DNA of 64,000 nucleotides from Cladosporium sp. IMV 00045 (lineage: Eukaryota > Ascomycota > Dothideomycetes > Cladosporiales > Cladosporiaceae): contig MSJI02000910.1 in the NCBI GenBank assembly GCA_001931905.2, positions 17,481 through 81,480 of the forward strand. Reading direction: 5' to 3'. The notes under the pieces are model-generated. The model saw nothing but the letters and a program-made list of their open reading frames with translations, was not told the origin of the DNA and made no database searches. Positions 1-64,000 of this stretch are shown in pieces (the stretch's first letter is position 1; each line of letters begins with the position of its first letter). A program made the translations under genes and the position numbers.

Positions 1-243
1 CCAAGACAAGGAAATCTCGAAAAAGGTAAAGTGGGTATCATTGCAGCTGGACTTGTTCATTGCTTTTACAGACTGATGTCTTCGGCTGCGGCGTAGCCTG
101 CGAACGCAAGAGGCTAGGGTGCTAAACCCCCAAGCCTAGTAAAGCAACCCGAAGCACGAAAGGGCGGAGGTACTTTTCGCAGCCTCTCCCAGACTGTTCT
201 TACCATCCCAAGACCACCAAACGCCATGCTGTCAAGTAAAAAT
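1..243. other. Window edge and 3' flank of RPS4
   Basis: No coding region is supported here. The stretch lies downstream of the minus-strand RPS4 stop codon at 244-246 and probably holds its 3' UTR. Apparent reading frames crossing it overlap RPS4 in other frames and do not resemble a known protein. Confidence 0.5.
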
Positions 244-1252
244 CTACTGGCCAGCAAGGGCGTAAGCGCGGCGGCGGTCACGCTCCTCGGCGATGGAGAG
301 CTTGACACCCTTGCCCTTGGGGAGGGAGATCCAGGGCTTCTCCTGGCCGATGACGAAAACGTTGCTCTCACGGGTGGCGAACTCGTTGTCAATGGCGTCC
401 TTGATGTGGACGATGTTGAAGCCACCATCGTGACGCTCACGGTGGGTGATGACACCAACACGACCCATGTTACGACCACCAGTGGCCATGGCGATGACAC
501 CAGTGTCGAAACGGATGAAGTCGGCGATCTTGCCTGTTGGAATGTATCAGTAAGCTGCTCGGTCGCCTTCTCTGCTGCAAGTCTCCAAAATCTTACCGGT
601 GGTCAGGTCGATCTTGACGGTGTCGTTGACCTTGATAGCGGGGTCGGGGAAACGAATACTACGTAGAAGTCTCAGTATACTGAAATCGCCAAACATTGGT
701 CCAACGTCTGATAGACGCGCAATCACTTACGTGCGTGCGTCATGCGTAACCAAGAATGGGATGCCGCCCTTGCCCAACTGCACCCTCTTGACCTTGCCGA
801 GCTTGTACTCGGCCTCCTCGCCAGTGATGCGGTGGACGGTGAAACGGCCCTTGGTGTCGTAGACGAGGCGGAAGTGCTCGCCAGTCTTCTCGATGGAGAT
901 AACGTCCATGAAGCCAGCAGGGTAGGTAGGGTCGGTGCGGACCTTGCCGTCGACCTTGATGAGGCGCTGCATGACAATAGCCTTCATCTCGCGACCGTTG
1001 AGGGCGTACTTCAGACTGTGAGAAAATCGCCGTTAGCCTCTGGTGTCCCCATTGTTGCCTCCTCGCAATCCCTCCTCGTGTCTCGTGGTTCTTCTTCGCA
1101 TACCGGTTACGGATGAAAACAATGAGCGGCATGCAGTCGCGCAGCTTGTGCGGACCGGCGGAGGCCTTGGGCGCATAGCTGCCGCTGAGCTTGTCGAGCA
1201 GCCAGTGAGACGGCGCTGACAGACGCTTCTGGTGCTTTCCGGGTCCTCTCAT
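244..1252 (-). CDS. RPS4: 40S ribosomal protein S4, cytosolic
   Basis: Structural protein of the small cytosolic ribosomal subunit (eS4 family). Four exons join in frame to 261 aa, the usual length: 1252-1104, 1015-731, 658-597 and 533-244, all with GT-AG introns. The family core is clear: [12 protein letters not shown] near residue 14, the S4-type RNA-binding stretch, then [17 protein letters not shown] and, after it, the KOW-like region with [10 protein letters not shown] and ERHDGGFN. The C-terminus keeps the [20 protein letters not shown] stretch. The start is odd: the protein reads MRGPGKHQ, one residue shorter than the family's usual start, so either the start context has changed or a tiny upstream exon is missed. 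High intron number with short introns is typical of fungal ribosomal protein genes. Confidence 0.95.
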
Positions 1253-3290
1253 CTTGACGGTTGTCTGGTTGCTGGTCGAAAGGTCGCTTGGGAGGGAAGA
1301 AGTTCAAAGTCGCAAAGCCCATGCCTGGATTTGACGAGCGAAAAGTGCGGGTCCGTGTGCGGGCCCGTGCGTGAAATTGCCAAGGGCAGGGACTATCCGC
1401 GCGCTTGCCTTTGTGGGACTCTGGCTTCGCTTCACTTCACTCGTGGAGTGCTTAAGATGTAACATTGGCCGATATTCTCTAGTGAAAATAATTCGACCAG
1501 ACGATGATGATGATGATGATGATGATGAATTTCGTTCTCTGCTTTTCAATTTGGTGTCGCAACTGAGAATCGAGCCACTGCAAACAGATTTTGGCTTCGA
1601 TTTCGCAGGACAGCCGAATGAAACACTGGATGTGCTACCTTTTTGATCTTCTACGAAGTCATGTGTAATCGCAACTATGGTCACTGGCATGCAAGGCTCG
1701 CTGAACTTGAATCATTGACCCGGACCGACCTAAGCGGCAATAATGCTGGCTGGCATCACCATTTGATCTCCTGGCTTAGATTTCAGTCTTGCGGCATCAC
1801 GACCTGTCGTTGCCAATATCGTAAACCTTCTGCTACTGGGATTTGAAAAATGGCAAAATGTTCGCTTTGATTCCTCGTTCGCAAGAAGGCGACATCTAAT
1901 TGACCTGCTCCATCGCAAGGCAACGTTAGACTCCTAATATCTACCTCGAGATCGTCTCAACCATGCGCACGTCAGTCTCGTCATGGGCACTGCATACTTT
2001 ACTTTAGGGAGTACGAGTTGCAGTCCTTTGATGGCAATACGTTGGCCCAGAATGCTATGCAAGGCAACGCTCGGTACATGTGGCCCATCTTCAACCTGTA
2101 GTTCATTAGGACAACAACCCAGCTACCAGGCTTCCCAACCAGAAGGCCCTCTCAGTGACGGCTGTCAATCGATCTTCCAACTTGTCGAGACCAGGTCCCA
2201 CTTCACAAAACTCCTACTCACCACATAACAGGCGACCGAGCAACTTGCATATCGGAAGCTGCGACATTCCCGGCATATCCAGCTTCTCAGCTCTGAACTC
2301 GGTCACGTTGTTCGTACTCTTATTACAGATCCAAGTAACGTGCCTATCGGTACAGTGCATGTTCGCGAGATTGCTCAAGCCATCGACCATCTATATGGTG
2401 TTCTCCTTCGTTTGGGTCAAGAAGGTTGACGAGGAATTCCCTCACAATCTTGCTTTTTCTTTTGGATTAGAGCTCATCAAGCACCTCCCCATCCCATATG
2501 CGAGGTAATAATTTAATTCAATTTCGCAGCGGAAATCCATCTTGAAAACCCATCAAGTCCTGAATCAAACATTACCCCAACGTTACCGCCTAGCCCAATC
2601 CAGGTTCATTCCTTTTATTCCCACCCAAGGCCGATCTATAGAGATGCACCGCATCGGACCTTGCTTCTTTGCCTTAAGACCGAAGGCACCTCGATGGACC
2701 GTGTTTGTTAGTCGCAGGTTGCATCCAAGTCCTCCTTGCATCTTAAAAAGAGCGATAAAAGGTCGACAAAAATCAAGACGACAAGTCAAGATGACTACAA
2801 ACAGAAAGACTTCCCATTCCGAGTCCGATGTATCTATCAAGAAAAGAAAAGAAAACATGACAAAAAGTAGTAATGCACGCCGCAGTGGCGCCTGTATCTG
2901 CGATCCCTCTATATAGAAAAGAAAACAAAAAACCTTCCATTCCCCTTTCTAAGAACACCCTAGCCTTACATCTGACGCCCAAACAATAAGAACCATAAAC
3001 GAGACACAGCGCAAGCATCCAGCAAAAGCACCAAGGGCGCACTGCCGCTACTGCAGCACCTTATATGCCTCAGCCCTCAGTCGAGCAAGCGAAAGAATCC
3101 ATTCACTTTCAGTGAAAATACGGAATCGGGGAGAAATATATGTGAAAAATATTATTTGTAGTTTTGAATTTAGCTTTCTCGTCGGGATTTGTATGAGATG
3201 AAGTCTTGACTCTGCGAGTCCTGATAAAATGACGTGTGAGGGAGGCATGTTGATGGAGGTGAAGATGGGATGTATTTGGCTTGGGGGGTA
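1253..3290. other. Intergenic region between RPS4 and the Rac gene
   Basis: About 2 kb without a supportable gene. The part next to 1252 should contain the RPS4 promoter and the part near 3290 the 3' UTR of the Rac gene. A GAT trinucleotide run of about eight units lies at 1503-1527. Reading frames of 60-120 codons occur but lack recognisable domains. Confidence 0.5.
1503..1527. repeat. (GAT)n microsatellite
   Basis: About eight perfect GAT units in the upstream region of RPS4. It is not inside a recognised coding exon. A second, longer run of the same unit lies in the kinase gene at 58.2 kb. Confidence 0.9.
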
Positions 3291-4132
3291 TTAAAGAATG
3301 GCACACTTGCTCCTCTTGGGCTTGACGGGGGGTCGAGGGCTTATTACGGCTCTGGCGAGAAGGAAGAATCACGTTAGCAAAAAATCCTCTGCATCTTCTT
3401 GAACACCAGCAGACGGAACGCCGGCCGCGCCTGCAGCTTGGACTTTTGTTCAGGACTACTCACTTGATCGCCTCGTCGAACACGCTCTTCAAATTCCTCT
3501 GCGTCAAGGCCGAGCACTCCAGGTACTTGACGGCCTTGATGTCCTTGGCGACCTGCACCGCCTGCTCGTACTGTATGGGCTGCATTTTGCGTTGGCGCAG
3601 CTGCTCCTTGACCTCTGGATCGTCGCGCAGATCGAGCTTGGTGCCGACTAGGATGATGGGGACGCCGGGTGCGTGATGTTCTATTTCGGGGTACCACTGT
3701 TTTTGGGAGAAGAAGATGTGGTTAGCGAGTTGATCTTGCTGGTATACGCGCAGGAATTCTTGGGATTTGCGGTGTTCTGCAATTCCTAATCTCTTTCCTC
3801 CCCGCACTCTCGTTTCAAGAAAGCCTTACCTTGGCCTTAACGTTGTCAAAACTAGACGGCGAAACAATGCTGAAGCAAATGAGGAAAACGTCGGTCTGCG
3901 GGTAGCTGAGCGGGCGCAAGCGGTCGTAGTCCTCCTGACCCGCGGTATCCCAGAGGCCCAAGCTGATGGGCTTGTTGTCGACCATGACGCTCGCCGAGTA
4001 ATTGTCGAACACGGTCGGGATGTACTCGCCGGGGAAGGCGTTGGTGGTGTAGGAGATGAGCAGACAGGTCTTGCCGACGGCACCGTCGCCGGTGACGACG
4101 CACTTCAGCGACTGAGTAGCTGGGGCGGCCAT
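3291..4132 (-). CDS. racA: Rac-type small GTPase
   Basis: Rho-family molecular switch that controls actin polarity and NADPH oxidase in filamentous fungi; it works at the plasma membrane. Exons 4132-3830, 3696-3464 and 3351-3291 join to 198 aa, the normal Rac length. Visible motifs: P-loop GDGAVGKT (residues 15-22), switch I with [10 protein letters not shown], switch [15 protein letters not shown], the GTKLD base-recognition motif and the SAL motif. The protein ends in a basic stretch followed by CAIL, a CAAX box predicting geranylgeranylation. I call Rac rather than Cdc42 because of the [21 protein letters not shown] segment and the length of the basic tail; Cdc42 is the alternative. The last exon was placed by the CAG acceptor at 3352-3354, which restores the CAAX end. 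Confidence 0.93.
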
Positions 4133-5576
4133 GGTTGTCGCGGTGGAAGGGTTTGTGTGTTTGTGTTTGTCGCTGGGCGGAGTCGGGCGAGGGACACTGC
4201 GTTGTCCTTAGGGGTATGCTATGCGATGAGGTCGCCGGGCGACGGGCGACGCGGTAGGGACGGGTGCGATTATCGAGAAGGATCCAGTACAATCCGGTAT
4301 GCTGAAGATCTCCTCCAGTCCTCCAACTCTTGCAGTGCGAAGCCTCAAACACGTGCAACCCGGTGTGGTGGTACGTGCCGCTCGACTTCACTCCACGAGG
4401 CGTCGAAGTCGAAGTTAAGGGTCCCGGTGCGTGAAGGGATCACGGGGTCCTTTGGGCGAGTGAGGTCCGTGGGCGTGGGATCCTGTTCGCCTGGATAGTG
4501 AATGGTCCAGGGGAGGCAGAGGTGGCGGAGAGGTGCCCAGCGGTGGTGAAAGGCGGCAGACCTGGGATCACCGGTCGGCTCCAATTGGCAGGGTGTAGTT
4601 GCGAGTGGGGGGAGGTGGTAGGTGTGAGAGCGGAGGGGGTTCGGTTGAGATATCTTGGGTCTCGGTTCGCGCCGTGGCTCTGGCTCGATCGGGCCGTCGA
4701 AGGATGAGAGTCAATGCTCGTCAGACGGGATGGTGAGTTCGACGGCAGTGATGCTGGACGAAGCTGTATGGGGATCAGTTATCATATGGATGGAAGTGCG
4801 AGTGAGAGTGGCAGAGTGGTGGAGTCGGAGTCGTAGCCAGACGGACAAGGTTTCCCTGCGGTGAAGTGAGGTTGGCCTTGTTGCACTCGCCACTGCAGCA
4901 GAGAGGGAGAGAGTGGGCTCGCAGGCTTGCCGGCTAGTCCGAAAGCGGAGGGCTGCCGTCCGCATTGTTAGCAGAGGCCCATGCCAAGCGGGCATATCAA
5001 GGATGGGCGAGCTGCATGTGAGCTCGCAAGAACGCACGGCGCTTACACCGACAAACCTACTTGTCGGCGAGGGGCCAATCGCGGCATCGTGTGCTGTCGG
5101 ATCTGCTATAACATGTGAGCGATAGGCTATAGAGACCTTGCAAGCGCATACATGTGCCCTACTTATGCAGGCCCGGGCACACGTGCCAAATCCGGCATGC
5201 GGCAGACAATGCTGGATGATGTGCTGATGCGTTGGTGTGCGGATGTGTTGAGAACAATCTATACAAAGCGAATGAAGTAATCTAGTAGGTATGAAGACGG
5301 GTGTGATACATGCACATGAACAGAATGCAGGCTATAATAAACAACAAGACGAGTGCCCTGCCCCCTCTGCTTTTTCGTCCAACCCCCTTCAACGAATGCT
5401 GACATAGAAAATGTAATCCTCGTCCAATCGTACTAAGGAAAGAAAAAGAATAAAGATAGACACGAAAATAATAATAAGTCATCGCTCGAACGCAGCCAAA
5501 TAACCAGAACCAATAACGCCACATGAGACCCCTGTCCTCATGTATGACTTTCTTCTCAGTCAAACACCATATAATA
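4133..5576. other. Intergenic region, Rac promoter side
   Basis: About 1.4 kb between two minus-strand genes. The part next to 4132 should carry the promoter and leader of the Rac gene; the part next to 5576 the MED12 3' UTR. No coding region, RNA gene or clear repeat was found. Confidence 0.5.
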
Positions 5577-8500
5577 TTATACCCTTCTTGCACCAAACAA
5601 GCCCAGACTAATCGCACAATCGTTCTCGCCCATCACTGGGGTCGAGTCCGGCATGATTTCCCAGTTGCGTAGCCAAACGGTGTAAACTTCATCTCCACTG
5701 GCTGCTGGCGAGCTTGCTGGACCGGACGAGCGGCACCGCCAGTAGATGCTTGAGGGGCCTGGCGCTGCTGTTGCTGACGGGCAAGAGCGCGTTGCTGCTG
5801 GGATTGCGCCGGTTGAACGCGAGAAGCCACTGCCAGGCTGGGATATGCTGAGGCCGCTGTATTTGAAGAGCCCAGTAGAGACGCGAGACGATTGTCGACG
5901 GTCGCTACTTGCCGCGAGAGCATTGCAAGGCTTTCTTCCGGGAGCGCGTCTGCATACAGAGCGGCGACATCGTGGACCTGATCCACCAGGCTTTGCTGCA
6001 TTCTCAAGCGAGGGTGCACGAGCAGAGTGCACAGCGCTGCCAGCAACTGAACGCGAGCTTGCTTGGCGGCATCACTGGCAGCCTCAGCTTGAGAGGGCAG
6101 AGCGCAGAGATGCAGGAGAGTGCGGATTGACTTCTCAATGGTCTGTAGCTTGTCTTGATAATCGGCAATGGTCATGTTGAGATCACTCAGTAGCTTCTCT
6201 TGCACTTTGATCTTCTCCGTAAGAAGCGCAAGGATGGCCGCATCATCTTCGGTCTTGACCGAGTGGTAAGTCACGTCCAGCACCTCACACAATTGCCCAG
6301 CGGTACTGCCAACGACCTTGGTACCTTCTTCCTGTCCAGTAGGAATCTCGGTCAAAATCTGCCCTCTTGCCCACGCATGGATCTCTCTCAAGCTCTCTGG
6401 CTTCGCCACTGCAAGGAGTTGAGGCCATACTTCAGACTTCTGGGAGACCGCTTCCAAAAGAGCACTTTTGACGGCCTCCTCGTTTTTGATAGTAGCTGCG
6501 GACTGGCCAGTTGTGTGAAACCGGAGCCATCCAATCGAGAAGGGTGCATTGAGAGCAGTAGCCGAACGAATAACTTGACATTCGTTCAATTCCAGCGTGG
6601 CAGACTCGGGCACACCTTGCGACAGCAGAGCCTTGCAGATCCGTATAGCCGCTTGTTGTACGTTCTGAGATGGCTGATCGCTAGTGAGAGACTTGAGAAG
6701 CTTGCCCGGGTGGCGGGTGATAATCCGCACGATCAAGTCCAGCATCCACTCGGCTTCGAATGAGACAGCGGGATCTTCGGCAGCTTTTCGCAGGAGACTG
6801 GCTACGTCGTCGGCGTTCACATCGAGAAAGCGATGTTGTTGTAGCCGGAAGCTGTAGTCTTCACAAAGACCGAGGCTGGAAGAATGCGCAGGCGCAGCCA
6901 GGATTTGCAGCATGCCAGCCACGGGCTTTGGCGATACCTGGCTGCCTGCTGCGAAGACAGCGTCAAGTTCTAAGCACCTACTTGCCACGAGTGCTATGAT
7001 ACCTGTCGTAGCCGAGAGATCCGCAGGCCTCTTTTGAACAGTAGCAGCGACATACTCCTTGGCGAGCTTCTCAAAGCCGGTGCCGTCCACGTTCCGCAGC
7101 TGATTCAGCCATCTAGGCACGTCACTTCTTGCTCCGGCGATGTCCGCATCGGTCTTGCCCGCTCGTTCAATCACTCGTAAGAAGACCCGCTGCATGGTCT
7201 GCTCATCCATGGAATTTCCGCTAGCGAATACGGCGTCGATTTCTGCATCGCTGTTGAGATTGCCGGCTTGCATGCCCACGAGGTTATCTGATGCTGGGGA
7301 GCAAACGACGGCACTGTGTTGTTGTTCGTGGGCGGCCAAGTCGCTCTTGAGCAACTTCAAAACGCTAGTTCGATTTGGACAGCGTTTGACGAGCGATATC
7401 AGCGCAAATAAGAATGTGCGATCTAATGTATGATTTCGGAGTGTCATGTGTCGCTCAACCAGTCGATCGAAAATCTTCACGAAAGATCCTAGAACAGTGA
7501 AACCGAGAGCATGCATGTTCACCGTGTCCGTGACACAAGTCAACAGCTGTACATCTTCTGATTGTATCGTAGCGTCGACGAGTGAAATGAGCGCAGGGAG
7601 ATCGTTGAAGTCTTCGAGAAGATCTCTAATGATTCCGAATGCTGGTAAAGACATGTTTTCCTCTTGCGCCATGTCAACAGCCCTTTTGCGGAGCCAATTG
7701 CCAACGCTCAGCTTAGCAGAGCCCGACAGCGGTTTGACAATACCCATGAGATCACTGTATTGTTCGGGCGAGCCTGCAAGAGCTTCCTCGATGGCCAGCT
7801 TGGCTGCATCGATCGAAGACTGCTCGCCATCAGCTTGTCCCAGACGAGCAAGCAATGTCATCCTCAAGTTCCGAAGACGCTGCGGCATTTGCTCTACAGG
7901 TAGCGATGCGAGCAATCCAATCGCCAGATTTGACTTGTCCGAGCTGAAGACCGCGCCACTAGCGATAATTGACTGCAGGTACGCGCCTGTCGCAAAACAG
8001 TCATATCGAACAAGTTGGCCGATGATTGCCCACAACAGTTTTGCCTCAGAAGGCAGTGCGGAATTCGGGTGTTGCAAGTAAGACAGAACGGCTCTGTCAG
8101 TATCGTGGCCAGAATCGTGTAAAAATGCGATGATTTTCGCTGCCAGATAGATTCGTACATGGCCGCGCCTGTAAATTGTGCTGGACCAGTGCAGGATAGC
8201 TCGAACGAGTTCGTGCGCATCAGTCATGATTTCCAGACACTCCGCGGATAGTTTGTTCAGATCAACATTCAGATCGACGTTGTCAAGAAGGGTGTAGAGT
8301 GCCAGTAATGGGCTGCGAGTATTCTCAACGTTCCTTCCCAAAGGCTCCGCGAGAACTTCGTTGCGTCGAGTGACATCCGCCATCGCGCGTTGCGAGTCAG
8401 AACTCGAGTTAGGCAGCTCTTGTGTACTGAAATATCGTCTGTACTTTCCCCAGACAGTAGGCACAATCAGACAGAGCCTAGAGGTGGTGGCCAGCAAAGT

Positions 8501-9898
8501 GACCAAGTGTCTCAATCTTGATTTGAGCGGCTCCAGAGCCGCATTCTTCTTCTCATCGACAGCGTGCAAATGCTCCAGTATCGCTGTAGCGAGTCTGCGT
8601 CCTCGTTGCCCGAGCTTGACCAGCTCTCGCCAGTAGATTTGCGTGATAATCATCCACAGTGGCAACTTGTCCAAAGAAGCAGAAGTGAAAGTCCTAACAA
8701 GCCAGTCCAGATACTCGTCCCGATCCAGCAGGCCCTCGCTGTAAAATACAGAAGTAAGCTTGATAGCATAGTCGATCTTCGCCCTCCAGTTCTCCTGGCC
8801 ACATGCATCCGCTATGGATTCCAAGAATTGCTCGACCTGTACAGTCCAATCGCGAACCCATTTCGTCTCGCCCTGCGCGGCAGCCGAGCCACTGACGCCC
8901 TTTCTCCGGAAAGATCGCAGTTCGTTCGCACCCACGCATTTGGCCAGCCAAACGGCGCGCTGGAGAGGAATCGACTTGGCAAGACATTGTTCCATGAGAA
9001 GCTTGCCTCTGATACCATGAGGGATCGTCCTGCTTTGGCGGCGAAGTGGGATATTCGTGTTCGCCAGGTCTTTCAGCCAGGCCTCGCGTTTCGTGTCGGT
9101 CACGGTGACTCTAGGTGGAGGCTTGAATGAACTCGGTGCAGTAATCTTGGCCAGACCTTGTCTTTTGTCGAGTGCTTGCGTGAAGAGATGAGACAGCGTC
9201 TGTAAAGCGATGTTGTTCTTCTGGCTGAGATTGGGCCATATGCTGTGCCGAGCACTGTTACTTTCATTTTGGCTTGGTCCAGGTGGCTTATCGAAGTAGC
9301 CAGTCTTGATCACTTGCTCGTTGAGATTGTCTTCCGGATGTAGGCCAACCCATGGGTTGAAATCCGCAACCAGTTTCGGGGACGGTAACCGTGTCGCCAT
9401 GAGAGGCGGGTTTACGCCTCCCGACTTTCGTGCTTGGTCGTTTGGAGCTTTCCTGGGTAGACCGCGTACCACCGTGTTGGTGTTCTTCGGAGGGAAATCA
9501 AGCGGCGCTCCAGGGACCTTTGTATGTGCATTATCGACCGTGTGTTGTGCAGCCGACCCTTCGCCGACTTGTTCAGGGCTGCTCACAAGCGCATTCTCCC
9601 CCTCGATCTTTAACTTCTTCCTCGGCCTCGCATCTTCAATATCATCGCTCGCTCCAGTAATGTCTATTACACCTCCCAACCCCACCCGCTCCTTGTTCTG
9701 TTGCCATACCTCGACGTTTCGCGTATCGGCGCCGTCCGCGGTCAGGTCGACGAATTGGCCCGGGCCCGAGGCTGAGCGGACATTGCTCAAGCGTGAGGGA
9801 TGGTTCGGACGAGAGACAGTCTGTTGAGGCGTGCCAGAATAGGAGCGCTGAGGTTGGGGTGGCCGTGTTGTGTTGCCGACCGCTGATCGATTTAACAT
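5577..9898 (-). CDS. MED12: Mediator subunit 12 (CDK8 module), with an apparent frameshift near the 3' end
   Basis: Large subunit of the Mediator kinase module, which activates Cdk8 and modulates RNA polymerase II transcription in the nucleus. An uninterrupted frame runs from ATG 9898 to a stop at 5633 (1421 aa). The diagnostic MED12 stretch lies about 250-330 residues in: FKPPPRVTVTDTKREAWLKD, SRTIPHGIRGKLL and AVWLAKCVGANELRSF. The N-terminus is disordered and the C-terminus is Gln-rich. The expected family end (RNWEIMPDSTPVMGEND and then LFGARRV) is present but in the neighbouring frame, ending at 5577. A single missing T in the TTT at 5675-5677 (coding strand) would join the two frames and give about 1440 aa. 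An in-frame stop lies about 24 codons upstream of ATG 9898 with no ATG between, so this start is kept, though a spliced upstream start is possible. Confidence 0.92.
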
Positions 9899-12093
9899 GG
9901 CACTGTTGATCGCCCATGCGCGCTGTTGTTGAGCATTGCTGCTTGGTGTGGATGGAAGAGAGAGTGTCTAGCGAGCCATGCTGACGACAGTGCGGTGAAT
10001 GCCGGAAGAGCGCATGACGTGATAATAGTATTGTGTTGTATGGGGAGGTGTCAAGGCAGAGGTCGAGTCTGGAAGTGTTGGGCGTGGTGGGACAAACAGC
10101 AGTAGCACAAAGGGCAAGGACTGGACACGGCGCAAAGCAGTGAGACAGAGCGCATGAACGGCTGCACACGTCTCCAAACACACTACTTGAGGTGGAAGCA
10201 GGCAGGGACAGCAGGGCGGGATGGGGGAATGCCCTGAGGTAGTAGTGTGAGGTAAGAACGGAGACCTCGGGACGATGGCGCGGGCAAGCCGGATAGTTTG
10301 GAGGTAGAGGTAGAACGAGGAGAGACAGCCGCGAGAGACGAACTCGACTCGCAGTCCACTCCGACAAGAATGATGAGACGGATCTTGGGGAGAGGGAGAA
10401 CACAGACCAACGAGAAGGAGAGTTACGGTAACGTTAACAGGCAGTATGCGGCGGGCATGGGCGGGAACATCAGCCGGACAAATAAATGCAAGCAAGCAAG
10501 CTACTACCCATCGACTACCACCAACCGCTGCTTGTAACTACTGCAGCATGCACAAAGAGAAGAGCGCGCAGATCACAACCAAGAACGAACGTGAGAATGT
10601 CGGTGCGCTGGCTGATGTCCTTCGGTGGCTTAAACGTATCGCGTCAACTTACCGCCTCTCCCTCTGGCACGTCTCTCTCTGCCTCTCCCCCTTCAGGCTG
10701 GCTCTCGGCGCAACTCGTCGCCTCCGAAGAATTGCCCTTTGCTACGTTTCGCAGACTCGCATCGCCTGACCGCCCACTCCTTGTCATGGGAAGAAAGGGT
10801 GAGGCTGAGTAGGAGGTATGGGACATGAAGCGTGAAGACGGGACGAGCTGTGCCAATCTTAGGCTGTCGTTACCATTCACATCTCACATCTCGCCCCCTT
10901 CAGCTACCCTTATTTCCCCAATCAGGGAAACGATAAGTGTCATTCGGACTGTGGAGGACCAATCGCCGGATTAGTGACGGCGAGGAGCCACATGGCGTAG
11001 GCGATCGACTTCGAAACGATAATAATACCGGCGGCCTTTGAAGGGCACAGGAATCGGCTCGCTGAGGGCTGGGCAATCACGCCTCCTGCTGTTTTCCTTA
11101 CGTGACCCCCGAGTTTGTTCGGGCTGCTGGCCGAGCGAGACTTCTTATTAGTGATCCTGCGGATAATATATCGCCGCGGGAAGATCATCTGAGGATATGC
11201 AAGATATGCACCTCTGCTGACCTCGATACCGCGAGCATCCTATCAGGCTGGGGAATATTATTTTCCACTGTCCGGATGGTGACGGTACGCTGGATGTTGG
11301 GGGTCGTGGCATGATGACCACCCGTCACACTCGGACATTTTCACCACGATACGAATGCCAATACGAAGCCTTCCGTCGCGACTTGGTTTATTCACCGGCC
11401 AGACCCCCAAGTATCTCATCAGAAAGAAGCAAACCTGCACATTCCTGAGGGTGTATCGACATTTCAGCCGGAGAACGTAAGGTAAGGTGGTAAGCGAAAC
11501 GGAGTCTCGATCCGCGCCACCTACCATCCACGCAGGCATATGCTGCTCATCGCCAATCTTCACGCTGCCTTCGATTGTCAAGCATTCTCACATCCACCCG
11601 TACCTGTGCCGTCTCACGCTGTGCATACCCGCTGTCGCTGTGTCCAACAGCAGCAGCATCAAAAGCTCGTGCAACAGCGGTATTTGCCGTTGTAAGAAAG
11701 CCGTGCAGAACGATCATTGTCTTTGAAGTGACTGCCAAAGATTACAGCGTTAATTTCAGTTTAACAACATAGAAAATCTTATATCGTGAACAGTCGTATC
11801 TCGCGTGCTACCCTTCCCTTTCCATCTATCTGTCTCCTTCTCCCTCCGCTCTAGCCAGCTCCAGAACTTCCCCGCTAGAGCAAACGCGGGTCCAGCCTCT
11901 CAGAACGACAGCTTGGCCTCTGGCGCAGGGTAGAGAGAGGCGCGAATGGGCCCGAGAAAGACCTCACTACATCACATACCTACTATCTGACCATCAGCCA
12001 ATCTCTCCGATATCTGCATTTGCCTTTCCTGTGCTACATAAACATCTCTCTTATCTCAGCACGTGACTTGGTATAATCGCAAAAACCGCAACA
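9899..12093. other. Intergenic region between MED12 and the Asterix gene
   Basis: About 2.2 kb. The segment next to 9898 is the MED12 leader or promoter, and 11.8-12.09 kb is a pyrimidine-rich leader of the Asterix gene. On the minus strand an ATG-started frame at 10826 runs about 60 codons to a good GTAAGT donor near 10652; it could be a leader exon of MED12 or a short upstream ORF. No partner exon could be fixed. No RNA gene was recognised. Confidence 0.4.
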
Positions 12094-12738
12094 ATGGCCA
12101 CCAAGAAGGATATGAGGAGGGAGGATCTCAGTACGTCTATCACTCATCGACGAGGCGAAATAATGCCTACCCATTCGTATCTCAGAGCATGAAAGCTAAC
12201 ACATCCCAGTCGTCCCCTACACCGAAGGACCCCAAGACAAAGAAGCAGGAGACTTCCAGGGCACCATCTCATCCACCCTCCCCATGGCCGCTGTACGTGC
12301 ACCAACTGTCCTTCCATATCCAAGACCCTTCAAACCAACAGGCCCGAAGTCGAATCCAACCCAAAGACTCTCCCAAATACTGACCCATCTCTCAATCCAG
12401 ATCTTCACCCGCAACAAAATGATCGGCTGGACGGCCGTCGTCTTCGCCATCCAAGGCTGGCTGGGCGAGACGCCCGCGCAGGCCGCCGCGGCCTCCACCC
12501 CAGCCTACCTGCAAGTCGGCATGGCGGCCATGTCGCTTGGTGTAGTAAGTTTGAACAATCCCTCCTTTGCGAGCTAGAGATGGCTATTTGCTGGCGCTAT
12601 CTATCTCGCGCTGCCGTCTGGATGGGGAAGGTGAAAAGCTGACTCGCTGTGATGTAGGCCTACATGCCCCTTTTCCTCCCTCCCAGCATGGGCGGTGCGG
12701 GCTCGTCGACTGGGCCGGCGCCTCCTGTTGCTGCGTAG
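12094..12738 (+). CDS. PAT complex subunit Asterix homologue (UPF0139)
   Basis: Small ER membrane protein. In animals Asterix forms the PAT complex with CCDC47 and chaperones membrane-protein insertion; the role in fungi is inferred from the family. Four exons (12094-12130, 12210-12292, 12401-12544, 12658-12738) give 114 aa, the family's usual size. Family features: the N-terminal DMRREDLIVPYTEGP, the STLPMAA motif, then FTRNKMIGWTAVVFAIQGWL as the first hydrophobic segment, STPAYLQVGMAAMSLGV as the second, and AYMPLFLPP as the third, followed by a Gly/Pro-rich tail. The ATG was chosen because MATKKDMRRED matches the family N-terminus. Introns carry GTACGT, GTACGT and GTAAGT donors. Confidence 0.88.
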
Positions 12739-13139
12739 AGAGGAGTGATATCAAAATCAAGTTGGGATGGAGCTTTGAGCTCATCAAGAAAGGCTTCTAA
12801 TTTACTTTCGTGTGTAATACCTAGGTACTTTCAAAGCGTTGTACATATTGTTCGAAAATCTTTCAATTATACAGATAAGGGTTTTTTGATCTATGTCCAT
12901 GAAACCTGCTTCCTTGTGTCCCCGTGTACATAGATCATCTTCGAGAGACGCGAGTTGAGCTGCCTCTATTGGGGAGTGTATGCTGCCTCTTCTAGAAAAG
13001 TGAACGCCTATATGTTAAAAACCACCGCAGATTGCCAAACAAATATCCCGACCCCTGTCCCATCCGCGCCATGCATGTTGAAGGAAAATTGGAAAACAGA
13101 AGATATCACGCGAACCGTCCCCTATCGGAACAGCAGAGT
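12739..13139. other. Convergent intergenic region
   Basis: About 400 bp between the stop codons of the Asterix gene (+) and lipoyl synthase (-). It should hold both 3' UTRs and polyadenylation signals. No further feature was seen. Confidence 0.5.
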
Positions 13140-14378
13140 CTAAGTGCTCTTCATAGCCTCAAGCTGCGCCGCGCTCTCCGCAGCGAAAAGCTCACTCTTC
13201 TTCGCCCTCTTCTTGAGCACGTTCTCAATGAACGCTTCGCCAGCCTTGTAGCTGCTGCGCACCAGCGGGCCGGAAGCGCAGTACATGAAACCCAAGTCCA
13301 GAGCGCGCTGCCTCCACAGCTCGAAAGTGGCCGGCGTCACGTACTCCTCGACCTTCATGTGGCGCTTGGTCGGGCGCATGTACTGGCCGAAAGTGACGAC
13401 GTCGACGCCCACGCTGCGCAGCTGCTTCAGGGTGTCCCACAGCTCGGCTTCCGTCTCGCCTAGGCCCAGCATGATTGAGGTTTTGGTGATGAGCTCTGGT
13501 CGGGCTTCTTTCGCGGCTTTGAGGACGGAAATTGATTGGGGGAAGGTCGCGCGGCGGTCGCGCACGTAAGGGGTGAGGCCGGGTGTGGTTTCGACGTTGT
13601 GGGCGTAGACGTCGAGACCGGAGCGGGCAACGAGCGCTACTTGCTCCAGATCGCCGGAGTAGTCGCCCGTCAGCGCTTCGACGAGGGTGGAAGGCGACTT
13701 CTGCTTGATTTTGATGATGGTCTCAGCGAAGTGACGAGCGCCACCGTCGACCAAATCGTCGCGGTCAACGCTGGTCAGGACGACGTAACCGAGACCCCAT
13801 CGTGAGAGAGCCTCAGCGGTGTTCTCCGGCTCGTGCGGGTCGAGAGGCGGAGGCGCGCGAGAAGTCTTGACGGAGCAGAAGCGGCAGCCTCGTGTGCAGG
13901 TGTCTCCCATAAGCATGATCGTCGCTGTCGCCGCGCTCTTGTCACTTCCGCCCCAGCAGTCAGAGATGTTGGGGCATTTCGCTTCCTCGCACACAGTGTG
14001 CAAACCCAATCCTCGCAAGTCATTCTTGATCTTCTTGTAGTTGTTGTTGCTCGGGATAGGCGTCTTCAACCACTCTGGCAGACGAGTGTGCGTTCTCTTG
14101 CGGCCGGCGGGACCGACCTGGACAGTCTTGAGCTCAAGTGCATCTTCGGGTGTGATGGGCTCCTCTGGCTTGCCGCCGACGAAGTCTGCGAACGAAGGAC
14201 CTGCATTGAGGCGGTCGGAGAAGCTGCTCGAAGGTCTGGGTTTGGCAGATGATTGTGTGACGGTTGAAGGCTCGTTGACGGTGGTGGCGAAGCAGCGCTT
14301 TTGCGGAACGAGGGAGGATCGGGAGTCGAAAAGCGCAGAGGCGACGAAGCGCCTAGCTGGAGGTCTGATCGCGGCCAT
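13140..14378 (-). CDS. LIP5: Lipoyl synthase, mitochondrial
   Basis: Radical-SAM enzyme that inserts two sulfurs into protein-bound octanoyl groups to make lipoyl cofactors for pyruvate and 2-oxoglutarate dehydrogenases and the glycine cleavage system. Single exon, 412 aa. The N-terminus (about 60 residues) is rich in Arg, Ser and Ala with few acids and fits a mitochondrial targeting peptide. The auxiliary cluster motif [12 protein letters not shown] (Cys 130, 135, 141) and the radical-SAM motif CTRGCRFC (Cys 161, 165, 168) are intact, as is the C-terminal RSSYKAGE motif that ligates the auxiliary cluster. The frame is open further upstream but without [13 protein letters not shown] at 14378 is the first ATG. 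It is divergent from the molybdopterin synthase gene with 270 bp between start codons. Confidence 0.97.
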
Positions 14379-14648
14379 CGCTGTGTGTAAAGGGTGTATG
14401 AGGTGGATGTTGGTGAAAGTTGCGATGCAATTGTTTGACAATTCCAACCATGTCGATAGGGCGTGCAAGGGTTCAACTGCTCAGCGATAGAAACCGAAGA
14501 GCGGCGGCTTCGCCTCCGAGAACAAGCCGTGATTTGCCGCTCACCATGTCCGGGCCCCCACCACTCGTCAAGCATTCATCGCCCGCAATCACTTGCCTGT
14601 GTTGGAACTCACTTCCCATAGAAAACAACATAACACATATACCAGATT
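14379..14648. promoter_or_regulatory. Shared divergent promoter of lipoyl synthase and molybdopterin synthase genes
   Basis: 270 bp separate the two start codons on opposite strands, so this short segment must contain both promoters and leaders. Both products belong to sulfur-dependent mitochondrial or cofactor metabolism, so co-regulation is conceivable, but no operator was identified. Confidence 0.5.
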
Positions 14649-15270
14649 ATGGCAGCCCCCTCAGCATCAGAGAACACCAGCAATGATAGCGGTTTCTCTG
14701 CCCGCCTATTCGAGGGCGAAAAGTCATCCTCCTCACAAGATGTCTTCGTCTCACTCACCTATGACGAGCTCGATGCCAAAAACATGATGGACCGAGTAAA
14801 GAGTCCGAAAGCAGGCGCTGTAGTTCTGTTTGCTGGTATATCTCCCTCTTCAACGATAATCGCCATCAGTCTCCAGCACCAATCACTGACACCTATCGCG
14901 CAGTAAGCTAAAATGTAGGCTCTCTGTAGGTTGTACTCGCGACTCTTTCGCTGGTGAAACAGTCACTCATCTCGCTTATTCCTCGTACCCTCCTCTGGCT
15001 CTGCGTACGCTGCAATCGATCGCGACTGGTATTAAAGAGAGACATGGCTTGGTGGCCATCGCTGTGACCCACCGCTTGGGTAAGGTGGACATCGGAGAGG
15101 AGAGCATTTTGATCGCTGTGAGCTCGCCACATCGACAAGCAGCTTGGAAGGCTGGCGAGGAATGTTTGGAGGAGGTCAAGGAGAAGGTCGAGGTCTGGAA
15201 AGAAGAGTGGTTCGCCGACGGAGGCGTATGGAGGGCCAATCGAGATGGCCAACATGGTGTGAAGGTGTGA
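14649..15270 (+). CDS. Molybdopterin synthase catalytic (large) subunit, MoaE family
   Basis: Converts precursor Z (cPMP) to molybdopterin using sulfur from the thiocarboxylated small subunit; cytosolic step of molybdenum cofactor synthesis needed for nitrate reductase and other Mo enzymes (cnxH in Aspergillus, MOCS2B in humans). Exons 14649-14835 and 14930-15270 give 175 aa. Family motifs: GAVVLFAG before the intron, CTRDSFAGE after it, the YSSYPPLALRTL helix, the AVTHRLGKVDIGEESILIAV core with the conserved His-Arg, the SSPHRQAAW segment, and VEVWKEEWF with the catalytic-site Lys. The N-terminal 30 residues are Ser-rich and unconserved. Confidence 0.93.
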
Positions 15271-15383
15271 GCTGCGAGAGATGCCCGAAGGTCGCGTGGC
15301 CGCCGGCTGCAATCGTGGCCGAAGTCGAGAAATATACTCATGGATATCATAAACTATTTTTACAGTGCTTGCCCTCCGCTCTA

Positions 15384-16034
15384 TTACTTCCGACCCTGCT
15401 GTGCACCGATCAGAGCCTTGGCCTCTGCCGTCGCCTGCTCTTTCCTCTCCATCTCCATTAGCTTGTCCACGATCTCCTCTTTGAGATTCCCAAACCCATC
15501 CTTCCGACTCAGCATCTCAGCTACCCACGCTTCAATTTCTTGGTCTGCATCCGTCTCTCCTCCATACACATCGAATCCCACACCCTTCCGCACCTTCTCT
15601 CTCAAATCCTCCACATCCGCGATGTCGTAGTACATGAAGCCGGCGCCGATGGCAGTCATGAAAACGGACACTGTATTCATAGTGGCGAGACCCAAAGCCT
15701 CAACGGCGTCCAGCCCTCCCTCAGCTTTCGGTGGAGGTGCATTTGAAGGTGTGAATTTGGTAGGTATTGGCGGGCGCTTGCGAATGAGTGAGCGGCGCGT
15801 TACCCATGCGCTGAGCATGGCGAATCCTAGACCGCCAAAGAAGAGAGCATTCTGTCTGCGGAATCGTCTAGCGGGGTCTATACGTTCCACCGCTGCTGAG
15901 GTGGTGGAGGGTTTGATCTGGTCTCGTTGGAGCTTGTTCTCGGGATGTTCGCTTGGAGGTGGAAGTGGAGGTGCGAGTGCTCGGCGACGAGCGCGTAGGT
16001 CACCGGGAGCGAAGTAGCGGTCCCAGAGAGACAT
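15384..16034 (-). CDS. AIM11: AIM11-like mitochondrial membrane protein
   Basis: Homologue of altered inheritance of mitochondria protein 11, a small membrane protein of unknown biochemical role whose loss in yeast affects mitochondrial inheritance. Single exon, 216 aa. It starts MSLWDRYFAP, then an Arg/Pro-rich linker, a first hydrophobic segment around residues 62-80 (NALFFGGLGFAMLSAWVTRR), a second around 112-136 (GLATMNTVSVFMTAIGAGF), and a C-terminal acidic helical part (DVEDLREKVRKGVGFD and WVAEMLSRKD), in the order seen in fungal AIM11 proteins. It converges with the molybdopterin synthase gene, 113 bp apart. Confidence 0.8.
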   Translation of the reverse strand: MSLWDRYFAPGDLRARRRALAPPLPPPSEHPENKLQRDQIKPSTTSAAVERIDPARRFRRQNALFFGGLGFAMLSAWVTRRSLIRKRPPIPTKFTPSNAPPPKAEGGLDAVEALGLATMNTVSVFMTAIGAGFMYYDIADVEDLREKVRKGVGFDVYGGETDADQEIEAWVAEMLSRKDGFGNLKEEIVDKLMEMERKEQATAEAKALIGAQQGRK

Positions 16035-16837
16035 GTAAGCGAGTGTAGTCTTTGAGTATTAAAGTGGGTGTTGTTGGTATATCAGTGCCCAAGGGTCTGT
16101 TGCTTTGATTGCTTTAGCTTTGGAGCCTGCCAACATCCGAGGTGGGCTGATTGACTGGCTGGCCCTGGTGTTTCACTTCCCCAGATTGCGCTTGCATGGG
16201 CAAGGGCGAGGCCAGCGAGTTGGACCTCGCGCCTACCTACTCTACATCCGTGCTGCTGCGCCTTGGACTCAACATCCAATAACAACACCCATCACTCTCT
16301 CATACCATCACTCTGAACCCCACCGCCTGTGTACAACAGTCACATCCGGACGACTCTCTTCCTCTGTTTGATACTCACGCACTATATTCGTCTAGAAGAG
16401 CCGGGACAAGGCTGGAGAGCAAGGGAAGACAGGGATTCACTTGCTCTTGAACGGAAAGACGACGGGATACTACACTACACTGCACTGCACTGCGATCAGA
16501 GGCCTTGCATTTTTCATTCATACCTACAATTGCCGCTCTGTCTGCGAGCTCTGTTTCTATCCTTTGTACACTTCGCTTCTGTACGTATTGACCATGGCAC
16601 GGGCGCATCATATACTTGAGGGATCATGGCGGGAATGGCGGCGATTGGGAACTCTCTCCTTTTTCTATTGTACTTATTCTGACAAAGCTTGATTCAGACC
16701 TCGCATCGCGCGGAGCAGAGTGTACATATACTCAGAGACAGAAACAGGACGGCGAGCCGATTAAGCACATTGACGTAGCCAGCCTATACACCTCTACCTC
16801 GTTGGCACTAATCTAGCGCGGCTTGGACTCTCACATC
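16035..16837. other. Divergent intergenic region
   Basis: About 800 bp between the start codons of AIM11 (-) and the RRM gene (+), holding both promoters. Reading frames here are short, and none resembles a family known to me. Confidence 0.5.
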
Positions 16838-18085
16838 ATGTCTGGCGAAGACGATAACTTCGATATCGATATTTATGGTGACGAAGAGGAAGCACAGCCG
16901 CAGCAGCAGCAGCAGCAGCAACAGGAGCAAACGCAAGAAGGCGACGACTTTGATTACAACTACGAAGAGACGCAGGAGCAGCAGAACAGCACAGACAACA
17001 ATGGCCAGAAGCACGCCTCTAACGGCGGCAACGACGCAACGAACAACCATGAGGCTTTACAGCCTCCCGCAGCAAAACAATCCGCTGTTCCACAACAGAA
17101 CCTCAAACGCAAAGCGCCAGATGACGAGTCCGAAGAACAACAAGCACAGCGCCCATCCACCAGCCAGACACCCGTCGCCACCGACGGCCGCCCACTAGAC
17201 CCAGGCGCCCTCCCAGCCCTGAAACTCTCCGAACTCCACTGGTGGACAACAGAAGAAGACCTACGCGCCTTCTGCGCCGCGGCCAACACCGAGCCGGAGC
17301 TCCGCGAAGTCGCTTTCGGCGAGCACAAAATCAACGGCAAAAGCCGTGGCGAAGCCTACCTAGAATTCACCTCCCCGGCAGCAGCGACCGCCACCAAACG
17401 CGAAATTGAGCGCATGAACGCCGAGAACGCAGCGAAAGAGCCCGGCACAGGTCCCAAGGACAAATTCCAAGCCTGGTACACGCAAGTGGGCAACCCCTAC
17501 CGCGGCAAAGACGGCGCGGTGGGCGAGAAGAAATTCGGCGGGCAGGCGGGCAAATTCAACAACCAGGGCGGCGCGTATAACAACAACTACCAGGGCCGCG
17601 GCAACTTCGGCGGCGGGCGCGGAAACTACAATCGCGGTGGAGGCTTCAACAACAATAATAACAACAACATGATGGGCCGCGGCGGCGGCAACCAGAACCA
17701 GTGGGGCATGAACGGCGCCGCCGCAGCGGGCTTCACCAACCCCATGATGGCAGGCTATGGCAACATGTACGGCAACATGGGCTACGGCGGCAACAACATG
17801 ATGGGAGGCGGTCGCGGAGGCATGATGAACGGCATGATGGGCGGTGGCGGCCGCGGTGGTTTCAACGGCATGAATATGGGTATGGGCGGGATGGGAGGTA
17901 TGGGGATGGGGAACATGATGGGCGGGTTGGGGAATATGGGCGGTATGGGCATGAATGCGGGTGGAGGTGGAGGCGGAGGTAGAGGTGGAGGTATGATGGG
18001 TCGAGGTGGTGGTGGCTGGGGTGGTGGAGGGATGGGGATGGGTGGGATGGGTGGTCAGGGGAATAAGAAGCCTAGAATGGAGTAG
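16838..18085 (+). CDS. RRM protein with CPSF6-like domain and Gly/Met-rich low-complexity tail
   Basis: Single exon, 415 aa, from ATG 16838 (the frame is open slightly further but only from a TTG). N-terminus acidic with a polyglutamine run near residues 22-29, followed by a charged linker. One RRM lies at about 126-200: ALKLSELHWWTTEEDLRAF and then EVAFGEHKINGKSRGEAYLE, where the WWTTEEDL signature is that of the CPSF6/CPSF7 subunits of cleavage factor Im. From about 225 to the end the protein is almost entirely Gly, Asn, Met and Arg with RGG-like and GGMGGMGM patterns, a prion-like, phase-separating composition. A role in pre-mRNA 3' end processing is inferred from the RRM; a general RNA-binding or transport role is the alternative. 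The RS-like tail of animal CPSF6 is absent. Confidence 0.8.
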   Translation: MSGEDDNFDIDIYGDEEEAQPQQQQQQQQEQTQEGDDFDYNYEETQEQQNSTDNNGQKHASNGGNDATNNHEALQPPAAKQSAVPQQNLKRKAPDDESEEQQAQRPSTSQTPVATDGRPLDPGALPALKLSELHWWTTEEDLRAFCAAANTEPELREVAFGEHKINGKSRGEAYLEFTSPAAATATKREIERMNAENAAKEPGTGPKDKFQAWYTQVGNPYRGKDGAVGEKKFGGQAGKFNNQGGAYNNNYQGRGNFGGGRGNYNRGGGFNNNNNNNMMGRGGGNQNQWGMNGAAAAGFTNPMMAGYGNMYGNMGYGGNNMMGGGRGGMMNGMMGGGGRGGFNGMNMGMGGMGGMGMGNMMGGLGNMGGMGMNAGGGGGGGRGGGMMGRGGGGWGGGGMGMGGMGGQGNKKPRME

Positions 18086-18620
18086 GGTTGCTTCTGAGGG
18101 TTTTTCTCCTCACTGACTACTTTGAAGAGAAAGAGACTTGAGGGTTTGCATGCAGACATGCAAGGAAACGAGAGAGAAGGGAGTACATTTTCGGCTAATG
18201 CTTTTGGTTTCTTCTCTTCTTTCTCCTTTCTGGACATTGATATCATCATCTAGCGTGGCGTATGGTTCTTTTCTTACGCTTTTATATCTTCATTTTCTTT
18301 GGGTGGGAGTCATGGATATGAGACAGACTGGAGGTCGGGAAACAACGGGCTTCATGTAAGTTAATGTTGGTGGCGTTCTTACAAGGGGAAATGGAGATTG
18401 ATATACAAACATTTCATTAGTTCTCCTTCTGGTCAATTTGTTTTCTTTTCCTTGGCCATGTGATACGCCGTGAATCGAAAGATGTGAGGGACTTCTATGT
18501 TGAAGCGGTTCGGTACATCTAGCGACTACATACAGGAAAACCTCGTTAGCCACTCCGTATGTTACTTGCCGAATTGTGATAGGAGTGAATGCTCTGCTGA
18601 AATATCACGATGGAAAGTGA
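18086..18620. other. Convergent intergenic region
   Basis: About 535 bp between the stop codons of the RRM gene (+) and the NACHT-ankyrin gene (-). T-rich on the plus strand, as expected for 3' UTRs. No gene or repeat seen. Confidence 0.5.
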
Positions 18621-21600
18621 CTATAGATCTTCGTCCTTGTCGATGAAGGTGGCACCTCTTTCGAGCAGAAGTCGCTTAATCTCCTCGTTGTCGCTATGAT
18701 TACGCCGTTCCGGTTTCCGCACTCGTCCAACAGAGGCACCACGCTCCAAAAGCAACTTCACAACCGGCAGGAAAGAACGTTCTGACGCCCTCGAGAGTGC
18801 AGTGTCTCCACGATTGCAATTGGCATCGATGTCGGCTCCGTGGTTTAGTAGCATCCTCAGGATATGTTCAGACCTTGCTCCAGCTGCGTAGTGAAGCGCA
18901 GTCAGCCCGTCACTGTCTCTGACGTTGATGTCAGCCTGGTTGTTGATCAGTAACTGTGCAGTGTCGCCATGATTATTGTAAGATGCCAGCATGAGTGCCG
19001 TACTCAGCGTGTTATCGCGGGCATTGACATCGGATCCTTTGTCAAGTAGCATCTTTACAATCCCCTCGTTTCCCCAAATGGCTGCATATTGAAGGGCAGT
19101 GCGCACTGCTCTATCTTTGAGACTCACGTCTGCTCCGCTCTCCAGCAACATGTCAACAATGTCGTTGTAACCCAGACGTGATGCAAGTATGAGAGCAGTT
19201 TCTGCCCTATCGGCGAGGGCATTGACATCGGCTCCTCTGTCAAGCAGCATTTGCACGATTGATGAATGCTTATTTTGAGCTGCAAGATGAAGTGCATTTT
19301 CGCCATCGGAGGCCCTGAGGTCGAGGCTCGCTCCGCTTTCCAGCAGGATCCGCACAACTTTCATCTTGCCTTCACGTGATGCCCTCATAAGTGCAGTGGA
19401 TGACGCTAAGCCTCGAGAGTCGACGTCGACGCCAGCAGCCAGCAGTAATTGTACTGTCTTGTCGCGACCTTGCAAAGCCGCCTCCATTAATGCCGCGCTT
19501 CCATCTACGAGGTTCAGTGCAAGTCGAACGATCGCTTCGGGTGCTAGATTGTCCCAAGCACCTTCGGGAAGGGCATCGCCTCTTTCATGCAGTTGATCTG
19601 CTACAGTATGATGTGTCATCAGAGTTCGAAGGATGTCGATGTTCGCTCGCTGGATAGCCAATCGGAGTTCCATGTGTGAAGAGCTTCTTAATGCAGCACC
19701 GGAATCTATTAGGCTCCGCACCATCTCAAGATGATCCTTTTTGACTGCTAGGGACAGGCAGGTGCAAGAATCTTTAGCCGGGGAATCAGGACTTGCGCCA
19801 TGAGCGAGGAGTAAATTGAACATTCGCTGGTCGTCGAGATCTATAGCAGCACCGAGCAATGATTTGTGCTGCTCGTGCCGCCATCCTTGGTCGCGCGAGA
19901 AGACGGATTCCTCTTGAAGGACTTTTCCCACCAAATTGTGCGCACCGAGCAAGACGAAGATGTAAATCGCCGACGCGTAAACGCTCAATCGGCGGATGTG
20001 ATATCTGACGGTCTTATTGTAGAGCCTGTGCCAAAGGTAGCAGGGAAAGTCGACGGTGAAATCGGTTTGCGACAGGCCGTCACGATGAGCCGAATCCGCA
20101 TGAAACACGAGGCCAGCCAAGGCATAGTCAAGAAAGGGCCAACGAGTCGTTGTGCGAGTTTGCAGACTTTCGATACCTCGCGCGTTGCGACTTAGATGAT
20201 CCATCAGGCCGTCCTGTGGTGAGACAAGGCAGACGGATTCGCACTTTGTGATGTAGTGATGGCAGCATTGCTTGAGTCGGTCATGGCAGAAGCCGCTCAG
20301 ATTATCGTGCAGACCAGGCTCCAGAGTCCTCAGTCCGGTTTCGAGTAGATAGTCTCTCACAGACTCATGGATGAATTGAGTGGTAGGCTGCTTCCCTCTA
20401 GTCAGCTCCGCCAGGCCTCTTGAGGAGTCTAGAATGAACATCTCCATATCGTTGGTGCTCACTTCACCGGGGTCCCAAGCCTCAAGTGGGTCATCATCCA
20501 TGCTACTTGTGACAGCAAAGTACAGCTCTTCACGACTCAAGGGGCGTTTGGCAAACAAAAGCCATTGAAACGTCAGAAGAACCGTCTGTCTGTCACGGTC
20601 GTCCAAAGAGTCTCTCTGCAGTATCCTCTCGAACAGCTCGTGCAGATCCGCTGGGAGCTCCTTTAAGCGACTCTTGAGCTGGGAGACCTTGCCTTGCGAT
20701 TTGGCCTTGTTGAGGATTCGGATCACGAGGACTACCCATAGAAAGATCCCAGAAGCCTTGCGTTGTATTTCGTCTCTGATACCTTGAGCCGCTCTTGAAT
20801 TGCCAATCTGCAGTTTGTTTCTGGTGTAATCTGCAATGTCCAGCTCGTGACCCTCTTGTCCGTCAAGGATCAGCTCCAGGCAGCTTCTGATCAGGATGTG
20901 TGGATAGTGGCGACTTGACAGAAGCACACGAAGGTGGACCTGCTTCTCCACCGCCAATTCGCTGAGCGTCTCAAAAAATTCAATCATGTCTTGTGCTTCG
21001 TCGTCTTCGCATTCGTCAAGCGCATCAACGTAACATGTAAGCCTTGTTGAGCCCATGGCCAGCACAGCTTCCCGGAACATATTTTTGAGTTGTTCGACGT
21101 GCCAGACGCCCTGATGGACTCGCTGGCCAAGGTTCAGCTCCATAGCTGAGAGGCGAGGCACTTTCGTCAAGAGTTGATGTAGTAGTGAGCGATACATCCC
21201 TTCTGCACATCTTTGAAGTTGTGTGCCTCTAGCGTTGAAGAAGAACGAAACGATAGCATCTTCTTTGAACGTTCGCACGCCATGGTCATAAGCGACTTTC
21301 ATCACTGTCGACTTTCCCGCGCCTGGTTTTCCTTTGATCCAGAGGAAACCTTGGTGACTGTGCAAGTCGATCTCATCCTGCCACATTTTGTACTGCTCCG
21401 TCTTGAATAACCACCGGCATGTTTTGGAATATGCCGCACTGATTGTACTGTAACGCTCATCCATCTCGTCAAATGACAGTGCGTCTACGAGTCCTGTGGC
21501 CGTGTCTGGGGTCTGTTCATTAGCCTCTGGTTGAGGCACTGTGGTGGGTGTAGAGTGTTGCGGGTACACATTGTATGTGTTATTGGTGGTGTTGGTCGCA

Positions 21601-21797
21601 TGACTGGTATTTGTGTAGTTACCGAACACACTTCGGGAGTTGCCTTGTGCTGTAGCATTATCGTAACGATTTCCTAAGCGCGGCGCATCGATGTCGAGTC
21701 TTTGCCTCTTCGCTGGAGGACCATTCACGTCGTCATCATCGGTCAACTCTCGACTCCCACCAGATGCCGCGACTTGATTGGATCCTTCTGCGCTCAT
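18621..21797 (-). CDS. NLR-like NACHT-ankyrin receptor with N-terminal amyloid motif
   Basis: Fungal NOD-like receptor, single exon, 1058 aa, ATG at 21797. Order: a disordered charged segment (1-43); a HET-s-related amyloid motif at about 45-60 (YDNATAQGNSRSVFGN); an Asn/Thr-rich spacer; a short helix with KTCRWLFKTEQY that precedes NACHT domains of the HET-E type; the P-loop GKPGAGKST (156-164); FFFNARG and the Walker B-like CYVDALDECED near 255-266; a helical winged region; then about ten ankyrin repeats from roughly residue 660 to the end, several with near-consensus GADVNA-type turns. Family knowledge: NACHT oligomerises on ligand sensing and exposes the N-terminal motif, which templates amyloid folding of a partner. 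The partner is very probably the HeLo protein that starts 597 bp away on the other strand. Ankyrins would be the sensor. The ligand is unknown. Confidence 0.9.
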   Translation of the reverse strand: MSAEGSNQVAASGGSRELTDDDDVNGPPAKRQRLDIDAPRLGNRYDNATAQGNSRSVFGNYTNTSHATNTTNNTYNVYPQHSTPTTVPQPEANEQTPDTATGLVDALSFDEMDERYSTISAAYSKTCRWLFKTEQYKMWQDEIDLHSHQGFLWIKGKPGAGKSTVMKVAYDHGVRTFKEDAIVSFFFNARGTQLQRCAEGMYRSLLHQLLTKVPRLSAMELNLGQRVHQGVWHVEQLKNMFREAVLAMGSTRLTCYVDALDECEDDEAQDMIEFFETLSELAVEKQVHLRVLLSSRHYPHILIRSCLELILDGQEGHELDIADYTRNKLQIGNSRAAQGIRDEIQRKASGIFLWVVLVIRILNKAKSQGKVSQLKSRLKELPADLHELFERILQRDSLDDRDRQTVLLTFQWLLFAKRPLSREELYFAVTSSMDDDPLEAWDPGEVSTNDMEMFILDSSRGLAELTRGKQPTTQFIHESVRDYLLETGLRTLEPGLHDNLSGFCHDRLKQCCHHYITKCESVCLVSPQDGLMDHLSRNARGIESLQTRTTTRWPFLDYALAGLVFHADSAHRDGLSQTDFTVDFPCYLWHRLYNKTVRYHIRRLSVYASAIYIFVLLGAHNLVGKVLQEESVFSRDQGWRHEQHKSLLGAAIDLDDQRMFNLLLAHGASPDSPAKDSCTCLSLAVKKDHLEMVRSLIDSGAALRSSSHMELRLAIQRANIDILRTLMTHHTVADQLHERGDALPEGAWDNLAPEAIVRLALNLVDGSAALMEAALQGRDKTVQLLLAAGVDVDSRGLASSTALMRASREGKMKVVRILLESGASLDLRASDGENALHLAAQNKHSSIVQMLLDRGADVNALADRAETALILASRLGYNDIVDMLLESGADVSLKDRAVRTALQYAAIWGNEGIVKMLLDKGSDVNARDNTLSTALMLASYNNHGDTAQLLINNQADINVRDSDGLTALHYAAGARSEHILRMLLNHGADIDANCNRGDTALSRASERSFLPVVKLLLERGASVGRVRKPERRNHSDNEEIKRLLLERGATFIDKDEDL
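21609..21668 (-). other. HRAM-type amyloid motif (R0) encoded in the NLR N-terminus
   Basis: Residues 44-63 of the receptor. The 16-mer YDNATAQGNSRSVFGN aligns without gaps to both repeats of the neighbouring HeLo protein (YDRNVAEQNARAYYGD and YTNSVVRGHARAQYGD): shared aromatic at 1, Ser/Ala-Arg-Ser/Ala at 10-12, aromatic at 14, Gly at 15 and Asn/Asp at 16. This is the known position of such motifs in NLRs paired with HET-S-like effectors. Amyloid formation has not been shown here. Confidence 0.8.
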
Positions 21798-22394
21798 GCT
21801 GCCGTGTGTGCTGGGTTTGATGACTTGGGTTGGTGTCAAGTGTCAGATGTAAGACAGCAAAGACACCCCAGCCTCGCCGTGCGATGTGGAAGCCAGGTGC
21901 TCGTGGATACCATGCAAAGCTGTCTCAATCAGGTGTTGTCAGCCAAATAAAAGTACTCTCGAGATGTCGTATTTTACAGTAAAGACCTCCCTCAGCTTCG
22001 CCGTGCCTTCTTGAAGCAAGACACTCATGAATATCAGGCTGAGGTATCCCAGTCAGGTGATGTCAGCCAGATGGAAGTACATCGCAAGTGCTTGCATGAG
22101 GCCGCCGCCCCAAGGCGCAGCCTAGCCGCTCGCTTATATCGTCGTGCATGAAGCTGGACCCGCGCCATGCAGAACCTCCAACCAATCGATCAGACGAGTG
22201 GCTGTCTAAGCCTTGCTGTACACGGCGGCAGACAAGCTGAGCCTTGTATGTGCAGAGAAGTGAGAGATGGTATATAGTGGGCGCAGCGCCTCTTCAGTCG
22301 CCAGCATTATATATGAACTGCAAGCATTGTGATCGGTGGAATGTATTAGCACGATTTATTAGTTCAAGTTGCAAGCATCTCACAAGAAAACATA
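21798..22394. promoter_or_regulatory. Divergent promoter between the NLR and HeLo genes
   Basis: 597 bp between the two start codons on opposite strands, so both promoters lie here. It contains an imperfect 87-bp direct repeat (21870-21956 and 21994-22080). No transcription-factor site could be assigned from sequence alone. Confidence 0.6.
21870..22080. repeat. Imperfect 87-bp direct repeat in the NLR/HeLo promoter
   Basis: Two copies at 21870-21956 and 21994-22080, offset 124 bp. Both start with AGC[C/T]TCGCCGTGC and end with CAGGTG.TGTCAGCCA then AAGTAC. About two thirds of positions agree by eye. Many differences are transitions, which would fit ageing or repeat-induced point mutation, but this was not counted rigorously. 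Confidence 0.7.
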
Positions 22395-23392
22395 ATGGCC
22401 GAGCTAGCCATCGGTGCCGTCGGTCTTATTGCGCTCGAAAGCACGGTAAGTTGAAGCTATCTGTATCGTCCAGACCTAACGCAGCGCATGGCTGATAATC
22501 CTCCAGGTGGACAGCTTCTTCACAAAGGCTTCGACATGGAGGCACTACGGCAAAGACTTCGAGCAACACGCCCTTTCGCTCGACTTGGCAAGCATTGCCT
22601 ACAAGAGATGGAGGAAAAGTGTCAGGCTTATGGATGGCACCGCCGATGCACATGTCGCGGAAATGACAGTCGCTTCTGAGGAAGAAGCCTCTACTGTCGT
22701 GAGGCTCCTGGGAACCATCCAACTGGCCTTTCGGAATGCCGAGAAGACCATGGAGCGGTACGCTGGTGATGAATCGGCGGTGGTGCCAAACGCAACATCA
22801 AGTGATCTTGCTGCCAGAGTAGATGCTGTGAACAAAGCTCGCCAGTCCAACGCGAACGCCTTCCAAAAAGCGCGTTGGGTCTTCCGCGATGCAAAGTCTT
22901 TCAAGGAGCTTGCAGAGTAAGACATCATTCGTCGAACGTACCCAGGAAAGCCGCGAGCTAACGTATTCCAGAACTGTATCGCGCAATGTTGAAGGCTTGA
23001 CCAAAGTCTTTCCACCAGCAATCCAAAAGATCCAAGAGCAGCTGGCCGCAGTGGACCTTCAGGACATAGTCCCACCCGGCTCTGCCGCTACAAACTCAGG
23101 AGTGCTCACAGCGGAGAAGCGCGATCTGGCTCAAGTCCGCGACGTTGTCGCCAGCATTGACCCAATACTGCAGCAAGTGGCGGATGAGCAGATTCCGCAG
23201 GTCGGCCGTAGACACCTGTACGATCGAAACGTCGCCGAACAAAACGCTAGGGCCTACTACGGCGATGAGATTTATGGGCAAGATGACCCGAGCAGAGTTG
23301 GCAGTGTGTACACGAATAGTGTGGTCCGTGGACATGCTCGTGCCCAGTATGGAGACAGAGTTAATCCGCAGAGTAGTTTTTGGGATGATTAA
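22395..23392 (+). CDS. HET-S-like HeLo-domain protein with C-terminal amyloid repeats
   Basis: Putative membrane-disrupting cell-death effector of the HET-S/HeLo family. Exons 22395-22445, 22507-22916 and 22972-23392 join to 293 aa, close to the 289 aa of Podospora HET-s/HET-S. The HeLo domain spans about 1-225: a hydrophobic first helix (MAELAIGAVGLIALES, encoded mostly by exon 1), then a helical body with YGKDFEQHALSLDLASIAYK resembling HeLo helix 2-3. The last 62 residues carry two repeats about 30 residues apart, R1 starting at Tyr237 and R2 at Tyr267, and the chain ends FWDD, the same kind of aromatic end as the HET-s prion domain. Family knowledge: the tail folds as a beta-solenoid when templated, releasing the first helix into the membrane. 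Here it lies divergently next to an NLR with a matching motif. Whether it is toxic (S type) or inhibitory (s type) cannot be read from sequence. Confidence 0.9.
23219..23389 (+). other. Two HRAM amyloid repeats (R1, R2) of the HeLo protein
   Basis: R1 is YDRNVAEQNARAYYGD (about 237-252) and R2 is YTNSVVRGHARAQYGD (about 267-282), separated by a Gly/Asp/Pro/Ser linker and followed by a C-terminal FWDD. Spacing and order correspond to the two pseudo-repeats of the HET-s beta-solenoid, each expected to form one winding. Confidence 0.82.
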
Positions 23393-24983
23393 GGGAGGTA
23401 GGTCCCTGTTGGCTCGGCGGATACTTGTTGGCGGGTCATCAAGCAGGTGCCATGAATGAGATGGCTGTTCCGAAAGACTCTTGGTATTTTTTTTGTTGCC
23501 CCTTCATCTGCTCTGGATGTAAGATTGGGAACTAGACGGCGTAGTATCATTGTGTGTATCAAGGATTTGTGGACGCCGAGTCCTCCATTTGAAACTCCTT
23601 TGAAAGGACCACTTCCATGACGGAATATGCGCGAGCACCTCGAGATCCAGCGATAGCCATCACTGCAATGGCAATATTAATCAGGTGCTGTGACCAAATG
23701 GGGATACACAGTCATGCCATGTGGCCGACCACCGAGGCAAGTGAGGTAAGAGGCACCGATTGGGCTGCACAAGCTGGAATGCTGCGATGCAACGCCAGGC
23801 TCCTCGGGCAACGTCGAGCTGAGCAATGGATGTACCTGTCGTCAGTGGTGGTGAGATCCAAGTTACTCAGCGGCCTTTCCTTTGTCCGTCGTGTCGGAAG
23901 GAAAAGAGGACGACCCTATTTCATGGGTGCCCTCTTATAGATTATTGCGGGGCGAAAGCCGAAGGAAAGCCCTCCGCGCGCACGATCGGCCTCTTTGCCA
24001 GCCGAAGCCAGCAAAGCCCAAGCAAGTGGGAGCGAACTGCTGGCCCGAACCTCTGTCTGCCCGTGCAGGTGGTGAGATGTAATTAGGCGATTGGCTTGCT
24101 CGTGCACCTCCTTTCGCCCTGTCATTCATCCGTTGAGGTAGACATGTACCGTCATGTACACAGTAGCTGTGCCTTGTTGCATGAAGATGTCGCTTTCTAG
24201 CTGGGTAGATCTCACGCTGCTGCTACCGGTGAGCTGGGAGGGGCATCAATTGCGCCGATGGCTGCCGGAGGGCTGCCCCAGCTGTATACCCGAGCTGAGC
24301 CCAAGGGTGTCTCTCACATGTATTGGGTGTGGACTGACTGCGATCATGCTGGGGAGATGTTACTGGTATTGACTAGGACTTCACAAGTGGCCGTGTTATC
24401 ATAAGAGATCTGCTCTATTCATCAATTATCGATTATCCCTACTTCCCCGTCGAACCGAATATCCACAGCGCCAGTGGCCCGGAACGAGCTCGCCTGCATG
24501 GACGCTAGCAATCCCCAAGGCGCTGCCCGCATCTGTGCTCGATGCTGTCTCTCGCTCTCTCTGTTGGCCTGCGCGCTGCCTGCACTTAGTAGTTAGCTAT
24601 ACTGCCACTACTACCACGACCGCCATACACCCTACCACCTACTACCCTGACGTGCCCTATACCCTTGCCACGACTCTACACGACTCATTATCTAATCCCA
24701 CTCTCCACCAACGCTTCACCGCAACTACCTACCTTAATCTCCCTCGGCCGGCCGAAACACCTTCTCATTCTCGCCCCAGCTACGTCTACACCCACCACCG
24801 GCTGCAAAGCGGGCATAGCGAAACCCGCCACATACTCACCGGACCGCGTCGGACGACCATTGATGGGACCCAGCTAGCACTTTTGCGCCTCTCTCCCTCC
24901 TCGCCCACCGTGGCACGCCGCCCGATACCTTCGACGTCTTTTCATTCAGTCCCCGCCAGCCGTGCTGGCAAGCTTGCGAGAGC
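23393..24983. other. Intergenic region upstream of adenylate cyclase
   Basis: About 1.6 kb. The right part (24.4-24.98 kb) is rich in CT and AC tracts and looks like a long leader of the cyclase gene. Short frames at 23.6-24.4 kb have no recognisable domain and are not called. Confidence 0.45.
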
Positions 24984-27900
24984 ATGACGCTGCGCGGCAA
25001 ACTCCACATTGGACACAACGCAAGCAGCAATCCTCCTTCGAGCAACCCCACCAGCAACCCTGCCACCGGCCCAGCGAGCAGCGACAACATTCCGCAAAAT
25101 CAATACCAGCAGCGCCATGGCTCTGCTGAGAGTTATCGGTCCACGGACACGGTGAGGGGACCTGGCGTGTCGGCTGTGGATGCGAAAGCGGCGAAAGGAA
25201 CTGGCTTTGGGAAGTTGAAGGGCCAGAAGTCTGGGTAGGTCATATCGTTGGAAATATCCTTTGTTGCGCACTCATGCGGGCGTCGCAATTTGTCGAGGTG
25301 GTTGTGTCCTCTCATCTCAGATCGGGTGGCACGCACGAAACCTCACAGCGTTGTGCAAGCTCACCCGACGCTTGGCTGCAGATTTTGTTCTGCGCGGCTT
25401 CTTGCATGCGCGCATAGCCACTCCATAGTTTGCAGAGCGACAATACTGACATCCGCATGCGCAGATTCGACAACGAAACTGCCGTCTCGCCGGGCAGCCT
25501 GCCTCAAAAACCACAACCGAACCAATCTAGCGCCGACATCGCGCCATGGGACGACGGCGGCCCTTCGCCTATGGAGCAGCCCATGGATAGATACCAGAGC
25601 GAGTTTCCCATACACCATGGCTCAACCAGCACGCCTGCGATCAACCGACATCCTCCCACCTCCAGTGCGATCCCTCCCTGGGCGACAGGCAAACATGACG
25701 GAAGGCAAATGGCCACTTCCGTATTTGACGGATACTTCGCGCATTCAAACGAGAACCTAGGCCAGGTCTCACCAGGCTGCGCTCCACTAGGCGGAATGGG
25801 ATTCCCAGGAGACGGCGAAGACAGACGGCCTTCAATAGCCAGCGCGACCACGATATCGTCACAAGGTTCAAAAGGAAGCATGGGTGGCAAGTTTCAGAAA
25901 AAGCTCCAAGGTTTCTTTGGCGAAGAGTTCGCCAATGAGTCGTCCAGCAGGACAGGAGGATACGGCAGTAGGCAAAACTCGGAGACGAGCTCGTTGAAGA
26001 ACTCCATCCCAGGATTCGCTTCGGGAGGTGGCCCACGGAACAGGAACAACTCCATGAACGATGCTATGCTGAGAGGTAGCGGGCCTCCGAGCCCTACGAG
26101 CTCACGTCCGCGGACACCGGCGCCTGCGCCAAGTAGTGAGGTGACGCCGTGGGTGTACCAAGATACCCAGGTAAGTGTGAAGATGCTTAGAGGTTGAGGA
26201 CGATTGTCCTTTGGAGAATGTCCGGGCTAATAGTTTGGCAGGAAGCGCCCAACCAGAGCAACAGCCAACCATCACAAGCCGAATCTAGCAACAGCGGTCG
26301 ATCACATAAAGCCTCGATTGGTGGACATAGGCTACACCTGCCAGGACACAGGCACAATCGAAGTAACGACGAAAAACAAACCGGGGGTTTTGGCTTTCCT
26401 CTGAGAGCTTCTACAAGTCGTGACCAAACTGCAAATCCCCTGCGACAAGGTTCTACTATGGGCTCAACACTGAATTTGAGGAGCCGTGCAACAAGCCCGT
26501 CGCCGAGCATTAAGAGTGCGCAAAGCCGCGATAATAGCATTGCACAGCGGTCACCCAGTGGACGAGAGCCAAAGCGATCGATTGTGGATCGCATAACAGG
26601 CAGACACAAGCGAGAGAAGGGCGCGCCTGAAGCACTGGGCTCTTCAGCATCTACGACCTCGCTACAAAGTCAGCAACAGTCCCAACGGCCTAACAAGACA
26701 CGCATGGATACAGCCTCCGTATCTCGACCATCAGCACGCCCTATCGAGGGCCCCAATGGCACATCGGCGTCGCAGAAACAGTCACGGTTGCCATTCGGAA
26801 AGCGGCGGGGTGAGACGAGCTCTGAGTCGAAGCAAGCCAAAGATCCAAATGCACATGAGACGGGAGGGGCGGCACTATGGGATCTGGACACAGATTTGAA
26901 CAACATGGAGGGTATCATTGATCGACGGCAACCGCCCATGACACCCCCAGCAAGTGAAATCTACACGGGATTCCCAGGCGAGCAGCAGACCCAGAAGGAA
27001 CAGCAAAAGGAGGAGGCGGGCGCCTGGGACGCACCAGATAGTTGGGCCGTCAAACGAAAAACCGATGAGAACGTCGAACGCTTACGAGAGATCGACGAAG
27101 ACGGCAACATGCCTGGTGATGAAGATCCTGGTCCAATGTACTTCATGCGAATCTTCAGAGCGGATAGCACATTTGCTGTCATATCAGCAAGCCTTAACAC
27201 AACCGCGGCGGAGCTGATCTCCATGATGGCGAAGAAGACCTTCCTCCAAGACGAGCTCGACAACTATCAGATCGTTATGCGCAAACAAGATACAAGTCGG
27301 CAGCTGGAGGCTGGTGAGAGGCCGCTCGTAATGCAGAAGCGGCTGCTAGAGCAGGCTGGATATCACGAAAACGACAAGCTCGAAGATCTTGGACGTGAGG
27401 ACCATGGATACCTCTGTCGATTCACTTTCTTGCCGGCCAAGATGAGCGGCTATTCCAGCTTGGAGCGCGATCCTGGTTTCAACAAGATGCAGCGCTTCAA
27501 CCACATTGACCTGTCCGGGCGCAACCTCGTCACCATCCCAATTGCGCTGTACCAAAAGGCCACCGAGATTATCACACTTAACCTCTCACGAAACTTGAAG
27601 CTTGACATTCCCAAAGACTTCATTCAGAGCTGTACGCAGCTTCGAGAGATCAAGTATACAAGTAATGAGGCCTGGCGGATACCTCAGAGTTTGCCGCTCG
27701 CTCTCAAATTGACAATGCTGGATATCTCCAACAACAGACTGGAGCAACTGGAGCATGCGGAGTTGTTCAAGCTGTCAGGTCTCGTCAGCTTGAAGCTCTC
27801 GAACAACATCCTAAACACCATCCCACAATACTTTGATCGATTTGGCGCCCTGCGGAGTCTCAATCTTTCATCAAACAACCTCAATGAATTCCCCGAAGCT

Positions 27901-30900
27901 CTGCGTGAGCTTGCTACGCTCGTGGACTTGGACGTGAGTTTCAACTCTATCTCTGACCTGGGCGACATCAGCAATTTTACGAACCTCGAAAGACTGTGGG
28001 CTACGAACAACCTACTCGCTGGCCCGCTTCACGGGTCATTTGCCAACCTCACAAATCTCAAGGAGATTGATGCGCGCTTCAATGGTATCAACAACATGGA
28101 TATCGTGTCTCAACTGCCTAAGTTGGAGATGCTTATGCTTGGACACAACTCCATCTCCGCCTTCGAGGGATCCTTCTCGAGACTGAAAGTCTTATATCTC
28201 AACCACAACCCCGTGACGCGCTTTGACCTCAACTCTCCCGTACCAACGCTTTCTGTGCTTAATCTGGCTTCGGCGAAACTTTCACAACTACCTGACGCAT
28301 TGTTTATGAAGATGTCGAACCTTACGAAGCTTACGATCAGCAAAAATCACTTTGTCTCGCTTTCACCGCATTTCGGCAATTTATCAAAACTGGAGTATCT
28401 AAGCATCGCAAAGAATGAGCTCAATCGGATGCCAGCAGAGGTCGGTAGGTTGACCGAGCTGAGATATCTCGATGTGCGTGAAAACAACTTGGACCGCCTG
28501 CCGCCAGAGATCTGGTTCGCGAAGCGCCTCGAAACACTGAACCTGTCTTCCAACGTACTCAGCGAGTTCCCGAAGCCGGGTAACCCGCTACCTGCGCTGC
28601 CAGAATCAGCAGGTACAACGCCTCAACAGACTCCTAGCATGGGCTCTAGTCAAGAGTTTGAAGATGTGGGCAAGTTGGAGGACTTCGCTCTGCGACGTCC
28701 GAGCCAGGCGTCGGGAATGCTCAGTGTGTCTAGCTCGCCGGGAGCAGCTTCTCGAAAGGGCTCTGTCGTCTCGCACTCCTCCCAGAAGATGGGCGGCATT
28801 GGTCGGACTAATACTGCGGCCAGCATGCAAACCATGACACCTCAGAACAGAAAGGACTCGACGCTTTCTAGTAAATTGGCGGCTACGTTTTCGACTTCGT
28901 TGAGGCACTTGTTTCTTGCAGACAACAGACTTGAAGACGATGTGTTCAACGAGCTGGTCTTGCTTCCTGAGCTGAGGATTCTTAATCTCTCTTACAACCA
29001 GCTTTACGATATTCCGCCTCGCACCATCAAGCGTTGGACGCACCTCACAGAGCTGTACTTGTCGGGCAACGACCTCTCTTCCTTGCCGACAGAGGATCTT
29101 GAGGAGGGCTCTTCGCTCAAAGTCCTGCACATCAACAGCAATAAGTTCCAAGTCCTACCAGCTGAGCTGGGTAAAGTGCAGAAGCTTGCAATCCTTGACG
29201 TTGGTAGCAACATGCTCAAGTATAACGTGTCCAACTGGCCTTACGACTGGAATTGGAATTGGAATCACCAACTCCGATACCTCAACCTGTCCGGCAACAA
29301 ACGCCTCGAGATCAAGCAGACGCCCAACGCCGCGAATGGGCGTGAGTCTAGGGACCTCACGGACTTCTCTTCGCTGGTCAACTTGCGCATTCTTGGTCTC
29401 ATGGACGTGACGTTGACGATCCCCTCAATCCCGGACCAAGCACCAGACCGCCGTATTAGAACGGCAGGCTCAGTGATCGGGACTAGTATGCCCTATGGTA
29501 TGGCCGATACTCTGGGACGCAATGAGCACCTCTCCACCCTCGACATGGTCGTGCCTCGCTTCCGAGGACATGAAGCCGAAACACTCATCGGTCTTTTCGA
29601 CGGACAGTCTCTCTCCTCGGGCGGAAGTCGTGTAGCCAAGTACCTTCACGAGAAGTTCAAGCACGTCTTCAGCGAGGAGTTGGAAAAGATCAAGTCTGGC
29701 GAAACTCCCGTCGATGCGCTCAGGCGAACCTACCTGGGTCTGAACAAAGACCTCGCCACGGCTGCCATGCAAGCCATCAATGAGAGGGAACACCCTGGCA
29801 GCGCGCTCGTCCACCGAGGTAGCGTCTCGGGTCCTGAACTGGGAGATGACGACATGACCAGCGGTAGTGTCGCTACGGTCATGTACCTCCACGGGATGGA
29901 GCTGTTCATGTCGAACGTGGGCGATGCTCAGGCGTTGCTGATTCAATCTGAGGGCGGACATCGTGTCATCACTCGCAAGCACGACCCTGCAGAGTCGCTC
30001 GAGAGGCAACGCATTCGCGAGGCGGGTGGCTATGTTTCCAGACAGGGCAAGCTCAACGACCAGCTGGATGTCTCAAGGGCATTTGGGTTTGTGCAACTCA
30101 CGCCTTGTGTGATTGCTGCACCGCACGTTGTTCAGGTCACTCTCAAGGAGTCCGATGAGATGATTCTGCTGGCTTCGCGTGAACTGTGGGACTACCTGAC
30201 GCCAGACTTCGCGGTCGATGTTGCGCGTTCAGAGCGTGGCGATCTGATGCGTGCGGCTCAGAAGCTGAGAGATCTCGCCATCGCTTTTGGCGCGACAGGA
30301 AAGATCATGGTCATGATGATCGGCATCACGGACCTGAGGAAGCGCGAGCGCGCAAAGGTCCGCACGCACAGCATGAGCATGGGTCCCTCCGGCTCGCCAC
30401 CGCTCGACTACTTCAGTGCTGGTCGCAAAGGCAAGCGTGGCAGGGAGAACGTCGGCGACTCCAAACTCGCCCGTCTCGACCAGGAAGTCGACGCCCCCGT
30501 TGGCGATGTCACCTTGGTGTTCACCGACATCAAGAACTCGACCATCCTCTGGGAAACATACCCCATCGCCATGCGCTCTGCCATCCGCATGCACAACGAA
30601 GTCATGCGCCGTCATCTCCGTATCATCGGTGGATACGAAGTCAAGACCGAAGGTGACGCTTTCATGGTCGCCTTCCCAACCGTCACCAGCGCACTGCTGT
30701 GGTGTTTCACCATCCAGTCTCAACTCCTCGAAGTCCAGTGGCCGCAGGAGATTCTCTCCTCAGTCCACGGCGACGAAGTCCAAGACGCCGACGGCAACGT
30801 CATCTTCCGCGGCCTCAGCGTCCGCATGGGAATCCACTGGGGTCAACCCGTGTGCGAGGTCGACCCAGTGACAAAACGCATGGACTACTTCGGCCCCATG

Positions 30901-31734
30901 GTCAACCGCGCCGCACGTATTGAGGGAGTCGCGGACGGCGGCCAAATCTGCGTGTCCTCCGACTTCATCGCCGAAGTGCAACGCCTGCTCGAATCCCACA
31001 TCGAAACCGACCGCACCAACTCCACCGGCAGCGAAGAGACCATGTCCGACGACCTCCTCTCCGAAGCCATCCGTCGCGAACTCCGCTCTCTCTCCTCTCA
31101 AGGCTTCGAAGTGAAAGACCTCGGCCAGCGAACCTTGAAGGGCCTCGAAAACCCAGAATACATCTACCTCATGTACCCACACAGCCTGGCGTCGCGCCTG
31201 CTCGTGCAGCAGCAAAAAGCCGAGGCGGAAGCGCGCTCCAACGCCGAGAAGGACCAGCTCACGTCCCGCCAGCGCGGTCAGCCGCTTACCGTCGATACGC
31301 AGAATGTCTGGGATTTGTGGAACGTCAGCTTGCGCCTTGAGATGCTCTGTTCCAGTTTGGAGAGTACCGGTGTGACGAGCCTCAAACCGCCCGAGACCGC
31401 GCTGCTGGAGCGCATGAAGCAGCGCGAGGGCGAGGTGACGGATCGCTTCTTGGTCAATTTCGTGGAGCATCAGATTAGTAGGATTGAGGTAAGTCATCAC
31501 CGTCACGATCACTATCATTGTGTGTTTTGTTGTGAACGGGAAATGCTGACCGAGTCTTCTTCCTTCCAGACTTGCATCTCCACCCTAGCAATCCGCAACA
31601 TGGTCCGGCCCTTCAAGAACGGCATGCTCGAGCAGGCGTGCCCGATGCACGATATTCTCACCGATGTCGCCAGTCAGCTGGGTGAGTTGAAGGAGTTGAG
31701 ACGCCAGGCGGACTTTGAGATGGCGCCTTCTTGA
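24984..31734 (+). CDS. Adenylate cyclase, Ras-associating, LRR, PP2C-like
   Basis: Makes cAMP from ATP, upstream of protein kinase A; peripheral membrane enzyme controlled by Ras and G-protein signals. Exons 24984-25234, 25438-26170, 26242-31488 and 31570-31734 give 2131 aa, normal for filamentous fungi. Order: Ser/Pro-rich disordered N-terminus (to about 620); Ras-association domain (about 625-715, begins GPMYFMRIFRADSTF); about twenty leucine-rich repeats (about 750-1350) interrupted by a Ser-rich insert near 1120-1210; a PP2C-like domain (about 1425-1695) lacking several metal ligands; class III cyclase catalytic domain (about 1750-1975) with metal-binding Asp1757 in VFTDIKNST and Asp1800 in KTEGDAFMVAF, and the NRAARIEGVADGGQI stretch; C-terminal helical tail. 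The first-exon splice uses an AGAG acceptor at 25434-25437; only the second AG keeps the frame. Known as CYR1/CYAA/UAC1 in other fungi. Confidence 0.95.
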
Positions 31735-31869
31735 TTTTTTTTTTTTTTTCTTGATTTTCCTGAGGGAAGGTCCACCTTTTTTTTATGCCTTTTTTCTTGG
31801 TTTTGAATCTTTCGCGCGTCTTTTTGTTTTATTCTGATTTGTGTGACGAATGCTTCGCGAAGCCTGGCG

Positions 31870-31906
31870 TTTTTTTTTTTTTTTTTTTTTTTTTTTTTGG
31901 GGGGGG
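31870..31906. repeat. T29G8 homopolymer tract
   Basis: 29 consecutive T followed by 8 G, about 135 bp after the adenylate cyclase stop codon. The length is probably unreliable in the assembly. A captured poly(A) tail of a retrotransposed element (read on the minus strand) is an alternative, but no element body was recognised. Confidence 0.85.
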
Positions 31907-32399
31907 ACGGGATATCCTTGGATGAGGGGTTGGATGAAATTGGGTGGGAAAGGAAAGGCTATCTAATTATTGGCTTTCTTTCTTTGGTCGCTTTTCCTTG
32001 ACGCGCTATGGGGTTATGAGAGTTTTTCTCCTTATCGAGGAATAAATGATCTGGCGTGGGAGTGGAAGTTGGATAGCGTTCTGATTACTTGAGCTCTTTG
32101 GGCTTCTGTATTGATTATTTCGTGTGATGAGGATGAAAGAGGGGAAGTGAGGTTTATTTATTTGTTGCTTTGATGCCATTTGAGAAGTCTGTTTTGGATT
32201 TCCAAGTCGTCTTGAATGAGAACGAGGAGAATTGCAAACCCATTCCTCTCTTGCTTGTACTTCATGAAGTTGGGTTTCATTGGGGTCATTGGTACGTCTT
32301 TATTCCTCCCTTTTCTTCTGTGAGGTATGTATCTTGAGGCACGCGTCTTCGTGTCACCTTCGATGTACGCCTCCCGGATCGTCTGCCGTGCGAAGGAGA

Positions 32400-33110
32400 T
32401 TTCATGATCTCAGAGGTAGTTGATATCAACCATCTCGTTGGAGGTGAGAGTAGCTGCATGAGTACATCGTTTTTGAGTACCGAGACGCTGAACTGAGCGG
32501 CAACAGAAGGGATCCTGGTTGCGGGAAGCGTCGCGATCGTCGCGATCGTCGTGGCCATTCCAGGCACTACGATTGTAGCGACGGCCATAGCTACCCTCGG
32601 AGTCATCCCGGTACATGTCGAAGAGTATCCAGATGTATCATAGTCTGTGTGCTTGCCAAGTCTCACATGATCCTGTGGCGGCTCGAACTTTGCAATGCAG
32701 AACGCCTCGATGGTGATTCTTGCGTGGAATTGCTCCAACGGATATACCGAAAGGTAGGAGCTGCTGTCCTCAGTCGTGGAGTTTGAATTTCCGTTCGCTG
32801 TTGAGAGAGAGCATCCTTCATGTGGCCTCGAGATCGCGCGTCAGAAACGCCCAGCACCAGGTTAATACGGTCTCGACCTCCTTTGTCAACGACGGTGCCG
32901 TCGAAATGTCGAACAACGAAGCTGTCACCCAAAGCGCTCCCATCGCCAATGGAGTCGATCCAATCACCGCAATGCATGCGATATGGGAATGCGATCTCCA
33001 GTCGTGGAAGTAGAAACCTAGTTGTTGTTTGAGGGAGTCAGTTTGTTGCCATTGGGCGGCGGTTTCGAATTGGTCGGCAGTTGCTGACTTTAGGGCTAAG
33101 AGTGCTCATT
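32400..33110 (-). pseudogene. Possible degraded coding region, family unknown
   Basis: Several minus-strand stretches look coding by composition but lie in different frames and are broken by stops: one near 33.09-32.83 kb including QFETAAQWQQTDSLKQQLG and FYFHDWRSHSHIA, an overlapping one (32977-32663) with DSFVVRHFDGTVVDKGGRD, one near 32738-32600 with EQFHARITIEAFCIAKFEPP, and one ending near 32410 with SNEMVDINYL. No single ATG-to-stop model with plausible introns connects them. It could also be a multi-exon gene I cannot resolve, or chance. Function unknown. Confidence 0.25.
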
Positions 33111-33454
33111 CGAAGAGGTCTATCACCATGGCCCAAGGCCTCTTTGTGAGCAATGAACAGCCGTTCCGGGTTGGAGGTTGTTGTTGTATATAGCAGGAGA
33201 ATGCTTCGATTCGTGTCCGGATGACTCTTCTTTTCGTTGATCCAAACCAGTCATGGTGAATCGATCGATAGAAGGTAACTTAGACCCTGTCAAGCCAATC
33301 TCAAGTGACTCTCCATAGACCCATGGAGCATTTCCAAAAAGTCGATCCGGGTATGTAAAAGAAAATCATATCGTCGCATTATGGGTATCATAACAACAAA
33401 ACGCCAAACCAAGTCCGCCATCCCCCAACATCCCATCAATTCCTCCAAACTCCT

Positions 33455-34043
33455 TCACTGAAAAGCCATACTCTTCCTCAACTGCCTCTCCCTCTGCCCC
33501 GCCTGCAACTCCAGCCTGCCAACAGCGTAACTCAACCTTTCCTTCTTCTGCCTCAACTGGCTCATCTTCAACTGCTCCAGACTGCTCAAACCACCTGCGG
33601 TGCTCTGTCGCGCGCTGCTCGAAGCCTTCCTACTGCTGCTGCCGCTTGGTTGCGCGGTCTTGTACAGCCGACCCTCTTGCAAATCGGCTTTGGCGATGAG
33701 CGATTGTTCGCGTCGAGCCATTTTCTCAAGGTGCGCTTCGACGCGCGTGAGGAGGGCGTTGAGTTCGGGTTCGAGCGAGGAGAGGAGCGTTTGTTGCGCG
33801 GTTTGGAGAGAGGGTTCTGAGACTAGTTCGAAGTGCTGGGAGGGATTTCCGTCAGATTTGTGAGTCTGAGAGGGGGATTTTACTTCCAAGTTCACTTACG
33901 CGTGTGGTTTGCAACACTTTGCTCAGTCGTGGATAGTCGTGCACGCCGGTGTCGAGGATGTTGATGCTCGATTCGAGGAGTTGCATGCTGGTGCGGAGGG
34001 AGGTGACGCAGCCTGATAGGGCTGTTGAGGAGGAAGAGTCCAT
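33455..34043 (-). CDS. SPC19: DASH complex subunit SPC19
   Basis: Subunit of the DASH/Dam1 ring that couples kinetochores to spindle microtubules. Exons 34043-33900 and 33835-33455 give 174 aa. The N-terminal half is the conserved Spc19 domain: LSGCVTSLRTSMQLLESSI, then TGVHDYPRLSKVLQTTRHFE across the splice junction, and a long helix with AHLEKMARREQSLIAKADLQEGRL. The C-terminal part is Ser/Ala-rich followed by a charged helix (RQKKERLSYAVGRLELQAGQ). The intron has a GTAAGT donor and CAG acceptor and falls inside the conserved TTR-HFE motif, which confirms it. Divergent from the ATP18 gene with 275 bp between. Confidence 0.92.
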
Positions 34044-34318
34044 GATTGTACGGTGTTGTCTTTTCTGTAGTTTTTATAACAATTGATTCTGTTTCGCTGT
34101 CGCAGTAATCAATCCATCATCTGAAGTAAACATCTCGAACGCAACCAGCCGGCCAATCATCGGCGGAACTGACGCCGACCTCCGGGATGGCCCGAAGCTT
34201 TGAACTTGCTTGCTTGCTGGGAGGACTACCGACGACGAGTCGAACGACGACCGCAAGAGCACCCGCATACCAACCAACCGACTCATCTCCAAACCCCACC
34301 ACATCCCAATCGCCCAAT

Positions 34319-34947
34319 ATGTCTGGTCTCCTCGGCAAGAAGTTCCCCGTCAAAGTTGGTGAGTAGACTCTGGCAGAGGGGAGGGCAAATGCGCGCTGCG
34401 CCGCGGATGGAAGGGAAGAGGGAGGAGGGATTAATGGGCGCAAAGCAGAGGGGTAATGAAAGCGAGTAAATGGGGCGCTGACATGTATTCTCAATCACAG
34501 TCCAGCCCATGTGGCCGTTCTACTCCGCCGGTACGATATTCCCTGGACCCCGATTTGGCGCGTGAAATGGAACGGATGATATGAGATATACATATGGAGG
34601 AGAGGAGAAGAAGAGAAGACGCTAAAGCGGTTATATTTCCAGGCCTCATCATCGCCTACGGCATCAACTCCCTCGCCACCTCTCTTGCGCAGAGTACGTT
34701 TCTCTCCCTTTGTCCCCTTTCTGGTTTTCTGGACGCACGAAGAGGAGGTCTTGATGGGAGAACTTGGGCGTGTAAAGGGTGGAATTTGGGCATCCAAGAA
34801 GCCTATGCGCAAAGACACGCGCATATGGGAATTGGGACGAGAAGGGAAACAGGATGACTGACATGCGATTCTCCCTCTCTCACAGGCGACGAGTACAAGA
34901 ACGACCCTCGCAACCCCGCCCTCAAGAACCAGAGCAAGGGCCACTAA
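34319..34947 (+). CDS. ATP18: ATP synthase subunit J (subunit i/j), mitochondrial
   Basis: Small membrane subunit of mitochondrial F1Fo ATP synthase, in the Fo peripheral region that supports dimers. Four short exons (34319-34358, 34501-34530, 34643-34693, 34886-34947) give only 60 aa, the family's usual length. It begins MSGLLGKKFPVKVVQPMWPF, continues with the single membrane helix SAGLIIAYGINSLATSLAQ, and ends in the conserved DEYKNDPRNP and a basic tail. Each exon was placed by GT-AG boundaries and the family pattern; total coding length (183 nt) is in frame. The gene is more intron than exon. Confidence 0.93.
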
Positions 34948-37900
34948 GCTCGTCTCTCGTGTGTGAAAACATGATGTACAGCACGCGGAGATGATGGAGG
35001 GATGGTCGAAGAGGATTTGTGGAAGTTCACGGGATGGAGAAGATGATGGATTCCTCTAGTACCGATATAGAGGGAGAGGCTTGGCTGTGCAGCTAGTTGC
35101 AAGGCTTCATTTGTATATTTACCGTATCAAAAGCTGTCACAGGCGTGGAAAAGAATTGTCTTCTTGTTCAGATGGATTTGTATGGAGCTGATGTCGTGAT
35201 TAGTCTGGGACGGTGAGACTCGAGGGCTACGTGAGCTTTCGACAGATGACCATTGACACGCACTGCAACGACAATGACATGTCGCCAACCTCAAAGTCGC
35301 CCATATGGAAGCCAGGCTGGACTGAGTCCGTCCAATGGCACACATCATTCGGTACCCTCGGTACCACCAAGCAAACAAGCAAGGCCCAACAACACCTCAC
35401 CGACGTCCAATGTCTGATAGCCACAAGCACGCGACACATACCACATGATCTTCAAGCTTGTACCTGTTTGTATGCAAGGGAGCCTTGGAAAACCACGTCA
35501 CAGCCCGTTCCGCACATGTATATATCACGCATGGGATATCGGCCTGAAAGTCAAGCTCTTGACCCACGCTTCAAGATCTTGGGGAGTGATACCTACACAT
35601 ACACGTTATGGTATCTCGTGTTTTGGAATGCTTCTGACAACAACCCAACCCGGAAGGACTACATATCAACCCGACCCAAGAGCGGGCATATGTCGAAGAC
35701 TGTCAGACTGCCGTTATAGCTACCTCAGGTATCAATGTAGGGTATGGAATACCACTGCAGATTTCCACCACATGACCAAGCTACACTTTCCCCTAGATAC
35801 CTAATGCCTCGAAAGCCAGGTCATGTGGCATCTGTAGGCTATATCAACTCTTATCATATCGGAGACAAACAGCTTGACAGCAAGCAGAGCAAAGAATGAT
35901 CAGCATAAGGTATGTGGGACACTAGTAGAGGAGAGAGCCAGAGACGGGGGAAATGGTGCATGCAGAATCGCGCCGCCTTTGCTGCCCAAAAAACTTGCTG
36001 TGCATGTACATGTACACGTACATACATGTCGAGTATGCAGGATAGAAAAGACACTCCTCTTCTGCTTCTTCTGCAGTCTTTTCAGGCGGCTGGCGCTTAG
36101 ATCTGCGGGTCTGATAGGGCGGTGTCTCCTACCTCCTATGGAGCTATGGATGATGAAGCGAGACAGATAATAATGCCCTCTGGGCCTCTGGGGCGGTTCG
36201 TGATGAGACGAGCCGAAGGACCAAGGCAGCTTCAATAATGAGGGAGGAATCCATTGCACGCGAAGATCTATCGATGGCGTTCGAGGCGTTCGGTTTGTAT
36301 TCTTGCAATTCGCGCCCTTCGCTCTGCAAGGTAAGCTGGAGAGTTGTAACACAAACCTCTAGCTCGTAAGACAACGTGACGCCCTTCAGCAATCGTCACG
36401 GGACATTACGAGTGATCAGATACCGCGTGACAAAAATAACAATAAGCCCCCGATGCGAGTCTTTGCATCGGGTCGAATGGCAGAGATACACATCCTCTAG
36501 TCAGCTGTGCTTGCATGTGGCCGAATCTCACAGGCTATCCACCGATCTCGATACATAGCTTTGGGCCGAATTATAAATACCTACCTTGTCTCTCAAGCGA
36601 TCCGTGAGTTTTGGGTTGAGGCGCACCGATTACATGCCCAGACGTTTTTTTCTGTTTCGCCTTCTTCTCCCTTTTCTCTCTATTCCTCCGATGCTAGCGC
36701 TTGCAGTGATGCCCACCGACTCAACTGACCAATGAGATAGAGCCGGGGGTTCAATCCGAGCGCCGGTGGTTGGGGATTGGAGTGGTTTGGCCAACCGTTT
36801 GCTGGGCTGCCGCTGGGTTTGCTTGCTGGCTGCGAGGCAAGGGAGCAAGCATTTGTACAGAGATGGATGGGCGCCAGCGAAGCGCGGTGGCTTTTGTGGT
36901 TTATCGGCATCTCTGATGGTGCGATGTATGTATTCCTCCATGAACACACTGATTCATGCTGGGTGACGGAATCTAGACCACAACCAAATCACACCCTCCC
37001 AATACTGTCAGCCTCGTTGCCTCGAGACTGCATTAGGCAATCGTACAGAAGGGCGTGGACAAAGGCAGAGAGGCAAATCGTGGGATTGGACAGATAGGAA
37101 AAGGCGAGGCGGCTTCGTTGGGGTGAGACGTAGGCAGAGTCAGCGGCGCATGATTTCGTGCCGCGTCACAAGAAAGGCGTGCGAGGTGAGGCAAGGCAAG
37201 GCAAGGCAAGGTATGTACAGGATTGGGCGTGTGTGTGAGCTGGTGACATGGAGCTTGGTGGGTGGTGCATGATGTATGAGGGTTTAGAGCCACAGCTATC
37301 AGTGAAGATATCGAGCATAGAAGGATGCCTAGGGTGATATCAAGCAAGTGAGGAAGTGGTTAGATGAGATGAGTGAATATCTGGAATATACTTTTCATAG
37401 CACGGTATATCATCATCGACATAATCGTCAACCGGCTTCAATCGGCCGATTAGATCTGCTCTAAACTCCTCCCAACTTTCAACAAACCAACCCCTCTCCG
37501 ACCGTCAAAGCAAAGGCTGATCATCGGTGACAAGAGAATCTCAGCCTGAGCCAGACAGCCAGCCAGCCCCGTGAAGCCTTTCACCGCGACTTGCCAGAGA
37601 GGAGAACTGCTCTCAGCCAGTCACCTGCCAAGCACACCGCCCTACCAACTCCTTCCTGCCTTACCGTCAGTCTCCTCCCAAAGCCCGCAGAGAGCGCTGC
37701 CACCGCCTGCCTCGCCTTGCCTGCCTGCCTGCCTGTGCTTTGCAACGTCCACTACACTACGAACCACCGCCAACACTACTACACTACTACTGCCACATCC
37801 ACACCCACCCGCCTCTCTCCTCCCTCTCTCCACATCCGCACCACACAACTCCCACCACCACCGCCGCCGCCGCCTCACCCTTCACGGCATCACCTCCCTC

Positions 37901-38027
37901 CCTCCCTCCGCACACGGCTGCGGCACACTCTGCTCCGCTCAGCATCCTTACTGAGCACACCCCGGCGCCCTCCGACCCACAAACACACCTCCCATTCACT
38001 CCTCGTCACTGAGGACATACCGCAAAC
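34948..38027. other. Gene-poor region between ATP18 and casein kinase I
   Basis: About 3.1 kb without a supportable gene. A frame of about 155 codons from ATG 35246 is open but has no known domain and poor coding character. A tandem GCAAG pentamer lies at 37191-37211. The segment 37.55-38.03 kb is strongly pyrimidine- and CAC/ACC-rich and is probably the long leader of the kinase gene. No tRNA-like fold was convincing. Confidence 0.45.
37191..37211. repeat. GCAAG tandem pentamer
   Basis: Four perfect GCAAG units and one additional base in the gene-poor stretch. Probably a simple-sequence repeat without function. Confidence 0.8.
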
Positions 38028-39520
38028 ATGACGACCATGGTGCGTACCGCCCACACCACCCCCGGACACGTGACCGCGCTGGCATACGTGCACGTCAGCC
38101 CGGTCGCTTGCTTCTCTCACCTTCCTTGCAACAACCTTGCACAACAACAACCACTGACAATATGCAGGACCTCCGCGTGGGTAACAAGTACCGTATCGGC
38201 CGCAAGATCGGAAGTGGTAGTTTCGGTGACATCTACCTTGGTAAGGCTCAGTGAAGAGACATGCCCACAAGACATCCTACTAACCCTCCCTCCCAGGCAC
38301 AAACATCATCTCCGGTGAGGAGATTGCCATCAAGCTTGAGTCCGTCAAGGCCAAGCACCCTCAGCTCGAGTATGAGGCTCGTGTCTACAAGTCCCTGGCC
38401 GGTGGCGTCGGTATTCCCTTCGTCAGATGGTTCGGCACTGAGTGCGACTACAACGCCATGGTTCTCGACCTCCTTGGCCCTTCGCTCGAGGATCTCTTCA
38501 ACTTCTGCAACCGCAAATTCTCTCTCAAGACCGTCCTCCTCCTCGCCGACCAGCTGATCAGCCGCATTGAGTACATCCACGCAAAGAGCTTCATCCACCG
38601 CGATATCAAGCCGGACAACTTCCTCATGGGCATTGGCAAGAGGGGCAACCAGGTCAACGTGATCGACTTCGGTCTGGCCAAGAAGTACAGGGACCCCAAG
38701 ACTCACTTCCACATTCCCTACCGTGAGAACAAGAACTTGACGGGTACCGCCCGTTACGCCTCCATCAACACCCACTTGGGTGTCGGTAAGTCTCGCTGCA
38801 AGTCATGACATCCTCAATCAGAACATTCACTTACATCCTCACAGAGCAGTCTCGTCGTGACGACATGGAGTCTCTCGGATATGTCATGCTCTACTTCTGC
38901 CGTGGTAGCCTTCCCTGGCAGGGCCTTAAGGCGGCGACTAAGAAGCAAAAGTACGACCGCATCATGGAGAAGAAGATGACCACTCCCACCGAGGTCCTCT
39001 GCCGTGGCTTCCCCAACGAGTTCGCCATCTACCTCAACTACACCCGCTCTCTCCGCTTCGACGACAAGCCGGACTACTCCTACCTGCGCAAGATCTTCCG
39101 CGACCTCTTCGTCCGCGAGGGCTTCCAGTACGACTACGTCTTCGACTGGACCGTCTACAAGTACCAGAAGAACGCCCAGGCAATTGCCGCGCAGAACCAG
39201 CAGGGTCAGATTGCAGGCGATGACGAGGACAAGACTGGTGCTGGGCGTCGCACTAACCAGGCTACCGCTGGCAACACTGCCGGCCTCACTGACAAGCGTC
39301 GCGGCCCCGTCAACCCGAGAGCCGAGGGCACCGGAATGTGAGTTGCCGAAAGCACCAGACTCTGCCCTTCTCCGCTCTTGTAAGCCCCTTCTCCTCTGCG
39401 TTCGAACGTTGCTTTGGCGCGAGGGGACAAAGAAGACTTTCGCTAACGACGCTCCCTTCGCACAGGCAACTTCGTTCTAGCAAGCGTGGCGCCGAACAGC
39501 CTGGCTATAACGGCTACTGA
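38028..39520 (+). CDS. ckiA: Casein kinase I, delta/epsilon (Hrr25/Hhp1) type
   Basis: Ser/Thr kinase acting in DNA repair, vesicle traffic, autophagy, ribosome maturation and the circadian clock (phosphorylates FRQ in Neurospora). Five exons (38028-38039, 38168-38240, 38297-38785, 38845-39337, 39466-39520) give 373 aa. The first exon codes only MTTM. Motifs: [11 protein letters not shown] glycine loop, AIKLE with the catalytic Lys, [10 protein letters not shown] catalytic loop, [10 protein letters not shown], and the CK1-specific [13 protein letters not shown] in place of [11 protein letters not shown] and [10 protein letters not shown] are typical of CK1. The tail (about residue 295 on) is short and basic and ends GYNGY, without the prenylation motif of the Yck type, so I place it in the delta/epsilon group. 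The last splice (AT|G) was chosen because reading through stops at once and the downstream exon continues the basic tail. Confidence 0.95.
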
Positions 39521-41154
39521 ATGGCTCAATGAACATGGGCAGGGTTGTCTGGGATGACTAGCACAACTTCTGACTCTCGACTCAACTTTTGGCGGCTTGA
39601 CCCGCTTGATGTTTCGGCTTGTTTCTGCACGGCTGGACGTCACAATCATCTTTCATATCGGTATCGACTGCGTAATACATGGCTGAGGCTCGTTCTTTCG
39701 TTCGACCGCTCGCAGCTCTAAGAAAACGACACAACAATTGCGGAGGTTTCTCCTTTGGTTTACTGCTGGAGTAACTCCGACAATCACACCACCACCACAA
39801 TTGTATCGTGCAGCAGCGGCGACGACGAGCTCAACAGCATGATTGAGCAGCATCCTGGAGTGTCACTCGGCAGGGTCTTCGGTTTCAATGATTTCTTCAC
39901 GGATATCAAAAGACTGGATTCATCTGCAGGCCTTTCTTGGCCACCTCGAGACACGTTTGCTTGTTCAGGTTCTTTTTCCTAGCGCAAGTATCGATCGAAA
40001 TCTCCTGATTGCACCCCACGAAACAACAACAAAACCCACAAAAAAAATAACAACAACATCTAATCCTGGAGCGAATCTCCACACCGGACATCAGTCAGCA
40101 ACACGGGTGGAATTTTCGACTTCTTTGGGTTCTTCACTCTTTTCCTTATCAGACTGCAAACAACTGTTATGCTTGGTACTTTCTCTGGTGGTATGGACTT
40201 TTGGCACGCGTGGGGAGGTAATCGCGGCTTATGAGGGGCAGGCAGATGGACCGTGGTAGGATGCACGAAGGAGTCTGGAACGCAGTCGTAGGATTGGAGG
40301 CTCGTGGCAAGCATTCCGAGAGAAGTGCTTCTGCTGCAAATTAAGCCTTCTATGCTATGGCTGCGTCTGATCAGGCTGGCTACCGCTGCTGCTATCACCG
40401 GTCTGGGGGAGAGTATTGATGTGTTTCTCCTGATTTCTTTGCTCGTTTTCTTGCTTTCTTCTTCTGCTGCTTTTATGGTACGTGCTTCCTCTGCTGCTAG
40501 TTCAGGAGTGTGTAGTACTTTTATCATGCAAATTGGGGTTTATTGGGAATCATCTGTTTCTCTTCTGCCGTGCCCGTCCTGGACTACGTGATAGCCCGTA
40601 ACGAGCACTCGATTGATCGTGGAGTGTTTCCGATCCGAGAGCGGTTCAGGTCTGTCATCTCATTGTGAGGACCTTGGTATCATCAGGACAGGACTGCATG
40701 ACTTTATTAGTTCGTTCGCTAGGTGATGAAGTCTGCAATACCTTCAACACTCGAAATGCACTCGTCAATTCGACGAGACCTTGCACGGTACTCTTCCTTT
40801 TCGCCACGTCCTTCAGAGTGACTCAACTTCTCCGTTATAGTGTGGTACTGTATGGCATAATATTTCATGGACTGACTGCCGTTCCTCTCTCTGGCCAATC
40901 ACGGAGCTCAAATTCCAGATTTGATCTTGCCCCATCTCGACTTTCCTTCGCGAGCATCATTATTAGCTCTCCATCTTCGCCACTCTCTAGCAAAGCACCT
41001 ACACACGACTTCTTCTGTATCAGCTTTCATTTCATTCTTTTTTTTTCTACCCATCCACAAGCCATTCATAGCTCATCAATAACGAACACCACCACAAGCC
41101 GCCCGCCCGCCGACTCCAAAGAAGAAAACCCAAGGGCAGGGCTAAACAACCACA
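39521..41154. other. Intergenic region between casein kinase I and RSM22
   Basis: About 1.6 kb. It contains one minus-strand ORF of 155 codons (separate entry, doubtful). 40.9-41.15 kb is the likely RSM22 leader with a poly-T run and AC-rich tracts. Nothing else recognised. Confidence 0.45.
40060..40527 (-). CDS. Hypothetical short ORF
   Basis: ATG-started frame of 155 codons on the minus strand. It begins MIKVLHTPELAAEEARTIKA followed by a charged Ala/Glu/Lys helix and then Ser/Pro/Arg-rich sequence with no domain known to me. Composition in the first 40 residues looks coding; the rest does not clearly. It could be a lineage-specific protein, an exon of a larger gene, or chance. Confidence 0.25.
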   Translation of the reverse strand: MIKVLHTPELAAEEARTIKAAEEESKKTSKEIRRNTSILSPRPVIAAAVASLIRRSHSIEGLICSRSTSLGMLATSLQSYDCVPDSFVHPTTVHLPAPHKPRLPPHACQKSIPPEKVPSITVVCSLIRKRVKNPKKSKIPPVLLTDVRCGDSLQD

Positions 41155-43755
41155 ATGCTCTCCCACTCCCTCAAACTGCAACAACAAGCCTCCCGCTCCG
41201 CCTGCGCCGCTTGTCGGTTACGACAGGATATTGCCGTCAAGCAGCTCGCGAGGTCGAGATGGTCTGGTCTAACTCAGGTGCAAGCGCGGAATGCGACTAC
41301 GGCTACTTCGACTTGGAATAATGGCGGGAGCAAGAGGGGGTTCGCTGCGAGTTCTGCGCTGGGCGTGAGGATGAGGAGGGCTGGTGGGAGGGGTGTGGGG
41401 GGTAGGGAAGAGAAGGGTGGTGAGGGGGGAGAGAAAGCATCACGATCACGACAGGAAGAAGAGGAGGAGCAAAATGAAGGAGAAGCAGAACAAAAACAAC
41501 GAGAAATCTCCCCCGAACAAGCGCGCCTGTCCCGCCTCCTGTACGCTTCCAGCCTGAAAGCCAACATGAGCACGCAGCGCCTCGTCGAGCTCGTCAATGT
41601 GCTGAGGCAGGATTTGAGCGCTGAGCAGAGGGCGCTGGAAGTCAGGAAGGCTTTTGGCGATACGTTGCCGGAGGGTTTGTTGGGCGAGGAGGATGAGATG
41701 GTCTATTTGAGGCTTTATGGGGAGCCGGTCGTGAGGTTGTGGGAGAGGGATTTGGAGGCTTTGGAGGAGGAGGTTTTGGTGGAGGAGTTGGAGGGGGAAC
41801 AGGAGGGTGAGGGGACAAATTTGGCGAGGCAGGGGCCGGAGGGGGAGTTCGAGGAGGTGGAGTTTGTGGATGAGGAAGGGGAGGAGGTCGGTGAGGGTGA
41901 GGAAGGGGAGGGGGAGGTTTTGGAGGGGGATGATGCGAGGTTGAGGGCTGATATTCGAAATGCTTTGGATGCGGAGGAGGCGTTGGAGGAGGCTGAAGAG
42001 GACGCGGAGGAGGAGGATGAGTTTGGTCCCACGATGCGAGCACATCCTCTCACTGTCGCTGGCCGCTTCGCCACTTCGCCTTCGAGCATACAATTGCCTA
42101 GGGATACGTTCGTGGAGCCCGTGCAGCTTCTCATCTCCAGAACAGCTCCGGTGCATTTGAAGGATGCAGCGCACAAGGTGTTTGGAGGGATCGGTTTGCC
42201 TTACAGTGCTTCTACGCCTTCACTTGCGAAGACGATGCAGCAGAAGCCGATCCCTCTCGACGCCACTCAAAACAGGATGTCGGATATCGACGCGAACAGT
42301 TTTCTATCCGTCCTCATGCCGGCTATGTACTCTTCCGTCATGGCAACGCTCGTCGAGACGAGGAAGCGCCTGGGCACCGCTTGGGCGGAACAGTTGGTCC
42401 GCAAGGCGGAGGTTGGAGAGCTCAAGATTCTGGACGCCGGAGGCGCTGGCGCAGGTGTCCTCGCCGTGCGAGACATGTTGAAAGCCGAGTGGCAGCGCAT
42501 GCGTGAAGAGGATCCAGAAGCGGCTGCGAGCACCGCTGTCGCTGAGGCTGATGGGAAGGTCGGAGGTGCTGCTCTGTCTCCTCCACTTGGCAATGCTACC
42601 GTTCTCACGGCTTCGGATGCGTTGAGGCAGCGCTCGGCGGCGCTTTTGGAGAATACCACTTTCATCCCTCGTTTGCCTGATTATGTACATGCCGAGACCG
42701 AGACTGCGAGGAAAACTGGAAAGTTTGACTTGGTCATCGCTCCGCATACTTTGTTCCCCATCAGAGAGGAATGGGCTCGTAGGAATCACGTCGACAACCT
42801 ATGGTCTCTGGTGAGCTCTGAGGGTGGCGTGTTGGTCATGCTCGAGAAGGGCATTGCCCGTGGCTTCGAAGCCATCGCCCTCGCTCGCGAACACGTGCTG
42901 AAAACCCACATCGCCACTCCCGGCCCCGAAGAAGAGAGAACGCAAAACATCGACGAGGAAGAAGTCGTCTGGGACGAGCCGAACAAAGAGACCGGCATGA
43001 TCATCGCCCCCTGCACAAACCACACCGAATGCCCCATGTACTCCGGCAAGAACAAGGGCGTCATCAAAGGCCGCAAAGATATCTGCCACTTCCAACAACG
43101 CTACACCCGTCCGACCTTCCTGCAGAAAATCCTCGGCGCCCGCGACAAGAACTTCGAAGACGTCAAGTTCTCCTATGTCGCCCTCATGCGCGGCCGAGAC
43201 CTGCGCATCCCCATGCCCGAGCGTGCCGACGATTCCGCCTTCGCAAGCGCACCCACCGCGGTCCAAGGCGACGAAGCCACCGACAGCGCTTTCGAAGGCT
43301 ACGAAAATGTCGAAGAGGCCGCCGACTCCGCCTCCCCCGAGACAGCCACAACCGCGCCCTCCCCCTTCTCCCTCCCCCGCCAGATCCTCCACCCGCTCAA
43401 ACGCCGCGGCCACGTCATCCTCGACATGTGCACGCCCGCTGGCAGCTTGGAGCGCTGGACCGTGCCGCGCTCCTTCAGCAAGCGGGCTTTCCGCGACGCG
43501 CGCAAGGCTTCCTGGGGCGATTTGTGGGCGCTGGGAGCGAAGACTAGGGTCGTCAAGACGGCGAGGGTGGGGGATAAGAAGAGACTGAAGGAAGCGGAGA
43601 AAGCACAGGGCGAGGGGGAGGAGGGCGGCAGGCCCGAGAGGAAGAAGTTGACGAAGAGAGTGGCGAAGGAGAAGAGGAGGGTTAAGGAGAGGAAGGCGGG
43701 GAAGAAGGGCGTGATTTTGGGGAGGGCTGGGGAGAGGGATGAGGAGCTTGATTAG
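41155..43755 (+). CDS. RSM22: Mitochondrial ribosome assembly methyltransferase-like protein RSM22 (METTL17 family)
   Basis: Mitochondrial small-subunit assembly factor with a SAM-methyltransferase fold; the human homologue METTL17 binds a 4Fe-4S cluster. Single exon, 866 aa. The N-terminus is basic and suits mitochondrial import; 75-300 is highly charged with long Glu/Gly-rich low-complexity runs, an expansion compared with yeast. The conserved part starts near 310 (PVQLLISRTAPVHLKDAAHK), has the SAM-site-like ILDAGGAGAGVLAVRDM and FDLVIAPHTLFPI, and continues through YVALMRGRDLRIP. Candidate cluster ligands are Cys620 and Cys626 (APCTNHTECPMY), Cys644 (KDICHFQQRY) and Cys759 (DMCTPAG), matching the four-Cys pattern in order though with a longer second spacing. 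The tail is Lys-rich. Confidence 0.92.
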   Translation: MLSHSLKLQQQASRSACAACRLRQDIAVKQLARSRWSGLTQVQARNATTATSTWNNGGSKRGFAASSALGVRMRRAGGRGVGGREEKGGEGGEKASRSRQEEEEEQNEGEAEQKQREISPEQARLSRLLYASSLKANMSTQRLVELVNVLRQDLSAEQRALEVRKAFGDTLPEGLLGEEDEMVYLRLYGEPVVRLWERDLEALEEEVLVEELEGEQEGEGTNLARQGPEGEFEEVEFVDEEGEEVGEGEEGEGEVLEGDDARLRADIRNALDAEEALEEAEEDAEEEDEFGPTMRAHPLTVAGRFATSPSSIQLPRDTFVEPVQLLISRTAPVHLKDAAHKVFGGIGLPYSASTPSLAKTMQQKPIPLDATQNRMSDIDANSFLSVLMPAMYSSVMATLVETRKRLGTAWAEQLVRKAEVGELKILDAGGAGAGVLAVRDMLKAEWQRMREEDPEAAASTAVAEADGKVGGAALSPPLGNATVLTASDALRQRSAALLENTTFIPRLPDYVHAETETARKTGKFDLVIAPHTLFPIREEWARRNHVDNLWSLVSSEGGVLVMLEKGIARGFEAIALAREHVLKTHIATPGPEEERTQNIDEEEVVWDEPNKETGMIIAPCTNHTECPMYSGKNKGVIKGRKDICHFQQRYTRPTFLQKILGARDKNFEDVKFSYVALMRGRDLRIPMPERADDSAFASAPTAVQGDEATDSAFEGYENVEEAADSASPETATTAPSPFSLPRQILHPLKRRGHVILDMCTPAGSLERWTVPRSFSKRAFRDARKASWGDLWALGAKTRVVKTARVGDKKRLKEAEKAQGEGEEGGRPERKKLTKRVAKEKRRVKERKAGKKGVILGRAGERDEELD

Positions 43756-44190
43756 GATTTGTAATTGTAGGGGTGTTGGGTTGGTTGGGTTGTAAGATAG
43801 GGTATACCTGTAATATGTATTGTACTATATGATCAGACGTGTCTATCGCTTTTGCGTCGAAGTTCTTGGGAGATGGGCTAGGTTGGTGGGTTTACATTCA
43901 GCTGGAACAAAATGTCAACAGGAACCTTCAGCATCATGTATATTTGATTGGAGTCCTATAATCGTCGATTATCATGATTTTCTGCAGTCGAACTGCTATA
44001 CAGGAGTCGATTTCATCGTTCGTATGTCTCGAGACGTTCTGAAGTTCTCAAGTCGCTCGTTGCTACAGCGACGTCCGCCACCCGAACAAGCCGGACATCA
44101 GCAGCAAGACCAGATGGATATCTGCATGGCATTAATATATTTATGAGATATAGATAAACACCAGGCGCCCTAATTATACTGTCGGCAAGA
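43756..44190. other. Short intergenic region
   Basis: About 435 bp between two plus-strand genes, containing the RSM22 3' UTR and the promoter of the coiled-coil gene. No other feature. Confidence 0.5.
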
Positions 44191-47100
44191 ATGTCGCACG
44201 GGTACGAGCTCTTGGTGGCGGAGGTGGATAGAGTGGTGAACAGCCCATATCCAACACAACTCAAGGTGAGTGTACATGACAAGCCGCAATAGTTGATAAG
44301 AACAGGATACTAACATCACCAGGAACTACACACGATCGCTTGCCAGAAGTGCTCAGACGCAGATATACTGGAATGGGCCGCCGCAAGGCCTTGCCAGGTC
44401 GATTCTCTGGCGAGGAATCTCACCCAAGCCCTCCAGCAATGGCCCTACGTTCTGGAGATCATCACCAAGTTCTGCGCGTCAAAGGGCGTGCGAGATGCCT
44501 TGCTCAGACATGAGCCGACATTACTCTTCCAGACAGTCACACAAGCCGTCAACGGTGATTGGAAACACAGCAACGCTTCGATCGCCATGCTCTCCCACCC
44601 ACTCCCTCGCCACATAACCCTCCCAGCAGCCAGTCAGAACCTCTTCCTCGGAATCGTCGACTACGCCACCCAGCAGCCTTCCACGACCTCCATCAAACCC
44701 ATCTACCAACTCCTCAAAAGCGGCCTCTCACCCCTCCTCGGCCTGCTTTCGCACGAAACTCTGTCGCAGCTAGAAGCCCACTTCGTCACCATCCTGCGCA
44801 ACACCATCGGCCAGGAAGACCAATGCCTCACCCTCTACTGCCTAGCCATAATGAAAGCCATCGTCACCGCCGCCGACGCAGACCCCTCTTTCTCCAGCAC
44901 CACCGCGCCCTGCTACGAAACCCAAGAACTGCTCGCCAGCACGCCCAACACCCCCCGGTGGAAGCCAAAGAACATGCAGCAGTACTTCAGCGGCAACAAG
45001 GCGCAAAAAACGCTGCACCTGATCGTCCTGAGGGTCCTGTGGGCTTCGCGCGCAAGCGTGGAAGATTCCGTAGAACACACCGTCGAATGTCTCGGGTTGG
45101 CGAACGAGCTCATAACTTTCCTGCCGCAGGCGACCCGCGAGGCTTGGTGTGTTGAGAATCCGATCATTGTGCGCAAATTGCAGGAGAAGGCTTGTCAGAG
45201 CGGGTTGGACGATCGGGCTCGCCTGCCGGCGTTTGCGTTTATTGCAGCCTTTGTCGCGCGAGGAATGTTCCTGAGGGGATGGTTGATTCGCTCGCTAGCT
45301 GCTTTGTCGGACGGAGAATTTGACGATGCAGTTGGCTGGGGGTGTGGAGCCTTCCTTGCACTGGTGTGCCGGTTTGCTTAATGGCGTGCAGCTCGCGGAG
45401 GTTGTTGGGTCGGTTACCGCGTTTGCTGTCAAGGCCGCGCCGGGGGAGGTGGTGAAGCATGCTGAGACCGTTGTGGCGGTTGTGGAGTGCATGACCAGGA
45501 GCTTGAAGACGCATGAGTCTATGGTTGATGGGGCGTTGGTTGCTTTGAGCTCGGCGGCTGTTGCGCAGGATTTGACGGATCTGAGGCGCGTTATGAGCAA
45601 CGAACCGGAGTCAAAGACGGTTGAAGCAGGCGTTTGTGCCGCTGCTCTTTTGTCTGCTCGCAAGATAATGGGACATGCGATTACAAATTGTTTCTGAGCG
45701 CTGCTCTCGCTGCCGATCATTCGCAGACGGACGTGGCGGCGGAGATATATCCTCTGCTCATCGAGACGCATGCTTTGACAGTCGCTAATGGACCACCTTG
45801 CGCTCACTCGATCACTCAATCCCGCACACAGCAAGAGAAAGCAGCTCCCATCGCCATCGAACCGATCCACCCCGGAAGCGACTGGCAAGACATACTCGCC
45901 CAACACCTCCAGAGCAAAGTCCAGAAAGACCACAAGATCCTCTCCGCAGTCTTCTCCAACGCCTGCGCAGATCTCGAGCGAAGATGCTCCGAAGTCGAAG
46001 CTCCTCTGCGCGAAGAGAAGGCCAAACGCAGAGAACTGCAAGACCAGTACGATGACCTCTACCGCGCTTACGCCAGCTTGGAAGACAGCAAGGGTCGCGT
46101 GGAGATGCGTGCCGATGCTCTTGAGGCGGAGAAGGGCGAGTGTGTGCGGGACTTGGAGCAGGCAAGGGAGGAGAGTGATGGGCTTCTCCGACGGGTTGAG
46201 GAGTTGGAGGAGAGTCTGAGAGTCAACCAACAGCAGGCTAGGGAGCAGTTGGAGGAGATGAAGAGGGAGTTCGCTGATGCTGAGATGGTTCATGCTACGG
46301 ATTTGGCGCAGTCGGAGGAGCGTATCGAAGATTTGGAGGTGAAGCTGTCGAATGTTGAGTCTGAGAGGACCAGAGAACAGGAGGCTACTGTGCAACTACA
46401 GAATGAGTTCGCAGACGTTCGCTCGCGGCAAGACGGTCTCGAGGCTGAACTGCAGACTTCACGTGTTTCTGACGAGGAGCACAAGAGCATTATTGCTGCG
46501 GCCGAGCAGGCGCGAGCAGTGCTGGAGAGTCGGTGTGCAGGTCTTGTGGCGGATCTGACGGCTTTGCAACAATCAAGGACAGAGGAGAAGGAAGCTCACC
46601 AAGTGGAGATCGCTAGGTTTGAGCAAGCAGCGCATGAGCAGGTTGATGCGATGCGAGAGATGCACTCTGGAGAGCTCGAGAAGATGCAGCAGAGCCACAA
46701 AGAAGGCGTGGACAATCTGACGGCAAAGCTGATATCAGCTCAAGAAGAGTTCCGCCAGGCGCAGGCAGATCAAGAGGCCCAAGTCGAGAAGAAAGAAAAG
46801 AAATTGGCAGACTGCCACAAAAAGGTGAGCTCACATTGCCGCCTCTACGTATTTCAGGCAACTGATCATCCCACAGATCGACCACCTCAAAGCAGTATGC
46901 GCCGAGAAAGACGACCAAATCGCCGAAGCCAACGCCATGCGCTCCAACCTCATGGCAGCAATGGGCCTGGGCAAAATGAACCAAGCCAGCCAATCCACGA
47001 AACGAAGAAGCACTCGCCTCGCCGTCGACAAGTCCGAGCTCTTCGACAACACAGATTCCTCCATGCCCTTCATCGACCTCCTCGGCGCAGCCAAAGCTTC

Positions 47101-47453
47101 CAACAACGCCGCCACGCAAGACACTCAGCTTGCTCCCAGCCCCAAAAGAGCCCGCTCTCGCAAGTCAATGGCTCCTCCCCAAACGCAACCTCGCGTGAGC
47201 ACTGCCGGCGGCAGAGCCACTCGAAGTAGCACGCAAGGTCGTAGTGCGGCTAAGCGTCAGCCGCTGGTCGCTATCAGTGGCAATCTGTCGCCTTCGAAAG
47301 GTGGAAAAGACTCCTTGTCCGAGTGCGTTGAAGGGATTTGATGGTTCGTTTGGTGATACTACGTTCGATGGGAGTGAGGTGTTTGCTAGCACGCCGGGGG
47401 TGCAGGGGAGGGGAGGGGAGGGGTTGCCGGATGATGAGACGGAGCTGGCGTAG
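44191..47453 (+). CDS. Unrecognised large protein: helical N-terminus, long coiled coil, basic tail (apparent frameshifts)
   Basis: I do not recognise this family. Exons 44191-44265, 44323-46824 and 46877-47453 are supported by good splice sites (an ACTAAC branch site lies in intron 1). The N-terminal half (about 1-500) is Leu/Ala-rich and helical, with stretches such as YVLEIITKFCASKGVRDALL that suggest HEAT/ARM-like repeats. About 550-860 is a charged heptad-like coiled coil. The tail carries basic clusters (TKRRSTRLA, PSPKRARSRKS) and an acidic end, suggesting a nuclear or cytoskeletal protein. The frame shifts three times: at GGGGG 45338-45342 (one base too many), TTT 45691-45693 (one too few) and AAA 47297-47299 (one too many). 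Correcting all three gives an open 1050-aa protein; uncorrected frames stop at 45381, 45697 and 47341. A spliced alternative for the last shift uses a GTGAGC donor near 47195. Confidence 0.75.
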
Positions 47454-47987
47454 ATGTTAGGACCAAGTCGAGGGTTCTCGTTGGAGTATGGATCCGTTAG
47501 ACCGTATTTCACCATCCACTTAGGCATCTCATCCAACCCAAATGCGTCAGATGTTTATGTCCGACACATCGCACCTTCCTCATCAAGTGAGGCAATCGTT
47601 TCCAGGCAGCACGCGGTTGCTTGCGTTTGCTTCGTCGTCAACAAACGCTCAAGCTGCAAAACAAAAAAACCAACCTCACCTACACATTCATCACAACAAA
47701 GACCAAACAATCATTCGAGACGATATTCTTTCATTCATCCACATACCATCACTGAGCAGATTATATCACAACTGCGCCCCTTCTAATTTTGACACGCGTC
47801 TAGCACATGTCAACGCGAAGGCGGCTCACTTCGTTGCATGTGAGCGCTACATTGACAGAACCAACGAATTCATTGCCTGGTCGACCTGAGCATCTCTTAT
47901 CATACCTGACATTCATGAACGTCTGCTGATCTTGCCTTCACTAGCATTGACATCAGCGCTTCGTTCACGTCTATCATATGAAAGCAC
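47454..47987. other. Intergenic region upstream of the RdRP gene
   Basis: About 535 bp holding the 3' UTR of the coiled-coil gene and the promoter and leader of the RdRP gene. AC-rich runs in the centre. No gene seen. Confidence 0.5.
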
Positions 47988-50900
47988 ATGGATTCAACAC
48001 AACGCCACTCTCGCAGACGGGGCAAACAAACACTCTCAAGACACGCAATGACTCATAACAAAAACCAAGCACCTCGCAACCAAGGCCACCCTGATCCCCC
48101 AAAGACACCTGACACCTTAGCCACTCCAGGCTCAAGCGGATCGCAGCGACCGATCATTGCGAATCCGCGTAAGGTACCGGCAGATAAATCCAGCTCAGAC
48201 TCTTCACTTGAGCATCAGAGGGCCCCAGCAAAAGCGAGACCCATGAACAGCCACCCGGCAGAATCGAACGTGATGCAATGGCAGAATATGAGCCAACAAA
48301 ACGGAGCGGTCTTCCCTTCTCAAGCTACAACCATGCCCATGTACCAACCTGCCATGCCAAACAGGAACTTCATTGCTCATCGTGAACCATGGAAGGATTG
48401 GCAGCAGCTCACAATCATACTCAACGGCATTCCTTCTAACTGGGGGACCGGCGATGTCTACAAGCTGCTGGAGTCCCGCCAGGCGATTCCCTCACGAATC
48501 GACATGACCGAAGACCGCAGACCAGGCACAGCAAGGGTCATCTTTCGTCCGCCACCAGAGAACACTATTGCCTGGATTCACTCAGGCTTTGATGTGTACG
48601 ATGCCACCGGAGGAAGAAAGCGCATCTCATGTCAACTCCCTCAAGGCATGAATGCGAATCACCCACAGCAGTTCAACGAGCTCTCCATATCTGGCATGTC
48701 TCTGGCGTTTGGCGTCATGAAGAGTGATGACACTATGCTCATCATGCGCTCAGTCATGAACCCGCAGCCACGCCTAGTGATTGACCGGCAGAGACAACAG
48801 CTGAATCTTCACTTCAGCATGTCATGTGGCGCCGAGGGCAAAGAAACCTTGCGTAGCTTCATCTTCCGCATCCCATTCACCCAGCTTGTGCATTTGAAGG
48901 AGAGCACCGATGCTCAAGGCAGACCGTCTTTCATCATCCCCCTCAATGCTCCGCCGCTTGCATTTCGCAAGAAGACCAACGTCTCGGAGACGCATGACAG
49001 CAAGTCCAGGGCTTGGGATGAACGCCAGGCCTGGTACAGGCAGGTATCGATCCATTCGGACCCAAAATCTTCAGATGTCGTGACTCGAACGACAAAACTG
49101 CAGGACGGGGATTCTTTGATCGACATTGGTCGTTGGCTGGCATATCGCTTCGTTTGCGATCCGTCGACGCCGTACAATGTCATCTCTCAGCTAAGAGTTG
49201 ATCTCGCCACTCACAATATTCCCATCCGACCGCAGTCGGTTCGCTGCATTCCTACCCAGCCTATGTTGCACTGGAGTTGGCTTGGTACCTCGTCCACGGA
49301 TGTGATGAACAGCGATGCAGTCCACCTTCCTTTTGATCTGCAATACCAAGTCGAAGCCTGCATTAGCCAGGGATCCTTCCACGAGAGTAACTTGTCTGCT
49401 TCCTGGGCAAAGCAACTGCTGGAAATGGACGACATGTTCCACATGCCAGGAACTACAGTCCGTCATCGTCGGTCCACAAAGCTATTGGAACGTGTCTTGG
49501 AGTCGAAGAAGCGATACGACTACCCGATGGACATCTTCAAGCTTCGCGGCCTCGTCAATCTAACGCAGAAGAAAATCCCTCGACACTGCACTATGGTCCG
49601 CTCGGCTACCGTCACGCCAACGACCATCTACTTCAACAACCCGTCGATGGACACATCAAATCGCGTCATCCGCCGACACCGAGACCACGAGGATCGTTTC
49701 TTGAGAGTGAAGTTCCGCGACGAATCGTACAAGGGAACCATCATGGCTTTCGACGACGACACCACGGACGAGCTATTCTCCCGCGTCAAGAGGACAATGA
49801 AAAATGGCATCGTCGTAGGCGACCGCCATTACGAGTTCCTTGCGTATGGCAACTCGCAATTCCGAGAGCACGGAGCATACCTCTTCGCACCGACAAGCGA
49901 ATTGACCACGGATATGATCCGAGACTGGATGGGGGACTTCGAAAGCATCAAAGTCGTTGCAAAGTACGCTTCACGCGTCGGACAGTGTTTCTCAACAACA
50001 AGAGCAATGGCAAACGGACTCACGGTCAAGCGTATCGCAGACATCGAGCGAAACGGTTACTGCTTCACCGACGGAGTGGGCAAGATCTCAACATTCCTGG
50101 CCCAGATGACAGCTCAGGAAATGGGTCTGTCGAGCTTCGCCGCCGATTGTCCTTCCGTCTACCAGTTCCGCCTGGGAGGAAGCAAAGGCGTCCTGACCGT
50201 CGATCCAACCCTCAAAGGTCCCATCGTGGAACTCCGCCCCAGTCAAGAGAAATTCCCCGCCACATATCGCGGTCTGGAAATCTGTCGCATCTCCCAATTT
50301 GCAACTGCGTATCTCAATCAGCAAATCGTGCTGGTTCTCTCAGCTCTTGGCGTGCCAGACGAGGTCTTCCTCGTGAAGTTGCGCAAGATGCTCGCGAATC
50401 TCGAGCTGGCGATGGAGGATCGGAGCATGGCCTTGCAGCTTCTACAGAAGAACATCGACGTCAATCAGACGACTGTGCAGATCGCCAGTATCATCCTTGA
50501 CGGTTTCATGGCGACACAGGATCCGTTTCTGGTGACTTGTATGCGTCTTTGGAGATCTTGGAGCATCAAGTACCTCAAAGAGAAAGCCAAAATCTTCGTC
50601 GAGCAGGGTGCTTTCCTGCTGGGTTGCGTTGATGAGACGGGAATCCTGAAGGGCCATTCGAACGAAGCGCCAGTATCGGATACCACCCACAACGTATCTG
50701 CCTTGCCTGAGATTTTCCTCCAGATCCCGGATCCAGAGGCAGATGGGAAGTTCAGAGTCGTTGAGGGCGTCTGCACGCTTGCTCGCAATCCCTCTCTTCA
50801 CCCTGGTGATGTCCGCGTCGTCAATGCAGTCGACGTCCCCGAACTCCACCACCTGCGAAACTGCGTCGTCCTCCCTCAAGCAGGCGACCGCGACATCGCC

Positions 50901-52508
50901 AGCATGTGCTCCGGAGGCGATCTGGACGGCGACGACTACCTCATCATGTGGGATCCCGAGCTCTCGCCCACAGAATGGAACCACACACCCATGGACTACA
51001 CCGCCCCACCTCCTATCATAAGCGACGGCCCCATCACCGTCGACGCCATGACTTCCTTCTTCGTCACGCACATGAAAAACGACAACCTGGGCCGCATCGC
51101 CACCGCCCACCGCTACTGGGCCGACGCGCTGGAAGAAGGCATCAAGCACGAGAAATGCCTCGAGCTCGCCGCCCTGCACAGCAAGGCCGTTGATTACGCG
51201 AAGACAGGCGTGCCCGCCGAGATGCCGCGGGAGCTCAAAGTCAGACGCTGGCCGCACTGGGCGGAGAGGAAAGATGGGCGAGGCTACCATTCGAGGAAGA
51301 TTCTTGGCAGGCTGTACGACGAAGTCGTTAGAGTCCCCTTCGTGCCTGCCTGGGATTTGCCGTTCGACGAGCGCGTGCTAGCCGCTTGCGAGGTGGATGA
51401 TGCGCTGCTCTCTTCGGCGACGGAAGTCAAGCGCGAGTACGATGAAACAATCCGCAGACTCATGACCCAGCATGGGATTCAGACGGAATTCGAGGTCTGG
51501 ACCACGTTCGTCCTCGCCCATAATGGCGAAAGCAGGGACTTCAGAATCGCCGAGCAGCTGGGCGAGACTGTCGCTGGCATCAAGCAGCAGTTCATCACGT
51601 TATGCTATGAGAAAGCCGGCACGACGCCGACGGAGCGCGACTGGGCGAAGTTGAAACCTTTCATCGTCGCTATGTACACCGTCACGGCGCGCGAGGTGGC
51701 GCACGCGAATGAGGAATGCAGGCAGACGAGGTTCAAGGCCGGTCAGCCGGTTCCGGTTCGATTAAGGAGTGCGGAGACGATGCCGTTGATGTCGTTCCCG
51801 TGGCTTTTTCAGCGTGAGTTGGGAAGGATCGCTACGAGGAGGGATGATGGCGGTTCGTTGTCGGTGGTTCCGCTGGCTGCTCTTGAGCCCGTGAAGCCGT
51901 CCGTTTCCACGGACTCTGCAAGAGCTGTTCAGGAACCCGACTTTCCCGCGTCCCAGCCCATTGCACCAGCCAAAGAACGAGCCGACCCCAAGGACCTGAT
52001 CGATTTCTCGGTTGGCGATGAGGCGCAATCTCTAGACTTGCAGGGCCAGCAGTCCACGACTGGCAGCCAGAACAACACTGCCAATCCAGCAGCGACGACA
52101 CCCTCCAAAAACACCAGCAAATCACTCCTCCTCCTCGACTGTAGCGCATTCGAGGCCAGCGACCGCGACGCGATCGAGCAAGGGATCGATAAGATCGATT
52201 CGATGAGCTCGCAACCTTCCGGAAAGTGGCAGAACGATGAGAACCAGCCTGCTCTGCAATTCCACGACAAAACGGCCACCGAGGCTGAGGAGTGTGAGGA
52301 CGAGGAGAGTGGTAAAGTTGTGGTATGTTGAAACTTTTCCTATCTTGCATTTGTATTGGACTTCCTCAAAAGGATGAGATGTGGAAAGGAAAGGAAAAGA
52401 AAAGGGCGTGAACTAACGTGATATTTTCCTGTTTCCTAGGTCCTGCCGGTCAAGACGCGGTCGGATGCTATGGATGCTTTGGATAGGCTTGCGGAGATGT
52501 ATGGTTGA
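47988..52508 (+). CDS. RNA-dependent RNA polymerase of RNA silencing
   Basis: Cellular RdRP that copies aberrant single-stranded RNA into dsRNA for Dicer, in quelling, meiotic silencing or virus defence. Exons 47988-52322 and 52440-52508 give 1467 aa; the intron has a GTATGT donor and a perfect AACTAAC branch site. The first 130 residues are polar and disordered. An RRM-like module follows (about 135-215, WQQLTIILNGIPSNWGTGDV). The catalytic double-psi barrel region runs from about 560 to 1000: GYCFTDGVGKIS, QFRLGGSKGVL, the VLPQAGDRDIASMCSGGD stretch and the catalytic DLDGD with Asp978, 980 and 982, followed by YLIMWDPEL. The C-terminus is acidic and Ser/Gln-rich, with a short last exon. It resembles the SAD-1/Rdp1 group more than QDE-1 because of the N-terminal RRM-like part; the paralogue assignment needs a tree. 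Confidence 0.95.
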
Positions 52509-52994
52509 TGACGATTATGGGACGAATTGGGAAGTATGGACTTTTTCCTTCTTTCTTTAATTTGATTGGTTGTTGATGGCTCTGATGTGGTTTTCGGGAG
52601 GCGAGATTGGCTTGCTTCGGTCTGGATGGCTAAGGATCGGGATGCGCAGTCGGTCGAAGGGAGCATGGATACATGCTGCTCATATGCCCACCGCTTGCCG
52701 CATTATCCAGCTCCACTCTGATGGAGACCACCTTCTCTGTCCTCTGATCCTTCACTATTTCCCAGATCAGGGATGCTATTCATGCAGCATACTGTTGGAC
52801 TCAGGCCCCATGCCTGCCGCATTACACAACCTCGGACTAATGGGACATCAATTTTTTCCCCCTCTAATCCTTCCGTGCTTCCCGATCAATCATAACACCC
52901 AAAATGTCCCACATATTCTCATCCACATAATTCGTATTCAACATCCTCAATCCCCCAAACTCCCCTCCCAAAAACCCTTCCCAAACCACAAACA
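52509..52994. other. Convergent intergenic region with imperfect direct repeat
   Basis: About 485 bp between the stop codons of the RdRP (+) and ELP6 (-) genes. It contains two degenerate copies of a segment of about 74 bp (52696-52769 and 52815-52888). No coding feature. Confidence 0.5.
52696..52888. repeat. Imperfect direct repeat, about 74 bp
   Basis: Copies at 52696-52769 and 52815-52888, offset 119 bp. They share TGCCGCATTA at the start and, in the second half, CCTCT[G/A]ATCCTTC followed by TTCCC and GATCA. The middle is diverged. Offset and divergence resemble the repeat in the NLR/HeLo promoter, but the sequences are not related by eye. Confidence 0.6.
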
Positions 52995-53916
52995 TCACTC
53001 AACAACCCTAACCCCCCCATCCCTCCCCACGACATAAAACCCCTCCCACTCCCCCACCCCGCCCGTCACCCTCAACACCCCACTAACATCCCTCGCGGCC
53101 CCCGTATCCAGCTCCCGCACACTCAACACCCTCTCCGCCACATGCGCCTGCTGCACGGTGAAAGCAGCCGTCTCACTCTCCAGCGGCGTGGGGTGAGAGT
53201 TCTCTTCTTCCGCTTGCTGCGAGGCGGACAGGAAGGGCGTATCCGCGGGGAGAGTGAGGAGTGTGCTGTGTACGGTGGGGTGGGAGCGGAGGGTTAGGAG
53301 GGTTGAGGAGAGGTGCGTTGAGGCTGTGGTTGGGGAGAGGGCGAGGTGGAGGGTGGGGTGGTCGAGGATTAGGACGGTTTTGCGGGGAGGACTGGCTGGG
53401 TTGGTGTTGTTGGAGGTGGAGGTTTGGGTGAGGAGGGTGGTGATTTTCTTTTCGATGCTGGGGAGGTCGGAAGAGGAGGAGGAGGTGGTGGTGGAGATAG
53501 AGAGCATGTCGAGGAAGTGGAAGGTGGGCGTGCGGGAGATGTCGAGACCCTACCTTTGTGTATCAACGATTCTGTCGTTCTTCTTTACTTGCTGGTCTAC
53601 TGCCCCAGGACGGGTATAATCGTGTAGATTTCTTTTCTTTTCTCGATCTTTGTTCTTCGACACTGCCGACTTTGTGGAGACCTACCGCTGCTCTTCGAAG
53701 TTCATCTTTCCAAAACGCCAGGTCGCGCATCCAGCTCACGAGCACGACGGACATGTTGTTCGATTCGTCGTTGAGTCCTGCGGCGGCGATGCGGGATGTG
53801 AGCCAGTTGGCGCTGCAGCCGAGGGTGTTGGTGAGGAGGACGAGGGAATGCTCGGGTGGGAGGGCGAGGTAGGGTTCGAGGGCTGAAGGGGTGCGGTTGC
53901 GATGTGATGAGGCCAT
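52995..53916 (-). CDS. ELP6: Elongator complex subunit ELP6
   Basis: RecA-fold subunit of the hexameric Elp4/5/6 ring of Elongator, which supports tRNA wobble-uridine modification. Exons 53916-53686 and 53549-52995 give 261 aa. Family features: LEPYLALPPEHSLVLLTNTL and GCSANWLTSRI at the N-terminus, then SVVLVSWMRDLAFWKDELRR, the junction AA|GLDI, and TFHFLDMLS. The central part is Ser/Thr/Pro-rich with TVLILDHPTLHLA as the Walker B-like strand; the C-terminus has GVLRVTGG and YVVGRDGGVRVVE. No P-loop Lys is present, as usual for ELP6. MASSHRNR at 53916 was taken as the start because upstream codons do not fit the family. Confidence 0.88.
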
Positions 53917-54813
53917 TTCTTTGTGGGGAAGTATTTCCTGGATTGTTTTGGTATCGCAGTGGAGAGTGTCACATGTAAGTGAAGTATCAGATTTCTCCAA
54001 TAATTTCTATAGGGCAAAAGAGGGGACGTCAAGCAATGTGGGGGCGGGCTCAGTTGATAGACGGGGGCTATTTCATTAAGGTATTGATGAAGGATTCGAT
54101 TAGAAAAAGCGGGCCAGCCCACGGTCTCCCCTCGGTCGGCCGGTCGGAGGCGGCGCGATGATGGCGATATTCTTCCCTGACCGCATCGAGAGAAGGGAAG
54201 AGCTTGTCCATGTTACCTCCTACTGCTGCACTACTCACACACCGATACGGCCACACGTGATATCGAGGCGGTTGTTTGGGGGCTTTGATATTCCCTCTCA
54301 TCGCATATAGCACAGGCATTCTCGCATATGCCCGCGCGCTTCTCTCTGTCTCTCTCTGTCTCGCTCTCTCTTTGCTACTGCCGCTGTCACTGCGCACTCG
54401 TTACGCAATCATCACCAACACTCCAACCAACCAACCATCCCGCACTGCCTCACACTTAGCCTGCGCGGGGAGCAGCAGCGTGCTGCAGGCGGCCTGCGTG
54501 ACTGACTTCATTCCACCTCTTACTACTGCCGCTACTACTACTACCACCACCTCACACCTCCATACATCGCTTGCCTTGCCTTCCCTTGGTCAGGTGCTCC
54601 GTCTCTAGCAGACACCACCAAACACCTCTCTCACTCTGTTCCCCCGCCGCCCGGCTCCGAAACAACCTCTCTGGTTCTCCGAGCAAGAGGCCATGGCCTT
54701 TCTGATAAGGCTATCCAACTAGATACCCTACTCTACCTACTTCATCCACCTACTCTCCTGTAGCCTTGAGGCTTTCCTCCCGCCGACCGCCTCGCCTCTT
54801 CTCACATACAACC
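53917..54813. other. Divergent intergenic region
   Basis: About 900 bp between the starts of ELP6 (-) and the RING gene (+). CT and TCTCTC tracts at 54.3-54.7 kb suggest a long pyrimidine-rich leader of the RING gene. No gene seen. Confidence 0.5.
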
Positions 54814-57500
54814 ATGCGTCCACTCCGTTTCCTCGCGACCCTGGTCACCTGCTTCTTTGCCTTCTTCCTCCTCATCTGCCTCAGTCCTCTGCGCCAAAAT
54901 ACCCAGGATAACGTCGACGAGAGCTCCCTCGGCGCTTACTTCAACTGGCGCACACCCTCCTCCCTCTTCCCGCCTTCTGCTATCATTTCCTTGACCGACG
55001 ATAACTCGACTTTCTTTCTGGCCAGACCTGCTGCGTTTGGCCCGTTATTACCTACCAAGAGCCTGAGCGGACAACTATGGGTGGGGAGTGGTTTTGGCGA
55101 CGACCGCTTGGCCAAGACCGGCGCTGAGGGGGAGCTTGGATGCAGTGATGTGCCTGGATGGGAAGACGGAGAGTACAGCAGTACATTCACAGGAGCAAAG
55201 ACCGCTCCCAAGGATGAGACTCTTGCTTCATCGTCGAGGAAAGGCTCGTCGAAGAACAAGAGACATGACGTGAGCGACTACGAAGACGAGCGTGCCCAGG
55301 ATGCTGTGCTGCCCGACGAAGGCGATGGCACAGACGATCATCTCCACCACCCTTTGCCAGCTTCTGATGCTGTTAAGAACCGCGGCACCAGCACCGGAAA
55401 GACCAAGAAACCTACTCATGCAGACATTCAGTCTCTGCAAGAAGGCGCCGAGATCGCCGGGAAAGTGGTCTTGCTCAGCCGTGGAGGCTGTGGCTTTCTG
55501 GAAAAAGCCAAGTGGGTGCAGAGGAGAGGTGGCGTTGCACTCATTGTTGGAGACGACGTCCGTGGAGGACAGCTCGTCACCATGTACGCGCGCGGAGACA
55601 TTTCGAACATCACCATCCCGGCGTTATTCACATCCCACACCACTGCACATTTGCTTTCCAGCCTCATCCCTTCCGGAGGCAACGTTGACGACCTTTCGCC
55701 TGAAGAAGCTGCAAGACTCGGTCTAGCGCTGGGCGACAAAAGCGACAATGTTAAATCTGCCGGGAGGAAGAATGGAGATGCTGACAAGGCTGTGTTCACG
55801 ACTACGAAAGCTGCAGCGAAGGCGACATCTACAGCCAAGGCGAAAGCAGCAGACAAGCAGGATTCTCCACTGCGAGAAGCGCCAGTCGTTGACGAAGAGC
55901 CAGCTGAGAAGCAAGATAGTAGCTTCTGGTCTTTCTTCACCAGCCGAAGTACAAACGGCAAACATGAAGATAGTCGAAGACCTCCGAGCAGTGGCAACAT
56001 TGACTGGGTACTGCAACAGGATTTTGACGAGAATGAGGTCCTTGGAAAGGCTGCGACAACATCTACGAAGGCATCCAAACACGCCCCGACAAAGCAAGCC
56101 GGACGTGGATCTAGTGACGGTTTCGTTATTGGCGTACAAGACTGGCGAGACCCAGATCTTGTCGCTGAGCAAAAAGAGCAAAACCTCAAACTCGCTGCTG
56201 GTACGAGCTCTTCATCGACGAGCCAGGCTGCTTCCAAGAGCACGAAGCCGGCTGTTGATGGCGGGCCCAAAGGCGGAAGTATAACCCCAGGAAGTGGTGA
56301 ATACGGCAAGCCAGCGCACCAGCCCGTCGGCAATGGTAAAGCCGACCAATCCAAATCCAAGGGCGATGCCTCAAAGCACACTGTTGGCAAGGACAAGAAA
56401 AAACAGGACGGCTGGTTCGGCCGCATTTTCTCACATTCAAAAGAAGATGGTGATAGCCGCTCAGATCAGTCGTCTGATTCTACGATGCCCATACCGAAGC
56501 CAGCAGCGCCTGAATCGCGACCAGCACTCGCCAAAGACATACACCTACCCCAATCCAACCACGATGAGGAGACAGACCATGAAGGTCTCTGGATCACTCT
56601 CACGCCGACCTCGATGTCCTCGTCTCCTTTCTTCGACACTCTTCTCGTACTGGTGGTCTCCCCTCTCGTAACCCTGACAGTAGTCTACGCCCTCCTACTC
56701 CTCCGCTCCCGCATCCGTCGCCGCCGTTGGCGTGCGCCCAAATCTGTCGTCGAACGCCTTCCCGTTCGAACCTACCAAACGATGCCGAGCACCAGCACAT
56801 CCTCCTCGACATCATCCATCTCATCACCAGCATCAGCCACAACCCCCTTACTCCCCTCCAACGCACCCAGACCAATCCGCCCTCGACCTCGCTCACGCAC
56901 AGCATCAGACGTCCCAGCCGGTGGCTCCTCCCTGCAAAGCGTCGACCCAATCGAAGAGAAACGCTCAGCCGGTCTTGCGGAGTGGAGACGTCGGTACGGC
57001 GGCAAGCAGCGCGAATGTGTAGTCTGTTTGGAGGAGTACGTCGACGGCATCAGTCGCGTCATGAGCCTTCCATGCGGGCACGAGTTTCACGAAGCTTGCA
57101 TGTAAGTTCTTGATTTCCCTATCAATCAAACCCCCTCACGAAAATAACCACTAACAACAAAAACCACAGCACCCCCTGGCTCACCACCCGCCGCCGCACC
57201 TGCCCCATCTGCAAAAACGACATCGTCCGCTCCCTCGCGCACAGCCACAACAGCAGCGGAGGCAGCTCTTCCAGCCCCTCACCCGCGCCGGCTGCCGCGT
57301 CAACAGCAGCACCTCCGCAAGGCCTCTTCCTGCACGACGCGGAAGACGAAGACGACGTCCAAGAGCAGGCGGCGCTGTTGACGAATCAGGAAGACCCGGG
57401 AGCGGCGGGACCGGTGATTAGTCGTGATGTTGAGGCGGAGGAGGATTTGGAGAGGGGGGTGGGGGATGGCGAGGTTGGTGGGGATGGGAGGAGGAGATGA
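54814..57500 (+). CDS. PA-TM-RING ubiquitin ligase
   Basis: Transmembrane E3 ligase of the PA-TM-RING class (RNF13/Tul1-like), expected in endosome, vacuole or Golgi membranes. Exons 54814-57101 and 57170-57500 give 872 aa. Order: signal anchor (LRFLATLVTCFFAFFLLICL, about 4-23); luminal part with a protease-associated domain whose core is KVVLLSRGGCGFLEKAKWVQ and ALIVGDD then IPALFTSHTTAHLL; a long Ser/Lys/Ala-rich stretch; a second membrane segment (DTLLVLVVSPLVTLTVVYAL) near 609-628; a cytosolic basic and Ser-rich linker; and a RING-H2 domain split by the intron: CVVCLEEY, PCGHEFHEAC, then CPIC. All eight zinc ligands are present. An acidic Ala-rich tail follows. MRPLRFLA at 54814 is the first ATG; the frame before it is open only from a non-ATG codon. 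Confidence 0.9.
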
Positions 57501-57912
57501 ATGGGAGGGGTTTTTTCCTTTTTTTTTGTTGACTGAACTGGACTGGCGAAGGGAGAATCGGATGAATCTCCTCCTTCGCAGAGAGAGGGAGAGAACCATA
57601 CGTGCTTCTTTGAAGGGATAGTGGGTATGGAAATTTCACATGAATCTGATCATCCCAATTTTCCCGTTTTCCTCGTCCCCCCATCTGCCGGGTGAGGATG
57701 TTGTGCTGCCTCACCGTGTATGGGCGATCAGAACATTGATAATATCCAACTGCGTGCTCGCTACAATTCCACCCGCTCCCCTTCGGTGGAGCCCGTCGCG
57801 TTTCTATCTCTTATCCCTGTATATCGAGTACCCATGTAGTCTCCTTTCACCCCTCTTTCCCTTCCCACATCCCACGCCTCACCCCCCCACCCATCTCCCT
57901 CCCCCGTCCAAC
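57501..57912. other. Convergent intergenic region
   Basis: About 410 bp between the stop codons of the RING gene (+) and the kinase gene (-). C-rich on the plus strand near 57.85 kb. No feature recognised. Confidence 0.5.
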
Positions 57913-58172
57913 TCACGCCCCAACCAACCCCCGCACCCTCCCCTCCCTCAAAACCCACCTAACCCTCCCTTCCAACCACTCCGTATTCCCCCAAAACCCC
58001 CACCCCGCCTGAAACCGCAACCAATCCACCAGCGCCACCTCCCAATGTCCCACAAACACTTCCCACTCATACACTTTCTCCCCGGCAGCCTGCAAGCGCT
58101 GCCAATAACGCTGCAGTAACTTCTTTTCGCCGGACTGCATGGGTAGCACGTCGGGGATGGTTTCTTCCTCCC

Positions 58173-58225
<53 letters not shown>

Positions 58226-59328
58226 TCGAGGAGCATGGAAAGTGGCACGGAGCACGTGAAGAACTTGGCCAGATCGCACACGCCCAATCCCAAGCCGACG
58301 TATTGGAAATCGTAGAAAGCGACGCGCTGGCCTGAGGGGGTCGTGAAGAGGTTTTCCGATTTGACGTCGCCGTGGATTACCGTTTGATATTTCTCAATGG
58401 GAGAAGAGGAAGAGCCTGAAAGTGCTGGGTGGAGGAACTGCGCGACGAGCTCGGCGACGCTTTGACCCGATGATGAGTTCGGGACTGGCTGGGTGAGAGC
58501 TGCGCTCCATTCTGAGTCGCGGTCGGTGGCGAGCGAGGCGTGTTCGCTCTGTCGTGTGGCGAGGTAGGTGTACCCGCCGTTGAGCCAGATGGATTTTTTC
58601 GACGAGTTTCCGGGACGCTTGAGTTCTTCGAGAGGTGGGAGGACGAGGGTATCTTTGTCGAAATGCTCGACTCGACTCCACCAGAAAGCGTGGAAAGCAG
58701 CGAGCCAGTCGAGGGCTGAGAGGGCCTGGGTTGAGGACAGGGCTGCGCGCTTTTCGCCCGCGTTGGGGTATTCCTGCGCCAGGTCATTGAGGATCATGGC
58801 GGTGGTTGACGTCCCGTCTTCGTGCTGCTCGTTGATACTGGCTAGACATTTCGCCACGGGGATGGAAGCGGGGAGTTGGGGAGCGAGGTGGGTGTAGAAG
58901 TACTGTTCGATTTGGTAGCTGAGGATTTTCCTCGCATGGCCTTCGTCCCCTGCTCGGGTGGGCGGGGGTGTGATTAGTTTGAGGATGTAGGAGTGGGTTT
59001 CTTTGGGGGTTGAGATGACGGAGTCTTGGGGTGTTGATGAGTTGGTGGAGGGTTGTTTGGAGGCATTGGTGTTAGGTGAATGCGCTTTTGGTGAAGCAGA
59101 GATTCGGCATATTTGCCCGTAACCTGCCCATAGTGATTGGAGTTGTGTTAGGGATAGGAGGTCGAGGCCTTGCTCGGCGAGTAATGTCGATGCGACTTCT
59201 CTGGGTGAGGGTGTGGTTGGCATTGGCTTTGTGGTTGGTTGGAAGGAGACGAGGAGATGGGTGAGAAAGGCGAGAATGAAGATAAATAAAGATACTGTAA
59301 ATATGCGTGGCAAAGTGTGAGCGAACAT
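57913..59328 (-). CDS. APH/CHK-like small-molecule kinase fold protein
   Basis: Protein-kinase-like fold of the aminoglycoside phosphotransferase / ecdysteroid kinase-like group; substrate unknown. Single exon, up to 471 aa. Recognisable parts: a Lys-containing strand YILKLITPP, the hinge-like helix QIEQYFYTHLAPQLPASIPVAKC, the Brenner motif VIHGDVKSENLF, and the metal-binding FYDFQYVGLGLGVCDLAKFF (DFQ in place of DFG or DFE). A poly-Ser run of about 17 residues follows, coded by the GAT/ATC microsatellite at 58173-58226, between the metal motif and the C-terminal helices. The start is uncertain: ATG 59328 adds a hydrophobic anchor (IFTVSLFIFILAFLTHLLV), while ATG 59223 (MPTTPSPREVA) would give a soluble protein like most relatives. 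Confidence 0.82.
58173..58226. repeat. (GAT)n microsatellite inside a coding exon
   Basis: About 17 perfect trinucleotide units. On the coding (minus) strand it is read as TCA codons and gives a Ser run in the kinase. Trinucleotide periodicity keeps the frame when the length changes. Confidence 0.92.
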
Positions 59329-60027
59329 GCAATGTGTTTGTTGCACTGGGGGAGCAAGAGTCGATTTAATATCGTTGATGTTGAAAAGTATACTACCTGA
59401 AGTGTAACTTGTCTGAGGTACTCTTCACAAACACATCTAGCAAAATGCAAGCCACCAAAGGTACAGTTGCGGGAAACACATGACATGTAGAAAGTGTTCT
59501 TTATGACAGCAATAAGCGTATTTTGTAGTCTCTAGCCTGGGGTCTAGGATACGCCAGCTGCCCGATATCTGTTGAACGCAAACAGGTCTGGTTATACAAT
59601 TTCTATGGTCAACAGTCAACAATAATCCATTCAAAGCATTCCCGCGGGAGTGTCCAAATCAAACAGCAAAAGGATGGATGACCTATCAATCCCAACTCAC
59701 CTATCAGACCCTTGGGAGATCCGGCTGACAATCTCAAGTCTCCGATAGTCGGCCATTCGCTTGATAACGCCATCGCCGCTAAGCGGGTCGCCGTCTGAAA
59801 GATTTCCCCATGCGCCGTGTCATTGCCATGCATTTTATGGCCATTCGCCTCTTCTGCGGCTTGATAACGGAGAAAGAGAAAACATGCTCTTGTAATCGTT
59901 GTATTTGTTTTGCCATGTTCAGACGATAACATCTCTTATCCATCTTAACTTCCCCTCCCCTCTCTCCCACAAAACCTCACGGTTTGGCAATCTTTCCAAA
60001 CCCCGCCACACATCACATCCCCCCACC
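59329..60027. other. Divergent intergenic region
   Basis: About 700 bp between the kinase (-) and siroheme gene (+) starts, holding both promoters. No gene or repeat found. The last 90 bp are C-rich, typical of a fungal leader. Confidence 0.5.
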
Positions 60028-61758
60028 ATGACTCCCGCACTCCTCACCGCGGTAGACTCAACATCGCACATCCACCTAATCGTCGGCTCCAACCCTCTCG
60101 CCGGCGCTCGCTGCAGCAAATCCCTCGAAGTCGGCGCGACGCCCATCCTGATCGCCCCCGACAATGGCAACCTCCACTACGGCCTCGCAAAGCGCATAGA
60201 AGAAAACAAGCTGCAGTGGATAAAGCGAGATTTCGAAGAGAACGACTTGAAGACTCTGGGACGAGACGAGGTGGACGGATACGTGGACGCCGTCTTCGTG
60301 ACCACCGGTGGAAGGACGCCCGTGGGTGTGCAGATTTCCACTCTCTGTCGGCGACTGCGAATTCCTGTCAATGTTGCCGATGCTCCCAGTCTCTGCACTT
60401 TCACTCTGCTGTCCACGCACACCTCTGGACCGCTGCAGGTCGGCGTGACGACTTCAGGCAAGGGATGCAAGCTGGCGTCGAGAATACGGCGTGAGATTGC
60501 CTCTGCACTCCCGGCCGACCTTGGTCCTGCTGTGGAGCGGTTGGGCACCGTCAGGAGGAGGATATGGGAGGAAGACCATGCTGCGGAAATGGCTGCAGAC
60601 CCAGAGGCCGAGGAAGACGAGGCAGGTCAATCAGCGCAGTTTAACAAACTCGTCACACCGACCGATGCCGAAGCCGCAAAGGCCAGACGGATGAGATGGC
60701 TAGCACAAATCTGCGAATACTGGCCTCTCCGAAGACTAGCCGCCATCACCGACGAAGACGTGGACGCCATCCTTCAATCCTACAGACAAGACTCCGCCGC
60801 AGCAGTGTCCACAGACGGCAAACCACTTCTTAACCCAGCAACCCTCGACGCTCGCCGCCAAACCGGCCGCATCATCCTGGCAGGCTCCGGACCCGGCCAT
60901 CCCGACCTCCTCACCACCGCCACCCTCAAAGCAATCCGCAGCGCCGACCTCATTCTCTCGGACAAGCTCGTCCCAGCAGGCGTACTCGAGCTCGTCCCGC
61001 GCCGCACCCCCGTCGAAATCTCACGCAAATTCCCCGGCAACGCCGACGCAGCGCAGCAGGAATTCCTCGAAATGGGCCTGCGCGCCGTGCGCGAAGGCAA
61101 AATCGTCCTTCGCCTCAAGCAAGGCGACCCCTACCTCTACGGCCGCGGCGCGGAGGAATTCGACTTCTTCCGCTCGCACGGCTACATCGCCACCGTCCTG
61201 CCGGGCATCACCAGCTCACTCTCCGCGCCTCTCTTCGCCAAAATCCCCGTCACCCACCGCTCAGTCAGCGACCAAGTGCTCGTCTGCACGGGGACGGGGC
61301 GCAAAGGCGCCGCTCCCCAACCGCCCAACTACCTCCCCAACCAGACGGTCGTTTTCCTCATGGCGCTGCACAGACTGGAAGCCCTGCGCGACAGCCTGAC
61401 AGCGCACAAACCCGCCCCCTGGCCGGCAAACACGCCCTGCGCGGTGATCGAGCGCGCTTCCTGCCCGGACCAGCGCGTCATTCGCACGACGCTCGAGTAC
61501 GTCACGACGGCCGTGGAGGAGGAAGGGAGTCGCCCGCCAGGTCTACTGGTTGTGGGCAAGGCGTGCGAGGTGCTGGAGCAGACGCCGCAGAAGTGGGTTG
61601 TTGAAGAAGGGTTTACGGGTTTGGAAGTGCTGGATAGTTTGGACGAGGAGATGGGCGGGAGTAAGGGGTTGGATGCGCTGAGGGAGCAGCTTGTTACGCC
61701 CGGGTTGGAGGAGAGTGGGGATCCTATGAGGAGCGCGAGGCCGGTGGTTACTGTGTAA
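60028..61758 (+). CDS. MET1: Uroporphyrinogen-III C-methyltransferase fused to a precorrin-2 dehydrogenase-like domain (siroheme synthesis)
   Basis: Makes precorrin-2 (and probably sirohydrochlorin) for siroheme, the cofactor of sulfite and nitrite reductases. Single exon, 576 aa, ATG 60028. The N-terminal half (about 1-230) is a MET8/CysG-N-like Rossmann domain: LIVGSNPLAGARCSKSLEVG, DAVFVTTGG, VNVADAPSLCTF and the GVTTSGKGCKLASRIRREI helix. The C-terminal half (about 279-540) is the SUMT methyltransferase: GRIILAGSGPGHPDLLT, ADLILSDKLVP, LRLKQGDPYLYGRGAEE, VLPGITSSLSAP, VVFLMALHRL and the VVGKACEVLE end. The enzyme is needed for nitrate and sulfate assimilation, linking loosely to the molybdenum cofactor gene at 14.6 kb. 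Whether the N-terminal domain is active as dehydrogenase or chelatase is not clear from sequence. Confidence 0.93.
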   Translation: MTPALLTAVDSTSHIHLIVGSNPLAGARCSKSLEVGATPILIAPDNGNLHYGLAKRIEENKLQWIKRDFEENDLKTLGRDEVDGYVDAVFVTTGGRTPVGVQISTLCRRLRIPVNVADAPSLCTFTLLSTHTSGPLQVGVTTSGKGCKLASRIRREIASALPADLGPAVERLGTVRRRIWEEDHAAEMAADPEAEEDEAGQSAQFNKLVTPTDAEAAKARRMRWLAQICEYWPLRRLAAITDEDVDAILQSYRQDSAAAVSTDGKPLLNPATLDARRQTGRIILAGSGPGHPDLLTTATLKAIRSADLILSDKLVPAGVLELVPRRTPVEISRKFPGNADAAQQEFLEMGLRAVREGKIVLRLKQGDPYLYGRGAEEFDFFRSHGYIATVLPGITSSLSAPLFAKIPVTHRSVSDQVLVCTGTGRKGAAPQPPNYLPNQTVVFLMALHRLEALRDSLTAHKPAPWPANTPCAVIERASCPDQRVIRTTLEYVTTAVEEEGSRPPGLLVVGKACEVLEQTPQKWVVEEGFTGLEVLDSLDEEMGGSKGLDALREQLVTPGLEESGDPMRSARPVVTV

Positions 61759-63391
61759 GGCAATGTAGGTGTGTTGGGATTGGGGAGTAGATGGTTTGAG
61801 AAAGGATGGTTTGGTTTTTTTGGTTTGCATTTGACGAGAGATACCCTGGCGATACAATGTATATAGATTGCATAGATGAGAAAAACAACTTCAACATTCG
61901 CAAAATACATCTCACTCGGAATTCCTTGGGTATGACTTTCTTCGTGATTTGATTTTGACAACCGCATCGCTTCACGTTGTGTGAGAGGGGTTAGAAGTAT
62001 AAGGAACGTCGATCCTGTACCCTACATGTAGGCTGTAGGTTTCAATGATAACTCCTTCGCTATCATGCGAGGTTGCCACCCTAGAAAAACAATAATAACA
62101 GGGCATCCAAAGCACGGTATACGTGCGATGCTGCGACGCAATGCCAATTCACTCGAAACTCAATTGCTGAGACTTATTTCTGACTGATGACACAAGGAAA
62201 TTGACGCACATGCGAAGCGAGCAAGGCAAACCACGCTGTTGACTGAACGACATCCTTCCTCTTGGAGTTGAACAGTCATCTCCCCTCATCTTTTTGGTCT
62301 TTCCTTCAATCATTCACCAAATCCAGTGCTTGCTTGGAATAGATGCAAGGAAGCAAAACACACGTGGGATTGTTGACATACTGCACGTATCGACCGACCC
62401 TCCAGCTGGTACGCTATACTTAGCACACCCGGCGCGAAAGGAAGATCTACCCGCGCCACGACCACGCCACGGCTGAAAGAGAGCGCGCGCGAGAGAGAGA
62501 GAAAAGCGAGAGAACCACGCGGCGGCTGCGGCGAGCGGGTCGGCATGATGACAGACAAGGTTTCGCGCGTCAAAGTTATTGACATCCCATGGAACGGACG
62601 GGATGGGATTTCTTTTTGAAAGGTTTTCACATTTCCATGGGTTTTGCAGAACTTGCCCCTGGTTTGAGATTTGGAGGCCCTGGATTTTTTTCTTCAGGAC
62701 CGGAAGTGCTTGCATGTTGCTTCATGTTTTCTGTCTGATGGGTTGATTCTGTTATGGTTTTGTTGAAGCTAGCAGATTGAGAAAATGCATGATGTATGCA
62801 TATGCATATCAGCGCGTAGTGTCAAAGTAACTCCGCATTCGAAAGAGTCAGCCCGGCGGCGTCTACTTCTCCGTGCGGGTTTTGTTGGTCTTTCACCAGC
62901 TATGAAAGGTGTTCAATCATTCTAGGAAATAGAATTGGAGGGATGGAATCAAATTGAACAAGTAGTGCTAGATGTACATCCCCTGGAGACCCATCAAAAC
63001 GTAATCATCCCGAACTGTATCTTGCTTTCTGCCTTCTCTCATCATCATCATCATTTCAAGTGTCTGCCGAGTCAGGTCCGCGCAACGCCCAACCGCCGCC
63101 TAATAATCCCATCCCATCTCCCCCCATCTCCACCCGCATCTGGCCTGTATTGAGCATAGTCTACTGGTCGTTGTCGTTGTCGTCGTCGTCGTCTCTCATC
63201 ATACATAACAACAACAACAACAACATTCACGTCCCACCACTTCTCCATCACCACCACTGCTATCTCCACCTCCAACATCCCCGTCACCAACACAAGATTG
63301 TCAATACACCCTCTGGCATATCCCGGCCTCTAGCCCATCAACACCTCCACACCCTCCCCGACCTCTCCTCAACACCCAATTCTTTGCGAAA
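61759..63391. other. Intergenic region upstream of Rho3
   Basis: About 1.6 kb. A purine-rich GA/CG tract lies at about 62475-62515. The segment 63.0-63.39 kb has GTCGTC/AACAAC runs and CT-rich stretches that fit a Rho3 leader. No gene was supported. Confidence 0.45.
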
Positions 63392-64000
63392 ATGCCGCTC
63401 TGTGGAGGATCAAAGACCGTGCAGCGCAAGCTGGTCCTATTGTATGTCAAGACATCCACGCGCGCATCCCTTCGCGCCGCGCAATCCATCCATACCAATC
63501 CCACGATGGCTGACACCAACTTCACAGAGGCGACGGCGCATGCGGCAAGACATCATTACTGAACGTCTTCACCCGAGGCTATTTTCCTACAGTGTAGTAA
63601 GTAAACCCCAGGCGCGCAATGAAGCGCTGCTCAAACCAACAGCAAGAACCAACCCCTTCTGACTTCCTCCCCCAAGCGAACCGACCGTCTTCGAAAACTA
63701 CGTCCACGACATCTTCATCGACAACACGCACGTCGAGCTCTCGCTGTGGGACACGGCCGGGCAGGAAGAATTCGACCGCCTGCGCTCGCTGTCGTACGAC
63801 GACACGCACGCCATCATGCTGTGCTTCAGCGTCGACTCGCCGGACTCGCTGGAGAACGTGGAGAGCAAGTGGGTGGGCGAGATCGCGGACAACTGCCCCG
63901 GGGTGAAGCTGGTGCTGGTCGCGCTCAAGTGCGATCTGCGCGAGCAGGAGAAGGACGAGCGCGAGGATGGCCGCGAGCCCAAGAAGCCGACCATCGATTA
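63392..64000 (+). CDS. rho3: Rho3 small GTPase, 5' part (cut by the window end)
   Basis: Rho-family GTPase that directs polarised exocytosis and actin at hyphal tips, at the plasma membrane. Three exons visible: 63392-63441, 63528-63596 and 63677 to beyond 64000; about 149 residues are present. It starts [20 protein letters not shown], with Cys4 as in Rho3 (a palmitoylation candidate). P-loop GDGACGKTS, switch [16 protein letters not shown], switch [20 protein letters not shown], and [19 protein letters not shown] and [10 protein letters not shown] typical of Rho3. The splice sites (GTATGT/CAG, GTAAGT/AAG) restore the frame across both introns. The G5 motif and CAAX box lie outside the window. 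Confidence 0.95.

What the first reader, a model, noticed from the sequence alone, without database searches (positions are those of the whole stretch)
18621..23392. Divergent NLR / HET-S-like pair: candidate amyloid-templated cell-death system
A NACHT-ankyrin receptor (-) and a HeLo protein with a HET-s-type C-terminal tail (+) start 597 bp apart, and both encode copies of the same short motif. In established systems (HET-S with the NWD2 receptor in Podospora) an activated NLR motif templates the beta-solenoid fold of the effector tail, and the HeLo domain then permeabilises the membrane. This locus has all parts with ankyrin repeats rather than WD40 as sensor. The members of the family are known; this particular pair may be undescribed.
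Basis: partly seen in the sequence, partly recalled or inferred. Interest (0 to 1): 0.92.

Follow-up and report, generated by a model that had tools for sequence, protein, structure and literature searches.

The report
Fungal prion-type cell-death gene pair
Two neighbouring fungal genes, a sensor and a membrane-attacking protein that share a prion-like signalling motif, most likely form a self-killing immune switch of an already described kind, in a genome that holds many more sensors with the same kind of motif.

Summary
A NACHT-type (NPHP3_N) ankyrin receptor (18621-21797, -) and a three-exon HeLo protein (22395-23392, +, 293 aa) start 597 bp apart. The HeLo domain is clear (Pfam 2e-23; HET-S/s structures 2e-13). 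A motif profile from 18 unlinked receptors of this genome ranks the two tail repeats and the receptor motif as the top three of 221 window ORFs. This is the published HRAM NLR/HeLo arrangement, HRAM3-like; ankyrin sensors are ordinary in fungal NLRs. New member of a known kind.

Context adds interest. The genome (49.9 Mb, probably hybrid Hortaea werneckii; inferred) holds a second copy: flanks 92% identical, pair core 81%, ankyrin part hardly alignable; HeLo domain conserved, tail not; its receptor is frameshifted. Of 69 surveyed NLR N-termini 28 match an HRAM profile (20 helped build it), yet only two intact HRAM-tailed HeLo genes and one broken one were found. Several unlinked receptor motifs match the effector tail better than its neighbour's. 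A many-receptors-to-one-effector network is the most testable idea. Amyloid formation, templating and killing are inferred, not shown.

The parts
18621..21797 (-). NLR receptor gene, one exon, 1058 aa: r0 motif, NPHP3_N/NACHT-type domain, ankyrin repeats
21615..21677 (-). r0: single HRAM-like motif, about aa 41-61 of the receptor
   Evidence: positions counted from the translation
20910..21422 (-). NPHP3_N (NACHT-type) domain with P-loop and Walker-B-like stretch, aa 126-296
18621..19310 (-). Main ankyrin-repeat block (about aa 830-1058): the proposed sensor; weaker repeats lie further upstream
21798..22394 (.). 597-bp divergent intergenic region, 84% identical to the second copy over aligned bases
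22395..22445 (+). Effector exon 1: N-terminal hydrophobic stretch of the HeLo domain
22507..22916 (+). Effector exon 2: most of the HeLo domain
22972..23392 (+). Effector exon 3: end of HeLo, linker, tail with r1 and r2, stop codon
23207..23269 (+). r1: first HRAM-like repeat, aa 233-253
23297..23359 (+). r2: second HRAM-like repeat, aa 263-283, followed by a short end with F and W

Best explanation
A two-gene amyloid signalosome of the HRAM NLR/HeLo kind. The ankyrin part of the receptor senses a ligand, the NACHT-type domain oligomerises, and the clustered r0 motifs fold into a beta-solenoid. That fold templates the r1-r2 tail of the neighbouring HeLo protein, whose HeLo domain then attacks the cell's own membrane and kills the cell. 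Shown here: gene structures, domains, motif copies, divergent pairing in two copies of the locus, and the pattern of conservation. Inferred from the family: ligand sensing, oligomerisation, amyloid fold, templating, membrane attack. The ligand is unknown. Because the genome carries many other HRAM-bearing NLRs and few tailed HeLo proteins, the effector may also answer to unlinked receptors (inference).
For: HeLo 2e-23 and NPHP3_N plus ankyrin; match to solved HET-S/s HeLo chains 2wvo, 2wvq, 2wvn at 2.4e-13 to 1.3e-12. One motif in the receptor and two in the tail, above chance. Published marks met: effector under 310 aa, two repeats, a 9-residue loop (published 6-18), G at 19 and R at 15 in all three motifs, an aromatic end, an adjacent NLR with one copy (rules; read). 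Opposite charges at position 11 of r1 and r2 (E and R; D and R in the second copy), one of the salt-bridge positions of HET-s. The pair is divergently paired in both copies. 58 of 120 listed NLR relatives carry the motif upstream of the P-loop.
Against: Each motif misses one of the five usual hydrophobic core positions (position 16 in r0, position 8 in r1 and r2). PF11558 is not matched. The leave-out profile finds r0 only at 0.055 and does not find r1 of the second copy. AlphaFold of the tail alone was uninformative, pLDDT 57, with a helix predicted across part of it. r0 lies at aa 41-61, not at the extreme N-terminus as is usual for HRAMs (PMC9815663, passages). No experiment.
Confidence: 0.8

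Rival explanations
1. Hub reading: the HeLo protein is a shared executor of an HRAM network, addressed by many unlinked NLRs, and the adjacent receptor is only one input or mainly a regulator.
For: 28 of 69 surveyed NLR N-termini match the HRAM profile with no control hit. Six HeLo matches in the genome, of which two have intact HRAM tails and one a broken one. By raw ungapped BLOSUM62 score, 11 of 20 other r0 motifs beat the neighbour's r0 against r1, 7 of 20 against r2 and 6 of 20 against both. Signalling between non-adjacent genes is suspected for HRAM3-type motifs, with a mean ratio of 5.7 to 1 (PMC9815663 section 27).
Against: Similarity is not cross-seeding, and discrete HRAM classes can be insulated (PMC7889193, passages). 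Effectors were sought only among HeLo matches, PNP_UDP matches and by tail similarity; HeLo-like C-terminal ends were read for only two loci. 69 of 133 NPHP3_N matches were read. Several motif-bearing NLRs look like two copies of one gene, so the count per parental genome is lower.
Confidence: 0.4
2. Non-self-recognition (incompatibility) locus: the pair forms old, divergent haplotypes kept by balancing selection, two of which met in a hybrid.
For: Sequence identity falls from about 92-95% to 67-88% between roughly 17.8 and 23.8 kb, centred on the pair, with stretches of the ankyrin part not aligning. dS 0.67 for NLR aa 1-351 and 0.98 for its NACHT-type domain, against 0.25-0.35 in three flanking genes. 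P0005 is 94-97% identical in aa 101-400 but 55-59% in aa 701-1000. HET loci were raised as possible players in H. werneckii hybrids (PMC9535773, passages).
Against: Effector dS 0.46 (0.35-0.57) overlaps the spread of adenylate cyclase windows (0.28-0.55). No confidence interval was computed for the NLR dS. Two copies of one genome and one unnamed relative are no population sample. High divergence of repeats is common in fungal NLRs and needs no incompatibility.
Confidence: 0.25
3. The second copy, and perhaps the pair as a whole, is decaying: the fast tail reflects relaxed constraint after duplication, not adaptation.
For: The C597 receptor is frameshifted near aa 351-354. Tail identity is 50% with dN/dS 0.75 (0.37-1.61) against 0.11 (0.06-0.18) for aa 1-230. 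The leave-out profile does not find r1 of C597.
Against: The HeLo part is 92% identical with dN/dS 0.07, r0 is 87% identical, and both frames of the C597 receptor around the break stay conserved. The window copy is intact. A sequencing error at the break is not excluded.
Confidence: 0.2
4. Chance motif: two unrelated genes that merely stand side by side.
For: Each shuffle test alone is only moderate (about 6e-4 to 4.5e-3).
Against: Leave-out profile ranking, conserved pairing, motif in 58 of 120 listed NLR relatives, and a weak two-repeat tail in the distant HeLo relative P0135.
Confidence: 0.04

Closest known systems
HET-S / NWD2 of Podospora anserina (HRAM1)
   Same: HeLo effector with two C-terminal motif repeats beside an NLR with one N-terminal copy (PMC4518210)
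   Different: Ankyrin repeats here, WD40 in NWD2; motif HRAM3-like and not caught by PF11558; r0 at aa 41-61
HRAM3-type NLR/HeLo pairs (published example from Cladophialophora psammophila, PMC5485727 figure legend)
   Same: H at motif position 3 in r1 here and in many NLR motifs of this genome; two-repeat tail; adjacent NLR
   Different: N in r0 and S in r2 at position 3; the HRAM1/HRAM3 border is blurred in print too. The published HRAM3-like NLR12 class was tied to single-copy PNP_UDP effectors
HELLF/FNT1 and HELLP/PNT1 pairs of P. anserina
   Same: Adjacent NLR and membrane-acting effector that share an amyloid motif (PMC7889193, passages)
   Different: HeLo-like instead of HeLo domain; HRAM5 and PP motifs
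Fungal NLRs with highly conserved internal repeats
   Same: The C597 receptor has a near-perfect 198-bp tandem repeat in its ankyrin part, the kind of internal conservation described in PMC5485727 (passages)
   Different: The window receptor has no such array

Membership tests
HRAM NLR/HeLo pair | N-terminal HeLo domain in a protein under about 310 aa | tested here: met
   PF14479 2e-23, 293 aa; HET-S/s structures 2.4e-13
HRAM NLR/HeLo pair | Two C-terminal motif repeats with a 6-18 residue loop and an aromatic end | tested here: met
   r1 aa 233-253, r2 aa 263-283, loop 9, end with F and W
HRAM NLR/HeLo pair | G at 19, positive residue at 15, hydrophobic residues at 5, 8, 10, 16, 18 | tested here: inconclusive
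   G19 and R15 in 3 of 3 motifs; hydrophobic core 4 of 5 positions in each (read by the rules)
HRAM NLR/HeLo pair | Adjacent NLR with a single N-terminal motif copy | tested here: met
   r0 at aa 41-61, NPHP3_N 5e-32, ankyrin repeats, 597 bp away; also in the second copy
HRAM NLR/HeLo pair | Beta-solenoid fold of the tail | tested here: inconclusive
   AlphaFold on the tail alone: pLDDT 57, pTM 0.33
HRAM NLR/HeLo pair | Amyloid formation, templating, HeLo-dependent cell death | not testable with these tools
   Needs peptides and cells
Canonical HET-s prion domain (PF11558, HRAM1) | Match to the PF11558 profile | tested here: not met
   No hit at E up to 1; only 38 of 155 published HRAM proteins match it
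HRAM3 subfamily | H at motif position 3 | tested here: inconclusive
   H in r1, N in r0, S in r2; second copy H in r1 and r2, N in r0
Heterokaryon-incompatibility locus | Locally raised divergence between haplotypes | tested here: inconclusive
   Divergence island around the pair, but only two copies of one genome
Heterokaryon-incompatibility locus | Several old haplotypes in a population; death on fusion of unlike strains | not testable with these tools
   No strain collection and no experiment here

The most novel reading that the evidence does not exclude
The HeLo gene is the executor of a many-to-one amyloid network (perhaps a dozen or more unlinked NLRs per parental genome), and its locus is a divergent non-self-recognition haplotype block. 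The hybrid holds two such blocks in one nucleus, tolerated because one receptor is broken and the two effector tails have drifted apart.
Probability: 0.14. Interest if true: 0.75.

Novelty: new member of a known kind. Interest (0 to 1): 0.46.

Why it matters
If right, a black yeast for which CRISPR is reported (PMC11705896, search listing only; that this is the organism is inferred) would hold a prion-type death switch with many candidate inputs and two naturally divergent versions in one nucleus. That would make two open questions testable: whether unlinked NLRs share one amyloid effector, and whether such loci limit or shape hybrid formation.

Tried and rejected
AlphaFold of the isolated tail gave pLDDT 57 and was set aside; no fold search was run on it. 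The first exon join for the C597 effector was a script error: its effector values are discarded and those used, while the NLR and adenylate cyclase values stand. One search timed out and was rerun. Other HeLo proteins were considered as further executors: the two C420 genes and the C852 gene show no HRAM tail in the stretches held; C637 has two HRAM4-like repeats in different frames and is only described. A possible second motif pair at C882/C627 was weak (18 of 1000 shuffles in one of several segments tried). The comparison of the two copies could not be carried past about 31.9 kb. A paper search for shared-effector precedent with six terms gave, among the 10 listed of 25, nothing relevant beyond PMC9815663.
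Full report
What is there. The receptor runs from ATG 21797 to stop 18621 on the minus strand, without introns, 1058 aa. The effector starts at 22395 on the plus strand and has three exons, 293 aa; 597 bp separate the starts. Pfam gives NPHP3_N 5e-32 and ankyrin repeats 5e-69 for the receptor (the NACHT model itself only 5e-4, below its cut-off) and HeLo 2e-23 for the effector. By sequence the HeLo part matches the solved HET-S/s chains 2wvo, 2wvq and 2wvn (2.4e-13 to 1.3e-12). P-loop and Walker-B-like stretches are intact.

The shared motif. The receptor has one copy (r0, about aa 41-61), the effector tail two (cores from aa 235 and 265). r0 scanned over the effector puts r1 and r2 first and second (3 and 6 of 5000 shuffles reach those scores); r1 and r2 over the receptor both pick r0 (9 and 8 of 2000). 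The strongest test uses a profile from 18 motifs of unlinked receptors in this genome, without any motif of the pair or of its second copy: among 221 window ORFs of at least 100 aa its top three hits are r2, r1 and r0 (1.8e-8, 3.5e-4, 0.055), and the fourth has E 37. The 18 motifs had been picked by a rule written after the pair was seen, so it is not blind. Published rules (PMC4518210, parts 1-3 of 5 read) are met for effector length, repeat number, loop length, G19, R15, the aromatic end and the adjacent single-copy NLR. Each motif misses one of five hydrophobic core positions, and the PF11558 profile is not matched, as for 117 of the 155 published members. r1 and r2 carry opposite charges at position 11 (E and R here, D and R in the second copy), a published salt-bridge position.

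The organism. The window is part of a 49,867,185-base, 954-contig assembly. Size, a G+C of about 54% in the window and a diverged second copy fit diploid hybrid Hortaea werneckii (mean 49.30 Mb and 53.4% G+C in PMC9535773, passages; about 90% of genes in two copies in the first sequenced strain, PMC7325687, passages). This is inference; no sequence of that species was matched by name.

The second copy. Contig C597 carries the same divergent pair between the same neighbours. Flanks align at 92% (14051-18407 and 23550-31873) and the pair core at 81% (19999-23386); in 500-base steps the ankyrin part shows no match or short ones. dS is 0.29, 0.25 and 0.35 in three flanking genes, 0.46 (0.35-0.57) in the effector, 0.67 over NLR aa 1-351, and 0.98 in its NACHT-type domain (no interval computed for the NLR). 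The effector value overlaps the spread of adenylate cyclase windows (0.28-0.55), so the excess is clear for the receptor and weak for the effector. In the effector the HeLo part is 92% identical (dN/dS 0.07) and the tail 50% (0.75, bootstrap 0.37-1.61); a dN excess of the tail as large as seen occurs in 0 of 2000 permutations. r0 is 87% identical. The leave-out profile finds r2 but not r1 of the C597 effector, which fits decay of that copy as well as change of specificity. The C597 ankyrin part holds a 198-bp tandem repeat, 3.1 copies at 98% match; the window receptor has no array. The C597 receptor is interrupted by a frameshift near aa 351-354, where sequencing error is not excluded; the window copy is intact.

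Relatives. Of 120 listed NLR relatives (2839 passed the threshold among the 7994 candidates scored), 58 have a motif-profile hit upstream of the P-loop. P0005, from an unnamed source, is 94-97% identical in aa 101-400 and 55-59% in aa 701-1000; P0006 of Cladosporium fusiforme has a similar motif. The effector searches gave 4 hits, one of them the window's own ORF, and 16, mostly single exons or fragments. P0135 carries a two-repeat tail that the full profile supports and the leave-out profile finds only weakly (0.23 and 4.1). P0128 (HeLo, 71% over its exon) and P0027 (motif-bearing NLR) both have 7053 bases as longest contig, which suggests, without proof, that they sit on one contig.

The network. 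I read 69 NLR N-termini of 133 NPHP3_N matches (loci). A rule-based scan of held loci found 31 hits against a mean of 0.4 in 20 shuffles; the 31 include 5 effector-tail hits, 3 repeats of the same place and 1 evident chance hit on the other strand, leaving 22 receptors. The profile finds 28 of 69, with none in reverse-strand and shuffled controls; 20 of the 28 gave motifs to the profile, and of the other 8 one (C171) has the same 22 letters as a profile row and two are weak (0.008 and 0.076). C2, with a Q-type motif, was found by the rule only. Several of the 28 look like two copies of one gene, so the number per parental genome is lower; I did not count it. HeLo matches in the genome: six, of which C906 and C597 have intact tails and C637 a broken one. 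The tail search found no other tailed effector, its third match (E 0.49) being an NLR N-terminus, and the four PNP_UDP loci showed none. The HeLo-like family PF17111 has 15 matches, of which two C-terminal ends were read. By raw similarity 11 of 20 other r0 motifs beat the neighbour's r0 against r1, 7 of 20 against r2, and 6 of 20 against both. This fits the published suspicion of signalling between non-adjacent genes for HRAM3-type motifs (PMC9815663, section 27 and passages), but similarity is not cross-seeding.

Mechanism. The family model (PMC12881547, passages; PMC4518210) is ligand binding, NLR oligomerisation, r0 folding, templating of r1-r2 and HeLo membrane attack. Here the parts and their arrangement are shown; every step of the action is inferred.

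Print status. Papers that hold both 'Hortaea werneckii' and 'HET-s': 0. 'Hortaea' with 'heterokaryon incompatibility' gave six, of which PMC9535773 and PMC11412873 were looked into by passages; PMC9535773 treats HET and Het-C families in the passages I saw. 'Hortaea', 'NLR', 'NACHT' (two of three) gave 1,545 papers, 15 listed, only PMC11412873 among them naming Hortaea. So this pair appears undescribed in the held library; subscription journals and preprints were not searched, and the organism is inferred.

Noticed in passing
L010 (C852:22500-32499): NACHT-type match C852:24486-25061 (-), HeLo match C852:27241-27795 (+): A second divergent HeLo/NLR neighbourhood: the NLR side has an HRAM motif, while the HeLo protein has a long kinase-like C-terminal part (by eye; not tested) and no HRAM tail found.
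   Followed up: partly
L011 (C637:57500-66000): A HeLo gene with 3 TGA inside the match and two HRAM4-like repeats (Q at position 18) lying in different frames: a decayed or badly assembled effector. No NPHP3_N match was listed on that contig; the C2 receptor has a motif of the same Q type.
   Followed up: partly
C882:38864-41340 and C627:47593-49285 (L025, L026, L093): HeLo-like (PF17111) gene beside an NLR in divergent orientation; the effector end has two short similar stretches, and the NLR side has a faintly similar one (18 of 1000 shuffles). Possibly another motif family; weak.
   Followed up: partly
C385:75432-78882: Another divergent neighbourhood of a HeLo-like (PF17111) gene (+) and a NACHT-type gene (-); no HRAM motif found on the NLR side.
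   Followed up: no
L007 4908-5513 (C597 receptor, ankyrin part): Near-perfect 198-bp tandem repeat, 3.1 copies at 98% match, absent from the window copy: recent repeat turnover in one of the two sensors.
   Followed up: partly
window about 31300-47000: Identity to C597 falls at about 31.3-31.9 kb and the alignment ends there; a search with 32000-47000 found only five short matches elsewhere in the genome. A break of synteny, or a second copy that is missing or unassembled.
   Followed up: no
window 26194-31734 (+), 13140-14426 (-) and 47988-52331 (+): Ordinary neighbours: adenylate cyclase (PP2C, LRR and cyclase domains) and lipoyl synthase, and a large ORF that looks like an RNA-dependent RNA polymerase (by eye; not tested).
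   Followed up: no
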